From assembly GCA_034440575.1 (NCBI GenBank), contig JAOTOL010000419.1:1-64000 (forward strand): a stretch of 64,000 bases of DNA, read 5' to 3'. A model generated the notes under the pieces. The model was not told where the DNA came from, did not search any database, and was given only the letters and a program-made list of their open reading frames with translations. Origin of the DNA: Imbricaverruca yamaguchii. Lineage: Eukaryota; Arthropoda; Thecostraca; Neoverrucidae. The first letter of the stretch is position 1. Every line of letters begins with the position of its first letter. Below, one piece after another: positions 1 to 64,000 of this stretch. The translations under genes were made by a program, and so were the position numbers.

Positions 1-1996
1 TCGGTCCCAGCGATTGGGTCCTGGGGCGAGAACGGGGAGACGCTTCCGCTAGTGGGGAGCCCGACAGTGGCATACCTTCTTTCTTGGGACTGAGCGGGTG
101 TGGAGGACCCATCGTCTGACGGAGCCGGCTTTTCCACTCGCCGTCGCGGCGATGGGTGACCGGCCTTGGGGGAAGAGACTTGTCCGTCCCTTGGCGTCCA
201 CCCGTTCGGACCCTCTCTATCTGTGCGAGTCGTGCTCGCTTGGCCTCGCGGACACATCTTTCGGCTTCTTGGTGTTCAAGCTTGCGTCGGAGATATGGAT
301 TATTCGGTGGGTGTTACGTGACGGCGATGGAGGTGCGGAAGCAGATGTTGAGGATGAGAGCGAGGCCTACCTCACGGGCAGGGGCTGGATTTGGGAAGGG
401 AGGATGTGGATAAGAAGGATTTGGAGGTGATGGTGGTGATGCGTGGAGGGACTGATGGGAAGTTGGAGGACAGATGGGAAGTAGAAGGTGGGAACTTCAG
501 GGTACGTGACGTATTTGATTGGAAGGGATGGGCTTTGGTGGGGAGAACCGAGCAGGCCTCTTGGTCCGTTGGATTTGAACCCACTCCCCGCTTGCCAATG
601 TTGGTCGAGAACCATCTGGTGGGTTGTCACCGCAATCACACGTGGTGGGTGGGACACAGGTGGGCTCCGAGTCCCTTGTGTTGGCTACCTCTGCGCAACA
701 GGTGTCTTGAGTGGGGACTCTAAAAGCTCGAAGTATGGCAGTTAGGTGTCATACCAGTTTCGATGCCTTGTTGGGTTGTATACATTGTGTGCCCGTCAAG
801 GTAGATTTGGTTTTTGCAGAGTAAGAGATCCTGGGGTGCGATGTTTCATATAGGTCCCTGGCCTCTCTAAATGTGATGTTTCTAGTGTGCTTTATTGAGA
901 TTATTTAAAAAAAAAAAAAAAAAATATAATTCGGACACGTGCGGTCGTACGCGGTGTAGAGATGCTGTCCTTGAACGCAGTTGACACAAAACAGGTTTTC
1001 ATATAGGCAATTTTTACCGGAATGTTCAGGGGAGGCGCACCTGCTGCACACGAGGCGGTAACTGCAAAATTGTGTAGTGAATCCAAACCGTTGATACTTT
1101 AGGCAACGCATGGGGCTAAGAAGAAATTATCCTACAGTACGTAACCAACTCATCTCCGGAGGTAAATCGGTTCTGTTGAAAATCAGGATAACATTGTTTA
1201 TCATCAGTGCTCTCCTCTCTCTTTACTTTCATTTTCCTCGCTCCGATCACACCAAAGTTTGGGAGCCCATCCACGATTTCGTCCTCGGACACATCCATTA
1301 AATCAAGCAGTTTATTATCGCACGCGAGTTGTTTTTGTTTTATGAGTTTCCACGGTGATTTCGATCGTTCATTTCTCCTTTTGCCGTCCTTTCGCACACC
1401 GTACACGAACTCAAACACTGTAAATACAAATCTGCCCGCCTGCTTCAGAAAATTATACCTACAGTGCACCGTCCTTCAACTTCTAACACCGCAAAATCTC
1501 ACCGAATCTGTCGCATCCTTCCTTTTTCTGAAATGGGGATAGAGACGCAAGACGTTTGTGTTTTCTCTGAAGACGAATACACGAGGGTCGGGGGAACGTC
1601 CGATAGGGCGGTCTCGACCTCCAAGAAAGCAAGGGTTGGTCTGGCCCATACGGAGAGGGACCGGGAGTGTTTTTGTGTAGTGATGATGCCATATCGTGTG
1701 CTTAGTTTCCACTCCTCGGACGCCCCACTACATAGGGGCCCAACAGGGGGAACGCCTGGGCCCCCGCGGACGGGAGGTCGCCAGGCGCCCGAGGAGCTAT
1801 ACGAGGCAGGCGACGGCATCAACCGGCCGGGAGAGAGAGAGACTCACCACCCCGACCGGCACACAGTGCCGCTCACCCCTTGGCCCCGGCCGGCCGGGCC
1901 GGCGGGCACTGGGAAGGATCCCAGGCCCCGGCCCGAGGCAACCAGTCACTTGACCCGCGTGAGGCCCCCGTCCGCCCCTCCGGGATATCAGGACCA
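1..1996 (-). mobile_element. I-like LINE copy A, 5' portion (truncated by window edge)
   Basis: On the minus strand this matches the 5' part of the full-length copies at 7409-13736 and 41665-48215. It holds a GC-rich 5' UTR block (about 1707-1996), a Gag N-terminus, CCHC knuckles and then a proline-rich C-terminal region running off the window start. Similarity to the other 5' UTRs stops near 1996, so the copy lacks the outermost 5' UTR and is 5'-truncated. A 17-18-base A run at about 907-924 replaces normal Gag sequence. Stretch 1-840 shows only the low-complexity Gag C-terminal region and no other gene. Confidence 0.75.
905..1712 (-). pseudogene. Gag-like ORF1 of LINE copy A (broken)
   Basis: This is a nucleic-acid-binding ORF1 (Gag) of an I-clade LINE. 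The zinc-knuckle part (905-1111) reads C-x2-C and later cysteine clusters, including YDRTCPNY, matching the better-preserved Gag at 11867-12976. The upstream part (1116-1469) carries EDEIVDGLPNFGVIGARKMK, the same conserved block as EEEIVDGLSKFGVTGARKMK in copy B. The two pieces lie in different frames. A poly-A run cuts the knuckle region short. Not expected to be functional. Confidence 0.75.
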
Positions 1997-2234
1997 AGTC
2001 TGCCGCCAGGCGTTGAGGAGGAAGCACGTGTTTGGTGGAGCTACTACATACGAGCTAAGTGTTGCGGAAAAGGACGGTGTACTGGGATAAATTGTGTATA
2101 GATATTTAGCGGTTGCTTCTGAGCGTATATTTCAACAGTTTTTATCAAATAAGTATTTTTGACCAGCAAATTAGGCTATATTAACCCAGGGAGGCTGCCC
2201 AGCGCCATTTTGTTAAGTTCTAAGGGTGTTGGCT

Positions 2235-2553
2235 GTGTCAATTTGGTGTTTAAGTTTAAGATAGATTTTAAGACTAAGATAGTAGGCATAGCATTACACT
2301 AGGTATATCTTCATATCCTAGTGTAACTGCAGGATTGTTGGGTGTTGTGGACGGGTACTACAGTGTTTGATTCAGTGGTGTATATTTGTGTGGTGTGAGC
2401 TCTGTAGTGTGTAATTCTAGAGTGTATAATTCTATAGTGTAGGCTTCTGTAGTGAATAAGTTTGTGTCAAATTGGTGTGTAAGTTTAAGATAGATTTTAG
2501 GACTAAAATAGTGGGCATAAATTACAGTAGGTATCTTCATATCTAGTGTAATT
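2235..2553 (+). repeat. Duplicated segment in CR1 5' UTR
   Basis: About 90 bp at 2235-2326 is repeated, diverged, at 2464-2553. Both start GTGTCAA..TTGGTGT, contain AAGTTTAAGATAGATTTTA, and end with CTTCATATC(C)TAGTGTAA. Tandem 5' UTR segments are common in LINE promoters, so this may be a duplicated promoter module (inference). Confidence 0.6.
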
Positions 2554-2700
2554 ATACGGGATTATAGTGTATTGTAGATACTTATAGGCTATATTACTGT
2601 ATTACTGTAGATATATTACAGTAGATACTTGTAGGCTTACAAGCTTACAGTAACTAGACTTAGTACTAAGAGTAGAAAGAAAAAAAAAACAACAACAAAA

Positions 2701-3576
2701 ATGGAAGGAGACTGTGGGAATTGTAAGTGTGTGGGAATCATTGGGGACTTGAGTAAGAGGTTAGATATGTTAACGGGGGAGGTGGAGCGCTTGAAGTGTT
2801 TGGTGGCGGGACCCATCATGGGAGGTGCCAGCCAGGCAACTCGGGTGCCCGAGCGGAGGACTGATGGGAGTTCGGATGGCTTGGTCCGGGATGGTGGCAG
2901 TTGGAAGGTGGCAAGGCGCCATAGCACCCGACTGGCGCTAAGGAAGGTGGACATGGGCGTCCCAATTAAAAATAGGTTTGATGCACTGGAGGAGAGGGAA
3001 GGTAATGATGAGAGGGACGGAGGTGGGGATGACCAGATGGCTGAAGATAGAGATGGAGAGAGAGAGGTTTTAGTCATAGGGGATTCCAGGGTTCGGTACA
3101 TGGATCGAACATTTTGTAACAAGAACCCCAGCAGACGGATGCGTGTTTGCTACCCGGGAGCGCAGGTGAAAGATGTTAGGGATAGGCTGGAGGGAGTAAT
3201 GAGGGGAAGTGGAGAGGGTGCAACGGTAATTGTGCAGGTTGGAGTTAACGATGTAGGAAAAAATAATACAGAGGAAACAATGAAAGCCTATAGGGCTTTG
3301 ATAGGTAGTTTAGCAGGAAGTAGGAAAAGAGGAGTGGTGACATCCATCCTCCCTATGGTCCATGCAAGCATGGAGTGGTATTCGAGGGCCATTGGGCTCA
3401 ATACCAGGGTGGCCAACATTTGTAAGGAGCTTGGGGTGCAGTTCTTGGATTTGTGGGGGGAGTTTTGGGGGAGGACGGAGATGTTTGCTTTAGATGGATT
3501 ACATCTGAGCAAGAGAGGAGTGGAACTGCTCAGCAATAGGTATGAGGAGGCTCTCAACAGGAAACAGGGAAACTAG
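2701..3576 (+). CDS. CR1-like ORF1, SGNH/GDSL-type hydrolase protein (291 aa)
   Basis: This ORF is intact from ATG to TAG. An N-terminal Cys motif (CGNCKC) and basic low-complexity region lead into an SGNH fold from about residue 122. Block I is VIGDSR (Ser ~128), block III is VGVND (~170-174) and block V is DGLHLS (Asp ~265, His ~268), so the presumed catalytic residues are all present. ORF1 esterase domains of this type are known from CR1-group LINEs and are thought to act in RNP or membrane interactions. The ATG follows an A-rich tract directly and ORF2 starts about 50-70 bp downstream. It is the only intact ORF of this element. Confidence 0.88.
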   Translation: MEGDCGNCKCVGIIGDLSKRLDMLTGEVERLKCLVAGPIMGGASQATRVPERRTDGSSDGLVRDGGSWKVARRHSTRLALRKVDMGVPIKNRFDALEEREGNDERDGGGDDQMAEDRDGEREVLVIGDSRVRYMDRTFCNKNPSRRMRVCYPGAQVKDVRDRLEGVMRGSGEGATVIVQVGVNDVGKNNTEETMKAYRALIGSLAGSRKRGVVTSILPMVHASMEWYSRAIGLNTRVANICKELGVQFLDLWGEFWGRTEMFALDGLHLSKRGVELLSNRYEEALNRKQGN

Positions 3577-3642
3577 GCAGGACATGGGGGGATGTAGCTG
3601 ATAAAGAGAGAAGCATAGCAAGCAATGGAAGGAATAATTTAT

Positions 3643-6413
3643 CATGTTTTTATGTCAATGCCAGAAGTGTTAGGAACAAAATTGGGGAACTGCATGCATA
3701 TATGTTGTCTGAACAGCTAGATTTGGTGTGCATAACAGAAGCATGGGTTAACGAAAGCATGTTTGGAGACAACTTGCAAGAATTTGAATTGACAGGCTAC
3801 AACATGCATGCCTATCAAAGAGAGGCAAGGATAGGAGGTGGCATTCTCTTGTATGTTAGGCAAGTAATGAAATGTCATTCCATAGAGGATGGAGTACATA
3901 GTGCAGGAGTAGAATCTTTGTGGTTAGATATAATTCTGAAGAATGGAACAAAATTTAGGATTGGGGCATTCTATAGACCTCCAGACCAGAATGAAAACAC
4001 TGACAGGCTGATGCAGGAAGAGATAAGTAGGAGAGTACAGGAGAGAACTATTTTGTTGGGGGATTTCAACATAGCAGGATTGGGAAACAAAACAATAGGT
4101 GTAAGCAAATCAGAAAGATGTTTCATGGCTTGTTTTGAGGACAATTTCTTCTTTCAAATGATACACGAGCCTACAAGGGAAAATAAAATATTAGATCTAG
4201 TGCTTACTAATGAGGAAAATTTTGTGCAAAATGTTAACGTAGGAGAGACCTTTGGTAATAGTGATCACAACATTATACGCTTCTCATTATATGTTGGAAG
4301 GGTAGCAACCAACAGAACATTGATTCGAATTTTACAAAGGGAATTACAGTGAGTTCAGGAGCTTCCTAAGTGAAATTAATTGGGAAGTCATATTGAATGG
4401 CTTAGATGCTTATGAAATGTGGACAATGATAAAAGATAAGCTATTTCAGGGTCAGGATAGGTTCATTCCCAGTAGGCAAATTAGATCAAACAGGGTTAAG
4501 CACCCTTCGTGGCTGACTAGGGAAGTTAAGCAATTACTGGACTCAAAGAAACAAGCATTCAAGAAACTAAAAGATACTAACTCTGGGTTAAACCTAGAAT
4601 CATATAGAATAGCTAGAAATAAAGTTAGGAGGTGTGTTAGAGCATCTAAAAGACTTGCTGAAATCAACTTTGCTCGAGAATGTTCAGCAGGTAATGCTAA
4701 GAGATTCTTTAGCTTCTATAAATTTAAGGCTAAAAAGTGTAGTGTAGGACCACTGGAGGTAGATGGGGAAATAGTGGTTGATGATTGCGACATTGTGGAA
4801 TCCCTAAGCAAGCAATTCTCATCAGTCTTCACTAAAGATAATTCTGGTACAATAGGAACATCTGTAGGCCATGCCATGGCAGGTGATATGCTGGAGGATC
4901 TTACAATAACTACAGAAGCCGTAGAGAAGCAGTTGCAGAATATAAAACCTAATAAAGCTTCGGACCAGATGAAATATATGCTAGGATCTTAGTAGAGTGT
5001 GCTAAAGCTTTAGCAACTCCCTAGGTATCATTTTCAGGCGATCTATGGAGTATTCAGAAGTACCTGAAGATTGGAGAAATGCAAGTGTAGTACCAATTTT
5101 CAAAAGGGAAATAGGAAGAGTGTAGGAAACTACAGGCCAGTCAGTTTGACCTCATTAGTTTGCAAAGTACTAGAAAAGCTGGTTAAACAGAATGTTCAGA
5201 TTCATCTTGATAGGCACAACCTTTTAAGGGATACTCAACATGGATTTCGATCTCAAAGGTCTTGTTTAACTAACCTATTGGAGTTCATTGAGTATGTTAC
5301 CAAAGAAGTAGACAATGAAAGCAGGATGGATGTTGTGTACTTGGACTTTAGCAAAGCTTTTGATAAAGTTCCACATGGAAGGTTAATTCATCAATTACAA
5401 CAACATGGGATTGTAGGAAAAGTTCTACATTGGATTGAAGCATGGTTGCAGGGAAGGAAACAAAGGGTAGTATTGAATGGATGTAAATCTGGTTGGAAAG
5501 ATGTTCTGAGTGGAGTGCCACAGGGCTCTGTTCTAGGGCCCCTCCTCTTTATCATCTTTGTGAACAACATTGAAGTAGGGCTGAGGAATAGAGTGTTCAA
5601 ATTTGCTGATGACATCAAGCTGGTAGGAGTGGCTAACAGCAGAGATCAATCTAGTAATATTCAACTAGATTTGGACGACCTAAAAGAGTGGGCTGATCAA
5701 TGGCAGATGACTTTCAACTATGATAAGTGTAAGGTTATGCATATAGGGTCTGCAGGCGAGACATTCAGTTATAAAATGGGAGGGAGGGAACTGGATGTTA
5801 TTGAAGAGGAAAGGGACTTAGGTGTGTTGGTCTCAAAAGACCTTAAAGCAGAAAAACAATGTATCTCAGCTAGAAATAGGGCACTCAGAATGCTGGGACT
5901 CATTAATAGAAGTGTGAAATATAAGAGCAGGGAAGTCATGAAAAAGCTGTACTTAGCATATGTGCGGCCCCACTTGGAGTACTCTGTACAAGCATGGAGC
6001 CCCTACCTAGAAAAGGATATAGATATGTTAGAAAGAGTCCAGCGCAAAGCCACTAGACTCGTCAGTGGATTAAGTAACTTAGAATATGGAGAAAGGCTTA
6101 ATGCATTAGATATGTACTCACTCAAGTATAGGAGATTAAGGGGAGACATGATTGAAATGTACAAAATTGTTAGAGGGCTAGATCAGGTCAATTTGAATGA
6201 TGCTCTGCAGTTTAGAGTATCCCATAGGGGTCATCAATTCAGGTTAGACAAAATGAGGTGCAGGACAGTTAAACGACAACAGGTCTTCAGTCAAGGGTTG
6301 TTGACCAATGGAATAGGCTGCCTGCTGATGCAGTGGGGAGTCCCTCATTGAATGTCTTTAAAAGTAGGGTGGATAAATTTTTTAGACAGGAAAATGTTGT
6401 TTTTGAATTCTAA
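3643..6413 (+). pseudogene. CR1-like ORF2: AP endonuclease + reverse transcriptase, frameshifted
   Basis: The endonuclease domain is at about 3643-4352: NARSVRNK near the start, ITEAW, LLGDFN, then GNSDHNI as the SDH catalytic motif. The open segments 4393-4992 (linker to fingers) and 5071-6351 (RT) follow in another frame. RT motifs are VYLDFSKAFDKV (motif A Asp), GVPQGSVLGPLL (motif B) and FADDIKL (motif C, ADD). Breaks lie near 4340, near 4965 (one base missing at an SGPDE-type motif), near 5020 and near 6295. After the last, the other frame carries the conserved end VDQWNRLP and stops at 6411-6413. Dead copy, but recent enough for all domains to be readable. Confidence 0.88.
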
Positions 6414-6479
6414 CTTGTGATGCATGGGATATTGAGTATTTTCACTAGCTATATAGGGTATAACATTATGCTAGTATTA

Positions 6480-6905
6480 TGTTGTACTATATGGGGTGTT
6501 ACCACTTTCTGAACACTCAATCGACATCCTGGTCCAAAAACTATAGACATCCTGCTTCTTGATGCGTGCTTATGAAGTGTCTCCTTTCTAACATTACCTC
6601 GTTTGTTAAGTAGCATGATCATGCTCTTGATAAGGGGTGGTGATACATGAATATTTGGCAATGCAACTTCAGGTAAATGGATTATTCATAATGCGAACAT
6701 CGCCAGGGTATGTATTATTTTTTGTCTCGCTATCCCAAATATAGCTCTTCCTACTATTTGAATATCAAAACAAATTATGAGGGTACAAACATTGGCTCAA
6801 ATTTAAGTCTGAAAAACATCAAAGGCACTTGGAACGATACTAATTTCATGACAAATTTCGACATCCTACTGTGCTCGTTTCGACATCTCACACCTAACGA
6901 AAAAC
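6480..6905 (+). repeat. Dispersed repeat family R1, copy 1
   Basis: About 425 bp matching, in inverse orientation, 24775-25215; a weaker fragment is at 34790-34930. Shared landmarks include TTTCTGAACACT, TGATGCGTGCTTATGAA, GTCTCCTTTCTAACA and ACTGTGCTCGTTT. Parts are open in one frame in both copies (LCSFxHLTxxEK shared), but no known domain is visible. Possibly a fragment of an unrecognised transposon. Confidence 0.6.
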
Positions 6906-6922
6906 CAATATTTTCACACTGC

Positions 6923-7026
6923 AGTGCCGGTGCCGGTGCTGGTGCCGGTACTGGTGACGGTGACAATACCGGTTCTAATGACGGTGACAGTGCCGGCACT
7001 GGCGATGATGACGGCGACAGTGACTC
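6923..7026 (+). repeat. GGTGCC/GGTGAC hexamer-like repeat
   Basis: Degenerate hexanucleotide array (variants GTGCCG, GTACTG, GTGACG). It yields Gly/Ala/Asp-rich readings in several frames and explains the long overlapping ORFs here. No coding evidence. Confidence 0.7.
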
Positions 7027-7337
7027 CTACCGTCAGCGGTGCGTTGTTTGAGCTGGTCGTAGTTGGGTCGAATGGCGGCCAGATCGCCGTGCCGCAGTCC
7101 AAACAGAGGGTGTCCGCCGTTGACACTGTCGTCCGGCGCTGCTTCCTCACACAAAAACAGGGCAGACGAGTCTTTTGCAAGCGTGCGCTGGATCTGACAA
7201 GCACACAGGCACGTCGTATTACATCTGGAAAATTAATGGTAAACATCAACGTCAAAACATCGCATCTGACTAACGCTGTCGAAATAATACCACAAACCGG
7301 TAACAAAAACGTTGTTAGGGTGCAAAAGCATCATGGT

Positions 7338-7380
7338 CGGACAAGATCGTGCCGTACTTAGTAGGGCGCGATCTTGTCCG
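7338..7380. repeat. Perfect 12-bp inverted repeat (hairpin)
   Basis: CGGACAAGATCG (7338-7349) and CGATCTTGTCCG (7369-7380) flank a 19-base loop, 18 bp from the target site of LINE copy B. Function unknown. Confidence 0.7.
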
Positions 7381-7398
7381 AATATGACGCTGATACAT

Positions 7399-7408
7399 AA
7401 CGTAAATG
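7399..7408. repeat. Target-site duplication of LINE B (3' side)
   Basis: AACGTAAATG, repeated exactly at 13737-13746. Confidence 0.85.
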
Positions 7409-7436
7409 GTGGTGGTGGTGGTGGATTGGAGTTTAA

Positions 7437-7469
7437 GGGCGCGTCGACATCTAGGGTCATTTTGCGCCC
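7437..7469 (-). other. 3'-terminal stem-loop of LINE B
   Basis: Sense strand: GGGCGC, loop containing AAAATGACC and GTCGA, then GCGCCC. The same structure is found at the 3' end of copies C (41683-41715 region), E and F, in more altered form in D, and in the solitary short units. Its conservation suggests it is the 3' recognition structure for the LINE reverse transcriptase (inference from LINE biology). Confidence 0.7.
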
Positions 7470-7559
7470 ATAACTGAATTGTAATCAATATACGGTGCTG
7501 GTATCATAGGTCACTATCCATCTTTACGGGTGGGGGTATATCACGTCAAGGCGAGCTTC

Positions 7560-8360
7560 TCAAATGAACATAAAAATATTCCCAGACGCAACGGCCTCAG
7601 AGTCGTTCCCTATAAGCATACGTAAAGAAGAGTCGGTATTCAACCGTCTTAAAATCTGGCGTCGTAGAGGATCTAGCAGTGTACAGCTAACTAAAACATG
7701 GTACACGGTAAGCGGGTTAGAACAGCGCGGACATACGGGACGGCCATTAACGGTCAACATATAACTATGTGTTGCAATGGTATGGCCTATTCTCAATCGA
7801 CAGAGTATTACTTCTTCCCGACGTTTGGTTCGGTGAGAGGATGGCCATTTTCCTAGTGTCGATTTTAAAACCCTGAGCTTACTACACTTCGAATTCCAGG
7901 ATCGTTGCCATTCTGACCGTATACTTAACAATATAGTAGGGTATATATCTCTTGGAGGGAGCCGTAGATGGACCACACGACCATTGTTAATGGCGTCTTT
8001 GGCGGTTATGTCAGCAGCTTCGTTTCCCGCGAGTCCCACATGGCTAGGAATCCAGCAGAACACGATATTTCTTCTGATGCCATGTAAGGATTTTACCATT
8101 TCCATAATCCTCCGAACAGGTCGGTTATCCTGGTTAAAGATGTTCAGTGCCTGGAGACTGCTCAGAGAGTCTGTGAAAACCACATGCTTTGTGGACCGAT
8201 CTTTCTGTATAAAATAGAGGGCTTGCAGAATGGCATACAGTTCGGCAGTAAAAATCGAGGCTTGCATAGGAAAACAAAAAGATCGAACACCTTGTCGACT
8301 TACGTAAGCACGCCCGACGCCAGAGACCGACTTTGAGCCGTCTGTGTAAATGCGCGAAAA
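7560..8360 (-). pseudogene. RNase H and C-terminal Cys/His region of LINE B ORF2
   Basis: RNase H catalytic acids are visible: IYTDGSK (near 8335), FTAELYAI (Glu), FTDSLSSL (Asp), then CWIPSHVGLAGNEAAD (His, Asp). The conserved CRLRIGHT.ATH region follows, with CPRC, a Zn-like C-terminal motif. The main open part is 7560-8267. Readable and largely undamaged, but separated by frame breaks from the RT at 8491-9510. Confidence 0.85.
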
Positions 8361-8490
8361 GTCGTGATTTACAATGCTAACATACGGAGTTCCTCTGGGT
8401 TTACCTGTCCTTTCTTTGAGCAGGTCAAAGTCACGTCAGTCTTCACTGGGACAGCAGGCCAAGGGGGAGTTCTCGGTGTGATCACACGTG

Positions 8491-10007
8491 CTATGGAACG
8501 CGGCCGGATATTACATTCTCGAAGAATCGAAGACATACGAGTGGAAAACGGTAATGCACGCTGAGCCCTGTGACGTGCTCTTGATGTTTCTGAAAATATC
8601 CACCGATAAGCTGGGTTGTTCCAGTCTTGTGCGACATTACATGCGTATCTCGCGCCCAATAACTTACGGCGTAGCGCAAGAGGTCTACTTCTGTCATTAC
8701 ACTAGCAGCATGTGAGGTGCGAAAGGCTCCAGTAGAAATACGAAGAGCTGCATTGTGGATCACATCAAGGCGACGCTTGGTTGTGGCACACGCTCCGTCA
8801 TAAATAAAACATCCATAGTCAATTTTAGAGCGCACGAGCGAACGATACATAAGAAGCAAGATAGATCTATCTGCTCCATACGAACATCTAGAGACTGTAC
8901 CCATTACCTGTAGTCGCTTTGCATATTTTTGTGCAAGATCGTTGATGTGGGTGGTGTATGTCAGTCGGCGATCCATCCACACACCCAGAAAGTTGGCAGC
9001 TGGTTTGAATGGTATATGGCGTCCATTGAGCATAATCACGGGGTTAGTACAGGAGCGTTTGCGGCAGAAGTGGATAGCGATGGTTTTCGATGAAGAGATA
9101 ACGAAACCGGTTTTGTTGCACCAATCCTGCACCTTCCGAACAGCCATCTGGAGTTGTCTCTCAACCGTGTGCACAGAGCGTGAAGAGAACCATATGGCGA
9201 AATCATCCACGAAAAGCGCTCTCCCTACGGAAGTTGGCAGCAATGTACTCAGGTCCTTAATTGAAATAGCAAACAATGCAACGCTTAGTACGCTCCCCTG
9301 CGGGACTCCATTAACTTGTGAAAAAGTGCCAGATAGGGAGTTTCCTATTCTAACGCGAAACGTTCTGGAAGACAGAAAATTGGACAAGAAGACACCCATG
9401 GGACCTCTGATTCCCATATTTTGGAGCTTCATCAGGATCCCGTGACGCCACGCCGTATCATATGCGTCGTCGATGTAAAAAAATATTACTGCTGTATGGT
9501 GGCGTTTCATAAACCCAGAGCGTACAACCGAGTCCAGTAATAAAATGTGGTCTACGGTGTTTTGCTACGGTGTGTGATACGGTGTTTTCGGAATCCACTC
9601 TGTATTACAGTAAGGAGATTGTTACGTTCTAAAAACCACATCAATCGGACATTCACCATTTTTTCAAACAATTTACACAGGGAGCAGGTCAGTGAGATGG
9701 GACGGTAATGTAATGGATCCGTGCCTGATTTCCTTGGTTTATGTATGGGCACTATAATTGCTTCCCGACATGACGGTGGAAATGTGCCGGATGTCCACAT
9801 TACATTTAGTTCTTCCAAAAGTGTTTCTAAGGCAACAACTGGTAAACGTTTTATGATATCATTATGCGGAATGTCGGGGCCCTCTGCCACGCTCTTGAGT
9901 GTGCCGATCGATGCAGTTAATTCAGAAATGGAGAATGGTATGTTATACTGGAAGACGTCTGTAGTGGAAAATGAAGAGGACGTGCCTCGCACCGATCCTT
10001 GTGTCAC
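8491..10007 (-). pseudogene. Reverse transcriptase of LINE B ORF2 (two pieces)
   Basis: The N-terminal piece (9552-10007) carries GPDIPHNDI, a KPRKSGTDPLHYRPISLT block and GFRKHR. The C-terminal piece (8491-9510) carries motif A FFYIDDAYDTAW, motif B GVPQGSVLS and motif C FVDDFAIW. It ends in the thumb/linker with TGAFRTSH. One frame break lies near 9530-9550, and another just downstream shifts the NPAYRW linker. Motif A has two acidic residues in line with other I-clade RTs. Confidence 0.88.
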
Positions 10008-10414
10008 AAAAATTGCTCGTTATATGTGTTTTCCGAGCGTGCGGACGAGGCACACCCCATCTTGTCAGCCACTTCTTCTGGGTCGATGATGTCCTGTCCT
10101 GCCATGTGCAAGACGGGAAGAGGAACTGGGGAGTGTTTCCCAGAGAAACGGTTAATACGGGACCATACGGTAGACAGTGACGTGGAACGATTTAACGTGC
10201 TTACGTACGATTTCCACGAGTCTCGTTTCGCCTCGGCAATAATACGTCGCGCAAGCGCTCGTGCTTTGCGGAAAGCTATTAAATTGTACGTGCAGCTATT
10301 ATTGTTAAATGTACGGAATGCCCTCTTCCTAGCACGGATAGCCTCCAGATACTTATCGGACCACCATGGGACTGGTGCTCGAATTGACGTCCCCGAAGAT
10401 CGAGGGATGTGGTG

Positions 10415-11208
10415 CTAGGCACTCTGCACAGTTGCCGAAGTGAATGTTTCTATGGAGATAACGGATTCATCGGAATGGTCGCGGAGCGTGCTTTCAAGGT
10501 GACCTTGGAAAGCTTCCCAGTCGGCTCGGTGAAATATCCACTTTGAAGGTCGCCGACTAACCGTAACTCGATTAATGAAATGGGAGTAGACAGGAAAGTG
10601 GTCGCTGTTATGTGGGTCGCTATCAACCGACCATTCTAAGACAGGTGCAATTTCTGGACTGCAGAGAGTGAGGTCCAGCACGTCTGACGTCTGACGTCTG
10701 ACCAGTTGGTAGTGTAATATGTGTTGGTGTTCCCGTGTTAAGAATGCAGAAAGAGAAATCACTTATAAAACGTTCCATTGCACGCCCACGGTTAGTAATC
10801 TTTGTTGAGCCCCAAAGAGAGTGGTGCGCATTAAAATCGCCGCACACCATCACCGGTGGTGTGAGTTGAGCCACAGTTTCAGAAAGATCAGAAAGTGGAA
10901 ATAGCCTGCCCGGTGGTAGGTATATGCTACATATAGAAACGACACGGGATTTATTACTGCACGAGCAGCAATGCACTAAATATTTGAAGAGAGAGAGGAA
11001 CATGTGTGAATGGGACAGAGTTGTGCACAGCAATGAACACACTGCCACGTGACACAGTGCTAGACGACACATCTTTTCGTAAAACGGTGTAATTTCTTAG
11101 ATGAAACTGAGCACCTGGAGCCAGTTTTGTTTCCTGGATACATACTACCGATGGCGTACGGGAGCTTAAAAGATGCTGGAGGTCACTGAAGCTGGATTTG
11201 ATTGCCAT
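10415..11208 (-). pseudogene. AP endonuclease of LINE B ORF2 (frameshifted)
   Basis: Three overlapping frames together cover an exonuclease-endonuclease-phosphatase domain. VCIQETKL (10954-11208) is the Glu motif. VMVCGDFNAHH is in 10623-11072. NSDHFPV, the SDH catalytic end, is in 10415-10762. A triplicated GACGTCT run at about 10680-10700 (CACGTCTGACGTCTGACGTCTG) causes one of the frame breaks and looks like replication slippage. Confidence 0.82.
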
Positions 11209-11228
11209 ACAGTTCCACTGTAAAACTA

Positions 11229-11903
11229 CTATATGGGTAAGTTAATACAGTAAAACATGTCCGTTGAAGAGGGAGAGAAAGAAGAAGAGGGAAGATGACT
11301 AGTGTATATCACGAACCCAGCGACATGTCTAATGTGAGCGACAGGACTAAGATGTCTAAAATGAGTTTCAGCGATTATCGTCTGCACACTGTTTTGAGTG
11401 GGTGTCCTGATATGCACCGAGCGGGGATGTCCTTGGGCGCGATCGTAGTGTAGCCCCCTCAGGGGGTGACGCCGTGCAGGGAAACACGCGCTTCTCAGCG
11501 CGCGCCATGCCGCTCGGCCCAGTCGCCGGTGGGGGTTCAAGCGAGGCGGCGGTGGTGGTGGACCCATCGATTTAGACGGCCCAGTCGGGCCCTCGACTCG
11601 CCTGCGTGGCGAAGGCGCACCCTCCGAAGGCGGAGGCGTCACTGCAGGTTGATGGCTCGCGGGTTCCGGGCTCGGAGAAACAGGTAGCCGTCGGGCTGTA
11701 CGTCCACGGTCCCCCAATTCCGGGGCTCCGGGGCACACTGCAACTCGTGGGACGCTTGGCTTAACTGCCAAGGAGTGTCCAGATGCATGGGGGAGAGATC
11801 GCGTGGCCGGCTTGGATGTTGAAGTCGGGTATGACGCTGTGGTGTTGGTGGGAGGCGATGATGTAGTTACCGGTGACTTTGTGGGACGATTCCTCCTCTG
11901 CAC
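11229..11903 (-). pseudogene. Proline-rich C-terminus of LINE B Gag, out of frame
   Basis: Open 224-codon stretch rich in Pro, Ser and Thr, with no domain. It corresponds to the low-complexity C-terminus of ORF1. It is separated from 11867-12976 by a frame change at a 13-14-base C run (about 11917-11930 on the plus strand), an obvious slippage site. Confidence 0.55.
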
Positions 11904-12976
11904 TTCACGCCACTCACCCCCCCCCCCCTCCTGCCCCAGGGCCCCTGGGGCAGGGGCGCTGTGGAGGGCGAGTCAGCACTTGGCGGCGCCTGTTTCTTGC
12001 CCGGGGCTGTGGGAGCCTGCTCAGGGAGCGCTCCTTGTCTGTTCCCGTGGGCTTCGGAGAATAGTGGCTCAACGTCACCGGCTTGTAGGGATCGAGATGA
12101 TGCCATTTGCTTTGTTGGCGAAGAGACAGGCAGACCAAATTTCCGGAGAAGAGTGCTCAGTTGGTCCATGAGGTCACTCGCTCTGATGTCGGTGTGTTGT
12201 GGTGTTGACTTAGAGTTTGCGACTTTTGCTGCATATGAGATTTTCGGGTGCGCTTGGTCATAAATATCTCTGGCTTCTCGAAATGTCACCCTTCGGGTGT
12301 ACTTTATTGATATTATCTCCTTTTCTCTCAGGTAGCATGGACATGTTCGGTCGTATGAAGTGTGGGGATCTTGTCCCCTGCCACAGTTGGAGCAGAATGT
12401 CGTTTCCGAAGTACAGCACTCACTACTATGGTCGTAGGAGGCACATCTACCACATACAGGACGGTTTCCACGATACTGGGTCATGTGGCCAAATCTCTGA
12501 CACTTAAAACATCTCATCGGATTAGGAAGAAATACTCTGACCTTGACTCGGACGTAGCCAACCCTGATTTCAGGGGGGAGATCTGTGGTGTTAAATGTTA
12601 AGATGATATTGTTCGTTAAATTCAATTCCGCTCCTCTCCTCACCTTCATTTTCCTAGCTCCAGTCACACCAAACTTTGACAGTCCATCGACAATCTCCTC
12701 CTCGGGCACACCTCGCAGATCAAAGCAATTTATCACGCCTCGAGGTGAATTATTTGTCTTATGAGGTTCTACGACAATTGGGGTGGATTCATCGACCCTG
12801 TTATCACCCTTGCGAACACTATATATAAAGTCTGACACTCGTAGCGCGGTCTCCGCCTCTCCCGCCAACGCGAACTCCACTTCCAAAGACCCGTGCCTCA
12901 ACTTTTCACAGCGCAAGATCTTACCGAGTCGATCGCACCCGTCCCGCCTTTGAAGGGCGACAACGAAGCGAGGCAC
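11867..12976 (-). CDS. Gag-like ORF1 of LINE B with CCHC knuckles (369 aa)
   Basis: RNA-binding ORF1 protein of an I-like LINE. It starts at MPRFVVALQR, next to the 5' UTR. An N-terminal RRM-like region (ILRCEKLRHGSLEVEFA...) and VGYVRVKVRVFLPNPMRC lead into zinc knuckles: CFKCQRFGH, CGRCASYDHSSEC and CSNCGRGQDPHTSYDRTC. The first knuckle normally ends H-x4-C, but here the last Cys is changed (QYRGN). The Gly/Pro-rich end is an artefact of the C-run frameshift. Best Gag in the window. Confidence 0.85.
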   Translation of the reverse strand: MPRFVVALQRRDGCDRLGKILRCEKLRHGSLEVEFALAGEAETALRVSDFIYSVRKGDNRVDESTPIVVEPHKTNNSPRGVINCFDLRGVPEEEIVDGLSKFGVTGARKMKVRRGAELNLTNNIILTFNTTDLPPEIRVGYVRVKVRVFLPNPMRCFKCQRFGHMTQYRGNRPVCGRCASYDHSSECCTSETTFCSNCGRGQDPHTSYDRTCPCYLREKEIISIKYTRRVTFREARDIYDQAHPKISYAAKVANSKSTPQHTDIRASDLMDQLSTLLRKFGLPVSSPTKQMASSRSLQAGDVEPLFSEAHGNRQGALPEQAPTAPGKKQAPPSADSPSTAPLPQGPWGRRGGGVSGVKCRGGIVPQSHR

Positions 12977-13089
12977 TAGGTCTGACCTCTAAAGATAAGA
13001 ATGCAGGGAGCAGAACTGTTTGTCTGACCCCTACGAGAGGGACCAGGAGTGTTTTTGGTTAGTGGATGCCATGTGTTGTGTGCTTTGTT

Positions 13090-13736
13090 TCGGCTCCTCG
13101 GGCGCCCCTCCTCTTAGGGGCCCTACTGGTGGACGCCTGGGTCCCGCGGACGGGAGGTCGCCAGGCGCCCGATGAGCTATACGGGGCAGGCGGCGCCTTC
13201 GCCCGGCCGGGAGAGAGACTCACCACCCCGACCGGGATCCAGCACCGCTCACCCCTTGACCCCGGCCGGCCGGGCCGGCGGGCACCGGGAAGAGTCCCAG
13301 GCCCCCGGCCCGAGGCGACCAGCCACTTGGCCCGCGTGAGGCCCCACGGGCCCGCCCACCCCTCTGGGATATCGGGACCAAAGAGGTGTGTTGGTCACCC
13401 GTCACAACTAGCACTGTGCGACGGGGGACCTCAACCTCCAGGACTCCGTCAACCCCGGGGGACGGACCGAAGGGGCGCGGCTACCCCGATAAAACTGAGC
13501 TGGTGGGCAGGACCGGGGAAGCTGCCCTGCCTGCTCATAACTGGGATAGTTGGTGTTGCAGGGCCAGGTGAAGGACATGGATTTGGGATGAGATGAGCAT
13601 TGGAATGGGAGCGTATGGATGGAAGGACGAGCGAGGCACTCTTCGTCTGACCTCTCCCCGGCTTCCTGGTGGTCTGGCCGCCGGATCCTTGAGGCACGCA
13701 ATCCCCCACCACGTAAAGGTGATGCCTCGTCGGGGG
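13090..13736 (-). promoter_or_regulatory. 5' UTR (probable internal promoter) of LINE B
   Basis: About 640 bp, very GC-rich, and well conserved with 47575-48215 (copy C) and partly 1707-1996 (copy A). Landmarks on the plus strand include GACGGGAGGTCGCCAGGCGC and CCGGCCGGGCCGGCGGGCA. Because these LINEs move as RNA, a retained 5' UTR of this kind is expected to hold the internal promoter (inference). Confidence 0.6.
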
Positions 13737-13927
13737 AACGTAAATGAGACCCATGGTTTAATTTACGTTATGTAACGCTGGATTGAGAGGAAATTGTTTA
13801 GGTCAATTCCAATTTGGAGACATATTTGGTTTCTGACGCAAAAAAAAAACTTATTGGACATCGCAATCAGTTTATGACATGCTCATCGAGCACCAATAAG
13901 CATGCAATCAGTTTCGAAGAACAACAT

Positions 13928-14120
13928 TGGGTTGGGGTGGCCGAGTGGTTCAGGTTTTGGGCTCTGGGTACCAAAGGTCCCGGATTCGACACCCTCACCG
14001 CTCGGGACATTTTCCAATCCCGCAGCCCACCGGCGAAACAGTGTGAGCGGCGCCACTAGCCGTGAATGTGCAAAAAGCGCGTCGCAAACCACCGTCGCAA
14101 ACCACTCAATAAACAAACGA
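13928..14120 (+). mobile_element. tRNA-derived SINE with 13-bp TSD
   Basis: A 193-bp unit flanked by CGAAGAACAACAT (13915-13927 and 14121-14133). The head is tRNA-like: A-box TGGCCGAGTGG and B-box GGTCCCGGATTCGAC, about 35 bp apart, the RNA polymerase III promoter arrangement. A non-tRNA body follows. Head mismatches and the TSD make it a SINE, not a tRNA gene. Its partner LINE is unclear. Confidence 0.85.
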
Positions 14121-14152
14121 CGAAGAACAACATGGAATCTTCTAGCGAAAGC

Positions 14153-14186
14153 GAAAAAAAATCCACTTCTTCGAGTGGATTTTTGT
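14153..14186. repeat. Stem-loop AAAATCCACT/AGTGGATTTT
   Basis: Inverted repeat of at least 10 bp with loop TCTTCG, followed by a T-rich run. It resembles a bacterial terminator, but in this eukaryotic setting no terminator role is claimed. Confidence 0.5.
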
Positions 14187-14189
14187 TTT

Positions 14190-15716
14190 GTTCTGGAGAG
14201 GCTAATGTTTTGCACGACAAGCATACAAGATAGGACTGTCCTAATCTGGCCCGACCGTTTACGTACACTTCTGTACTACGTTCAGAGGAGTAGACGCACC
14301 GGGACTTAGTCCTCACTCGTAAGGATGAATATCAGAAACTTGAAGAGATAGGAATCAACATCCATTGGCAATGTGGTACAGGGCATAGGGGTAAGGACAT
14401 CTCAAAAAGTGGGTGAAACAGGGTCAAAAGGGGCGCACCCAGCAATTTTGCAAAGTACCATGATTGAACAATTTTGGATGGAAAACCCGATAATTTTAAG
14501 AGTGAACACGCAACATTCACCGCTTAGGGGGAGGTGTGGGCAGACCCCTGGGCCCTCCAATGGCGAACAGCAACATGTGGTACTGAAAAAAGAACAATCA
14601 AATCAAACTTCAAACATCAAACCTATCAAACCATCAAACATTAAATTAAAGATCAAACTTCTCACACTTCTCGCTGGACTTGGAACTCTTTTCACGACTG
14701 ATGGATTCTTTTGTATTCATACGTTTATCTTCCTGATGCGAGTGAAATCATTAGTATTATACTTTTACATTACTTTTACTGTTCGATACAACATTCCTTG
14801 AACTTCCGCTACGTGCGTGTGTGCGGGGTGCAAGCTCATTACATCCTCACTGAAGAGTATGCGGGGTGCCCTAGTTTCCATAATAGAGTACTATACGTCT
14901 TTGAGATTCCTCCGTTTTAAATGTTCACCGACGTTGGTCAGGAAAAAGAATAAGCAAGAACGTAGCTTACTTGCTGGCCCATGACAAAAGAAGTCTCATG
15001 ATTGATGCCGGAGCGGGATGAGAAACAGGTAAAGCGGGTGATCACTGATTTATAATCATCCCATCCGGTGTGTGACAGATCAACATTGCCAGGTTACCAC
15101 TGGGGCAAATAAAAACGCAATAAATAAAAATGCATGGTATGGTGTCCGTCCTCAGTGCCTGACTCCAACACATACATGATCAGTCACCGCAATCATCTCT
15201 GAACTGCACATCGTGCACCTAAGACTATTCGCCACTTCAAACGAAATGCTACATCATGTGGCACCAAGCTTCAACGGAATGTAAGCACTTATTTTGGGGA
15301 CCAACAATTCAGTGCGAAATAGCTGACAGGTGACAACATACGGAGCTTCATAAAAGTCATAACGTGTTCCGACTTAAGAGCCATAAAGTGGCATCCTGAA
15401 TTCAATTCGGTGATTAGTTCTTTTCTTCTCACGTTTTCTGGTGGCTGAGAAATCCGAGTAACCGCCGAGCTTTGATTCACCTCATCCCTTGGTCAAATAC
15501 GCTCCCAGATTGGCTACCGAACTGGGGTTCTAGTTAGGTGTTCTTTTTTAACCTCCCCGCTTTTCTTTGTTCACGGATGAGTTTAGGACTGCAGCCAATT
15601 TTTGCTGGGGGTCCGGTACATTTTTGCGACCCGTGCTCTTTAAAAAAAAGGTTTTATTGCTTCTTTGTGCACTGGCGATATTTTTGTTAGCTATCGGCGC
15701 GTATTGGCAGGACCAG
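14190..15716. other. No recognisable feature
   Basis: No domain-bearing ORF, RNA gene or clear repeat seen. Moderately AT-rich intergenic or intronic DNA. Confidence 0.5.
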
Positions 15717-15728
15717 AAGTGGTTATTT

Positions 15729-15783
15729 GGTTGGTTATTTGGGTTCAGGGGCGCATCGACTGCGTTGATCATACAGCGCCCAT
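15729..15783 (-). mobile_element. Solitary 55-bp LINE 3'-end unit
   Basis: Contains the I-LINE 3' stem-loop only (plus strand GGGGCGCATCGACTGC ... CAGCGCCCAT) and its TTGGTTATTT tail. It is flanked by AAGTGGTTATTT (15717-15728) and AAGTGTTCATTT (15784-15795), a 10/12 match that looks like an old TSD. No other LINE sequence is attached. Confidence 0.65.
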
Positions 15784-15829
15784 AAGTGTTCATTTAATAC
15801 CCGGCCATTTTCTTACTTATTTACGACCA

Positions 15830-17480
15830 TATTGATTTTTGAGGGCAGCAGCCTGTTTTTGAGGCCCTATGTGGTCTCAAGGCTCCGGTGTGCTTGGAAG
15901 GCCCTATTGCGTTTTGTTGTTCTATCTCTTGGTGTTTTTTTTTAATTTAATATCTTCAACGCATGTTTTAAGGCCCTACCGCATTTTGCCAGACTCGGTA
16001 CGCTCTGGAGAGCCCGGTGCATTCTTGTTCTCCAATTGTGCTCTTGGGGTCCAGCTGTGATTATTTGGGGTTCCTCGCTCACATTTGTGTGACCCTACCA
16101 TGATATCGGTGGCTCCGGTATAATTTCTTGGGGTTCCGTCGCGATTTTTTTGGGGCCCAGGCGCGTGGCTCCGGGTTATCCCACGCAAGTTGTGTGGCCT
16201 CGACGCAATCTTTGGTGACTTCTTCTAAATTATGTACAGTTCGAGCCACGCCATGGTTCTTCCGGCCTCGGAGATAATTTTGTGTCCCGCGACGATTTTT
16301 TTTTCGAGCTCCGGTACGTTTTTCGGTGCCCTATGCGATTTTCTAAGGCATCTGGTGGTATATTTGGACTAAGGAGCGATTTCTCAGGCTCGGACATCTA
16401 TTTTTCGGAAACTATCATTATTTTGGAGGGCTCCGGTTTCATTTTTATGGGGTCACGATGTGATTTTGGGGGCACGCTGTGCTTATTTGGTGCCATCGGC
16501 GTCAATTTTCGGGAGCCCCGAGGTGAATTCTTTATGACTTGATCAGAATTGATGGGACTACCGACAGGAAATTTGGATATCCAAGCGCGATATTTGGAGG
16601 GCATGGCGCTGGTTTGCTAGGGGCATTGTACTCATCCGGGTCTCAGCGCGATTTTGGCGTTCTCAGGCACAAGTTTTCGGGCCCGGTGCAAATTGTTGGT
16701 GCCGGCTGTATTTATATATATCCGCTAATTGTGGGTGTCCCAACGCAAATTTATGGGCCCTCAGAAACATTTTGGGGGGCCCGGCGCGATTTTTCGGTTG
16801 TTGGGAGACCACCTCTTCAGGATGGAGTGGGGGAGCATTTCCCCTTTGATATGCCACTGTGGCTGCTCAACGAGTGTTTTCTTTCAGCCGATGGCACCCC
16901 TCAGAGTAGAAAGGTCTTTAGGAGACTTTCTTTCGGGACCTGTTCCGAATTGTTCGATGCTCGGGTCAACTCGATGGCGTCCCTGTGATACATTTCTAAG
17001 GTCGACTTATACTTTATGTATGCTTCGTGCGCGATATTTTTGGCCCCAGTACGATTCTTCTGGCTCTTGGCGCATTCTTTTCGGTGCTCCAGCGAGCTTG
17101 TTTTCCGGGGCCCGGTGCGTTCTGGAAGTCTTTGAAGCAATGTTTATGGCCACAGAGTGGAATTTCGGGTATACATTGATTTTTGATAAGCTAGCTGCGA
17201 CTTGTGGAGCTCCGGAGCTACTTTTTGGACAACTAGTGTGATTTCTAAGGGTAGTGGCGCGACGTTTTTAGGTCTAAGTGCGATTTTTGGACCCTGTCAT
17301 TTCTTTGGATGCCCATCGCCAGTTTTAGTGGCCTCGATACGTCTTTGGGGGTCCAATACGTTTTGCTGTCATTTGGAGCGATTGCTGGAACTCTGTGATT
17401 TGCCATGTCCGGACTGTCTTTTTCGTTGCCGCGGCTTCATTTATTGCGAGTTCCCGATGAGACTTGTGGGGCCAGGTGTG
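15830..17480 (+). repeat. Highly degenerate minisatellite-like region
   Basis: About 1.6 kb built from variants of a roughly 30-bp phrase such as GGGCCCGGTGCGATTTTTTGGGG or GGCTCCGGTGCAATTTTTGG. The phrase recurs every 25-40 bp with many changes. It explains several long overlapping ORFs that have no domain. It ends close to a (CA)n tract at 17490-17523. Confidence 0.6.
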
Positions 17481-17489
17481 ACGTCACAC

Positions 17490-17523
17490 ACGCGCACGCA
17501 CACGCACACGCACACACACACAA
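17490..17523. repeat. (CA)n/(CGCACA)n microsatellite
   Basis: Run of CACACGCGCACGCACACG repeats ending in pure CA. Confidence 0.85.
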
Positions 17524-17570
17524 TGAGAAGGATCAACTGAAACATTTCCAAAATCAAAGATAAATATTTC

Positions 17571-17630
17571 ATGCATTTAACCTCGTGACCTCATGACCCT
17601 TGATGCATTTAACCTCGTGACCTCATGACC
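17571..17630. repeat. 32-bp direct duplication
   Basis: ATGCATTTAACCTCGTGACC..CATGACC occurs twice in direct tandem with a short CTTG linker. Confidence 0.85.
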
Positions 17631-17639
17631 TTAAGACCT

Positions 17640-18860
17640 TCCGTGACCCCTAGCCCATCGAAATTGACACATTTGACGGCTGAAATCAAAGAAGCAATGA
17701 TTTCGCTGAACAAGGAAAAAAAACGTTCTTCTTATAAATATCCGATATGACTGACCGCTCTTCATGACTTTTTGCGAATTTGCACTTTCCTAGTAGGATG
17801 GGCTTCGCGTAAGCTTCCTTCCATTGGAAAGCTATATGAAGTAGAACAATGACATACAGATATATGATTGCAAAACGTTTTTCGAAGAAAAAAAAATTCT
17901 TACGTTTTTAATGTATATCTTATAGTTTCCCTTAAAAACCAGTACGACTTTCAAGGTCACTAGACGTCACTAGACACACCAGACATCTCGCTCAAAAGGT
18001 TGGATATCCATGTGCTGTCCCCTGGATGTCTGTTTGCTACCCAACTGTGAAAATCCGTTGAAATGTGGATATTTTTACATTCTATTCCATCCTACAGTCA
18101 CGCAACTGATGCATGGGGGAGCATTTTATGCTTTAATAGTAAACATGCACATAAATGTTCAAATGTATAGCAGCTAGGACTAAGGCCATATAAAATACGT
18201 AACAATTAAATATCAAGGCAATGCACTTGCACTTGCGAATTGCATGTATTATCTTGATTGTGTTACATTGCTGACTTCAGCCCTGGTCATTTTCTACTGC
18301 AGGCAATGAATGCAATCGATGTTCAATATGACAACAGCCAAAGAACTACCGTGAACCTCTGGTATGAATGCATTTTGGTACTGGTTGGCATATTATCTGT
18401 TTTAAAGTGTTTTCATAACATAATATAAGTTATGAATATCCATACATTTGTTCCCTCAAATCAACTTGTGAATTAACCGCCTTCTTGTAAGGTCATGTCA
18501 CTTGTAAGTGTGCATGACTAAAGAAATGAAGTGCTACGGTGTGATTTCTGCAGCTTTTACTTCGGTATGGATTGCAGGAAGTTTTTCACATATTCAAATG
18601 TGTGCATGCTGCTTTTTATGAAATTAAAATGTCTCAATTGTGTGTGGGGCCCCACACGCACACGCTTTGAAAAGTTGGTCGGGCATGGCCCCCTGCCCCT
18701 GCTCCTACGCCCATGGTAGGGGGGCAAGTTCTGGCTGTCAATGTCGGGGGAGTAGGGGTGCATCCATGAACCACTCCATATACTGCAAGCCACAGGCCAC
18801 TCGTATTGGTGGGTGACTTGAATGTGAACATTTTAATACCAGATGAAGAAATGTCAAGGA
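17640..18860. other. Non-coding stretch, nothing recognised
   Basis: AT-rich sequence without domain-bearing ORFs. A GC-rich patch at 18640-18725 carries GGGCATGGCCCCCTGCCCC but gives no identifiable element. Confidence 0.4.
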
Positions 18861-19086
18861 TGTTTGTTTGCTTATTAGGGTTATTTTTGGGTGCGTCGAC
18901 CCTAATTGGGCTATTTTGCACCCATAATAAGCTTAATTAGGTTTTTCCTGTCCGGAGAGCAATAAATATATGACACTATTTCAATATCTACCCAGGTATG
19001 CATATTACTTTAGCGAGAAAGGAAAAAAATGTAATATTCTTCACAAATCGCGAATCATCACCAAGTAGATCCACCAGCATCAGTGT

Positions 19087-20031
19087 TCAAATTACGTCCG
19101 AAATGGCGTCTGCGTTCCGCCGTATGGTTCGGTCAAGATAGCAACACATGACGCACAGACAGTGCTGCGTCACACCTGTTGTGCGGGGATGAAAGGCCCA
19201 TTTGGGCCTTTCATCCCCGCACAACAAATACCTATGTGTACATAGTGTGTGTTCAATTATAAGGCGACACAGGGTCACCTCGTCCCTTCTACTTTGGCTG
19301 AATGACGAAGGCCACGACGCTAAGTGTTGTTTAATCTCTTTCAATTTGTTGGACTACACTTGGCCCACCTGTCCTGCCACTGTCTAAGAAGAAACAATGA
19401 AATATTTTGGTAGTGATTACTGGCGGGAAGTGGAAGCACGCGACTGCATCGTGCGTGTGCTGCACGCCTTGCAGCCTGACCTGCCAGCTCATTACCACGT
19501 ATTCCGACATGTGCTGGAATCCAGCAAATTGTTACTTTTTTCCCATGTGACCGATATATGTGAAGTAAGTTGGTATAAAATTTTCCGTACAATGACATGT
19601 TATTGGTAATAGCTGCGCAATGACAAAAGACTGCTAAGAGAATCGGTCAGAATGACATGGAAATCCCCGTCGTCAACCTCGACGTATGCAAGGGCTTTCC
19701 TTATGGTATTCAAATCCGCTGTGAAGACAGTAGTATGTGAAGGCATGGAGAAGGATATCGTGATGGATCCTCTCACGAAAGCGCTGCCCACGCCGGTATC
19801 AATCTTAGAGCCACCTGTGTATGTGATAATGTAGCCACGATACGCTGAGGAAATGTGTTCTAATAAACATGCTAGTATTTCTTCTTTGATAACATCCCCT
19901 TTTCTCTCAGCAGTGAGGACGATGTCGATAAAGGGGGAGATCAGCTTCCACGGGGCAGTCGTTATTTGTTCATGCTGCCTAATTCCTTGCAGTCGAATTC
20001 TCGTCTGTCTCAGGAGCGTCCTCATTCTCAC
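19087..20031 (-). pseudogene. RNase H region of LINE F (broken)
   Basis: Three open pieces: 19600-20031 (ITYTGGSKID, where the first catalytic Asp has become Gly, and FTADLNTI, where the Glu has become Asp), 19341-19598 (CWIPAHVGIRGNELAGQA) and 19087-19344 (CRLIIEHT, altered from RLRIGHT). The C-terminal Cys motif is destroyed by a local inverted duplication at 19177-19226. With two catalytic acids changed, it is inactive. Confidence 0.8.
19177..19226. repeat. Perfect 24-bp palindrome inside LINE F
   Basis: TGTTGTGCGGGGATGAAAGG.. and its exact reverse complement are separated by only TT (19201-19202). One arm is normal LINE sequence (LCGDERPK); the other replaces the expected Cys-rich codons. 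Confidence 0.9.
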
Positions 20032-20099
20032 ACATTAAGCTGTTCCCCTCCTCACATAGCCGCGAAGGACTGCATGTACATCCAGAAAAAAGAACAGCG

Positions 20100-21640
20100 T
20101 TATGTGATGAGTGTGTCGGGAACTGACGCATCTAGCGAAGTCCCAGCGAACGTGTAGCGAAGTCCCAGCATTTCTCGTCTCATGCTTAATGATGGTTCAT
20201 GGGCATCTGCCAATACGCTGATCGTGGGAGAGGTGCGAAATGCTCCAGTAATTATTCGCAACGCAGCGTGGTGTGTTGGGTCTGAAATACGTTTCGTGGT
20301 AGCACACGCACCGTCGTATATAAAGCATGCGTAGTCCAGTTTGGAACGAATCAGATCGCGGTAAAGCATGTACATAGTCCCTCTATCGGCCCCGTACGAC
20401 GTTCGAGAAACAAACTTCAATATATTCATGGTTTGCAAGCACTTGTCTCAGAGTGTTTTTCTGTGTTCTCTGTATGAAATACGATTGCCAAATTGCACAC
20501 CAAGAGAGCGTGCCGTTGGTACGGATGGGATGTCTTGTCCGTAAAGTTTTAGCTTCATATCCGGACAGTTGCGACGACGACGGCAGAAATGAACTGATGT
20601 TGTATTTGCAATGGAAAATCGGAAACCATTCAGGTGTCCAAACTTTCCAAGGTGTGAAATCGCAAGTTCCAGCTGTCGCTCCATGAGAGGGGTTGACGAG
20701 CTGCACGACCAGATGGCAAAATCGTCAGCGAAAAGAGATCGTCCGAGTGATGGGGTTAGTGAGTTGCCGATGTCGTTTATTATAAGCGAAAATAGGGATG
20801 TGCTCAGGACGCTGCCCTGTTGAACTCCCTCAACTTGGCGTTGCCAAATTGAAAACCGGTTGCCGACGTGCACACAAAACTCTCGACTTGTCATGAAGTT
20901 TTTTTAAAAACATACCCAGGGATACGCGGATTCCGCACTGGTGAATCTTCTGAAGAATGCCGTGTCTCCAAGCAGTGTCAAAAGAACTCTCAATGTCGAA
21001 AAACACGGCTCCTAGGTGTCTGTGTTTCGCAAAAGCTACTCGAACTTCAATGTTAAGGCTTGGTACGATGTACATGGTCCATCGTACTACGGTTTTTCCG
21101 AAAGCCGCACCGGTCATTGGATAAGATGTTCTGGTTGTCTAAGAACCACGTGAGTCCGAGGCTAACCATTTTCTCCAATAACTTACTCAATGATGACGTC
21201 GACGATATTGGGCGATAATCAGTGGGGTCGTCGCCAATTCTACCGGGCTTCAACAGTGGTATTATAATTGCCTTCCCCAGGCTGGTGGAAAGTATCCACG
21301 TTCCACATTAGATTGAAAATCGTGAGATGTGTATACTTTCGTACGTCGGTAAATGCTTCAACATTTCGTTGTGTATATCGTCTCGTCCTTCCGGCACCCT
21401 CTTCAATCCGTTAATTGCAGAGTTCACTTCGGTCTGAGCAAATGGTAAATTGTACACCAATTGTTCTGATGCAATAAAACTAATCTCTTTCCTCTGACAC
21501 TGGGCACGGTGTTGCAGGAAAGTTGGGTCAGCAGGTGCACTGCGCTTTGCTATGGCATGGGGAATTCGATTGGCTACATTTCCCGGATCCGTTATTGTGT
21601 TTCCCCCAATGCTAATGGCATATAACCAACCAAGAACCAT
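20100..21640 (-). pseudogene. Reverse transcriptase of LINE F (multiple frameshifts)
   Basis: Open pieces at 21308-21640 (EGRDDIHNEML), 21053-21253 (YRPISSTSSL, CGFRKNRS), 20830-21117 (VFFDIESSFDTAW, motif A), 20448-20894 (GVQQGSVLS with Pro changed to Gln in motif B; LFADDFAIWS, motif C) and 20100-20438 (SRTSYGADR...TGAFRTSP). Several frame changes. Closest in sequence to copy D. Confidence 0.85.
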
Positions 21641-21654
21641 GGATATTTATATCA

Positions 21655-21671
21655 GAATATATATATATATA

Positions 21672-21735
<64 letters not shown>
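21655..21735. repeat. (TA)n microsatellite
   Basis: About 80 bp of nearly pure TA, at the truncated 5' border of LINE F. Confidence 0.95.
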
Positions 21736-21737
<2 letters not shown>

Positions 21738-23904
21738 CCAAGGATATTTTAACATTTTAACACTGGCTGTTCCTGCTGCGAAATGCCATTTTCAAAGACG
21801 TTGGAATTGTCCAGATGGTGGAACAACCTGATATCGCGCTGATAAACAACTGGACATACCACTTCGGCTACAAAACATCAGTGTCAGTTTATGGCAATGT
21901 GCTTCAAGGAGGGAGGGAAGGGAGGGGTTAACATTCAGCATGACCGTTTGAACCGCACATAGCTGTATATGCCGTACATGGACGCCCCTCTCCATTCCGA
22001 CTGGTTAAGAAGCCCAAATTAACGGATGTTTGCGATGTGTGAGCATGAAGTCGTACTGCTACGAGACAAGCAGATTGGCAATCAAAACTCGGTGAAAGCC
22101 ACTAAACGTTAACAGGTACACGGGAGTACCCATCCTTCCATATGCGACCTAAATACGTTAAATTCCAGGGATGAGAATGTAATGGTAAAGCAAGGTAGGG
22201 CAGGTCACACTATTCCCCGTTGGGTTTTTTCTGGCTGGATAGACCCCACCATCAAATATCCGTAGACATGTTTTCCTGAAGCCCTCTCAAACAAATACCA
22301 CGTCTGGTAACGTCATCGTGGGCCCAGGAACGACTGTGCTCAGATGTTAACCCGAGCACTACAGGGCCTTTTGCATAACACGAACCGAAGAGGGGGTGCA
22401 TTCCGCTCCCCTCCCTCTAAGCTCCAAGAAGCTGAGCTGAAGCTACATGCTCCAAACTTGCAGGGGATATTACGGCTTCAGTGAACTCTCTGCAGTATGC
22501 ATTTGAAGACCTAAACACAATGCCTTCACGGTCAAATGAGGTAGACCAGCAGTCGGTCGGTCGACTTCGCTCACCTGCAGTTCCTATATTTAGAAACGGA
22601 ACTATAATTTTTGTTTGCGTATGATGCACTGATCAATTTGCAGCACAGTCAATATGTTGTTGCAATATCCCTGTCCACTTATGACACATCACTGAACAAT
22701 ATGAAATGTAGGCGAATTCTGCACTCCCCTCCCTCCACCGTGGGTGCGTTAACGAGAAACTTATTATCATCAAATTATAGCGTAATTTTTCGCTTTGTTT
22801 TTGTACTTCAATCCGACTTTTTGCTAAGGTTACTATATGCACCCGTGTCCTGTTGCTAAGCAAGGTTTGTTGCGGGAACCATGGCCCAACCACTCGAATC
22901 ATGAATTTCAGTTCAACGGGATAGTTTTGACCGACAGCTTAACATGCTGTCAATGCATCGACACGGCGACCCCAATAGCTCGTCCCCGGCCTCATCAGGC
23001 CAGTTGTAAACTGACCGTTCCAGCCGGAGATAAATGCGAGCGCTTAAAATATAGGCCAGCACCCTAATCAAATGAACTATCGCGGAGGCTAGACTTACAT
23101 TTTTCTAAAATATTATCACACTCTAGATGAAAGATGAAAGAAATAAGATAACGAAAGGAAGACCCATATAAGACAAAGATCGGAAGGCAAACACGCAAAT
23201 CAATCGTGCCTAGATCATCAAACAGTTACATACATTAAGTATAGCGCCTCATGTCTTGTATTAGTGTATGACCTAACGTGATGTAAAAGGTGACTTGACT
23301 TTCAGGTACATTATGAATTCAACAGAGCTGAGAATATATCACCGCATCCCAAATATTTGGTATTTCACTCCCTGGATTTCAAAGGCTACCCTTCTTGACG
23401 AGTGATAATGACATAAGAGATTATTTCTGGACAAAAACTGATACCATTGAACAAAAAAAAGAGGGAAATTTTGCCTGGTAAGTTCCCGAACACGACATAA
23501 TACTCCGCGCGTAGATGGTATTCTATGGAATTGAATCCGCTAAGATTGACGTAGCCTAAGACTATGAATTTTAGTGGTTCATTAGAGCCAATGCATGTCC
23601 GAATCGACAAATTAATTCAAGATAGAAAGAACTGCCTGTATATAGCCAAGGCATATAGAACATGCCAAGTTGCTACTTTTGATACCCAGTGCATCGCTAC
23701 CGTTCCAAAATGCCCTCCTATTGTTTGTTCAACTTCGGTAACAACACAGCTGGTGGTTGCGTTGTTACAGAAGTTGAACCACAACACAACACAGCCGGGG
23801 CCGACCAGCAGCCAATGATCGTCGAACCAACAACGATACGACCCACCAAGACACCACGGAACAGCCAACACGAAGAACGACAAACAATTAATCAAGTAGC
23901 TCAC
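21736..23904. other. Presumed ASH2L intron/intergenic DNA
   Basis: I searched the minus strand for the next ASH2L exon (the region after MTTMARRTTQSW) and did not find one. An imperfect inverted repeat GTTCAACTTC.GTAACAAC/GTTGTTACAGAAGTTGAAC lies at 23728-23778. Confidence 0.4.
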
Positions 23905-24074
23905 CGTTTGCTTCCAACTCTGGGTGGTACGCCGCGCCATGGTTGTCATGCCCTCCCAATGCATCTCAATCCAGGGCACGATGTCTTTTGCCAAAGAGAA
24001 CATGTGGCGGCTACCTTCCTTAGAGGCCGACTGTTGCAGATTCGCAAGTGCCGTCACACACATTTGACTGGACT
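23905..24074 (-). CDS. ASH2L: ASH2L/ash2 coding exon 3
   Basis: A 170-bp exon bounded by the acceptor TTATTTTCCGCAG and the donor GTGAGC. Joined in phase to the preceding exon (2 bases complete a Gln codon), it encodes residues 92-148 of the partial protein. Segments include SSQMCVTALANL, KDIVPWI and WEGMTTMARRTTQSW, matching the winged-helix part of the ASH2 N-terminal module, which contacts DNA in known orthologues. MTTMxRR is closer to arthropod than vertebrate ASH2. It ends in phase 0. The next exon must lie farther left, in or beyond this window. No stops or frameshifts. Confidence 0.88.
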
Positions 24075-24224
24075 CTGCGGAAAATAAAGACAGTCGCATA
24101 CATCTGATTGGACCGTGTGAAGAGGAACGGTCCGCACACACAAACGCGAGTGGACTTTGTGGAGAGCTGATCCGTATCACATATAACTGAACGGACTCTG
24201 TAGGGAACAGGAATTCGTTGTTAA

Positions 24225-24569
24225 TATACTCTGCGACCTGACTTGACATCGGTGGCCTAACATGACCTTAAAAATACATAGCATGGCAATATACATCAAA
24301 CAAGTTGCTAGCTTTGCCAAGAACACTTCCATTTTGCCAATATACCGGAAGCGCATCAGCGCCGATTTTTGTGGTCTGGCGCTATGAAATGTTTTAGCCA
24401 ACTCGAAACCTTTTTGGCAGATTTCCGTTTTTCTTCCTTTAAAAACGCATCGATAATTTCTAAGCAGGTGCATAAGAAATGGCGTATATCGACCGGTAAA
24501 ATTTGGAGTTATTTGCGAAAACTCGGAGGGGTGGGCGGATTTCGCCCCCACTCCCATCCGAGGCGCGTG
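24225..24569. mobile_element. TTAA-flanked 345-bp MITE (family T1)
   Basis: Flanked by TTAA (24221-24224 and 24570-24573), with the terminus GGCGCGTG next to the right TTAA. It matches the 342-bp unit 39241-39582 and the ends of the 1.3-kb elements near 38-48 kb. TTAA targets are typical of piggyBac-like transposases. No coding capacity. It sits in ASH2L intron 2. Confidence 0.7.
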
Positions 24570-24774
24570 TTAAATTATTATCACTACACACTAGAACCAG
24601 GATAAAAACAGTAACTGCGCTCTTCCGAGAGCCTGTGCCATGTATCTTGTAACGTCCAATTTTTGTGGATGTGCAGGAGTTCAAAACAAGCCAACGTTTT
24701 CACAATTTGGCAGTCTGTATTAACATCAGGGATGCGAACACAGTGGAATGGATTTCTTTTAATATTTTTTTTAA

Positions 24775-25215
24775 ATGTTTTTCGTCAGATGTGAGATGTC
24801 CAAACGAGCACAGTATGATTTCGAAAGTTGCCATGGAATTAGTTTCAATTAAAATGTTGATGCATTTGAAACTCCAATTTGAGCAGATGACATACTTATG
24901 ACTGCACCGGTATAATTGGTTTTGATATTCATAATTTATGGTACATTCTGGATAGCGATAAAAATTAATCTGCAATGACTTGGTATCATTTACCATATCG
25001 CATTATAGATAACTCCTTTACCTAAAATTGTGTTGATAAATGTTTGTGTATCACCATCCCTCATCAAGAGCATGGTAACTATGAACGAGGTACTGTTAGA
25101 AAGGAGACACGAATATTCATAAGCACGCATCTAGAAGCAAGATGTCGGTACTTCCTGGAGAAGGACGTCAATAGTGTTCAGAAAGTAGTATATTCCTCCC
25201 TATTTCACGAATAAT
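24775..25215 (-). repeat. Dispersed repeat family R1, copy 2 (inverted)
   Basis: Reverse complement of 6480-6905 with many substitutions and small indels. It lies in ASH2L intron 2. An open stretch (24700-24996) shares LCSFxHLTxxEK with copy 1. Confidence 0.6.
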
Positions 25216-25378
25216 TTATCACTGTGCGAACATCATGGTGTGTATGGTGGCCTGACTATCGCAGTGATGCTACAACTGCGGCAATGCGCATGAAAAAAAA
25301 CGTTTTAGCCGAAATTGGCCGCACTCCTGTTGAACTCAGGCTCATCTGGCGAATATGGTGCACGTATCAAAAGCTTAA

Positions 25379-26180
25379 CCCGCGCCGTCTTTCCGGTGAA
25401 ATCCTCACACACCGTCTCGGGGGCGGGGGGTTGAAGACCCCCCCTCTAAAATCCAAACTAAGCATCGCACGAAAACGAAATAGGTGTCATCGGAAAGCGG
25501 TTGACGAGTAGGGTACGGGTCCGCCCTCCAAAGAATTTCCCCCAAAAGTGACGTCACCAGGGGGCTAGATTTTCACGACTTTTCACGACTTACATTATGT
25601 TTTTGACTCTGGGGAGTTCATTTTGTGGGATATATGAAAAAAACAAATTTTATTTGGAATGAGAAAGGGACAGCGAAATCGACCAGGGCTATAATTTGTT
25701 GTCCCCCAAAATGAAATAAAAAATATTTTTTGAAATTTCAAAATTATCATTTTCCAATGGGTAGAGGAGACCAAGAAACGTTGTTGGAAGTTAACTTGCC
25801 CTAATAAAAAATTCTTACTTTAGCCAGGATACTGTATTTGAACTGCAATTTGGCAAACACAAAATTTATATGTATTCAAAACAAAAAAAATCCACCCGTA
25901 CGTTTTGTTGCATCCATAAAGATAAGCAAACGCTGAAAGCCTCATTAAACTATCTGTATCCGTTAAAGCGTGACGACTGGTTGAACATTTTTGGAGGTGA
26001 CCTCACTTGACCTGGACTAACTCGTTAACCCTAGATGACCTGACCTAAAAATTTAGAATCAGCATGTCAAATTTATGTGGGAAAGGGTATGCCAAATGTG
26101 GGCGCGCTGCTGCGCGCCGTTCGTCGGCTATCCGCGAAAAAACCTGAAGGGCCGGTTGAAGACCCCCGAGACGGGACGGG
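25379..26180. mobile_element. TTAA-flanked 802-bp element (family T2)
   Basis: Flanked by TTAA (25375-25378 and 26181-26184). The termini are inverted and imperfect: CCCGCGCCGTCT at the left and CCCGTCCCGTCTCGGGGG as reverse complement at the right. GGTTGAAGACCCCC recurs near both ends. No ORF with a domain. Non-autonomous, piggyBac-like by target site only. Confidence 0.6.
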
Positions 26181-27121
26181 TTAAGCATGCGAAGTCCAGT
26201 TTTCAAATTAGCAAACGCACACGCCGCACACTTTTCATCCCTGAGCCCGGCCGCTTGGTGTATGACGTATACGCAACGCGTTAGCACGTGACAGCCTAAG
26301 CCGCACAAGTTAGCAGCACATGTTGTTAAGAGCTTCATCGCATTAGTCACGCAGTCGCCCAGTCGCAATGAGCGTACATCATGTGACATGACGACAGAAC
26401 CATGTGGCCGGGGGCTGAACCACACAGCTATCTTTTCGAGCACGAAATGTAACCGCAAAGTCGTTTGGTTAAGCAGAAATTGGAAGTATTTCAGAAGAGA
26501 TATTGCGATGAAAGCATGCAAAAATCGAAATTAAAAGAGCAAGAACATTCACAAGCTGAAAACTACAAACGAAGCACTAACACAAAAGGCCATTCAGGAT
26601 TAAAAAGTGTAATTGCTTGACCGGGTTATACGTAATCGTCTTCCCAGCACATACGTCGTTCCTAATGACAGCTCATGCTCGCTATCATGTATATACATAC
26701 ATGTGTGATGAATCATTCTCATATGTGCATGAAATAACACATGTAGTGAGCATCGATCATTCTGCCAGCAGATGCACATTGCAGCTTGTGCGCAGGATGA
26801 TGGACAAGGTATAACCATGAATGATTGCATTGCTATGATACATGTGCATCTTTTATCCGAGCCAGAATAATTCATTAACGACCTATGTAACTCGTTTCAC
26901 TCACGTCAGATGGGGTAATGACTGAGGTGATCATCTCTGTAAAGTTACAAGACTAAGACATAATAAACATTTACATTGGTATTTATACGTGCGAAACAGA
27001 GCATAAGAGTACCAAAACACGCACAAAACTCTTCCATGAAGGTACATGGTGAAGCTGAGGTCACAGGCACGTTTGAGCAATTCCATAAATACCACAGTGC
27101 GAGATGAGTTTTGATACTTAC

Positions 27122-27300
27122 GAGCCTGGTGTTTCTTGAATGTCTCAAGCCCGGTGTTGGAGCAGTTGCGGCACGTGAAGGTGTAGTTGGAGAGGAATGG
27201 CACCAGTTTGCCCAGCTGGTATGAAATGCAAGATTCGTGGTGGAACTGCAGACAACCACTGCACTGAAGTTCTACAATGTTCAGGTTTCTTCCCTTGCCA
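27122..27300 (-). CDS. ASH2L: ASH2L/ash2 coding exon 2 (PHD-like/winged-helix)
   Basis: A 179-bp exon with acceptor TTGGTTTCACAG and a consensus donor GTAAGT. Its first base completes a Cys codon with exon 1. It then reads GKGRNLNIVELQCSGC, FHHESCISYQLGKLVPF and CRNCSNTGLETFKKHQA, the atypical PHD finger and winged-helix start of ASH2, a core subunit of SET1/MLL (COMPASS) histone H3K4 methyltransferase complexes. Zn ligands QCSGC, H-x2-SC and CRNC are visible. It is separated by about 3.0 kb of intron from exon 3, with TTAA elements in between. One of the surest host-gene calls in the window. Confidence 0.93.
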
Positions 27301-28212
27301 CTGTGAAACCAATAGCTAAAATGAGAGGCTAAAACCACACCAGTACGCTTATTTGCATTGTGCTTGTTATAACGTGATGTGGCACATTATTTACAATATC
27401 ACGACACATACATATACACCAGAGGATTCAGATATTTTGATAGGGGAGGCAACTTGTCCAGAGGACATCATTTTTCAGGATGGGTGTCACTGATGTCGAG
27501 ACAAATTCCAGGGGTACATTCGGGCCTCCACAATGAGAGATTTATGCATTTGGATTACTTGTTGTTGCAGGTAATTGCGGTGACAGGAGGTACTCAAATC
27601 TCACCGAGGAGTAGCCTTGGCTGAGAACCTTGAGGAGATAAGGTCGAAAATGATGGGCATTACTGGTTTTGTATGATAATCTGTATATGATATTTATGGT
27701 ATGATAAATTTGTATGATAATTCAATTTGTCTGTGTTTGTGGAACGTAAACACAGTAGGATAATCCCTACTTGCATGCTACTAACGACAGGCCTGCTGGC
27801 CAACGCGACCAAGGCCCGTGGTGATCAGTCAAAGATTACAATGTGCACGAAGGACTTGTGTCTGCTAGTTCTCTCCGGAGCTGAAACCCAGAATGACCAG
27901 ACATTCCCAACACTGGGGAGGAGTGCACTTCGACCTTTTCGATGGGGTGTCGTATTCTTATCAGGGACGTTATTCCCCCATCAGAGGCATATGTCTCCAG
28001 TCGGCTTATGGTTCCACCAGTACCATGTTATAGTTCATGATACTCGTAAACATGTTGAAATAAATACAAGTTATTCTGCTATTGGGTACCATCTCAAAAT
28101 CTAGACAAGCATCTGTGCATGTGTGGAAGCCTTGGTTTGGTCCTGAAAGTGTTTGGCACAGTTCCCAACCAACCAGCTGTAGGAATGAATCACGGTCCGT
28201 GAATGATATTAC

Positions 28213-28307
28213 CAGTATCCACAAGTGTTGTACTCTTCCTTGTGTTTCGGGTGATTCGGCTTGTTCCCGTCCTCTCCGTCGCCAGTGGCCTCCTGTCCAG
28301 GCTTCAT
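28213..28307 (-). CDS. ASH2L: ASH2L/ash2 first coding exon (proposed)
   Basis: Proposed start ATG at 28307-28305. It encodes 31 residues, MKPGQEATGDGEDG..., ending NTCGY plus TG of a split Cys. The donor is GTAATA. The TG joins the T of exon 2 to give CGYCGKGRN, exactly the Cys pair expected at the start of the ASH2 PHD-like finger, so the splice is well supported. Upstream of the ATG, 13 bases remain open in frame back to the acceptor TGTTTGCTTGCAG (28321-28333). The true start could therefore be in an earlier exon, and this ATG is only the first visible one. Confidence 0.8.
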
Positions 28308-28320
28308 TATTGGAAGCTCT
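28308..28320 (-). other. ASH2L: 5' UTR or upstream coding part of ASH2L exon 1
   Basis: Thirteen bases between a good splice acceptor (CTTGCAG) and the proposed ATG. This implies at least one further upstream exon, which I cannot locate because the (TA)n palindrome and repeats begin about 415 bp away. Confidence 0.5.
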
Positions 28321-28729
28321 CTGCAAGCAAACAGAAGACAAGAGATAACAGGAGTTTTGCTGACTATTCATTAGAAGTGCCCCTGCTTAGTCATATTTCA
28401 ATAAACCAAATAACTACATCATCGGTCTCGGTTTTCACTGGAAGGCCAACAAAAAAACTAGGATGGAGAGTATGATTGGAAAACTTTCAGCGCAAAAGGG
28501 AAAAGCAGAAGAACAAAAGTTTATTTCTTTCTTTGTTTATCTATTGGGTTATTCACGAGACACTTTCTGCACATTCACGACTAATGAATATAACAGTGTC
28601 CATGTATTTTACGCATTTGGCGAACCAGGGCTATGTAAAATTCAGGCCTCCTGCCAAAAGGAGACGATCACCCTTTCACTTGTCCCGCCGTTGGGCGACA
28701 ACCGCCCAGACATGCTCCACTTACGTCTC

Positions 28730-28734
<5 letters not shown>

Positions 28735-28823
<89 letters not shown>

Positions 28824-28889
28824 CTTCATCTATCATATATATACATCCTTCATATATATGTGTATATATATATATATTATATATTATAT

Positions 28890-28972
<83 letters not shown>

Positions 28973-28989
28973 ATAATATATAATACATA

Positions 28990-29022
<33 letters not shown>

Positions 29023-29052
29023 TATGAAGGATGTATATATATGATAGATGAA
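28735..29052. repeat. (TA)n tract with a long inverted repeat
   Basis: Almost pure TA for 300 bp. Two non-TA islands are near-perfect reverse complements: 28822-28862 (TTCATCTATCATATATATAC, ATCCTTCAT...) and 29013-29052. The arms are about 47 bp. This can fold into a long hairpin or cruciform. Confidence 0.9.
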
Positions 29053-29558
29053 GGAAAAGATGATCACCTAATCTTACAAAGAAATCAAGTGTGTTATGGG
29101 TTATGTGACACAACTGACAAACATACATCGAATACCAATGATCAGGTCACAATTGTTCAGGGCGCCAGGACCTCGACAGGCAACACAGGCAGTGCAGGGG
29201 GACATACACCATGAAACCGCACAGACGAGATAAACAGAAACGATAGCCACACCATATAATTACAAATAATAACACTGACCTGCGATTCAAAGCCTTTTTC
29301 AAAGTTAATACGTTTTCAACAGATTTATGATCAGTTTCGCATGCCGGATTCAGAAACGCAATCAATTTTTCTCAAGCAGGTTACGTTTGTAAGATAGCCT
29401 AGATTTGAAAAAAAATAAACACATTATGGCTCAAATAGTATTCCTGAATTGATGTCCATTAAGGTATACCATTTTTGTGACTTTTTCTAGTTAGGCAACA
29501 CCAACAAAAGGCATGATACCTTTGCATGAGAACACTCAAAATCTACTAAAATTCAAAA

Positions 29559-29720
29559 TCGGCTAAATACACTACGTTAGTGCAATGTCAGTGTCGGGAC
29601 GATAGAAGCAAGGTCGGCTGAATAAACTACGTCAGAGCAATGCCAATGTGGGGACGGTAGAGGCGAGGTCGGCTGAATAAACTACGTTAGTGCAATGACA
29701 GTGTCAGGACGGTAGAGCAA
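29559..29720. repeat. 55-bp tandem repeat, about 3 copies
   Basis: Units start TCGGCTGAATAAACTACGT and contain GACGGTAGA. The copies differ by about 10 per cent. Confidence 0.85.
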
Positions 29721-29890
29721 AACACGAGTATAAATTTCCGAATTCGTGTCGCGCAACTGCACAGGTTGCACAGGAACCATCTGTAGACCAACCCAGGGAG
29801 TAGGAAACCTTCTTCATCCAAGCAATGCAACATAGGTGCGCATACAACTGTAAAGGGACTACTTTCTTTCTTCCCACCCCATGTATTGGG

Positions 29891-30822
29891 CACTAAGGTG
29901 TACCATTTTTGGGACTTTTTCGAGTCAGGCAACACCAATCAAGGGTATGATGCCTTTGCATGAGAACATTCACAATCCGAAGTTTTAGATTTTATATTAA
30001 TATTTGTTTGATTGCACCATGGTTTTGCTTTAACATATTTTGCCGCATTTAAAACGTAGGGTTTGCACTATTAGAGGTCGTGCACTCTCGGAGTCTGGAT
30101 TTCGGTCACATTAACACATCATAATCCTACAGAAGCGGTGTCTTCTGAGTTTAAAGGGGGGGTGAGAGCGTCAAATACCGGTTAAAGGGTGGAAGTGAGG
30201 GTAATACTCCTTCGCCCCCCCCCCAATCTCAGCAACCTCAGCCTTCTTGTACGTAGGCTGTTCAAACAGCGATAGACAAAACGGTGCAACATTAATATTG
30301 TGTTTGAAGAACTTATCAGGGAAAACTTAAATAATTTTTCCAACTGTAGAGGTACCAGGCAAACAACGCACGCGATTATTGAACCAAATTTCACATGCGC
30401 TCGTAAAGACACTGCTCCTGGAGGGTTATGATGTGTTAATGTGACCGAAATTCAGACTCAGAGAGCGCATGACCTCTAATGGTGCAAAACCAATGTTTTA
30501 ATGGTTGCCAAATATGTTAACCCCACCTCCTAACCGGTGTCCGACGCCCCCATCCCCACTTAAACTGAGAAGACAACACTTCTAGAGAATTATAATGTGT
30601 TGATGTGACCGAAACCCAGACTCCGAGAGCGCACGATCTCTAATAGTGCAAACCCTATGCTTTAAATGCGGCCAAATATGTTAAAACAAAACCTTAGTGC
30701 AATCGACCAAATATTAATATAAAAATATAAAACTTTAGATTTTGAATGTTCTCATGCAAAGGCATCATACCCTTGATTGGTGTTGCCTAACTTTGAAGTC
30801 ACAAAAATGGTACACCTTAATG
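29891..30822. mobile_element. Fold-back/long-TIR element, about 930 bp
   Basis: The left arm (29891 to about 30130) starts CACTAAGGTGTACCATTTTT. The right arm (about 30590-30822) is its reverse complement, ending AAAATGGTACACCTTAATG. The middle holds a further copy of the inner arm (30420-30545). A solo end of the same family is at 29460-29545. No coding capacity. TSD not certain. Confidence 0.75.
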
Positions 30823-30990
30823 TCCATGAATTATGTTTTCGTCCCAAATGTCTGTCAGCCTTTTTTTCCATCATTTCAGATCTGGATAGATATTTCAATG
30901 AATCAAAAGTGCAAGAACCACCCTGACAGGTTCTGAGATATCTGTGGAAAGGTGACCATTTCAAACCGCTAAGCTAAACTTACAGATTTT

Positions 30991-32480
30991 GTGAAGAAGT
31001 CATATCACGCTTACTTTGGTGTCAAACTAGTCCACCTAGCTAAACCGTTCGCTACTCACATCTGTCACAAAACATTTGTTCAAAGCCTGCAGGATTGGAG
31101 GGATAAAACGAAGAAGAGGATGCTGTCCGTTGTTCTGATGGTGTGGGGGAAGGTAAAGATCACACCAGGACTGTCATTTCCGCATGACGAATCTACAGGA
31201 GGTCCATCACAAGAACAAACATCATGTTTTATATCATGTCATTTCATCACCCATAAATTCATCTCCAATGGGCCAGATGTTCCTGTTCCTGAGCCTGGCG
31301 GCAACAAAGGATCGTCGGACGACTTAGAGTCTAGAGATGCGACCGGTGCAGACGAGGCTGGTACATTCGAGTCAACAGAGTGAGACCGACCGGTGCCACT
31401 GAGCCAAGCTGAGGTCAATAATCTGACGCCGGACTTGAACCTGTTCAAGGAGTCTACTCAGCTACTGGGTTCGCGCCTTCGTGAGAAACATCTGGAGCAC
31501 CGGAGACAACGTTCTATTGGTATCGGAACGGCGAGAAAGTCCGGAAATAGTTTTCATCTTCTCTGATCTAATGCAACGATATCGCCGACCTGACCGAAAT
31601 ATGACTTGAAGTATCATCCTACAGAATGGAGACTTCTCATCGACTCATCAAGTAGGAGTCTCAAGGGAGTTCCGAGTAACGGCAACATGTTCGGTTCGAT
31701 CTCTGACGTACACTCAGTTTAAATGAGAGAAACCAAGCCGGGCAGACGACCAGCATTATGTCGAACGTGAGTGGCCGTCTAGGTAAGGACTACAGCCCGG
31801 CTCACACCATGCTCTGCCCCACTCTAGTCGAACCGCACAAGATTCTATTCCCACCACTACACATCAAACTTAGTCTCATGAAGAACTTCGTGAAGGGGCT
31901 GGCCAAAGAAGGCGGATGATTAACTTTTTGCGATAGAAGTACCCACGCATAAGCAGGGAGAAGCTGAAGGCGGGGCTATTCGATGGTTCTCAGAGAAGAA
32001 AGCTCGGGGCGTCGGTAGCTCAGGGGTTAAGCTGAGAGTCTGGCAAGCCAGAGGTACGGGATTTGATTGCCCGCGATGCCCGCCCTTCCTGCAGGGTGAG
32101 AGGCAGGCGACGCCATATGGCCTCGGCTGCTGAGTGCGTCGTAAATCCACAATCCAATCCAGATAAGAAAGCTCATCAAGGACACCCCATTGATGAATCA
32201 TGTAATCGCACTTAACTCTCTGCTTGGCTGAATCTAGTCGATCATTGAGTTTCCTCGGCAACCACTGGAGTACCAGAAGGCTGTTGATGAGCTGATGGAG
32301 ACTGTCCGTCAGCAAGATGAGCGCATATCAGTGAAAATGCACTTCCTCAGATCTCATCAGGACTATCTTACGGAGAATTGTGGAGACTTCAGTGAGAACA
32401 GGGTGAGCATTTTCACAAGTGCAGCCGAGTGATGGAGGAATGCCATGAAGGCCGGTGGGACATAAACTTTCTGGCCGACC
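30991..32480 (+). pseudogene. Decayed copy of a widespread uncharacterised animal protein family
   Basis: Three-frame reading shows, in order: KPFATHICHKTFVQSLQDWR (about 31040-31100), DCHFRMTNLQ (31160), VPVPEPGG, NNLTPDLNLFKES (31410), LLIDSSSRSLKG (31630), LPPLHIKLSLMKNFVKGL (about 31850), REKLKAGLFDGSQ (31955), and after the SINE VKMHFLRSHQDYL (32330) and HEGRWDINFLADH (32450). I remember this motif series as a large family in cnidarian and arthropod genomes with no assigned function. It may be transposon-derived, but I cannot prove that. Frameshifts and stops throughout. Confidence 0.6.
32006..32164 (+). mobile_element. tRNA-derived SINE with 10-bp TSD
   Basis: A 159-bp unit flanked by AAGAAAGCTC (31996-32005 and 32165-32174). 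The head GTCGGTAGCTCAGGGGTTAA is A-box-like, and GGGATTTGATTGCCC is a degenerate B-box. It ends in ATCCACAATCCAATCC, a short repeat tail. It interrupts the pseudogene at 30991-32480. A different family from the SINE at 13928. Confidence 0.8.
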
Positions 32481-34789
32481 ACTAGCGTCTAAGGACGAAT
32501 GCAGTGTCTGCCCACCACAACCAGAAAGTCCATGAGGAGGCCACTCATCTCTGATTACCCAAGTTTTCATGCTGTACCCTGTTTGCGATAAATTCACCGC
32601 CCGCAAAGAACCGCTTGGAAACAGCATATAAACCGCTTGCAACCGTCTGTAAACCGCCCATGAACCATTGCAATGCATGTACGTAAACAGCACCCGAGGA
32701 ATGCTCCTAGAAGAATCACTCGCCTACTAATATAATGGAGAATACGCATTTCAAGGAAGGATTTTTCGGAAATTTGGCCTGAGTGAGAAAAATGAATGCG
32801 ATTTTCGGAATCGGCGTCAGAAACTGACCCAAGAACAGCAGACATATATTCGAACTTTAAAATAACGCAGACCAGTAAAATAGCTTTACAATATGGAGAT
32901 GGTGCTTCACCAGCTCTTTAATGGATCAATGTGAAATATATTACCAAAACCTACTTTAAACCACACAATACAATAGGGATCCTCATTCCTTCTTTAATTT
33001 TGCTGATATCGAACGATCAAGCTCGAAAAACCTTTGAGGATAACTTCGGATTTTAAGTTTCAAGATATCCTAAGTATGCCTAGTCTAATGATTTGTTCTA
33101 TTATAATGAACAAAATTAATTGGCAACACATTTGTATTTCAAATCCTACTATGGTAAAGCTCATTTAGGCCGGAATCTGAATCAGGGCTTAGGCCGGAAT
33201 CTGCCTCCCCCCCTCCCTCCTTCCTTCTGGGATCACAGAATCCATTGGGCCGATTTCACAACTTGAGATCTAAAACGAATTCTACTGGTCTTAACTTACA
33301 CCATATCATTTAGAATGTCAAAATAGTACCATTTTCCTCGATGACCAGGTCAGGAGATTAAAAAAAAATTGGAACTTGTGGAACAAAATACCATTCGGAA
33401 GTGTTTCTATTGTATGCAAGTTGTTTTGTATTGTATGCAAGTTGTTTGCAACTTGTATGCACAATTGTATGCAAGCATACAATTGGTCATAAATCATTCT
33501 TAACTATCTAAAACACCACTTCACGTCTATACATGCGCATGTAAAACAGCCAATGGAGTAACCAGGGGCCCAAGAAATAGGCATCATTTTTTTTCGTGGT
33601 TGGCTTTTATTAATAGTCCGTCCAAGTAATACCTATTATTTTGTCATTCTTACATAACATCAATACTTACTATGAGACGTTTGACCATACACATTTCCAG
33701 GAAAATAGACAATGATTCTGAGAGGGCAGAATGGGGATCCTGCTACAATCATTGGCCGTCGAAGTCTTCCGGCTCTGTCATGGCTCTTGATGCATTATTA
33801 CATTATTATATGTTGTCCTAAACTCACCGCGTCCACCCAAATTTCTGATGGCAGCATACATTTTACCACTTTTAGAAAACTGGTCACCAATTGTCTACTT
33901 ATACGTCCCTGGGACCCACCCCACAAGATTAGGCTTAAAATAAACATTTCTGTTCATAAACAAAGTAATATGAGCCATTGAATTCTAAAATATAGTCACC
34001 CGAACGAGAAAATAATAAAAACATTCACATGCTAGTCCTGTTACCAAAATTTTCACAACTCTGCCTAAGTTTCCCCCCTGATATTGGCTCCTGGAGCCGA
34101 CCGTGATATGCTTACAAAACTGAAATGGTGGCACAATTTAGAAAGAAAGAAAAAAGCTAGGAGAAATCACCAAGTTTGTCTTGTCACAAAATGTCCGGGA
34201 ACCGCAGGCAAAAAAAAAAAACAAGGGGTGGAATCCGTCCATCTGTCGTAACAGGCTTCATATAGGTCAGATGCTGCTGTTTGTATTGCATTCGCAGGAT
34301 GAGATTGCACCATTATACCATCTGTAGTTTTCATTGCAGAATTGAACAACACATTTTTCCATTTCAATACACTGTCCAGAAGCCTTAATCCCAAGGTGTC
34401 TTTTTTTCTAGAACATGTAAATTTTGCATTGGGCATTAATGCAGTTTGTCATGTGTTTTCATGTCCTTTGGCATGGAGTACCAAACGTTGCACATGACCA
34501 GTGTTAAAATAATGCTTTCTTGTTAGGTGTGGGGTGTTTGGAGAACACTGCGCACATATATACTTGTTTGAAGTGTCTTGCGAAATACCTATTTTGTGGA
34601 CACCGATATCAAAGATAAAGATACAGGTAAATATGTTTTTAACTGATGTTGCACAGCACAGCACAACACAGCACAGCACAGCACAGCACATCATACGTAA
34701 TTATAGGTCCGAGGTCCCTTTACCGGAAATTGTACTACGCGACGTGCGCATCATTAGCTTGAATCTGTTATGGCATGCTAATTGTAAAC
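32481..34789. other. Non-coding, no feature recognised
   Basis: AT-rich. It contains only short local repeats, such as ATTGTATGCAAGTTGTT variants at 33410-33485, and a CAGCA microsatellite (34652-34690). Confidence 0.5.
34652..34690. repeat. (CAGCA)n microsatellite
   Basis: Run of GCACAGCACAACACAGCACA units. Confidence 0.9.
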
Positions 34790-34930
34790 GGAGTAATACT
34801 ATTAGAAACGAGGCGTGAAGACTTCACAAGCACACCAAGAAACGTGGTGTCGATACTTCTTTGGGAAGGACTCACTGTTCAATAGGTGGTATTTTCCATC
34901 CTACTTCACCAATAACTGATTACTGCACAA
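34790..34930 (-). repeat. Dispersed repeat family R1, fragment
   Basis: Diverged match to the terminal 150 bp of the copy at 24775-25215: ATTAGAAACGAGGC, GTCGATACTTCTTTGGGAAGGA, ACTGTTCAATAG and CCAATAACTGATTACTGCAC line up in order. Confidence 0.5.
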
Positions 34931-36014
34931 GACAACTGGCACTCAACTGAGCATAACTCAATTGGAGCAGACAATGGAGTACCAAATGAGGTGGAGATAA
35001 AAGAGCACAGCCAGACGTCTTGTAATCAGCTGGGGCTAACATTTGAGAGTCAAAACTTCCAAGTGGAATCTCCTAACAGTGGCCTGCACCCAAGCCATGT
35101 ATACCAGGGGAGTGCACGATGTCCTGTTGGGGCCTCTCGTCGAGCATGGCTACTAGGGGACGGGGTTCAGTGGGGCATGTGAGGGAACCTGCAGCCAAGG
35201 ATCTTCCGTCCAGGTGGATGCCCTGCCACTGGTGGGGTTACAGCTCCCCTAGTCCTGCATGTGCAGTCTTGTCATCGTGAGAAGCAAAGAAAGCATTACC
35301 GCCGCAACCGCCTCAGTTCTTTTGTTAACGATAGGTATTCCATAGCTGAATCTGCTACCATCATAGCATTTTGCCAGTTTTGTAAGCTTTAAACATGACG
35401 CTGATACTGCACTAGTGTGCAACGGGTGCTCCTATGATACCATGTTCCACTTATTGACGGGCAAATCCGACGATAACCACCGAACGCTGGCGATGTTATC
35501 ACCATCTACCTCGAAGGTGGAGTGCTTGCCAACATCCCAACAATATTTTCGGGATTGCTAATCGAGATAGAGTGCATGTTGTGCAAAATGTAAATGAAAC
35601 ATTATGCAAAATTCCCACCGTAATCTGCCATCATTAATGTTCATGTCTTACTGACCAACGTAGTATGACGATTAAGGGCATTTCTACAATAATACAAAAT
35701 TCAATCACACCTTGTACATAAGCACATATTTTGCTGATGTCACCACGAGTCAAGGATGGAGGATTTGGTGCAAAATTTTTGAGTATTTAAATTAACTGCG
35801 TAATCTAGGAAAAAATGGACGAAGTTGGGAAAGCCAGTTGGGTGGCGGGTAGGGTCTGGGATAATTGAGTGACGTCGACGCTGGTCAATAATGGAGTGGG
35901 GGGTGTGGGCTTGCTTCACTGGGAAGAGTTGACAGACAAGAAAATATGCAAACCTCTAAAGAAAGTTTTCAGAACAAAATTTAGGTTGGCAGCAGCAGCA
36001 TCCATATGAACAAA
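34931..36014. other. Non-coding, no feature recognised
   Basis: No domain-bearing ORF or clear repeat seen. Confidence 0.4.
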
Positions 36015-36197
36015 TCAAGAAATGTTGGCCCACAAGTCTAAACTGCAACTGTCGATGGAACTGACAACTGTTGAGTGTTGTGTAGCAAGATCTGATATGT
36101 CAGCTGTCAGCTCAGCTACAATCTCAGTTGGTACTTTATTCAGAACAAATGCATGAAGGCAACGCATTTCAAGATGCTTACATGAATCCACAACCTG
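36015..36197 (-). CDS. Candidate terminal coding exon, unrecognised protein
   Basis: Behind an excellent splice acceptor (TCTGATCTTTGCAG, 36198-36211) is an open 60-codon stretch. It begins QVVDSCKHLEMRCLHAF and ends SLDLWANIS, then a stop. Composition (helical, balanced charge, few rare residues) looks protein-like, unlike the random ORFs nearby. I do not recognise the family. No upstream exon or poly(A) signal is evident, so this remains a guess from splice site plus composition. Confidence 0.4.
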   Translation of the reverse strand, partial: QVVDSCKHLEMRCLHAFVLNKVPTEIVAELTADISDLATQHSTVVSSIDSCSLDLWANIS

Positions 36198-36309
36198 CTG
36201 CAAAGATCAGATTGACATATGTAAACTTACATGCTATGTCACTTGAAGTGCTCATGTAGCGGTTAGGTGCGCGGGTGGGCGTAGTATCTGAGAAACCCAT
36301 CAGGGTAAA

Positions 36310-36690
36310 GTGTACCAAGGTAATGACAGGTAATGGAGGAAAGGTACCGTGTTAATGGTTAGGTAATGGAGAAGAGATGCCGCGATAACGGTCAGGTCAC
36401 AGAGGAGAGATACCGTGGTAGTGGTCAGGTAATGGAGGAGAGGTACCGTGGTAACGGTCAGGTCACAGAGGAGAGATATCGTGGTAGTAGTCAGGTAATG
36501 GAGGAGAGGTACCGTGGTAACGGTCAGGTCACGGAGGAGAGATACCGTGGTAGTAGTCAGGTAATGGAGGAGAGGTACTGTGGTAACGGTCAGATCACCG
36601 AGGAGAGATACCGTGGTAGTAGTCAGGTAATGGAGGAGAGGTACTGTGGTAACGGTCAGGTCACGGAGGAGAGATACCGTGGTAGTGGTC
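36310..36690. repeat. 33/66-bp minisatellite
   Basis: Higher-order repeat of two alternating 33-bp halves: GGTAATGGAGGAGAGGTACC and GGTCACGGAGGAGAGATACC, each followed by GTGGTA... About six 66-bp units. Because the unit is a multiple of 3 and free of stops, long ORFs arise on both strands (EERYRGNGQVT on plus, TVPLLHYL on minus). Confidence 0.9.
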
Positions 36691-37084
36691 GGTGTGGTTC
36701 GGATCTCACCGCTGAATGTTGAATTATCATGTTGCACGATGAACATCAATGAATCACAGCCACCAAGGCTAGCGGTCACCGTTTCCGAGGCACCGCTACG
36801 CGACCGGAGCGGGTGCGAAGAGCCGAGTGCGCTGGAGGGCACTGTAGGTCGGCTGGCACGGTGGATGGCACTCGGGTTGCACTCACGCGGCAGGGTTGAG
36901 CAGTAGCGTCGAGCACAGCAGGCTGCGAAGACGCGAGTGATAGCACTGAGCGGGTAGCGTCGGCGGATAGCGGATGGGCTGTTGCAGCAGCCATCGGGCC
37001 GGACGGTATCGGCTACGTGCCGCCATTGGGCACGGCCGTTTCCGTGACTTGCTGATACTGCGATGACAGACGAAAACTTGCCGA

Positions 37085-37480
37085 TGTTGCTGAGTCAGCC
37101 AGTGGTTTGGCTGATGTAGAAGTCAGCCAGTGGGTTGGCTAATGTTGAGAAGTCAGTCAGCGAGTCGGCTGAAGTTGTGTGGTCAGTCAGTGGTCGGCTG
37201 ATGTGATGTCGGCCGTTTCGGTGACGTCAGACGGCGAATCGACTGATGCGGTGGCGTCAGCCAGTGGGTCGGCTGATGTCTCCACGTTTTGTGAACCGGC
37301 AGATGCCGTTAAGTCAGCCAGGACGTTACACGGAGTGCCGGCGGATGATGTTGCGTCAGCCAGTGATTCGGCTGACGCTGTGACGTCGACCTCGGTGAGA
37401 GGGCTGATGCGACGTCAGCCATTGTGAGAAGTAAGCCAGAGATTCGACTGATGTTGTGGAGTCAGCCAGCGGGTCGGCTA
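37085..37480. repeat. Degenerate minisatellite (CAGTGGGTCGGCTGATG)n
   Basis: Units of about 25-60 bp built on GTCAGCCAGTGGGTCGGCTG, with many variants. Ser/Ala/Asp-rich ORFs here are by-products. Confidence 0.75.
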
Positions 37481-37584
37481 ATGTGATGCCAGACGGTGTA
37501 CCAGCTGAAGAAGAACCTTGGTTTCTTTTACGACGTATTCAACCGCTGGGTTATATAGCGTCGCCAACCTCTCACGCCGATTGG

Positions 37585-37690
37585 TCGCGGGTGAAGAATA
37601 GCTGCAGGTGAGGCTCGAACCCACAATCTTTCGATTGCGAGACGGACAATTTACCCCTAGACTACTCATCCCCTGGCTCCCCAGATCACG
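37585..37690 (-). mobile_element. tRNA-like SINE relic
   Basis: On the minus strand: A-box-like GTAGTCTAGGGGTAAAT and B-box GGTTCGAGCC with the T-arm GTGGG/CTCAC able to pair. The anticodon arm (CAATCGAAAGATTG) has an abnormal loop, so this is not a working tRNA. Downstream sequence shares GTCGTAAA with the SINE at 32006. No TSD found. Confidence 0.55.
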
Positions 37691-37699
37691 CCGGGGTCA

Positions 37700-38268
37700 C
37701 ATCACAGGCGCGGAAACGACCGGTGACACGTGCACGGGACACTTCTGGCCAACAGGCTAGTTGGCTGACAATAACATTCGGCAAGCACCATGTTGCACTC
37801 CGCTACACTCACACCTCACCCTGGCCACCCCACAACCCTCAGCCATAATCCTGGCTATGTTCATACATCCATCCCTCTCTCAAGAGCTGAGGCACTGAAG
37901 AGCTGGTGTTTTCCCATCTTTTGCAATTTTGAATGCTAATTGTTTTTGTTCTACACAAGCAAGTTTGGGCAGATCAGATTAAGGCTTTCCATGTATAAGT
38001 ATTGAAGAAAAAATTCCACAAATATTTTTTTTTTCTAAATGGGAGGCTAGGCAGTTTTATTCCACTTTAAGGTAATCCAAAAAGAAGCTTACACCCATTT
38101 TCCCTCCATTAAGCAAGCATTTTATGCTATATTACCCAACCCAAAGCCCCTTCTTTTGGTGTTCTTTCGAATGTCAACTTAAAAAGTACTTTGAGAAGGA
38201 ATGGTGTGCATGTTAAGTGCTCATGACCACTGGACTGGAAAAGGAAATTCCGAGAATTAAAAAGTACC
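37700..38268. other. Non-coding, no feature recognised
   Basis: No recognisable gene or repeat between the SINE relic and the TTAA element. Confidence 0.4.
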
Positions 38269-38272
38269 TTAA

Positions 38273-39582
38273 CACGCGCCTCGGAGGGCCTCTGAAACTT
38301 ACGCGCACTGGAGGGGGGACGTATTCCGCCCCCCCCCTCCTAAGATCTCGGCTCCCATTAAGGCTAGAGCAACGAAATTTACAGGGTGGATGGGCACAAT
38401 GGTTAACTCTGTTATGTGCAAACTTCTTGACCTCAGGTAAATATCTTCAAGGTCAAATGAGGTCAAAATAGTAAATTGTTCTGGTTTTGCGTGGCTTGGC
38501 TTGTCATTGTTATGGATCGCTGTGATTGTATTTAAATTATCCATAATTGCCATTAATGATGTTTTGGACATTACTAATGATGCAATGCATATGCCAGATC
38601 CGCCATTTGACCTCAAGTCACCTATATAGGAGCACTTTATCAGGTCATTACATGCTCCAGTTACCGGAACCGGGCTGCCCACCTGACTGCTCCTTTGGGC
38701 GGCTCGAACAATCGGTTTCGCAAGGAAAGGAGTGAAATACATGAATAAAGTATAGAAACGCCTAGACACACAATGACAAACAGTAGATTTCCGGATGTGT
38801 AGGGAATAACATGCAAAGTGACATCAATCGCATGACAGTCATTTCCATTTGTGACAACATTCCAGTTGACCAAGTTTGGTTCCATTAGTCTGTCACGATG
38901 ACTTCGGCGACCTAGCATGACTTTTAAATTATATAGCATAGCAATATGCATCAAACAAGTAGCTAGTGCTGTCAAGAACACTTCCCTTTTGCCAATATAC
39001 GGGAAGCACATCAGCGCCAATTTTTGTGGTCTGGCGGTGCGATTTTAAAAACACTTTAACGGCCCATAACTTAAAAACGTGTCGACGGATTTTCCTTTTC
39101 TTGCTTTAAACAATGCGCCGGTCATTTCTAAGTCGGTATGGAAAAAATGGCGTATATTGGCCGGTATAATATGGAGTTGTGTACGAAAAATCTGAGGGGT
39201 GGGCGGATTTCGCCCACCACCCCTCCAGGGCGTGTATTAACTTGTCATGAACTTGACCTGACTTGACCTCGGTGGCCTGACATGACTTTGAAACAATGTA
39301 GCATAACAATATACATCAAACAAGTCGCTAGTGTTGCCAAGAACACTTCCTTTTTGCCAATATACGGGAAGCGCATCAGCGCCAATATTTGTAGACTGGC
39401 GCTGATAATTATTTCTGACTTTACCGACCTCTAACTCGAAAAATCTTCGTCGATTTTCATTTCTCTTACTTTAAACAACGCGCCGTTCATTTATTAGCAG
39501 GTACACAAACAATGGTACAGCGAAAAACCGGAAGGGTGGGCGGATTTCGCCCCCGGTCCCCCCCCCCCCTCCAGGGCGCGTG
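38273..39582 (-). mobile_element. TTAA-flanked 1.31-kb element (family T1), copy 1
   Basis: Flanked by TTAA (38269-38272, 39583-39586). Termini are CACGCGCC and GGCGCGTG. It is compound: an internal TTAA at 39237-39240 separates a 964-bp part from a 342-bp part that repeats its end. It is an inverted partner of 40488-48356. Parts of the minus strand are open and similar in translation between the copies (MLGRRxHxDRLMEPN, YTSGNLL), but no transposase motif is visible. Confidence 0.75.
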
Positions 39583-39586
39583 TTAA

Positions 39587-40483
39587 GTTGCAACCTTTCT
39601 TTTATGTGATTTGAATTATGGCCTGTAATTTTAACAGGATATTCAAACAATTTTACCAATTAAACGGTTGAATCCAGTATGCTCACTGAGCCAGGAAAGA
39701 GAGTGCAGCCATACATACCACACCTTAGACACTTTGCGCCTAGAACCCATACAATCATAATTTCATACACTTAAGAAACAGTTCATGATCACTACTCCAG
39801 AAGAGAAAAGAGAAAACCCTGAATTTGAGAAAACCCTGCATTATTATGCACACAAGGTAAACAACACATACTACAAAAATAGTTTTGTTTAAGCAGCTTG
39901 AGATGCTGAAACAAAACTACATACCTACATATGTAATATTTCAACAACTGAGCAAATTCGGGAATTAAAACCTGTGGTATGATGCATGTATACCTTGCAT
40001 TTACATATCCCCTACGTACAAATAAGTAACTGAAAACAACATGACACCTGAAACCTTGCTCCACTGTTCCATAGAACCAATAATCAACCTGCAGATGCAA
40101 CAGACTCATAGGGAAGTGGTTGGAGAAATCTTGTGTTGCTGGCGCCAAAATGACTACTCACAGAAGCACGTTTTTGGGTGAGTTTACTCATATGTGGAGT
40201 TTTGAAACTCTGAGGTGGGATGCTGGGACCATGTGTTGGGGCCCTAGGTTTGGAGGGAACACTTCGTGGTAATCATTAACACAAAATATTTTGCGTTAAT
40301 CATGTTTTTTTAAGCTGGATTCCAAAAAATAGCTATGCAGTTGCTGACAATTAACCTTGTTTTAGTGGGGCTGAAAACTAATGTTAGCATTTGTGTATGC
40401 ATAAACATCTTGACAAACTAAGCCATGTCCAAAATTGTGCTGCACTAAAAAAAATGAGTTGTCCACAACCAGGTAGTATTGCT
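39587..40483. other. Spacer between inverted T1 elements
   Basis: About 900 bp with no recognised gene. A 118-codon minus-strand ORF (39792-40148) has no motif and ordinary random composition. Confidence 0.4.
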
Positions 40484-40487
40484 TTAA

Positions 40488-41664
40488 CACGCGCCCTGGA
40501 GGGGGTGAGAAATCCCCCACCCCTCCGGTTTTTCGTAGATAACTCCCGATTGTGCCGGCCGATATACGCCATTGTTTGTGTACCTGCTTAAAAATGAACG
40601 GCACGTTGTTTAAAGCAAGCGAAACGAAAATCGACCGAACATTTTTCGAGTCAGGGGTCGGTAAAGGACAAAAAAAATATCAGCGCCAGACCACAAATAT
40701 CGCCGCTGATGCGCTTCCCGAAAATTGGCAAAAATGTGTTCTTGGCAGCACTGGCGACTTGTTTGATGTATATTGTTATGCTACATTGTTTCGAAGCCAT
40801 GTCAGGTCACCAGGTCAAGTCAGGTCAAGTTCATGACAGGCTAACACACGCCCTGGAGGGGTAGAGGGCGAAATCCGCCCACCCCTCCGATTTTTCGTAC
40901 ACAACTCCATATTGTACAGCCCGATATACGCCATTATTTCCGTACCTGCTTAGGAATGACAGGCGCATTGCTTAAAGCAAGAAAAATTAAAATCGGCCGA
41001 CAAGTTTTTAAGTTATGGGCCGTTAAAGTTTTTACAAAATCGCAGCGCCAGACAACGAAAATTGATGCGCTTCCCGTATATTGGCAAAAGGGAAGTGTTC
41101 TTGACAACACTAGCGACTTGCTTGATGCATATTGTTATGCTATATAATTTAAGTCATGTTAGGTCGCCGAGGTCATCATGACAGGCTAATGGAACCAAAC
41201 TTTGCCAACTGGAATGTTGTCGTAAATGGAAATGACTGTCTTGCGATTGATGTCACCTTGCATGTTACTCCCTACACATCCGGAAATCTACTGCTTGTCA
41301 TTGTGTGCCTAAGCGTTTCTATACTTTATTCATGTATTTAACTCCCTTCACAGCCGATTGTGCCGAGCCGCCCAACGGACCCGTCAGGTGGGCAGCCCCG
41401 TTCCGGTAACTGGAGCAGGTAATGACCTGATAAAGTGCTCCCATATCGGTGACCTGAGGTCAAATGGCGGACCTGGCATATGTATTGCATCATTAGTAAT
41501 GTTCAAAACATCATTAATCCCAATTTTGGAGCATTTAAACACAATCACAGCGATCCATAACAATGACAAACCAAGCCACGCAAAACCAGAAAATTTTGCT
41601 ATTTTGACCTCATTTGACCTTGAACATATTGACCTAGTCACGAAATTTGCACACAATAGAGTTA
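40488..41664 (+). mobile_element. T1 element copy 2, left part (split by LINE C)
   Basis: Starts after TTAA (40484-40487) with CACGCGCC and has the same compound structure as copy 1. It stops at ACAATAGAGTTA (41653-41664), where LINE C is inserted. The missing end is at 48228-48356. Without the LINE the element is 1306 bp, against 1310 bp for copy 1. Confidence 0.8.
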
Positions 41665-41884
41665 GTTAGTTAGTTATTAGGGTTTTAGGGCCATCGACTA
41701 CATTGGTCATGTAGCGCCCATAACAATACAACTTACTTACACGTCGATATATCACATATCCTAGCTAGTTAAGCTTGCAGAATAATAGTTGACACAACGA
41801 ATCGTACATAAAATAAAATATGGCAACATTCAACATTTTGAACTTGGTGCATATATTACTGAAAATGCTATTTCAGAGATGTAG

Positions 41885-42910
41885 TTAAATAGTCGCCCTG
41901 ATCGAATAATATCCGATTGATTGATTATTTGGGATTAAGGGCGCATCGACTACTAAGGTCATTTTGCGCCCATAACTCTTGTAGCTGGAGAATGATACTG
42001 CAGATAAGAAGTCCATCAATCGTCCCGACTGGACAATGCTCGAGTTATCGGAGAGAATATCGCTAAGGGAATCCACCCGGTCAGACCCAAAATGACGACT
42101 ACGCTCATCAGCGTAATGAGGACACGATATCAAAACGTGGCGAACTGGTAGCGGTGTACAACATCTCGAGCACAGAGGATTGTCGCCACCGCATAGTAAA
42201 TACCCATGCGTAGCATAAGTATGCCCTATACGGAGACGGCACAATGTGACCTCTTCTTGTCGACGTTTGCGACAGGACGAGCCCCATGGCCGTAAACGCT
42301 GTTTGGTGGTTCGTAGTTTGTACGCCGACGTCGCGTCCCACACAGCCTGCCACTTGTCTAGGAGGAAGGTGGATACCTCTCGGTAGTGGTCAGTGGCGGG
42401 GAGTGGCAGTGCTCGAGAGCACGGTGCCTTTGCCGCTCGTTTCGCCGCAGCATCCGCCAACTCATTACCGGAAATGTCAACGTGGCTCGGAAGCTAACAT
42501 AGAATAACTCGTCGTCCAAGACGTTCCATATCGGTAAGACAGCTCACAATATGCCGCAGAAGGGGGTTTGGTGGATAAAACATGTTCAGGGCCATAAGAC
42601 TACTTAAAGAGTCGGTGAAAATGACATGTCGATCACCCCCAGACACTTCGATATAACAGAGAGCTTCCGCAATAGCGACAAGTTCCGACGAATACATCGA
42701 TGCGTACGTCGGGAGCGAAAACGAGCGGGAGACAGATCCACAAACAAAAGCGCTGCCAACACCGTCCTCAGTTCGAGAGCCGTCAGTATACGTGGCTATC
42801 CATTCCTGGAATGTTTCAATATGTTGAAGAGCCAGTGCACGAAATTCTGCTGGAGGGATATCGGATTTTCTGATCCTCGCAATGGATACATCCATCTCCG
42901 GTGTAATCAT
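41885..42910 (-). pseudogene. RNase H and C-terminus of LINE C ORF2 (nonsense codon)
   Basis: 42494-42910 contains ATYTDGSRT, SSELVAI and FTDSLSSL (Asp, Glu, Asp). An in-frame TAG then replaces the Trp of the conserved CWIPSHV, and the frame continues with SHVDISGNELADAA and LCRLRIGHTYATH, CSRC. The end of the reading frame (from YGRKMTL) is encoded by a nested or adjacent LINE 3'-tail, not original sequence. Otherwise well preserved. Confidence 0.85.
41919..41972 (-). mobile_element. Probable nested LINE 3'-end unit in LINE C 3' region
   Basis: GGGCGCATCGAC..TTTTGCGCCCAT with a (GATT)n tail, 250 bp inside the true 3' end of copy C. TSD not visible. It could instead be an internal duplicate of the LINE 3' end. 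Confidence 0.5.
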
Positions 42911-43014
42911 CTCCTATGGAGGGGTCTCCATGTTCTGGACTGTACGAATTCCCCGAAGCTTAATTCGACTTTCCCGCAAGAGTCTTCGAATTCGAACACC
43001 GAATGGGGCGACAC

Positions 43015-44526
43015 TCAGGTTTCGTTCCCCTGAAGAAAAAAAATGGTCAAAAGTCGACGCGAAAAGATGTGCGAAAAAACCGGATGGTCGGGAAACTGGC
43101 GGAGCTTGCAAGCGTAGCGCATTCCTAGCCTTGCTCTGCGCAGAGAGAGAGAGAGAGGCGGCTCGTGTGCTTCGGCTAACAGACTCACGGTGGGCGAAGT
43201 GCGGAATGCTCCGGTCGCGATTCCAATAGCGGTGTGATGAACAGTGTCCAGAGTTCGTTTGGTGGAGTTGCGTGATCCGTCATAGATAGCACAGGCGTAT
43301 TCTAACTTGCCGGGGATCAGTGAGCGGTAAAGCAGAATAAGAGACTCCCGGTCAGCTCCATAGGTAGTTCGAGAAGCACACTTTAATATGTTGAGCGACT
43401 TAAAACACTTGTCACGGAGTGCTTTCAAATTCTCCGTGTAGCTAAGACGTGAGTCAAAAGTGATTCCAAGAAACTTCACCGCAGGTGGCATCGGTAGCTG
43501 TCTGCCATACAGCTTGAGACATAGTTCTGCATAACTACACCGGCGACATAAATGTATTGCGGTTGTCTTTTGTGTTGAAAATCGGAATCCATTCACTACG
43601 CCCCACCTGTTGAGTTTCTTCACGGCCAATTGGAGACGTCTAGACATAGTAGATAGCCTGGCTGCGCTACACCAAAGGGCGAAGTCGTCTACAAAGAGAG
43701 ACCGACCAAGTTGTGGTGGAAGGACGTCGCTAATATCATTTAGCATTATGGCAAGCAGTGCTACACTTAAAACACTTCCCTGTAGCACGCCATTCTCTTG
43801 CATACATCTTCTGGATAGCTGGTGGCCAACGCGAACACGAAAATGTCGGCCTGCAAGAAAATTATGTATAAAAATACCCATTGACCCCCGGATACCGCAT
43901 TTATGTACCTTTGTAAGAATGCCTTGGCGCCAGGTCGCGTCATAAGCCGCTTCTATGTCAAAAAAGATGGCGCCGACGTGTCGTTTCTGCTTAAATGATG
44001 TACGAACTACTGAGTCCAGTGTTAAAATGTGGTCTACAGAAGTCCGGTTCTTCCTAAAACCGTCTTGTGCATCTGCGAAAAAGTAATGTACTTCCAAAAA
44101 CCACGTTAGTCTGGTAGTTACCAACCGTTCCATTAACTTACATAAACACGAGGTGAGTGATATTTGGCGATAGTGGAGCGGTTCTAGTCCACTTTTGCCC
44201 GGCTTCAACACTGGCATCACTAAGGCACCTCGCCAGGCTACTGGGAAGTCGCCTTGTTGCCACAGATGGTTGAATATATTTAACAGTATTTCGATCGCAC
44301 GTGGGGGGAGATGCTTTATCATTTCTTTATGAATTAAGTCCGGGCCTTCGCATACGCTGCTGAGCTTCGCTATGGCGGAAGTCAGTTCGGCCATTGTGAA
44401 AGGCTTGTTATACGATATATTTTCGGTTGTGACAGTCAGGAGGGAACTTTTCACAATGCGAATTGTGACGGAAGAATTGCGGGTCCCAATTGTTGCCACG
44501 GCTACGCTCTGATATGGAGCATGCAA
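43015..44526 (-). CDS. Reverse transcriptase of LINE C (503-codon open frame)
   Basis: Longest uninterrupted RT in the window. It covers GPDLIHKEMI, LKPGKSGLEPLHYRQISLT, GFRKNRT, motif A IFFDIEAAYDATW, motif B NGVLQGSVLS (Pro to Leu against NGVPQGSVLS of copy B) and motif C LFVDDFALW, with both Asp kept. The thumb has KFLGITFD, TGAFRTSPTVSLLAEAHEPP. A small GA microsatellite adds LSLS just after. It ends by frame loss before RNase H. Likely inactive because of the motif B change, but recent. Confidence 0.88.
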   Translation of the reverse strand: MHAPYQSVAVATIGTRNSSVTIRIVKSSLLTVTTENISYNKPFTMAELTSAIAKLSSVCEGPDLIHKEMIKHLPPRAIEILLNIFNHLWQQGDFPVAWRGALVMPVLKPGKSGLEPLHYRQISLTSCLCKLMERLVTTRLTWFLEVHYFFADAQDGFRKNRTSVDHILTLDSVVRTSFKQKRHVGAIFFDIEAAYDATWRQGILTKVHKCGIRGSMGIFIHNFLAGRHFRVRVGHQLSRRCMQENGVLQGSVLSVALLAIMLNDISDVLPPQLGRSLFVDDFALWCSAARLSTMSRRLQLAVKKLNRWGVVNGFRFSTQKTTAIHLCRRCSYAELCLKLYGRQLPMPPAVKFLGITFDSRLSYTENLKALRDKCFKSLNILKCASRTTYGADRESLILLYRSLIPGKLEYACAIYDGSRNSTKRTLDTVHHTAIGIATGAFRTSPTVSLLAEAHEPPLSLSLRRARLGMRYACKLRQFPDHPVFSHIFSRRLLTIFFLQGNET

Positions 44527-44943
44527 TTTCGTTGAGCAACATTTACAGATTTGGTCACGTCCCTATTGCTCATGCGTAGGACGGGTAGGGGAACGGATGA
44601 ATACTGGCCTGCAATACGTTTTACTCTGGACCATACTTGTGCTGTCGGGGTATGCTTGTTTATTTGACCTACCTATTATCGCCATGATAGCTGTTTTGCT
44701 CATCTTATAATGCGACGTGAAAGAGCCCTGGCTCTCCGAAAGGCAACCATATTTATAGTGCTGCTATCTTTAATGAATTTAAGATAAGCTCGCTTTCTAA
44801 CGCGTATGGCATCTCCGCATTCCTCCGTCCACCATTGGACTGGGGTACGTCGTGGGGCACCAGGGGTGCGCGGAATACATGCAGAGGCAGAATGTAGGGG
44901 CAGTAACGTAAATTCTTCCATACTATGTGGTTTATTCTGTCCA

Positions 44944-45594
44944 TCAGCAGAGCAAGCTGTTTCTATATGTGTTATGGTAATCAGTCCAGTTGGCTTTGCG
45001 AAGATTCCATCGCCGCGGCCTCTGTCCAAGGACTGACCCTTCACGATATTCTAGCCATATTGGGAAGTGGTCGCTTCCCAGTGGTCGCTTCGTATCAACC
45101 GACCAATTAAACAATTGCACAAGCTCGGGACTACAAATACTCAGGTCTAACGCAGAAGTCTGTCTAGACGGCATTGTGAAGTGCGTTCTGGTACATGTGT
45201 TTAAAATACACGACTCTTCGTGTAGAAATTGCTCCATCAGACGTCCACGCCCATTGACATCTTCGCATTCCCAAACGGTATAATGTGAATTAAAGTCACC
45301 TAAGAGTAAAATTAGTTCCGGGAGCTGAGAACAAACAAGTTTCATCTCAGTAGATGGAAATGAAGTCCCGAGAGGCAGGTAAATACTGCATAATGAAATA
45401 CTTTTATGACCAAATTGCACCCTGGCAGCGATGGCTTGGAGGCGTGTGTTCATCACTAGTGGTTGCGAGGGCAAACTATGGTGGATGCCCAGTAGCACTC
45501 CACCATGGGAAATAGTGTCGGATGCTACTTTTCGGGGGAGGGTCTCCTGAAGGCAGAACGCCACCGGGCAGACCCTGTTCAGAACTGCCTGCAA
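44944..45594 (-). CDS. AP endonuclease domain of LINE C (216 codons)
   Basis: Open frame with FCLQET (Glu), SHGGVLLGIH, LLLGDFNSHY and GSDHFPIW, the catalytic motifs of the LINE exonuclease-endonuclease-phosphatase fold that nicks target DNA. The first residues of the domain are lost or out of frame. A linker (44700-45044) follows in another frame. Confidence 0.85.
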   Translation of the reverse strand: MQAVLNRVCPVAFCLQETLPRKVASDTISHGGVLLGIHHSLPSQPLVMNTRLQAIAARVQFGHKSISLCSIYLPLGTSFPSTEMKLVCSQLPELILLLGDFNSHYTVWECEDVNGRGRLMEQFLHEESCILNTCTRTHFTMPSRQTSALDLSICSPELVQLFNWSVDTKRPLGSDHFPIWLEYREGSVLGQRPRRWNLRKANWTDYHNTYRNSLLC

Positions 45595-45682
45595 GTCATG
45601 GGCACTCCTTCTAAAACCCCTGCAGTCCCATTGTAAAACAGTGTATAAAGGGCTAGGTTAAAAGGGGTTAAGACATGTCAGT

Positions 45683-46365
45683 TCATGGCGAACCAGCCGG
45701 GGCCCACGGGTTCGATGCCGTGCGCGCTCGCGCTCTCGGACTGATTCCGCCGGTCAGCGAGATTGACCAGGGCGAGGCACGCTTCCAGCCGGCCTGGGGA
45801 GGTGTGGGGGTGGCCCCATCACCCTCGCAGTCTCTGCGGGATGGAGAGAGCTGGCTTGGAGAGATGGGGACGATGGGGAGCAAGCCTCGCGATCCTGTCT
45901 CCCTACATTTGGCGACGTATCCCTCGACCCAGCTCGGGATGTCCGGCCGGAAGCCCCCCATGTCCGGGGCCCCTGGGCGGACCTCAATCGGTAGGCGTGA
46001 TCGGGTCGTTGAGGGTGCTACTACCGGCACCCGACCGGGGGCCACGCCCTTCTCTTCGGAGATGGTTGGTGGGGGAGGGGGAGTTGGGGTGGTTCGGGAG
46101 GGTGTAGGAATGGGTTGGGCAGGTTTAGGGGTGGTGACGGCGGCGGGTAGGGATTGGATCCTGGTCGGTTCGACGCAACTCTGAGACGTTTGTGTCTCGA
46201 GGCTTGGTTCCGGAGAGCTCCTGGGTTCTTCCCTAACGGGAATGGAGTACTGGGCGGAGGGGGAGGGGGGGATGGGAGTGCTGAAGGTAGGGGTTGAAGT
46301 GTTTGGGGATGGGTTGGGTTTGGTTGTGGATGGACGGGCAGGTCTTTTTTCTTGCCGGACTTCAA
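45683..46365 (-). pseudogene. Proline-rich Gag C-terminus of LINE C
   Basis: Two overlapping open pieces with Pro-rich repeats (QPNPTHPQ, PPPPPPSTPF) and no domain. They correspond by position to the ORF1 C-terminus in copy B. Confidence 0.55.
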
Positions 46366-46501
46366 CCCAGTCTCCTTGAGGAGTCGCTACAGGGTCGGCA
46401 GGCGAGGACTCTCACCACCGTCTGGGGAGAGAACATAGCTCTTTCTCCGATTGGTGTGCACTCAATGCCAAATGCGAGCATTATGGCACTGAGTTAACTT
46501 A

Positions 46502-47335
46502 TCAGATGAGAGGGACTCGTGTGTGTGTGTGCGACTGCTTCCGCGACTGTTGTGTGATGTTGGAGTTCAGCTTCACCTTCGCTGCATATAATATTATCGG
46601 GTGTGCTGCCTCGTAGATATTGCGCGCCTCACGGAATGTGATCTTTTTGAAACTTTTTATTGTAACTATGTCTTGTTCTCTCAAGAACATGGGACAAGAA
46701 CGCTCGTAGGTGGTATGGGGTATTTGGCCTGGGCCGCAGTATGAACAGTGCGGACTCTCCGCCTTACATTTATCTTGCACATGTTGTGCAGATCCACACC
46801 GTCCACATGTTTCTCGGTTCCGACAATGCTGTGACGTGTGACCAAAATGGGAGCATCGGAAGCATCTCATGGGATTGGGCACAAATACGCGAACCTTCAC
46901 ACGAACATATCCGACGAAAATAAACTCGGGAAGATCTATCACGTGGAAAGTTAAGATGATGTTGTTTGTTGGTTGTGATACCAGTCCTTTCCTAATTGAA
47001 ATTCTGCGGGCCTCTACTACTTCGCATTCTCTTAGGCTCTACAACGTCGGCATCTGAAACATCTCCTAGGTCGTAACAGTTAAGAACTCCTTTGGTTGGT
47101 TATTTGGGCTTAGGGGCGCATTGACTGCTTCGGTCATACAGCGCCCAAAGAACTCCTTTGGAGTAACTTTCATGTTGTGGGGCTGAATCTCGATACGTAC
47201 AGTGACTGTTCGCCTACTGGATTCATGTCGTTTAGTGTACGCTATTTCTGTTGCGTCCATCGCCCTCTCTGCATCTTCAGCAGTTTCAAATTCAACTACT
47301 AACCCTCCGTCTCTGCGTTTTTCGCACCTCAGCAC
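46502..47335 (-). pseudogene. Gag-like ORF1 of LINE C, split by a nested insertion
   Basis: The zinc-knuckle piece (46502-46942) carries CFRCSHFGHTSQHC (complete C-x2-C-x4-H-x4-C), CGRCGSAQHVQDKC and CSYCGPGQIPHTTYERSC. The N-terminal piece (47066-47335) carries MLRCEKRRDGGLVVEFETAE. The latter is interrupted at KVTPKEF by a 52-bp LINE tail (47096-47147) that adds codons in frame and then duplicates PKEF through its TSD. Confidence 0.85.
47096..47147 (-). mobile_element. Solitary 52-bp LINE 3'-end unit nested in LINE C Gag
   Basis: Flanked by perfect 14-bp repeats AAGAACTCCTTTGG (47082-47095, 47148-47161). Contents are only TTGGTTATTTGGGC, the stem GGGGCGC..GCGCCC and its loop. It is an unambiguous retroposition product limited to the 3' stem-loop. 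Confidence 0.88.
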
Positions 47336-47574
47336 CGATCCTAGCTTATCCTTCCTTCCTTTGGAACGGGGTAAGCAGTGAAAGTTTCAAATTTCCCTCG
47401 AGCGATTTTACGATCAGAATACGTGGTGCAGGCAGACCCACTTGGAGGCCGGGGCCTCCATGGACTCCACTCATTGTCCTGGCAGGCCGGGTTGTCTGTC
47501 TCCTGCAGCAGGGGGCAGGTGGATTGTTTTTCAAGTTGGAATTTGCCATGAAGTCTTTCTTAGTTTCTGCTCCC

Positions 47575-48215
47575 CGGGCGCCCCACCGCATAGGGCCCTA
47601 CTGAAGGGACGCCTGGGTCCCGCGCACGGGAGGTCGCCAGACGCCCGAGGAACTATACGGGGCAGGCGGCGCCTTCGCCCGGCCGGGAGAGATACTCACC
47701 ACCCCGACCGGGATCCAGCACCGCCCACCCCTTGACCCCAGCCGGCCGGGCCGGCGGGCACTGGGGAAATCCCAGGCCCCCGGCCCGAGGCGACCAGCCA
47801 CTTGGTCCGTGTGAGGCCCCACGGGCCCTCCCGCCCCTTCGGGGTATCGGGACCAAGGAGGTGTGTTAGTCCCCCGTCACAACTAGCACCGTGAGACGGG
47901 GGACCTCAACCTCCAGGACTCCGTCAACCACGGGTCGCAGGCCGAGGGGACGCGGCTACCCAGATAAAACTGAGTTGGTGGGCAGGGCCGGGGAAGTTGC
48001 TCTGCCTGCTCATAGTAGGGTTAGTTCGTGTTGCAGGGTCACGTGAAGGACAGGGATGTTTTGATGATATGGGAATTGAAATGGGAGCGTATGGATGGAA
48101 GGACGAGTGAGGCACTCCTGGTCTCACCCCTCGCCGGTATGATGGTCGCCGGGTCCTTGGGGCACTCAATCCCCCCTCACCGCGTAATGGTGGTGCCTCA
48201 TCGGGGGGGGGGGGG
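47575..48215 (-). promoter_or_regulatory. 5' UTR (probable internal promoter) of LINE C
   Basis: Same GC-rich block as 13090-13736, in the same order, ending in the G run at 48203-48215. Conserved GACGGGAGGTCGCCAG..C and CCGGCCGGGCCGGCGGGCA. Confidence 0.6.
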
Positions 48216-48227
48216 ACAATAGAGTTA

Positions 48228-48356
48228 ACTATCGTTCCCATCCGCCCTGCGAATTTCGTTGCTCTAGCCTTAATGGGAGCCGAGATCGTAGGGGGGCGAA
48301 ATCCGCTCCCCCCCCCTCCAGTGCGCGTAATTTTCTGAGGCCCTCCAGGGCGCGTG
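48228..48356 (+). mobile_element. T1 element copy 2, right part
   Basis: Continues exactly from 41664: ACTATCGTTCCCATCC corresponds to the terminal part of copy 1 near 38400. It ends GGCGCGTG before TTAA (48357-48360). Confidence 0.8.
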
Positions 48357-48589
48357 TTAAGGGAATTCAAAATAAATGTTAGCATTTCATGCTGTATGTA
48401 CCATAGACATTATATATGTACATATAGCTAACTGCTAAGTGAGCAATATGTCGGCAACCTAAGTCATGAATATGTGCAATTGTGCCGAGGAATGCATATA
48501 GTGGGAAATTTCCTCAGTAGCCAAAGTACTCCCAAAATTATACCCACGATATGTGCAAATGGGATAGATATTGCCTGAGCGTAAGTGGG

Positions 48590-48858
48590 TGTAGTGTGTT
48601 TTTGGTTATGGTGCTGTGGATGCACGGTGAGTCAGGGGGTCCGGTTGGCTCGGCGCGGCGCCGGGGGCGGCCACGCGGGGGTGGCGTGATGGTGCGTCAC
48701 GACCACGCGGCGGGACACCGGAGCCGCCGGCTGACGAAGCTGCGTGACTCACCCGAGGCGAGGAGAGGGCCCCCGGCGCGGCCGGGGGACAGTCTGACTG
48801 GGGCACGAGCAGTGAATACACGTCCTGGCATGACCGGAATTGCCATTTGGTAACTACA
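48590..48858 (+). repeat. 5' LTR (269 bp)
   Basis: TGTAGTGTGTTTTTGG ... TTGGTAACTACA. It differs from the 3' LTR at three positions (T/C in GATGGTGCG, G/C in GAGGCGAGG, C/T near the end), about 98.9 per cent identity. No obvious tRNA primer site with TGG directly follows it. Confidence 0.95.
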
Positions 48859-48887
48859 AGCTATTTCGGCCTTTTTCGGTGTCCGTC

Positions 48888-49676
48888 ATGCCAGGGACGG
48901 ACGGTGAGCCGGTGTCAAGTGTTGCGCCGCCGATGGAGGTGCCAGCAGGCGTGCTGGGTGACGTCCGTGCGCGCTACTTTGATGCGCGGAATATCCCGGA
49001 ATTCAGCGGCGCCGGCGACAACGTTGCAGAGTGGTTCGGGAGAGCGGAGCTGTTGTGTCGCCGGCGGGGCGTCAACTGCATGGACGTCATGCCTGAGCGG
49101 TTGACGGGTGCCGCGTACGCGGTCTGGGAGCAGCTGGCGGAGGAGGCTCAGGGGTCAACGGAGGCGGTACGGGCGGCGCTGTACGACGCGTTTGTCCCCA
49201 ACCGATACGTCGCCTTCGACGCATTCCAGGCCCGGGTGCTGAAGGAGGGCGAGTCGCCGGATGCGTACCTGGCCGACCTGCGTCGCCTCATGGACCTGGT
49301 GTTGGGCGGCTCTGGTGACGTGATTCCCGAGACGATTCTCGCCACCAAGTTCGTGTCCGGGCTGCCGCTCCGCGTCCGGACGCAGCTCAAAGCGGGGACG
49401 CGGGCGCGGGCCCTCTGCCTGCCCGAGCTCGTTCGAGTCGCGAGGGAAGTACTCAGCGATGAGCAGGGAGCGGCAGTAGCAACGGCGTCTCCTGTTGTGG
49501 CAGCGACGCGGCGAGACGACGCCCGGCCGCGGCCACGCCCACGTGTGCGCTGCTGGACGTGCGGCACCGTGGGTCATCTGGCGGCGGCGTGTCCTCGTCG
49601 CGTACCGGCTGCGCCAATGGCTGCGGGAAACGCAGCTGGGGGCGCGCTAGCGCGAGCGCCGTCTCCCGCGGCGTAA
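48888..49676 (+). CDS. Gag of the LTR retrotransposon, CCHC (262 aa)
   Basis: The first ATG outside the LTR is at 48888 (MPGTDGEPVSS); the upstream ATG at 48840 lies within the LTR. Capsid-like region: IPEFSGAGDNVAEWFGRAE, then YLADLRRLMDLV, VSGLPLRVRTQL. One nucleocapsid knuckle CWTCGTVGHLAAAC (C-x2-C-x4-H-x4-C) lies near the end, after an Arg/Pro-rich stretch. It ends at TAA 49674-49676, overlapping the protease frame (-1), which suggests programmed or slippage-based -1 frameshifting between Gag and Pro. Confidence 0.9.
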   Translation: MPGTDGEPVSSVAPPMEVPAGVLGDVRARYFDARNIPEFSGAGDNVAEWFGRAELLCRRRGVNCMDVMPERLTGAAYAVWEQLAEEAQGSTEAVRAALYDAFVPNRYVAFDAFQARVLKEGESPDAYLADLRRLMDLVLGGSGDVIPETILATKFVSGLPLRVRTQLKAGTRARALCLPELVRVAREVLSDEQGAAVATASPVVAATRRDDARPRPRPRVRCWTCGTVGHLAAACPRRVPAAPMAAGNAAGGALARAPSPAA

Positions 49677-50116
49677 GCGCGCTCCCGGTGGTGCGGATGC
49701 GCGTGGACGGGACGTGGTGTCACGCGCTAGTGGACACGGGTTGTACGGATGTGCTGCTGTACCAGGGGTGCTGTGCTGACCGTTACGATGCGTCGCGCGC
49801 GGTGACGTTGCGCGCTGTGAACGGTAGTGCGCTGCAGTGTGTTGGTACTGTGTCGGTCATGGTTGAGTACCAGGGGAAGAGGGTCACGCTCAACGCTCTG
49901 GTGGTGCCGCACAAACCGTTGGGAGTCGATATGGTCTGGGGGATGACGGGAGTGGTGGCTATGGGCGGTGTTGTGGTGCGGGCCGCAGACACAGTTACGC
50001 TGTGTGCGGCGGTAGGGGGCCTTGAGGGCGATAGGCGGTGGATGACGGGTCTGCCAATGGGGGCGGTGGTGACCGGGCGGGTGCAGGGACGCGGGCGGAT
50101 GGGCCTGCGGATGTAG
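49559..50116 (+). CDS. Aspartic protease region
   Basis: The open frame is -1 relative to gag and overlaps its last 118 bp. The active-site motif is ALVDTGCTDVLLY (DTG), followed by VVPHKPLGVDMVWGM, a typical retropepsin flap/second-strand region. It ends in a tandem-repeat segment (RVQGRGRMGLRM), where the frame passes to the RT frame (another -1). The true N-terminus is probably produced by frameshift, so the listed start is only the first Met. Confidence 0.82.
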   Translation: MRHRGSSGGGVSSSRTGCANGCGKRSWGRASASAVSRGVSALPVVRMRVDGTWCHALVDTGCTDVLLYQGCCADRYDASRAVTLRAVNGSALQCVGTVSVMVEYQGKRVTLNALVVPHKPLGVDMVWGMTGVVAMGGVVVRAADTVTLCAAVGGLEGDRRWMTGLPMGAVVTGRVQGRGRMGLRM

Positions 50117-51129
50117 GGACGCGGGCGGATGGGCCGCGGCGTACGGGGCCTGCGGATGTGGGGACGCGGGCGGATGGGCCGCGGCGTACGGGGCCTGCGG
50201 ATGTGGGGACGCGGGCGGATGGGCCTGCGGATGTATGGACGCGGGCGGATGGGCCGCGGTGCGCGGGGCCGGCAGACGACGGGTTTGCTGAGGGGAACGG
50301 TGGCGACCGGGCATGTACAGGGCCGCGGGACATTGAGGTGGACGCGGCTGATTTTTCCGTGCGGTTCGATGCGCAATCACGGGAATGGACCATGGCCTGG
50401 AAGTGGGCGGACGGGGCGGGGCCGCCCCGGCTCAGGAACCAGACTGCGCAGTACGCCGTACCATCAGAGGCCAGAGCGGCGTACGAGGCGGAACTCGAGT
50501 TGTGGATCGCTGAGGGCTGGCTTCGTCCGTGGGACGAGGAGACGGATGGACCAGCCCGTGGCTTGGTCCCGCTGATGGCGGTGCCACAGCCGCACCAGCA
50601 CAAGGTACGCCCTGTGCTGGACTACCGGGAGTTGAACGCACACGTCGCGGCTCACACCGCAGATGCGGACGTGTGCTGCGACCAGCTGAGACGCTGGCGG
50701 CAGCACGGCGCCCGTATCGCGGTGGTGGACCTGCGTAAGGCGTATTTGCAGATCCGGGTGGTCCGGCGGCTGTGGCCGTATCAGACGGTGGAGTTCCGCG
50801 GGCGCCGGTATGGTCTGACACGGGTCGGGTTCGGATTGAATATCGCCCCAATGGTGATGAAGGCGGTAGTGCAGGCTGTATTGCGCCGCGACGCGGAGGT
50901 GGCGCGCGGGGTCCTGCCCTACGTCGACGACTTGCTCGTCAACGAAGCGGTGGTCAGCGCCGAGCGGGTTGTTGAGCACTTCACGCAGTACGGGTTGGTC
51001 TGCAAGCCACCCGTACGGGCGACGGAGGGGCTCGTCTCCTCGGCCTGCGCGTCAGCATGGGGGATGCAGGTGAGGGCGACCTGCGATGGCAGCGAGACGG
51101 TACCCCTGCGGCGCCGCCAGTCGTGCTGA
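50038..51129 (+). CDS. Reverse transcriptase region
   Basis: The N-terminal part is a tandem repeat (GTRADGPADV, GPRRTGPADV). RT follows: VRPVLDYRELN, VVDLRKAYLQI (motif A Asp), YGLTRVGFGLNIAP (motif B; unusual GFGLN for PFGL), YVDDLLVN (motif C). The real sequence appears to leave this frame near 51028 for the frame that encodes GLRVSMGD, so the listed last 30 codons are shadow. Missing or shifted bases there are the main lesion. Confidence 0.88.
   Translation: MDDGSANGGGGDRAGAGTRADGPADVGTRADGPRRTGPADVGTRADGPRRTGPADVGTRADGPADVWTRADGPRCAGPADDGFAEGNGGDRACTGPRDIEVDAADFSVRFDAQSREWTMAWKWADGAGPPRLRNQTAQYAVPSEARAAYEAELELWIAEGWLRPWDEETDGPARGLVPLMAVPQPHQHKVRPVLDYRELNAHVAAHTADADVCCDQLRRWRQHGARIAVVDLRKAYLQIRVVRRLWPYQTVEFRGRRYGLTRVGFGLNIAPMVMKAVVQAVLRRDAEVARGVLPYVDDLLVNEAVVSAERVVEHFTQYGLVCKPPVRATEGLVSSACASAWGMQVRATCDGSETVPLRRRQSC
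50092..50272 (+). repeat. 45-bp tandem repeat at the Pro/RT junction
   Basis: Units of GGGACGCGGGCGGATGGGCC with alternating CGCGGCGTACGGGGCCTGCGG inserts. In frame in the RT reading as GTRADGP-type repeats, and free of stops. Copy-number change here would alter the Pro-RT linker only. Confidence 0.85.
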
Positions 51130-53108
51130 CGCGTCGCGCCGTCTTCGCGTGGTGTGGCCAGTTGGTGTCGCACGTGCCGGTAGTGGGATGGCTACGGCCG
51201 GCGGCGGCCTGGCTCAAGCGTCGTGCTAACGCTGCCTCTGTGGGTTGGGACGACCCGATCACGGATGCGGCGTTGAGCGACCAGGTGAGCCAGGTAGCCG
51301 AGCGGCTGGGTGCAGCAGACCCGGCACGTGGCGCGTGGTGTGTCACTACGGGGGAGGCGATGATAGTGTGGACGGACGCGAGCGCGTTGGCCACGGGGGT
51401 GGTGCTGGCAGACGCCGTGACGGGTGCCGTCATTGAGGATGCGAGTTGGTTGCGCCCAGAGGCACAGGCAGCCACACACATCAACATGGCTGAGCTGGAC
51501 GCGGCGCTCAGTGGCGTCAACCTGGCCCTTGCGTGGGGAGTGACGACGATCGATCTCCGCACTGACTCGGCCACAGTCCGGAAGTGGATTGACGACGCCC
51601 TGAGCGGCCGGTCCCGGCTGCGAACCAAGGCACACGGGGAGATGCTGATCCGCCGGCGTGTCGACGTGATCCGTCAGCTCGTGGAAGAGTTCCGTCTGAC
51701 GATGAGCGTGCGACTGGTCCGTTCTGCGGACAACCCGGCGGATGAGCTCACCCGTGTGCCACGTGAGTGGCTGCGTGTGGTCTCCCCGGGTGATGAAGGA
51801 GGTGGGGACGCTGACGAGGGGCAGGTGGTGGCGGCGCCGGTGCGAGCGGTTGATGAGCGGGAGCTGGCTGACCCGGCTCAGATTCGCGCTGTCCACCACA
51901 ATGTTGGCCATATGGGGGTGCGGCGCACGCTGTGGCATGCGCGACGTGCGTGTGACGGACGAGTGAATCGTGCTGCGGTTCGTGATGTTGTCTTGTCATG
52001 TGATGTATGTCAAGCCATCGACCCGGCGCCGGTGCGGTGGCGCCACGGCCAGTTGCATGTGCCGCGATGCTGGCAACGGCTCACCATGGACGTGACGCAC
52101 GTGCGTGGAGCTGCCTACCTCACCGTGATCGATTGTGGCCCGTCGCGTTTCGCTGTATGGCATCGGTTGCACGCTGAAACAGCGGACGAGATCGTCGATG
52201 TGCTCGAGACGCTGTTCCTTGGGCATGGCGCGCCGGAGGAAGTGTTGACGGACAACGCGACGGTGTTCCACGCGAGGCAGATGGTGACGTTCATGGCCCG
52301 ATGAAACGTGACGCTGCGGTTCCGCGGTGCGTACGAAGCGGGCGGCAACGGTATCGTGGAAAGGCACCACAGAACAGTGAAAGTGATGGTGGCGCGACAG
52401 GGCTGTCCCGTGCTAGTGGCGGTGCACCGGTACAATACGACGCCCGTCGACACGGCCGTCGCGACGTCTGCACCGCTGGCGTGTTTGATGCGAGAACCGG
52501 GCCGTGACCTGCCCGTCGGCGCCAGTTTCGTGCCGGACGGACCAGCAGCGGCGCCGCGACTGCGGACTGGGGCACTGCGCCAGGGTGAAACGGTGTGGCT
52601 CCGCCGCCGTGGGACCACAGCGTGTATGGACGAGTCGCGTCCTGGCGTGATTACGCGAGTGCTGGCGCCCCCAATGCTGCAGGTCAACGGCATCCCCTGG
52701 CATCGTCGAAACGTTCGCCGGCGCTTCCCTGCGCGCCAGACAGCGCCGGACGTGCGTGGTGTGCTGCTGGACGCGGCGGAGGACACGGAGGCGCTGCCAG
52801 CCGAGCCGGCAGGTGTGCCGCCGCCAAAGCCCATGCCGCGCCGACTCGTGCCGAACGCGCCTTGTGGGTCGACGGAGGTGGAAGTGGATCGGCCGTCGTC
52901 AGGCCCGTCGCCTGTTGCAACACACGATGCGACGGCCGTGACGTTGTCCGACTTAGACTGTACCGTGGAAGACTCAGCGGACTCTGATTACGAGCCTGAT
53001 GAGCCTGTGGACGATGCGGAAGTGTGGCGTGTTGTGCCACGCCGAAGTGCGCGGCTAGCACCTGCGCCGGCCGACCCTTACGCGTGGGGTGGGACTGATA
53101 GCGACTGA
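51057..53108 (+). pseudogene. RNase H + integrase, interrupted by one TGA
   Basis: RNase H: VWTDASALATG (Asp), HINMAELDAA (Glu), DLRTDSATV (Asp), SADNPADELTR (Asp). Integrase: HHCC Zn finger HHNVGHMG..CDVCQ, then core Asp in MDVTHVRG, Asp in LTDNATVF and Glu in GNGIVERHHRTVK. A TGA at 52302-52304 lies between the second Asp and the Glu, splitting the open frame into 51057-52304 and a following same-frame part to 53108. A long acidic C-terminal tail ends DPYAWGGTDSD. No chromodomain seen. Confidence 0.87.
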
Positions 53109-53146
53109 GGTGTGTGTGTGTGTATGATTTGTAAATCAGGGGGTGG

Positions 53147-53415
53147 TGTAGTGTGTTTTTGGTTATGGTGCTGTGGATGCACGGTGAGTCAGGGGGTCCG
53201 GTTGGCTCGGCGCGGCGCCGGGGGCGGCCACGCGGGGGTGGCGTGATGGCGCGTCACGACCACGCGGCGGGACACCGGAGCCGCCGGCTGACGAAGCTGC
53301 GTGACTCACCCGAGGCCAGGAGAGGGCCCCCGGCGCGGCCGGGGGACAGTCTGACTGGGGCACGAGCAGTGAATACACGTCCTGGCATGACCGGAATTGT
53401 CATTTGGTAACTACA
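53147..53415 (+). repeat. 3' LTR (269 bp)
   Basis: Near-identical to 48590-48858 and followed by the TSD GTGGG. A purine-rich CAGGGGGTGG just upstream (53138-53146) may be the polypurine tract. Confidence 0.95.
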
Positions 53416-53420
53416 GTGGG

Positions 53421-53750
53421 TCATGCATTCCCAAATTCCACAAACAAATATGTATGATGAACAGGCATGATGTGATGTGAATACACCACTAACATTTATA
53501 TGCTGGCAGAGCTCAGGATAAATCGCACCCAAACTCATCTTATGCGGACCACACAACTGGGATCATCCTTCAACAAACACTTCTCCAAGGGATTAGTCCC
53601 ACAACTAATGAGCCAAATACACCCGTGATACATTGGAATTATTGCTAACTTCCGTTGTCGTCTTTCGACAGATTGGTGGTCAAGATCTCAAGTGCTCCCA
53701 AAATGCATTCATGGCCCCGGTTAACCTTTGCACCATTCCGGGTTTGTGCG
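53421..53750. other. Non-coding, no feature recognised
   Basis: Sequence between the LTR element and the fold-back array. No ORF with a domain. Confidence 0.4.
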
Positions 53751-56333
53751 GGGTGGGTCTACTCTGTTGCCCTGGGCTGTTGCCGTGACCATATTCAGAA
53801 ACTACCGAACCAAATTACACCAAACCTTCACCAATCGATTCAGATGGGTCCATTTATGTGGGACTTTTGGATATGGAGACTCTTACCATTACGCAAAGCT
53901 ATAAAATTACCCCTCAAACTTGGAGCGGCCATTTTGAAATCATTTTGAAAGTGTTGCCGTGCCCATGCTCATAAACCGCTGCACCGAATTGAACGAAACC
54001 TTCACCAATCGATGCAACATAGTCGATTTACTTGGGACTTTAAAATATGGTGACCTTGACCTTGACCTAAGGTCGCCGATTAAGTACATCTTTATTTTGA
54101 ATTGTTGCCGTGACCATGCTCCTAAACTACTGAACCGAATTTCGTGAAACCTTCACCAATAGACGTGACATGGTCGATATACTTGGGACTTTTGAATATG
54201 GTGACCTTGGCCTTAGGTCAAGGTCATCAAAAAAGCACAAAACCATTATTAAGATTTTTAACCACGCCCATACTCTGAAACTACCCAATACAATTTCATG
54301 AAACCTTCACAAATCGACGTAACATGTTCGATATACGTGGGGCTTTGAATATCGTGACCTTTACCTTAGGTCAAGGTGACAAAAATACACAAAATAGTTT
54401 TCTTGCATATTTGACACGCCCATGCTCCCAAATTACCGAACCGAATTTGATGAAACATTCACCAATCGACGTGGAATGGGCGATATATTCTGGAGTGTAA
54501 ATATGGTGACCTTGGCCGTCGGTTAAGGTCATCAAAAATGCATAAAACTCATTTTAATGGTTGTTGCGCTGCCCATGCTCCGAAAGTACGGAACCGAATT
54601 TCATGAAACCTTCGCCAATCGACGTACCGTGGTCGATATACTTGGGACTTTTGAATATGGTGACCTCGGCCCTAGGTCAAGGTCATACAAAATGCATAAA
54701 ACTAATTATAATGGTTGTTGCGCCGCCCATGCTCCGAAAGTAGGGAACCGAATTTCATGAAACCTTCGCCAATCGACGTACCGTGGTCGATATACTTGGG
54801 ACTTTTCAATATGGTGACCTCGGCCTTAGGTCAAGGACATCAAAAGTGTATAAAACTCATTTTGATGTTGTTGCGCCGCCCATACTCCGAAAGTACGAAA
54901 CCGAATTTCATGAAACCTTCGCCAATCGACGTACCGTGGTCGATATACTTGGGACTTTTCAATATGGTGGCCTCGGCCCTAGGTCAAGGTCATAAAAAAT
55001 GCATAAAACTCATTTTAATGGTTGTTGCGCCGCCCATGCTCGGAAAGTACGGAACCGAATTTCATGAAACCTTCGCCTATCGACTTGCCGTGGTCGATAT
55101 ACTTGGGACTTTTCAATATGGTGACCTCGGCCTTAGGTCAAAGTCATCAAAAGTGTATAAAACTCATTTTAATGTTGTTGCGCCGCCCATACTATGAAAG
55201 TACGAAACCAAATTCCATGAAACCAATGAGTTTTATACACTTTTGATGACCTTGACCTAAGGCCGAGGTGACCATATTGAAAAGTCCCAAGTATATCGAC
55301 CACGCACGTCGATTGGCGAAGGTTTCATGAAATTTGGTTTGGTACTTTCGGAGTATGGGCGGCGCAGCAACATCAAAATGAGTTGTATGCATTTTTTATG
55401 GCCTTGACCTAGGGCCGAGGTCACCATATTGAAAAGTCCCAAGTATATCGACCACGGCACGTCGATTGGCGAAGGTTTCATGAAATTCGGTTTCGTACTT
55501 TCGGAGCATGGGCAGCGCAACAACCATTAAAATGAGTTTTATGCATTTTTGATGACCTTAACCGACGGCCAAGGTCACCATATTTACACTCCAGAATATA
55601 TCTCCCATTCCACGTCGATTGGTGAATGTTTCATCAAATTCGGTTCGGCACTTTGGGAGCATTGGCGTGTCAAATAGGCAAGAAAACGATTTTGTGTATT
55701 TTTGTGACCTTGACCTAAGGTCAAGGTCACGATATTCAAAGCCCCACGTATATCGAACACGTTACGTCGATTTGTGAAGGTTTCATGAGATTATATTGGG
55801 TAGTTTCAGAGTATGGGCGTGGTTAAAAGTCTTAATAATGGTTTTGTGCTTTTTTGATGACCTTGACCTAAGGCCAAGGTCACCATATTCAAAAGTCCCA
55901 AGTATATCGACCATGTCACGTCTATTGGTGAAGGTTTCACGAAATTCGGTTCAGTAGTTTAGGAGCATGGTCACGGCAACAATTCAAAATAAAGATGTAC
56001 TTAATCAGCGACCTCAGGTCAAGGTCAAGGTCCCCATATTTTAAAGTCCCAAGTAAATCAACTATGCTGCATCGATTGGTGAAGGTTTCGTTCAATTCGG
56101 TGCAGCGGTTTATGAGCATGGGCACGGCAACACTTTCAAAATGAATTCAAAATGGCCGCTCCAAGTTTGAGGGGTAATTTTATAGCTTTGCGTATTGGTA
56201 AGAGTCCCCATATTCAAAAGTCCCACATAAATCGACCCAACTGAATCGATTGGTGAAGGTTTGGTGGAATTTGGTTCGGTAGTTTCTGAATATGGTCACG
56301 GCAACAGCCCAGAGGAACAGAGTAGACCCACCC
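53751..56333. mobile_element. 2.6-kb fold-back element of about 155-bp tandem units
   Basis: Left arm 53751-55166 and right arm about 55227-56333 are inverted copies around a roughly 60-bp centre. Each arm is a tandem array of about 155-bp units: CTTCACCAATCGACGT, TGGTCGATATACTTGGGAC, GGTGACCT, TTAGGTCAAGGTCATC, CCGCCCATGCTCCGAAAGTA. The outermost GGGTGGGTCTACTCTGTT is shared by both ends. The left arm has about two units more. Each unit carries TGACCT/AGGTCA half-sites. No ORF is meaningful. Confidence 0.9.
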
Positions 56334-57612
56334 GTTTGTGCGCACCATTCGCCACCGACGCATAGTACGCCGCACTGCCTCAAACCTCAAAATTGGCTCT
56401 GTGGTTAAATTATTGGCGAAGGATAAGGTTATAAGCCAACTTCATAAGCAATGGTAGAGAAAATGATAACAAAAGTATGCTTAATCGATGTCAACCAAGT
56501 TTACAAATGCGTACCTGACACTTGAGACCGGCTCATACCGTACACCTAATAAATATTCACAAGACACTACACGAGACTATTGGGATATGGGTTTCGTAAT
56601 ATAAAATGGCTTAATGAAAATTATACTAAAACACGCCGTCTAAAATAGTGTTATTCTCACCACCAAGGAACAGTTATTTTGCATGCAAAGGCTGAGAAAA
56701 TGTATTGAAATAAATTCTTATTAATATTAAGTTCCTCGATGTACTTGTTTAGTTCATGTCTGGAACGTTTAGTTGAAGCAAGGATCGACTTGGAAGGATC
56801 CAGAGCTGCTAGACGGGAGAGCAAATTGCCGCTGTAAAACCGCTAATAGTAGGTTTTATTATTGCTGTTAAATAGAGCTCGTTGGATTCGCTTACACCAG
56901 CGGTAGAAGTACAGCTGATCACCGGGCCCGCAAACAGGAGATGGCTCGGAGTAAAATTGGAACAAGTAGTACGAACCCTTCACTGACACTGATGAACCCC
57001 AAATGCAGTTGTATTTCATGGTGCATGATTTATCTTTGCACATATTTACAAAACATTATTTGACAGTCATGTATAGGTGCACAAATGGCATTGGTTTCTT
57101 GGTGTAATCGCCTCGGAGAACTCGCTTGCTCCGGTGCCGCTTTTAGGAAATTTGAAGTGTTTTTTTTTTGCACTGAATGGGCTCATTGTGTCTAAATAGG
57201 TTGTCTGTTTAACAAAACGACCTTCAATTGCACATTCAAAGTGCCTTAATTGCCAAACGAGGCTTCAAGTATTTACTCTGGCGATGCCAAATACCCCCAG
57301 ATTTGCCAATTAGGGTTTTCTGGTACTTCTTGGCGAGCACTACAGCACAAGTACCTAAAAATAAATATTGAATAGATATTGACTAATCTAAATATATCAT
57401 ATATAGGAACAAATATTGATAAACGCTGAATCAATATTGAATAAATACTGAGTTAATTATTGACTACATTGACACCAATATAGCGTCTTCTAACATGTCG
57501 TGAAGAGCCGCCAGTTCTGCGGAAACGTTTCTAGTGCAACACCGACGAACATGTGAGGTAGGGTATGTACTGCCTTTCAAAGATGTATTGTGACGTTGAC
57601 TGGTCGGCGTGC
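56334..57612. other. Non-coding, no feature recognised
   Basis: AT-rich, no domain-bearing ORF. Only short AATATTGA repeats at 57360-57450. Confidence 0.45.
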
Positions 57613-58097
57613 AGGGATCGATGAAACTGCTAGTTGTTTTCAGGTATGGACTTTGAGTGTTCTCACTCGACCAAACAATGTTGTTCTTCGTTTTCTCTTC
57701 TGGAGTACAAAATATTTCATTTAGTCTAGTCACAATCCAGGAGTACATAACGTATTGGTATGCATGACACCAACAAACGTCAGTTTTTCCAACACTGATT
57801 ACAGCACTGCAAAGCCTTGAGATTACAGCTGATGTGCTGATGATTTTTAGTAAGGTTGATGGGTCCTCCAGCACGGTGGTAAATTATTAGTGAAATAGGG
57901 TGGAATACACCCAATGTTGGAAAAACTGTCAATTGTTGGTGCCATGCATACATTCATACATTTTGTACTCCAGGATTGTGACTGGACTAAATGACACTTG
58001 TTTACTCCAAAAGGGAAAAGGAAGAACAACATCGCTTGGGCAAGTGCTACCACTCAAAGTCCATACCTAAAAACAACTAGCAATTTCAGCAGTCCCT
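57613..58097. mobile_element. Inverted-repeat (MITE-like) element, about 485 bp
   Basis: Arms 57613-57800 and 57910-58097 are diverged reverse complements: CTAGTTGTTTT.AGGTATGGA with TCCATACCTAAAAACAACTAG, ACAATCCAGGAGTAC with GTACTCCAGGATTGTGACT, TTTTTCCAACA with TGTTGGAAAAA. A 136-codon minus ORF across it has no motif. TSD not seen. Confidence 0.7.
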
Positions 58098-58161
58098 AAG
58101 TACTGACCCATGAATAACCACAATACAACTTCGAATGGTGGTACAAACAGTACCTTTTTGT

Positions 58162-58212
58162 TAGTTATTTGGGTTTTGGGGCGCTTCGACCATAAAATGC
58201 GATCATTTAGCT
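58162..58212 (-). mobile_element. Solitary 51-bp LINE 3'-end unit (1 of 2)
   Basis: Flanked by perfect 13-bp repeats AGTACCTTTTTGT (58149-58161, 58213-58225). Content is TTAGTTATTTGGGTTTTGGG-type tail, GCGCTTCGACC and an altered second stem arm. Confidence 0.85.
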
Positions 58213-58237
58213 AGTACCTTTTTGTAAGCACACTGTT

Positions 58238-58291
58238 AGTTAGTTATTAGGGCTTAAGGGCGCATCGACTACATTGGTTATGTAGCGCCCA
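58238..58291 (-). mobile_element. Solitary 54-bp LINE 3'-end unit (2 of 2)
   Basis: Flanked by perfect 14-bp repeats GTAAGCACACTGTT (58224-58237, 58292-58305). Carries GGGCGCATCGAC..GTAGCGCCCA. Its left TSD overlaps the right TSD of the preceding unit by two bases. Confidence 0.88.
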
Positions 58292-58438
58292 GTAAGCACA
58301 CTGTTGATGATGATTATTGGGGTTTTAGGGATTATATTGCACCCATAACAAACTTACTTAGACATGCGTCAGATTGTCACGTTCGAATAAGAGATGTAGG
58401 ATGGAGTAAGATATCACCCAAGTAGATGCATATGTCAC

Positions 58439-59588
58439 TTAGAATCGTATCTCCGCGAGAAAGCTCAAAACTGCTCTGTTATAAATAAATCGGGAATCGT
58501 TTCCTAGTAAGTCGACTAATCTCAGAGTAGTCGCATCATATCCGAAGTGCAGCCTGCGTTCTTCTGCATATGCTGGGCACGTCATCAGCACATGGTGCAC
58601 AGACAGCGCGGCATTACACTTCACGCATTTCGGCCTGTCGTCCCCGCACAGTAAGTATCCATGAGTTGCTAGCGTGTGACCAATTCTGAGACGACAGGTG
58701 GCCACTTCGTCTCTTCTAGTTCGACTGAATGACGAGGGCTACAGTATCAAGAGTGGCTTGATTCGCTTCAACTTGTTTGGTTCTATTCGGTCCCACCTTT
58801 CCTGCCACTGCTTGAAAAGAAATGATGATATTGTTGGGTAGTGGCTAGGTTAGGTTAGGTTAGGCTGGGCTACTGGCAGGAAGTGGAAGCGCACGCCAGC
58901 ATGTCGAATGTGCCGCACACCCTGCAGCTTGCTCTGCCAACTCATTTCCACGGATTCCTACATGTGCCGGGATCCAGCAAAGTGGTACCTGCTTTCCCTT
59001 ACGATGGAGCGAAGTGAGTTGCAATAAAATGTATCGTACAATGACGTTTTGTGGATTGAAACTGCGCAATGCCCTGAGACCGATGAGGGAGTCAGTCAGA
59101 ATAACATGTAAAACCTCGTCATCAACCTCGATGTATGCCAGTGCTTTCTTGATGGCGATCAACTGGGCAGTGAAGACCGTGGCGCGTGGAGGCAGTGAGA
59201 ATGGTCTTGTGACGGACCCTCTCACGAAGGCACTACCCACTCCGGTGTTTATTTTGGAGCCATCCGTATAAGTGATGAGGTGATTATGATACGTGGTGTA
59301 TATATGCTCTAGCGGGTGTAAGTGTAGTTCCTCTTTTGTGACATCTCGCTTTCTCGTGCCAGCGAGGGAAATATCCAAAGAGGGGGAGATCAGCTCCAAC
59401 GGAGGAGTAGACAGTTCTTCATATTCCCGAATTCTTTTTAGTCGTATTTCCATTCGCTTCAAGAGTGTCCTCATTCGCACACAGTAAGGAGTTCCTCTCC
59501 TGTGATTTAGAAAGACTACATGTATGTCATGAGAAAAAACGCTGGATATGTTGGGTGTGTCCGGAACCGTCGCATTTTTCAGGCGCAT
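58439..59588 (-). pseudogene. RNase H region of LINE D
   Basis: 58860-59588 has ITYTDGSKI (Asp), TAQLIAI (the catalytic Glu is replaced by Gln), LTDSLIGL (Asp) and CWIPAHVGIRGNELAEQA (last Asp replaced by Glu). The C-terminal CRLRIGHTLATH and CVKCN are in 58439-58705, in another frame. A TTAGG-like run (AGGTTAGGTTAGG, about 58851-58863) marks the break. Catalytically dead. Confidence 0.85.
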
Positions 59589-61428
59589 CGAAGACCCAGC
59601 ATGTCGCGCATCATAGACAATGGAGGCTCATGGGCATCAGCGATCACGCTAACAGTTGGAGAGGTGCGAAATGTCCCTGTAATTATTCGCACCGCAGCAT
59701 GATGTACTGGGTCGAGCGTTCGCTTTGTTGTAGCACATGCACCATCACATATAAAACAAGCGTAGTCGAGCTTCGAAAAGATCAGACTACGATACAACAG
59801 GTGTAGTGTTTTTCTATCAGCACCGTATGACGTACGAGATACACACTTCAATATCGCGGGTGCTTTAAAACATTTGTCTCCGAGTATTTTGATATGTTCT
59901 CTGTATGTAAGACGTTGATCAAATTCCACACCAGGAAAACGAGTCACCGGTGTTGTAGGCACATCGTGCCCGTACAATCTCAACGTCATGTCCGGGCAGT
60001 TACGCCTACGTCGACAGAAGTGTACTGCAGATGTCTTTGCTATATAAAAAATTGAAGCCGTTTGTATGTCCCCATTTTTCAAGACGCGATATTGCAAGCT
60101 GCAGTTGTCGCTCCATAAGATGGGTTGACGAGCTGTGCGACCAGATAGCGAAGTCGTCAGCAAACAGAGATCGTCCGATTGATGAGGGGAGTGAGTCACC
60201 GATGTCGTTTCTTCTAAGAGAAAAGAGAGTTGTGCTCAATACGTTGCCCTGAGGAACTCCCTCGACTTGACGCAGCCAACCTGAAGTCTGGTTTCCTACA
60301 CGCACACAAAACTGTCTGTCATGAAGTTCTTGAGAAACATGCTCAAAGCTCCGCAGAGTCCATACTGATGAATCTACAGCAGGATCCCGTGTCTAGGCGG
60401 TGTCAAAGGCGCTCTCAATGTCGAAGAACACTGCCCCAAGGTGCTTGTTCTTCGCAAAAACCATACGAATTGCTGTGTCCAGCATTAGCACGCAGTCCAC
60501 TGTACAGCGATTTTTTTCGAAATCCGCACTGGTCGTTTGTTAAAATGCTGCGGGTCTCAAAGAACCAAGTAAGTCGAAAGCTAACCATTGTCTCCATCAG
60601 CTTGCACAATGATGAGGTGAGCGATATCGGACGGTAGTGGGAGGGACCATCGCCGCTTTTACTGAGCTTTAGTATCGATATTATTATTGCTTTCCGCCAG
60701 GCGGAAGGGAAACATCCAGTGGTCCACAGTTTGTTTAAAATAGTGAGAACATGTTTCGCGCACTTCGGTAGGCGCTGTAGCATTCCATTGTGTACTGCGT
60801 CCGGTCCCTCAGACACACTTTTCAAATTCCTGAGTGCGGAGGCGAGTTCAGCCTGACTAAACGGCAGGTTGTAGTGCAGTTGTTCAGTGGTGTTAAAACT
60901 GATCTCATCCTTCTCGCGCCGGGCATGGTGTTGCAGGAAAATTGGATCAGTATGTTGGCTACGATTCGCAATAGCGTGAGCAATGTGGCTTGCTACCTCG
61001 CCTGGATCAATAGTGATAATTCCTCCAATGTTGAGGGTCGGTAATGGGACTGAATTAAACTGACCAGACATCCTTTTTATACGTGACCATATTTCGGATG
61101 TTGGTGTCGTTCGGCTGATCTTCCCTATATATGCTCGCCAGGAGGAACGTTTAGCAGCATGTATGATTCGTCGAGCCATGGCCCTGGCCTTTTTAAACGC
61201 TAGCATATTACCCATAGTGCTTGCTGAACTCATTAAGAGCTCGTTTGAGGGAGCAGATAGCCTGTTTGCATTCCTCGTTCCACCAAGGAACTGGAATACG
61301 GCGCGGGTTGCCAAAGGTGTGTGGAATGCACTTATTGGCGCACTGTAGAAGTCGTGATGTAAAATCTTCCACACTAGTGCAGTGATTTTCAACGTCTGTT
61401 GTAAAAGCCATTTGTGACCGAGATTCAA
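59579..61428 (-). pseudogene. Reverse transcriptase of LINE D (frameshifted)
   Basis: 60415-61428 holds the N-terminal part: SEGPDAVHNGML, ILKLSKSGDGPSHYRPISLT, QCGFRKK. Motif A is frame-lost near 60430-60480. 60006-60305 holds EGVPQGNVLS (motif B, Ser to Asn) and LFADDFAIWS (motif C). 59579-60199 holds the thumb with SRTSYGADR and TGTFRTSPTVSVIADAHEPP. At least three frame changes. Confidence 0.85.
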
Positions 61429-61993
61429 AACTAATCCAATCTGCCGTCCTTAAGTTCCAACGTGGCGGCCGTACTCCCAGTACTACGGCTCTCCGAAAAG
61501 TCAGCCATATCGGATAATGGTCACTTCCCAGGTAGTCATCATGAACTGACCATTCGAACTGCTGAGCCAGTTCGGGGCTGGCTATGCTCAAGTCTAGTGC
61601 TGATGTTTGGCCCGATGGCAGCGCCAGATGGATGTGCGCACCTGTGTTCAGGAGGCAGAGTGGCTCGTTCAATATTAAAGCCTCCAGGATTCTACTCCGT
61701 ATGCAGATAGCTTAGCACCCCCAAGCGATGTGGTGGGCATTCAAGTCTCCCAGTAATAGTACTGGTGGTGGAAGCTCCTCCAGTAGCTGTTTCAGCTCCG
61801 CGGTAGGGAATGTTCTTCCTGGGGGCAGGTACGAGAAATTTAAATGTATGCGACGGTGGTCAAGTGTCACCTGCGCTGCAACTGCCTGCAAAGATGCTCG
61901 GAGAGGCAGCTCACGCGCTGGTATACTGTGATGGACGGCAAGTAGTACGCCTCCATGCGAGATGTTTGTAGGGTGCACATCTCTACGGTACAC
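61208..61993 (-). pseudogene. AP endonuclease of LINE D (two frames)
   Basis: 61712-61993 has SHGGVLLAVHHS and VLLLGDLNAHH (Phe to Leu in GDFN). 61208-61672 has LGSDHYPIW and NPRRIPVPWWNEECK. The N-terminal QET motif is just upstream, outside the open pieces. A stop separates the halves. Confidence 0.82.
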
Positions 61994-62191
61994 TTTGTAA
62001 CATTTAAATCTTACTATATCCTCTGGAGCTAGCTTCGTCTCTTGAAGACAGATGGCAGCAGGATTGTACCGGTGTAAAACGGTCGCAAGATCAAGAACGG
62101 AAGTCTTGAGGCCCCGGCAATTCCACTGTAAAATGGGCGTTAAAGGAGCCAGTTAAAACGAGTTAAGACGACGGAGTGACTAATAGGGCGG

Positions 62192-62757
62192 TCACTGCAG
62201 AATTGTGGATCCGGAGTGGGTCCGTGACCTTCCCCTAGGGCTTACTCCGTCGGTAGGAGATATCTGCCAAGGCGGGGCTCGCTTCCTGCCTCTGATCGGG
62301 GATGAGGGTGCCGGAGCATCGCCACCACGTGGTGGAACGAGTGGTGGTGTCTCAGCAGGAGCTGAGGAATCTCCAGATGAGGATGTTTGCTGAATTGTCA
62401 GCTGGGTGGTATGGGCTCTCTGCTGCACGCTCGGAGACGCATTTCGGCTTGCCCGACCTGCCGGTCCCAGATCTGGGGCTTCTTGGCAAGTGTTGGCCTT
62501 CTGGTTTCGCGTCACTGATGGTGGCGTGACAGGGATACGTCGCGATGATGGACCGCGAAGCGTTGGAGGGGGATGGGAGGAGAGGAGGGGGATGAGCAGG
62601 AGGGATGGGAACAGGGACTGATGGCGGTGATGCAGGAGTGGGACTGGATACTTTGGACGTGGGAATGTTGGGTATGGTGGGTGGGGTGTTCGGAGGTTTG
62701 GTGTTTTTTGGTACGGTGCACGAGGGTCGAATCGTCTCCTTCCTTCTGTGCCTCTGT
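62192..62757 (-). pseudogene. Gag C-terminal proline-rich region of LINE D
   Basis: Open pieces with SPTPASPPSVPVPIPP-type sequence and no domain. Cut off by insertion E at 62772. Confidence 0.5.
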
Positions 62758-62772
62758 CTCAGATACCTCAGG

Positions 62773-63926
62773 TTAGTTATTTGGGTTTTACGGCGCATCA
62801 ACTGCAGTGGTTATACAACGCCCATAACTTAACTATTTAAACTGTGCCAATTCTAAACAATCGTACCATGCGGACTTGCTCACGTACAAGGGATTAGACA
62901 GGAGAATATATAGAAGTGAAGTTTACCTCCGAAAGAAAGTGGAACAATTTACCAGAATTGATCGCGACTGAGTAGTCCCCGAGAACATCACGAATTGATA
63001 GTGCCTGCGATCGACCAAAGTAGTGTTTGTACACATTAGAAAGCTGAGGACATGACGTTAAGATATGACGCACTGAAAGTCGTCCCTGGCATCTGGGGCA
63101 CATGGGCATATCATCACCACAAAGAAGATATCTGTGAGTTGCGCAAATATGGCCAATACGTAGGCGGCACAGTGTCACCTCGTCTCGCCTAGTCCTACGC
63201 GAGCACGAGGACCACTGGCCGATGCTAGGCTTAATTGTCCTAAGCTTGTTTTCACCGACCGCGTCCCAAAGCACCTGCCACTCACGAAAAACATAATTGT
63301 TAATGACTGGATATAGATCTCTAGCAGGAATGGCCATATATCGTGTATACGGTTTCTGTGCTGCGCGCTTTGCAGCCGCGTCAGCAGCCTCATTCCCCGA
63401 TATACCGACGTAGCTCGGAATCCAGCACATAACGATGGTCTTACCATCTGCACGTAGTGACATCAACCGTAGAACTATTTCCTGGACAATGGAGTGTGAT
63501 GAATTAAAAGACCTCAGTGCCATAAGGCTACTGAGACTATCTGTTAGGATGAGGTGCAATGTTTCGTCAGATACCTGTATAAAGCACAATGCTTTGTTAA
63601 TGGCTACCAATTCCGATGTGAAGACGGATGCCTGCACAGGTAGCGTAAAATATCGTGTGGCGGAGCCGCTAACAAACGCCGAGCCAACACCAGCTTCGGC
63701 CTTTTAACCGTCCGTGTATGTTTTCTTGTAGTCGACGTAGGACGCAATGAGGTCCAGTGCTTTAATTCGGAACTCTTGAGGTAGGGTATCATGTTTGTAG
63801 TTTTCGCTCAGTGTAACATCAATGATGGGGGACAGTAACTCCCATGGAGGAGCATCCAGAGGGCTCAGTTTGATAACGTCACGGAAAGTAATTCCACTCC
63901 GACGCAGTGCATTATGGAGCCTGGTA
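62773..63926 (-). mobile_element. I-like LINE copy E, 5'-truncated, nested in copy D
   Basis: 1154 bp with a perfect 15-bp TSD CTCAGATACCTCAGG (62758-62772, 63927-63941). It contains only the 3' end (stem-loop 62790-62824, TAACTAA tail) and the RNase H part of ORF2. Younger than its host copy D. Confidence 0.92.
62894..63720 (-). pseudogene. RNase H region of LINE E
   Basis: FTSELVAI (Glu), LTDSLSSL (Asp), CWIPSYVGISGNEAADAA (His of SHV changed to Tyr), CRLRIGHICATH and CPRC are readable in 62894-63637. Upstream, the first catalytic motif reads YTDG followed by TAA in place of the usual Ser codon (near 63707). 5'-truncated, not functional. Confidence 0.85.
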
Positions 63927-63941
63927 CTCAGATACCTCAGG

Positions 63942-64000
63942 AGACCGTGGTCTTTCTCGGGTTGGCATTTCTTTTGCCTGCTCCGACCTTGGTTGGCCTG
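63942..64000 (-). mobile_element. LINE copy D, continuation
   Basis: Resumes directly after the TSD of E. The sequence is consistent with the low-complexity Gag region but is too short for a firm match. Confidence 0.5.

Follow-up and report, generated by a model that had tools for sequence, protein, structure and literature searches.

Insertions that consist of nothing but the 3' hairpin of a LINE and a short TAAC-repeat tail are common in the genome of Imbricaverruca yamaguchii. They are copies of LINE 3' ends retroposed by TPRT: they carry LINE 3' sequence, they are flanked by TSDs and in one case the empty site was found. Their 5' ends fall at a sharp boundary, they belong to more than one LINE variant and the stem of their hairpin covaries. 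The window referred to below is a stretch of 64,000 nucleotides (contig JAOTOL010000419.1, positions 1 to 64,000), and the assembly searched comprises 767 Mb in 1,430 contigs.

Hairpin-only insertions and LINEs of the window

Two hairpin-only insertions (units 1 and 2) lie side by side at 58149-58305. Re-reading of the sequence bore out the initial annotation as to their coordinates, their lengths of 51 and 54 bp and their 13- and 14-bp TSDs. It had also placed them next to a LINE 3' end, and this was right: the tail of the LINE ends near 58311 and both units lie on the minus strand. These insertions, the other hairpin-only copies of the window and its LINE 3' ends are:

58149..58161, no strand: unit 1 TSD, low-coordinate copy, 13 bp, AGTACCTTTTTGT, read in the sequence
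58162..58212, minus strand: unit 1, hairpin-only insertion, 51 bp, 5' end four bases inside the 5' stem arm
58213..58225, no strand: unit 1 TSD, high-coordinate copy, 13 bp, AGTACCTTTTTGT, read in the sequence
58224..58237, no strand: unit 2 TSD, low-coordinate copy, 14 bp, GTAAGCACACTGTT, overlapping the unit 1 TSD by 2 bases
58238..58291, minus strand: unit 2, hairpin-only insertion, 54 bp, variant 4, complete hairpin starting with TGGGCGC
58292..58305, no strand: unit 2 TSD, high-coordinate copy, 14 bp, GTAAGCACACTGTT, read in the sequence
47096..47147, minus strand: third hairpin-only insertion, 52 bp, variant 3, perfect 14-bp TSD CCAAAGGAGTTCTT
15730..15782, minus strand: possible older hairpin-only insertion, imperfect TSD (score 7)
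58311..62089, minus strand: LINE adjoining the units, upstream in the element sense; Pfam identifies its RNase H, and tblastn against the other window LINEs its EN and RT
41668..41720, minus strand: 3' hairpin with a variant-4 LINE body upstream, the same 35 bases as in L131 and L142
41925..41972, minus strand: 3' hairpin belonging to the LINE whose ORFs lie at 43015-45594; its near-identical counterpart stands alone at L022:6699-6753
62772..62824, minus strand: 3' hairpin of the LINE with an ORF at 62894-63637; its body matches the LINE-bodied variant-2 loci
18869..18923, minus strand: 3' hairpin of another LINE, stem GGGTGC/GCACCC (a compensated pair), with an outer closing stem
7425..7470, minus strand: 3' hairpin belonging to the LINE matched at 7560-10946; CCA repeats replace the tail

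In the element sense, unit 2 reads TGGGCGC, TACATAACCAATGTAGTCGAT and GCGCCC, followed by the spacer and the TAAC tail. Unit 1 begins with an A followed by GC, four bases into the 5' arm, so its outer stem cannot form; its predicted fold was no better than those of shuffled sequences (z -0.15). Both units had been described as cut at the base of the GGGCGC/GCGCCC stem, which is correct for unit 2 but not for unit 1. The adjoining LINE is an unlikely source of either unit, because it no longer has the 3' arm of its hairpin and carries an ATC-type tail (58311-58346). Two further repeat structures were seen by eye in this region. Inverted repeat arms, MITE- or foldback-like, lie beside the units at about 57640-58090, and a tandem repeat, with CTTCACCAATCGACGT in its unit, is present on both arms of a long inverted arrangement at about 53900-56300, which looks like a large foldback or satellite.

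The hairpin has the form GGGCGC..UGAC-loop-GUCG..GCGCCC, is bulged, and is followed by a short spacer and the (TAAC)n tail. Its variants 1 to 4 are AAAATGACC, TGTATAACC, TGTATGACC and TACATGACC, respectively. In 24 aligned hairpins, chosen by hand and pooling LINE, hairpin-only and SINE tails, 91.2% of the cells of the 6-bp outer and 4-bp inner stems were paired, and changes on both sides were present in 5 of the 10 stem pairs. Pairing did not exceed 50.6% in a control with slid partners. The pairing together with the both-side changes indicates that the hairpin is conserved as an RNA structure, and these LINEs have the conserved, covarying 3' stem-loop by which the stringent type is recognised. 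An earlier model of the inner stem, with 79.5% of the cells paired, was replaced by the UGAC/GUCG stem.

Variants 2 and 4 were present both on LINE bodies and alone, at several loci. Variant 1 was found in both states in one near-identical pair only (window 41925-41972 and L022:6700), and no LINE body carrying variant 3 was found among the loci examined. With two variants, and probably a third, being both LINE-borne and solo, the hairpin-only copies look like a property of the LINE clade and not of one tiny lineage.

Several LINEs of the window end in the same hairpin and tail, beside RT, RNase H and EN matches (Pfam, and tblastn among the LINEs). Judged from these domains rather than from a tree, they probably form an EN-RT-RNase H clade, which we take to be possibly linked to the I group. 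Of 120 listed matches to the LINE RT, the closest had about 60% identity; those named by organism were mostly from the spider Araneus ventricosus (42-45%), and the other named ones were a sea slug (Elysia, 43%) and a bacterial metagenome bin (44%). A different LINE RT is present at window 5071-6351 and at L011:6204-7400 with 99.5% protein identity, so a second LINE clade is young as well.

All ten of the LINE-type hairpins, complete or as remnants, that are listed at 7425-62824 lie on the minus strand; genome-wide, the places of a 24-base anchor from the hairpin were balanced between strands (4161 vs. 4059). In the LINE at 18866-18940 (minus strand), the tail pairs perfectly with the bases immediately 5' of the hairpin to form an outer stem, GCUUAUU/AAUAAGC; in other LINEs, GTTAT before the hairpin and ATAAC in the tail may correspond to this stem. 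In LINE RNA the outer closing stem GUUAU/AUAAC was clear in this one LINE, but the other four tried folded differently or weakly, and for this reason no conclusion is built on it.

Copy number, insert lengths and 5' ends across the genome

Abundance was estimated in 200 kb, sampled from six large contigs as 20 stretches, each 10 kb long and placed at round coordinates. A profile of five hairpin variants matched 42 times (E<=1) in 264 kb, and one shuffled control gave no match. In the 20 stretches there were 13 matches at E<1e-6; ten of the 13 had a TSD score of at least 10 within a short range, and seven of these ten inserts measured 52-59 bp. The same 200 kb contained only one coding LINE body of this clade. 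Extrapolation gives a rough estimate of about 50,000 copies in the genome (95% interval 27,000-85,000).

The 24-base anchor, taken from the 3' end, matched 8,220 places in the genome with up to 2 mismatches, and its reversed control matched none. The first 80 of 100 listed zero-mismatch places, all in short contigs, were retrieved with 600 bp of sequence before the anchor and 100 bp after it. Insert length was unselected beyond these 24 bases, as the anchor covers only the 3' arm and the tail. The 80 loci include two duplicates (L091 of L055 and L059 of L052), which were excluded only from the 67-locus analysis of TSD length and extra bases and remain in the TSD-score, LINE-body and 5'-end counts; in addition, the target repeat of L106 is common to L052.

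LINE bodies, joined to the variant-2 hairpin, were present at 7 of the 80 loci, 62 others had a TSD score of at least 9 and 11 lacked a TSD. The same score was reached by 13 of 396 mismatched flank pairs, vs. 62 of the 80 genomic loci. TSD length was 10-19 bp with a mode of 14 (67 loci drawn from three sets and having the usual 5' end), and only a weak target-site preference was found in 50 target sites. The finder keeps the best-scoring TSD pair, which may be the wrong one in a repetitive flank: inspection of L090 and L100 revealed a closer pair exactly at the hairpin base, and L129 was doubtful. The empty site is a related repeat copy at window about 295-545, which has a single copy of the L054 target and lacks the hairpin; its identity to L054 is 76% and 82% on the two flanks.

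The 62 TSD-bearing inserts had a sharp length peak: 39 measured 51-62 bp, 11 measured 29-48 bp and 12 measured 65-127 bp. By inspection, the spread within 51-62 bp is largely the number of TAAC repeats, and the 12 longer inserts have fillers, internal changes, long tails or, as in L090 and L100, a TSD pair in repetitive flank. The initial annotation had noted a narrow class of 51-55 bp, which is here enlarged to 51-62 bp. It had further proposed that a defined unit would give a sharp peak and random truncation a continuous distribution, and among these 62 loci the peak was present and the continuous distribution was not seen.

Relative to the first G of the hairpin, 5' ends lay at -3 to 0 in 32 of the 62 loci (a figure that is low if anything, since L090 and L100 were left as computed), at +12 to +23 in 10 and at +4 to +11 in none. 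Of the 49 ends between +23 and -5, 32 fell within this 4-base window (binomial p 2e-16 against an even spread). Thirteen of the 80 loci end inside the hairpin, 10 of them with a TSD and three (L074, L086 and L112) by inspection. The LINE bodies measured 87, 216 and 470 nt, and four reached the 576-nt limit of the fetched sequence. At the other 73 loci, alignment to window 62824-63423, the last 600 bp of one LINE, never exceeded a score of 30; with a single LINE as the query, this comparison would overlook copies joined to the body of a different LINE.

LINE bodies join the hairpin as GTTAT-GGGCGC, with one exception among the fetched loci (GTCAT in L141). Genome-wide, the GTTAT junction preceded 17 of 240 exact complete hairpins of variant 4 with TTAAG, 42 of 379 of variant 4 with TAAAG (the 42 being counted by eye from one-mismatch rows) and 41 of 343 of variant 2. 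For the three forms together the LINE junction was present in 100 of 962 and absent from 862; the 100/962 is an estimate, as changed junctions like that of L141 hide some LINE copies and GTTAT will stand by chance in a few hairpin-only ones.

Two smaller sets were also analysed. In a variant-4 set obtained with a complete-hairpin anchor, 4 of 12 loci were LINE-bodied and 8 were hairpin-only. These are 12 of the first 15 listed loci, the other three being L004 and L006, already sampled and both hairpin-only, and one that was omitted. Among 27 best-match loci, none had the LINE junction and 26 had a TSD score of at least 10 (L045 had 6), but their query carried a flank base absent from LINE copies and they were excluded from the unbiased counts; L005 and L006 of this set are the same site.

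The bases just 5' of the hairpin differ between variants. AT preceded GGGCGC in 285 of 343 variant-2 copies (244 of the 302 without LINE junction) and in 188 of 379 variant-4 TAAAG copies (146 of the 337 without it). The usual 5' end is therefore A(-2) for variant 2 and closer to T(-1) for variant 4. T, the LINE base, was found at -3 in 91 of the 244 variant-2 AT copies without junction (37%, vs. 24% T in the 200 kb); some copies were thus read one or more bases beyond the usual end, or they are LINE copies in which the GT has changed. Where extra bases precede the AT (10 variant-2 copies), they misfit the LINE sequence in seven and fit it in three. The fillers in L066, L076 and L093 restart at GGCGC, and a fold-back of the hairpin is present in L122. 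Pieces of the hairpin, inverted or re-copied, were seen in the hairpin-only copies L075, L125, L122, L135 and L008, a possible record of template jumps and of fold-back at the 5' junction.

Origin of the hairpin-only copies

The reading we prefer, to which we give an even chance, is TPRT of a template whose end lies at the hairpin base, a putative trimmed LINE 3' RNA that is copied to its end. The EN-RT-RNase H LINEs would recognise the 3' hairpin through ORF2p, the target would be nicked at sites of weak sequence preference and reverse transcription would be primed at the tail. The template would be LINE 3' RNA trimmed to the hairpin, e.g. by a 5'-3' exonuclease halted by the folded or ORF2p-bound hairpin. 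Most copying would then end 0-3 bases 5' of the hairpin, where the RT would run off the trimmed end and extra bases or refills could be added. We consider it quite possible, if rather less so than the trimmed template in general, that the LINE clade releases a defined 3' hairpin RNA of ~55 nt that is the usual template of ORF2p, that is, a LINE-coded minimal retroposon RNA.

The direction of copying bears on where the stop can arise. Arriving from the 3' end, the RT reaches the 3' arm before the rest of the hairpin; a plain structural block would therefore yield tail-only copies, but most copies hold the whole hairpin and end at its far (5') side. The initial suggestion that the RT stops at the stem of its own 3' structure thus needs qualification. 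The extra bases, mostly foreign to the LINE, together with the restarts at GGCGC and the fold-back in L122, are marks of a template end, and the restarting fillers look as if a second pass had ended at the same place. The RT of R2 is described as adding non-templated bases on template run-off (PMC2718515), and in this enzyme nontemplated addition and template jumping are reported to be linked (PMC8857657). Some observations count against a template end: the T excess at -3, the three of ten extras that fit the LINE, the 13 copies that end inside the hairpin and need no template end, and the fact that an absolute RT block at this place would be expected to give nearly the same ends.

An appreciably less probable account, though the strongest competitor, is abortive TPRT, in which ORF2p on full-length RNA would be ejected or stalled at the 5' edge of the bound hairpin and about 1 in 10 events would reach the body. 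The boundary is the edge of a conserved structure, copies extending beyond it are long and of scattered length (87, 216 and 470 nt, with four reaching 576 nt or more), as would follow an escape, and the T excess at -3 fits a leaky stop. ORF2 of zebrafish L2 is described as binding the 3' stem-loop via the region between EN and RT (PMC4176376). Abortive TPRT is less easily reconciled with extra 5' bases that are mostly not LINE-templated (7 of 10) and with three re-copying fillers that end at the same point, as at a template end; it also places the stop on the far side of a hairpin that has already been opened.

It is improbable that the 55-bp unit is an element of its own, a tiny self-propagating SINE whose solo loci are transcribed and whose RNAs are retroposed. 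Such an element would be consistent with the abundance (240 and 379 exact complete hairpins in two forms, LINE-bodied ones included) and with the variant-specific 5' end. The unit, however, is hairpin and tail alone and apparently lacks a pol III promoter of its own (tRNA, 5S or 7SL) as a SINE has, and no tRNA (ARAGORN) or Rfam family at gathering score was found in the 64-kb window. The variants are common to LINE bodies, and TTAAG and TAAAG hairpins have similar shares of LINE junctions (17/240 vs. 42/379, Fisher p 0.12), and the tiny non-autonomous element considered in the initial annotation thus finds no support as a separate lineage. A transcript of a solo copy at scattered targets should also start outside the copy and carry flank. 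A MITE or other DNA transposon was rejected as well, since the inverted arms are internal with the tail outside them, the TSDs vary from 10 to 19 bp and there are no terminal repeats.

Ordinary random 5' truncation, which would make the inserts the short end of a continuous distribution, is rejected on the length peak and has hardly any probability left: 13 loci do end at scattered points in the hairpin, and the truncation points of LINE-bodied copies are scattered too, but the 4-base window holds 32 of 49 ends and 862 of 962 hairpins lack the LINE junction.

Relation to known retroposons

The hairpin-only inserts share TPRT, loss of the 5' part and TSDs with 5'-truncated LINE copies, and the microhomology and extra bases described at R1/R2 5' junctions (PMC2718515) are alike here. 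The ends reported for truncated LINEs are various, at 100-1,000 bp (PMC3747384), whereas here a fixed end at ~55 bp dominates; where PMC13295347 and PMC2881922 deal with truncation, they treat truncated copies in general terms. No report of a dominant hairpin-only LINE product was found among the papers listed for the open-licence part of the literature. If the short-RNA reading is true, the copies of a ~55-nt hairpin RNA would be the shortest abundant retroposon class with a fixed 5' end of its own.

What determines the end points of LINE copies has long been asked. With 862 of 962 hairpins free of the junction and most of the mapped ends of two variants at one structural edge, a template end and an enzyme stop become directly testable against each other. 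The inserts also demonstrate that LINE machinery inserts as little as about 30-55 bp, and inserts this short, about 50,000 by the rough estimate, may easily escape repeat annotation.

Tailless retropseudogenes are likewise short retroposed RNAs with TSDs and truncation at defined structural positions, and enzymatically truncated source RNAs are among the explanations considered for them in PMC5322556. They are 3'-truncated, have a near-complete 5' end and are moved by L1, and the hairpin-only copies, which keep the 3' end and the tail, are their mirror image; because our copies were found by the 3' end, 3'-truncated ones would escape detection. R2 SIDEs are also short non-autonomous LINE derivatives moved by the LINE machinery via the 3' end, but they arise by internal deletion and keep a 5' ribozyme according to PMC3414825. 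Since the usual inserts start with the hairpin, they have no space for such a 5' part and differ from SIDEs in this respect.

Stringent-type LINEs and their SINEs (UnaL2 and zebrafish L2; the I factor with TAA repeats) likewise have a 3' hairpin with a short-repeat tail, TPRT and TSDs, and tails shared between LINEs and SINEs are described in PMC3747384. The known pairs consist of a LINE and a SINE headed by a small RNA, whereas here the bare hairpin is common and its binding by ORF2p is putative. The hairpin also resembles the tail of a tRNA-headed SINE in the same genome. This SINE has a conserved core and ends in a 3' hairpin related to that of the LINEs (window 37526-37715, minus strand; L015:9700-9930; L012; L010; L025), as expected for LINEs that recognise their own 3' end. 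TSDs are visible by eye in some of its copies, e.g. around L015:9834-9904.
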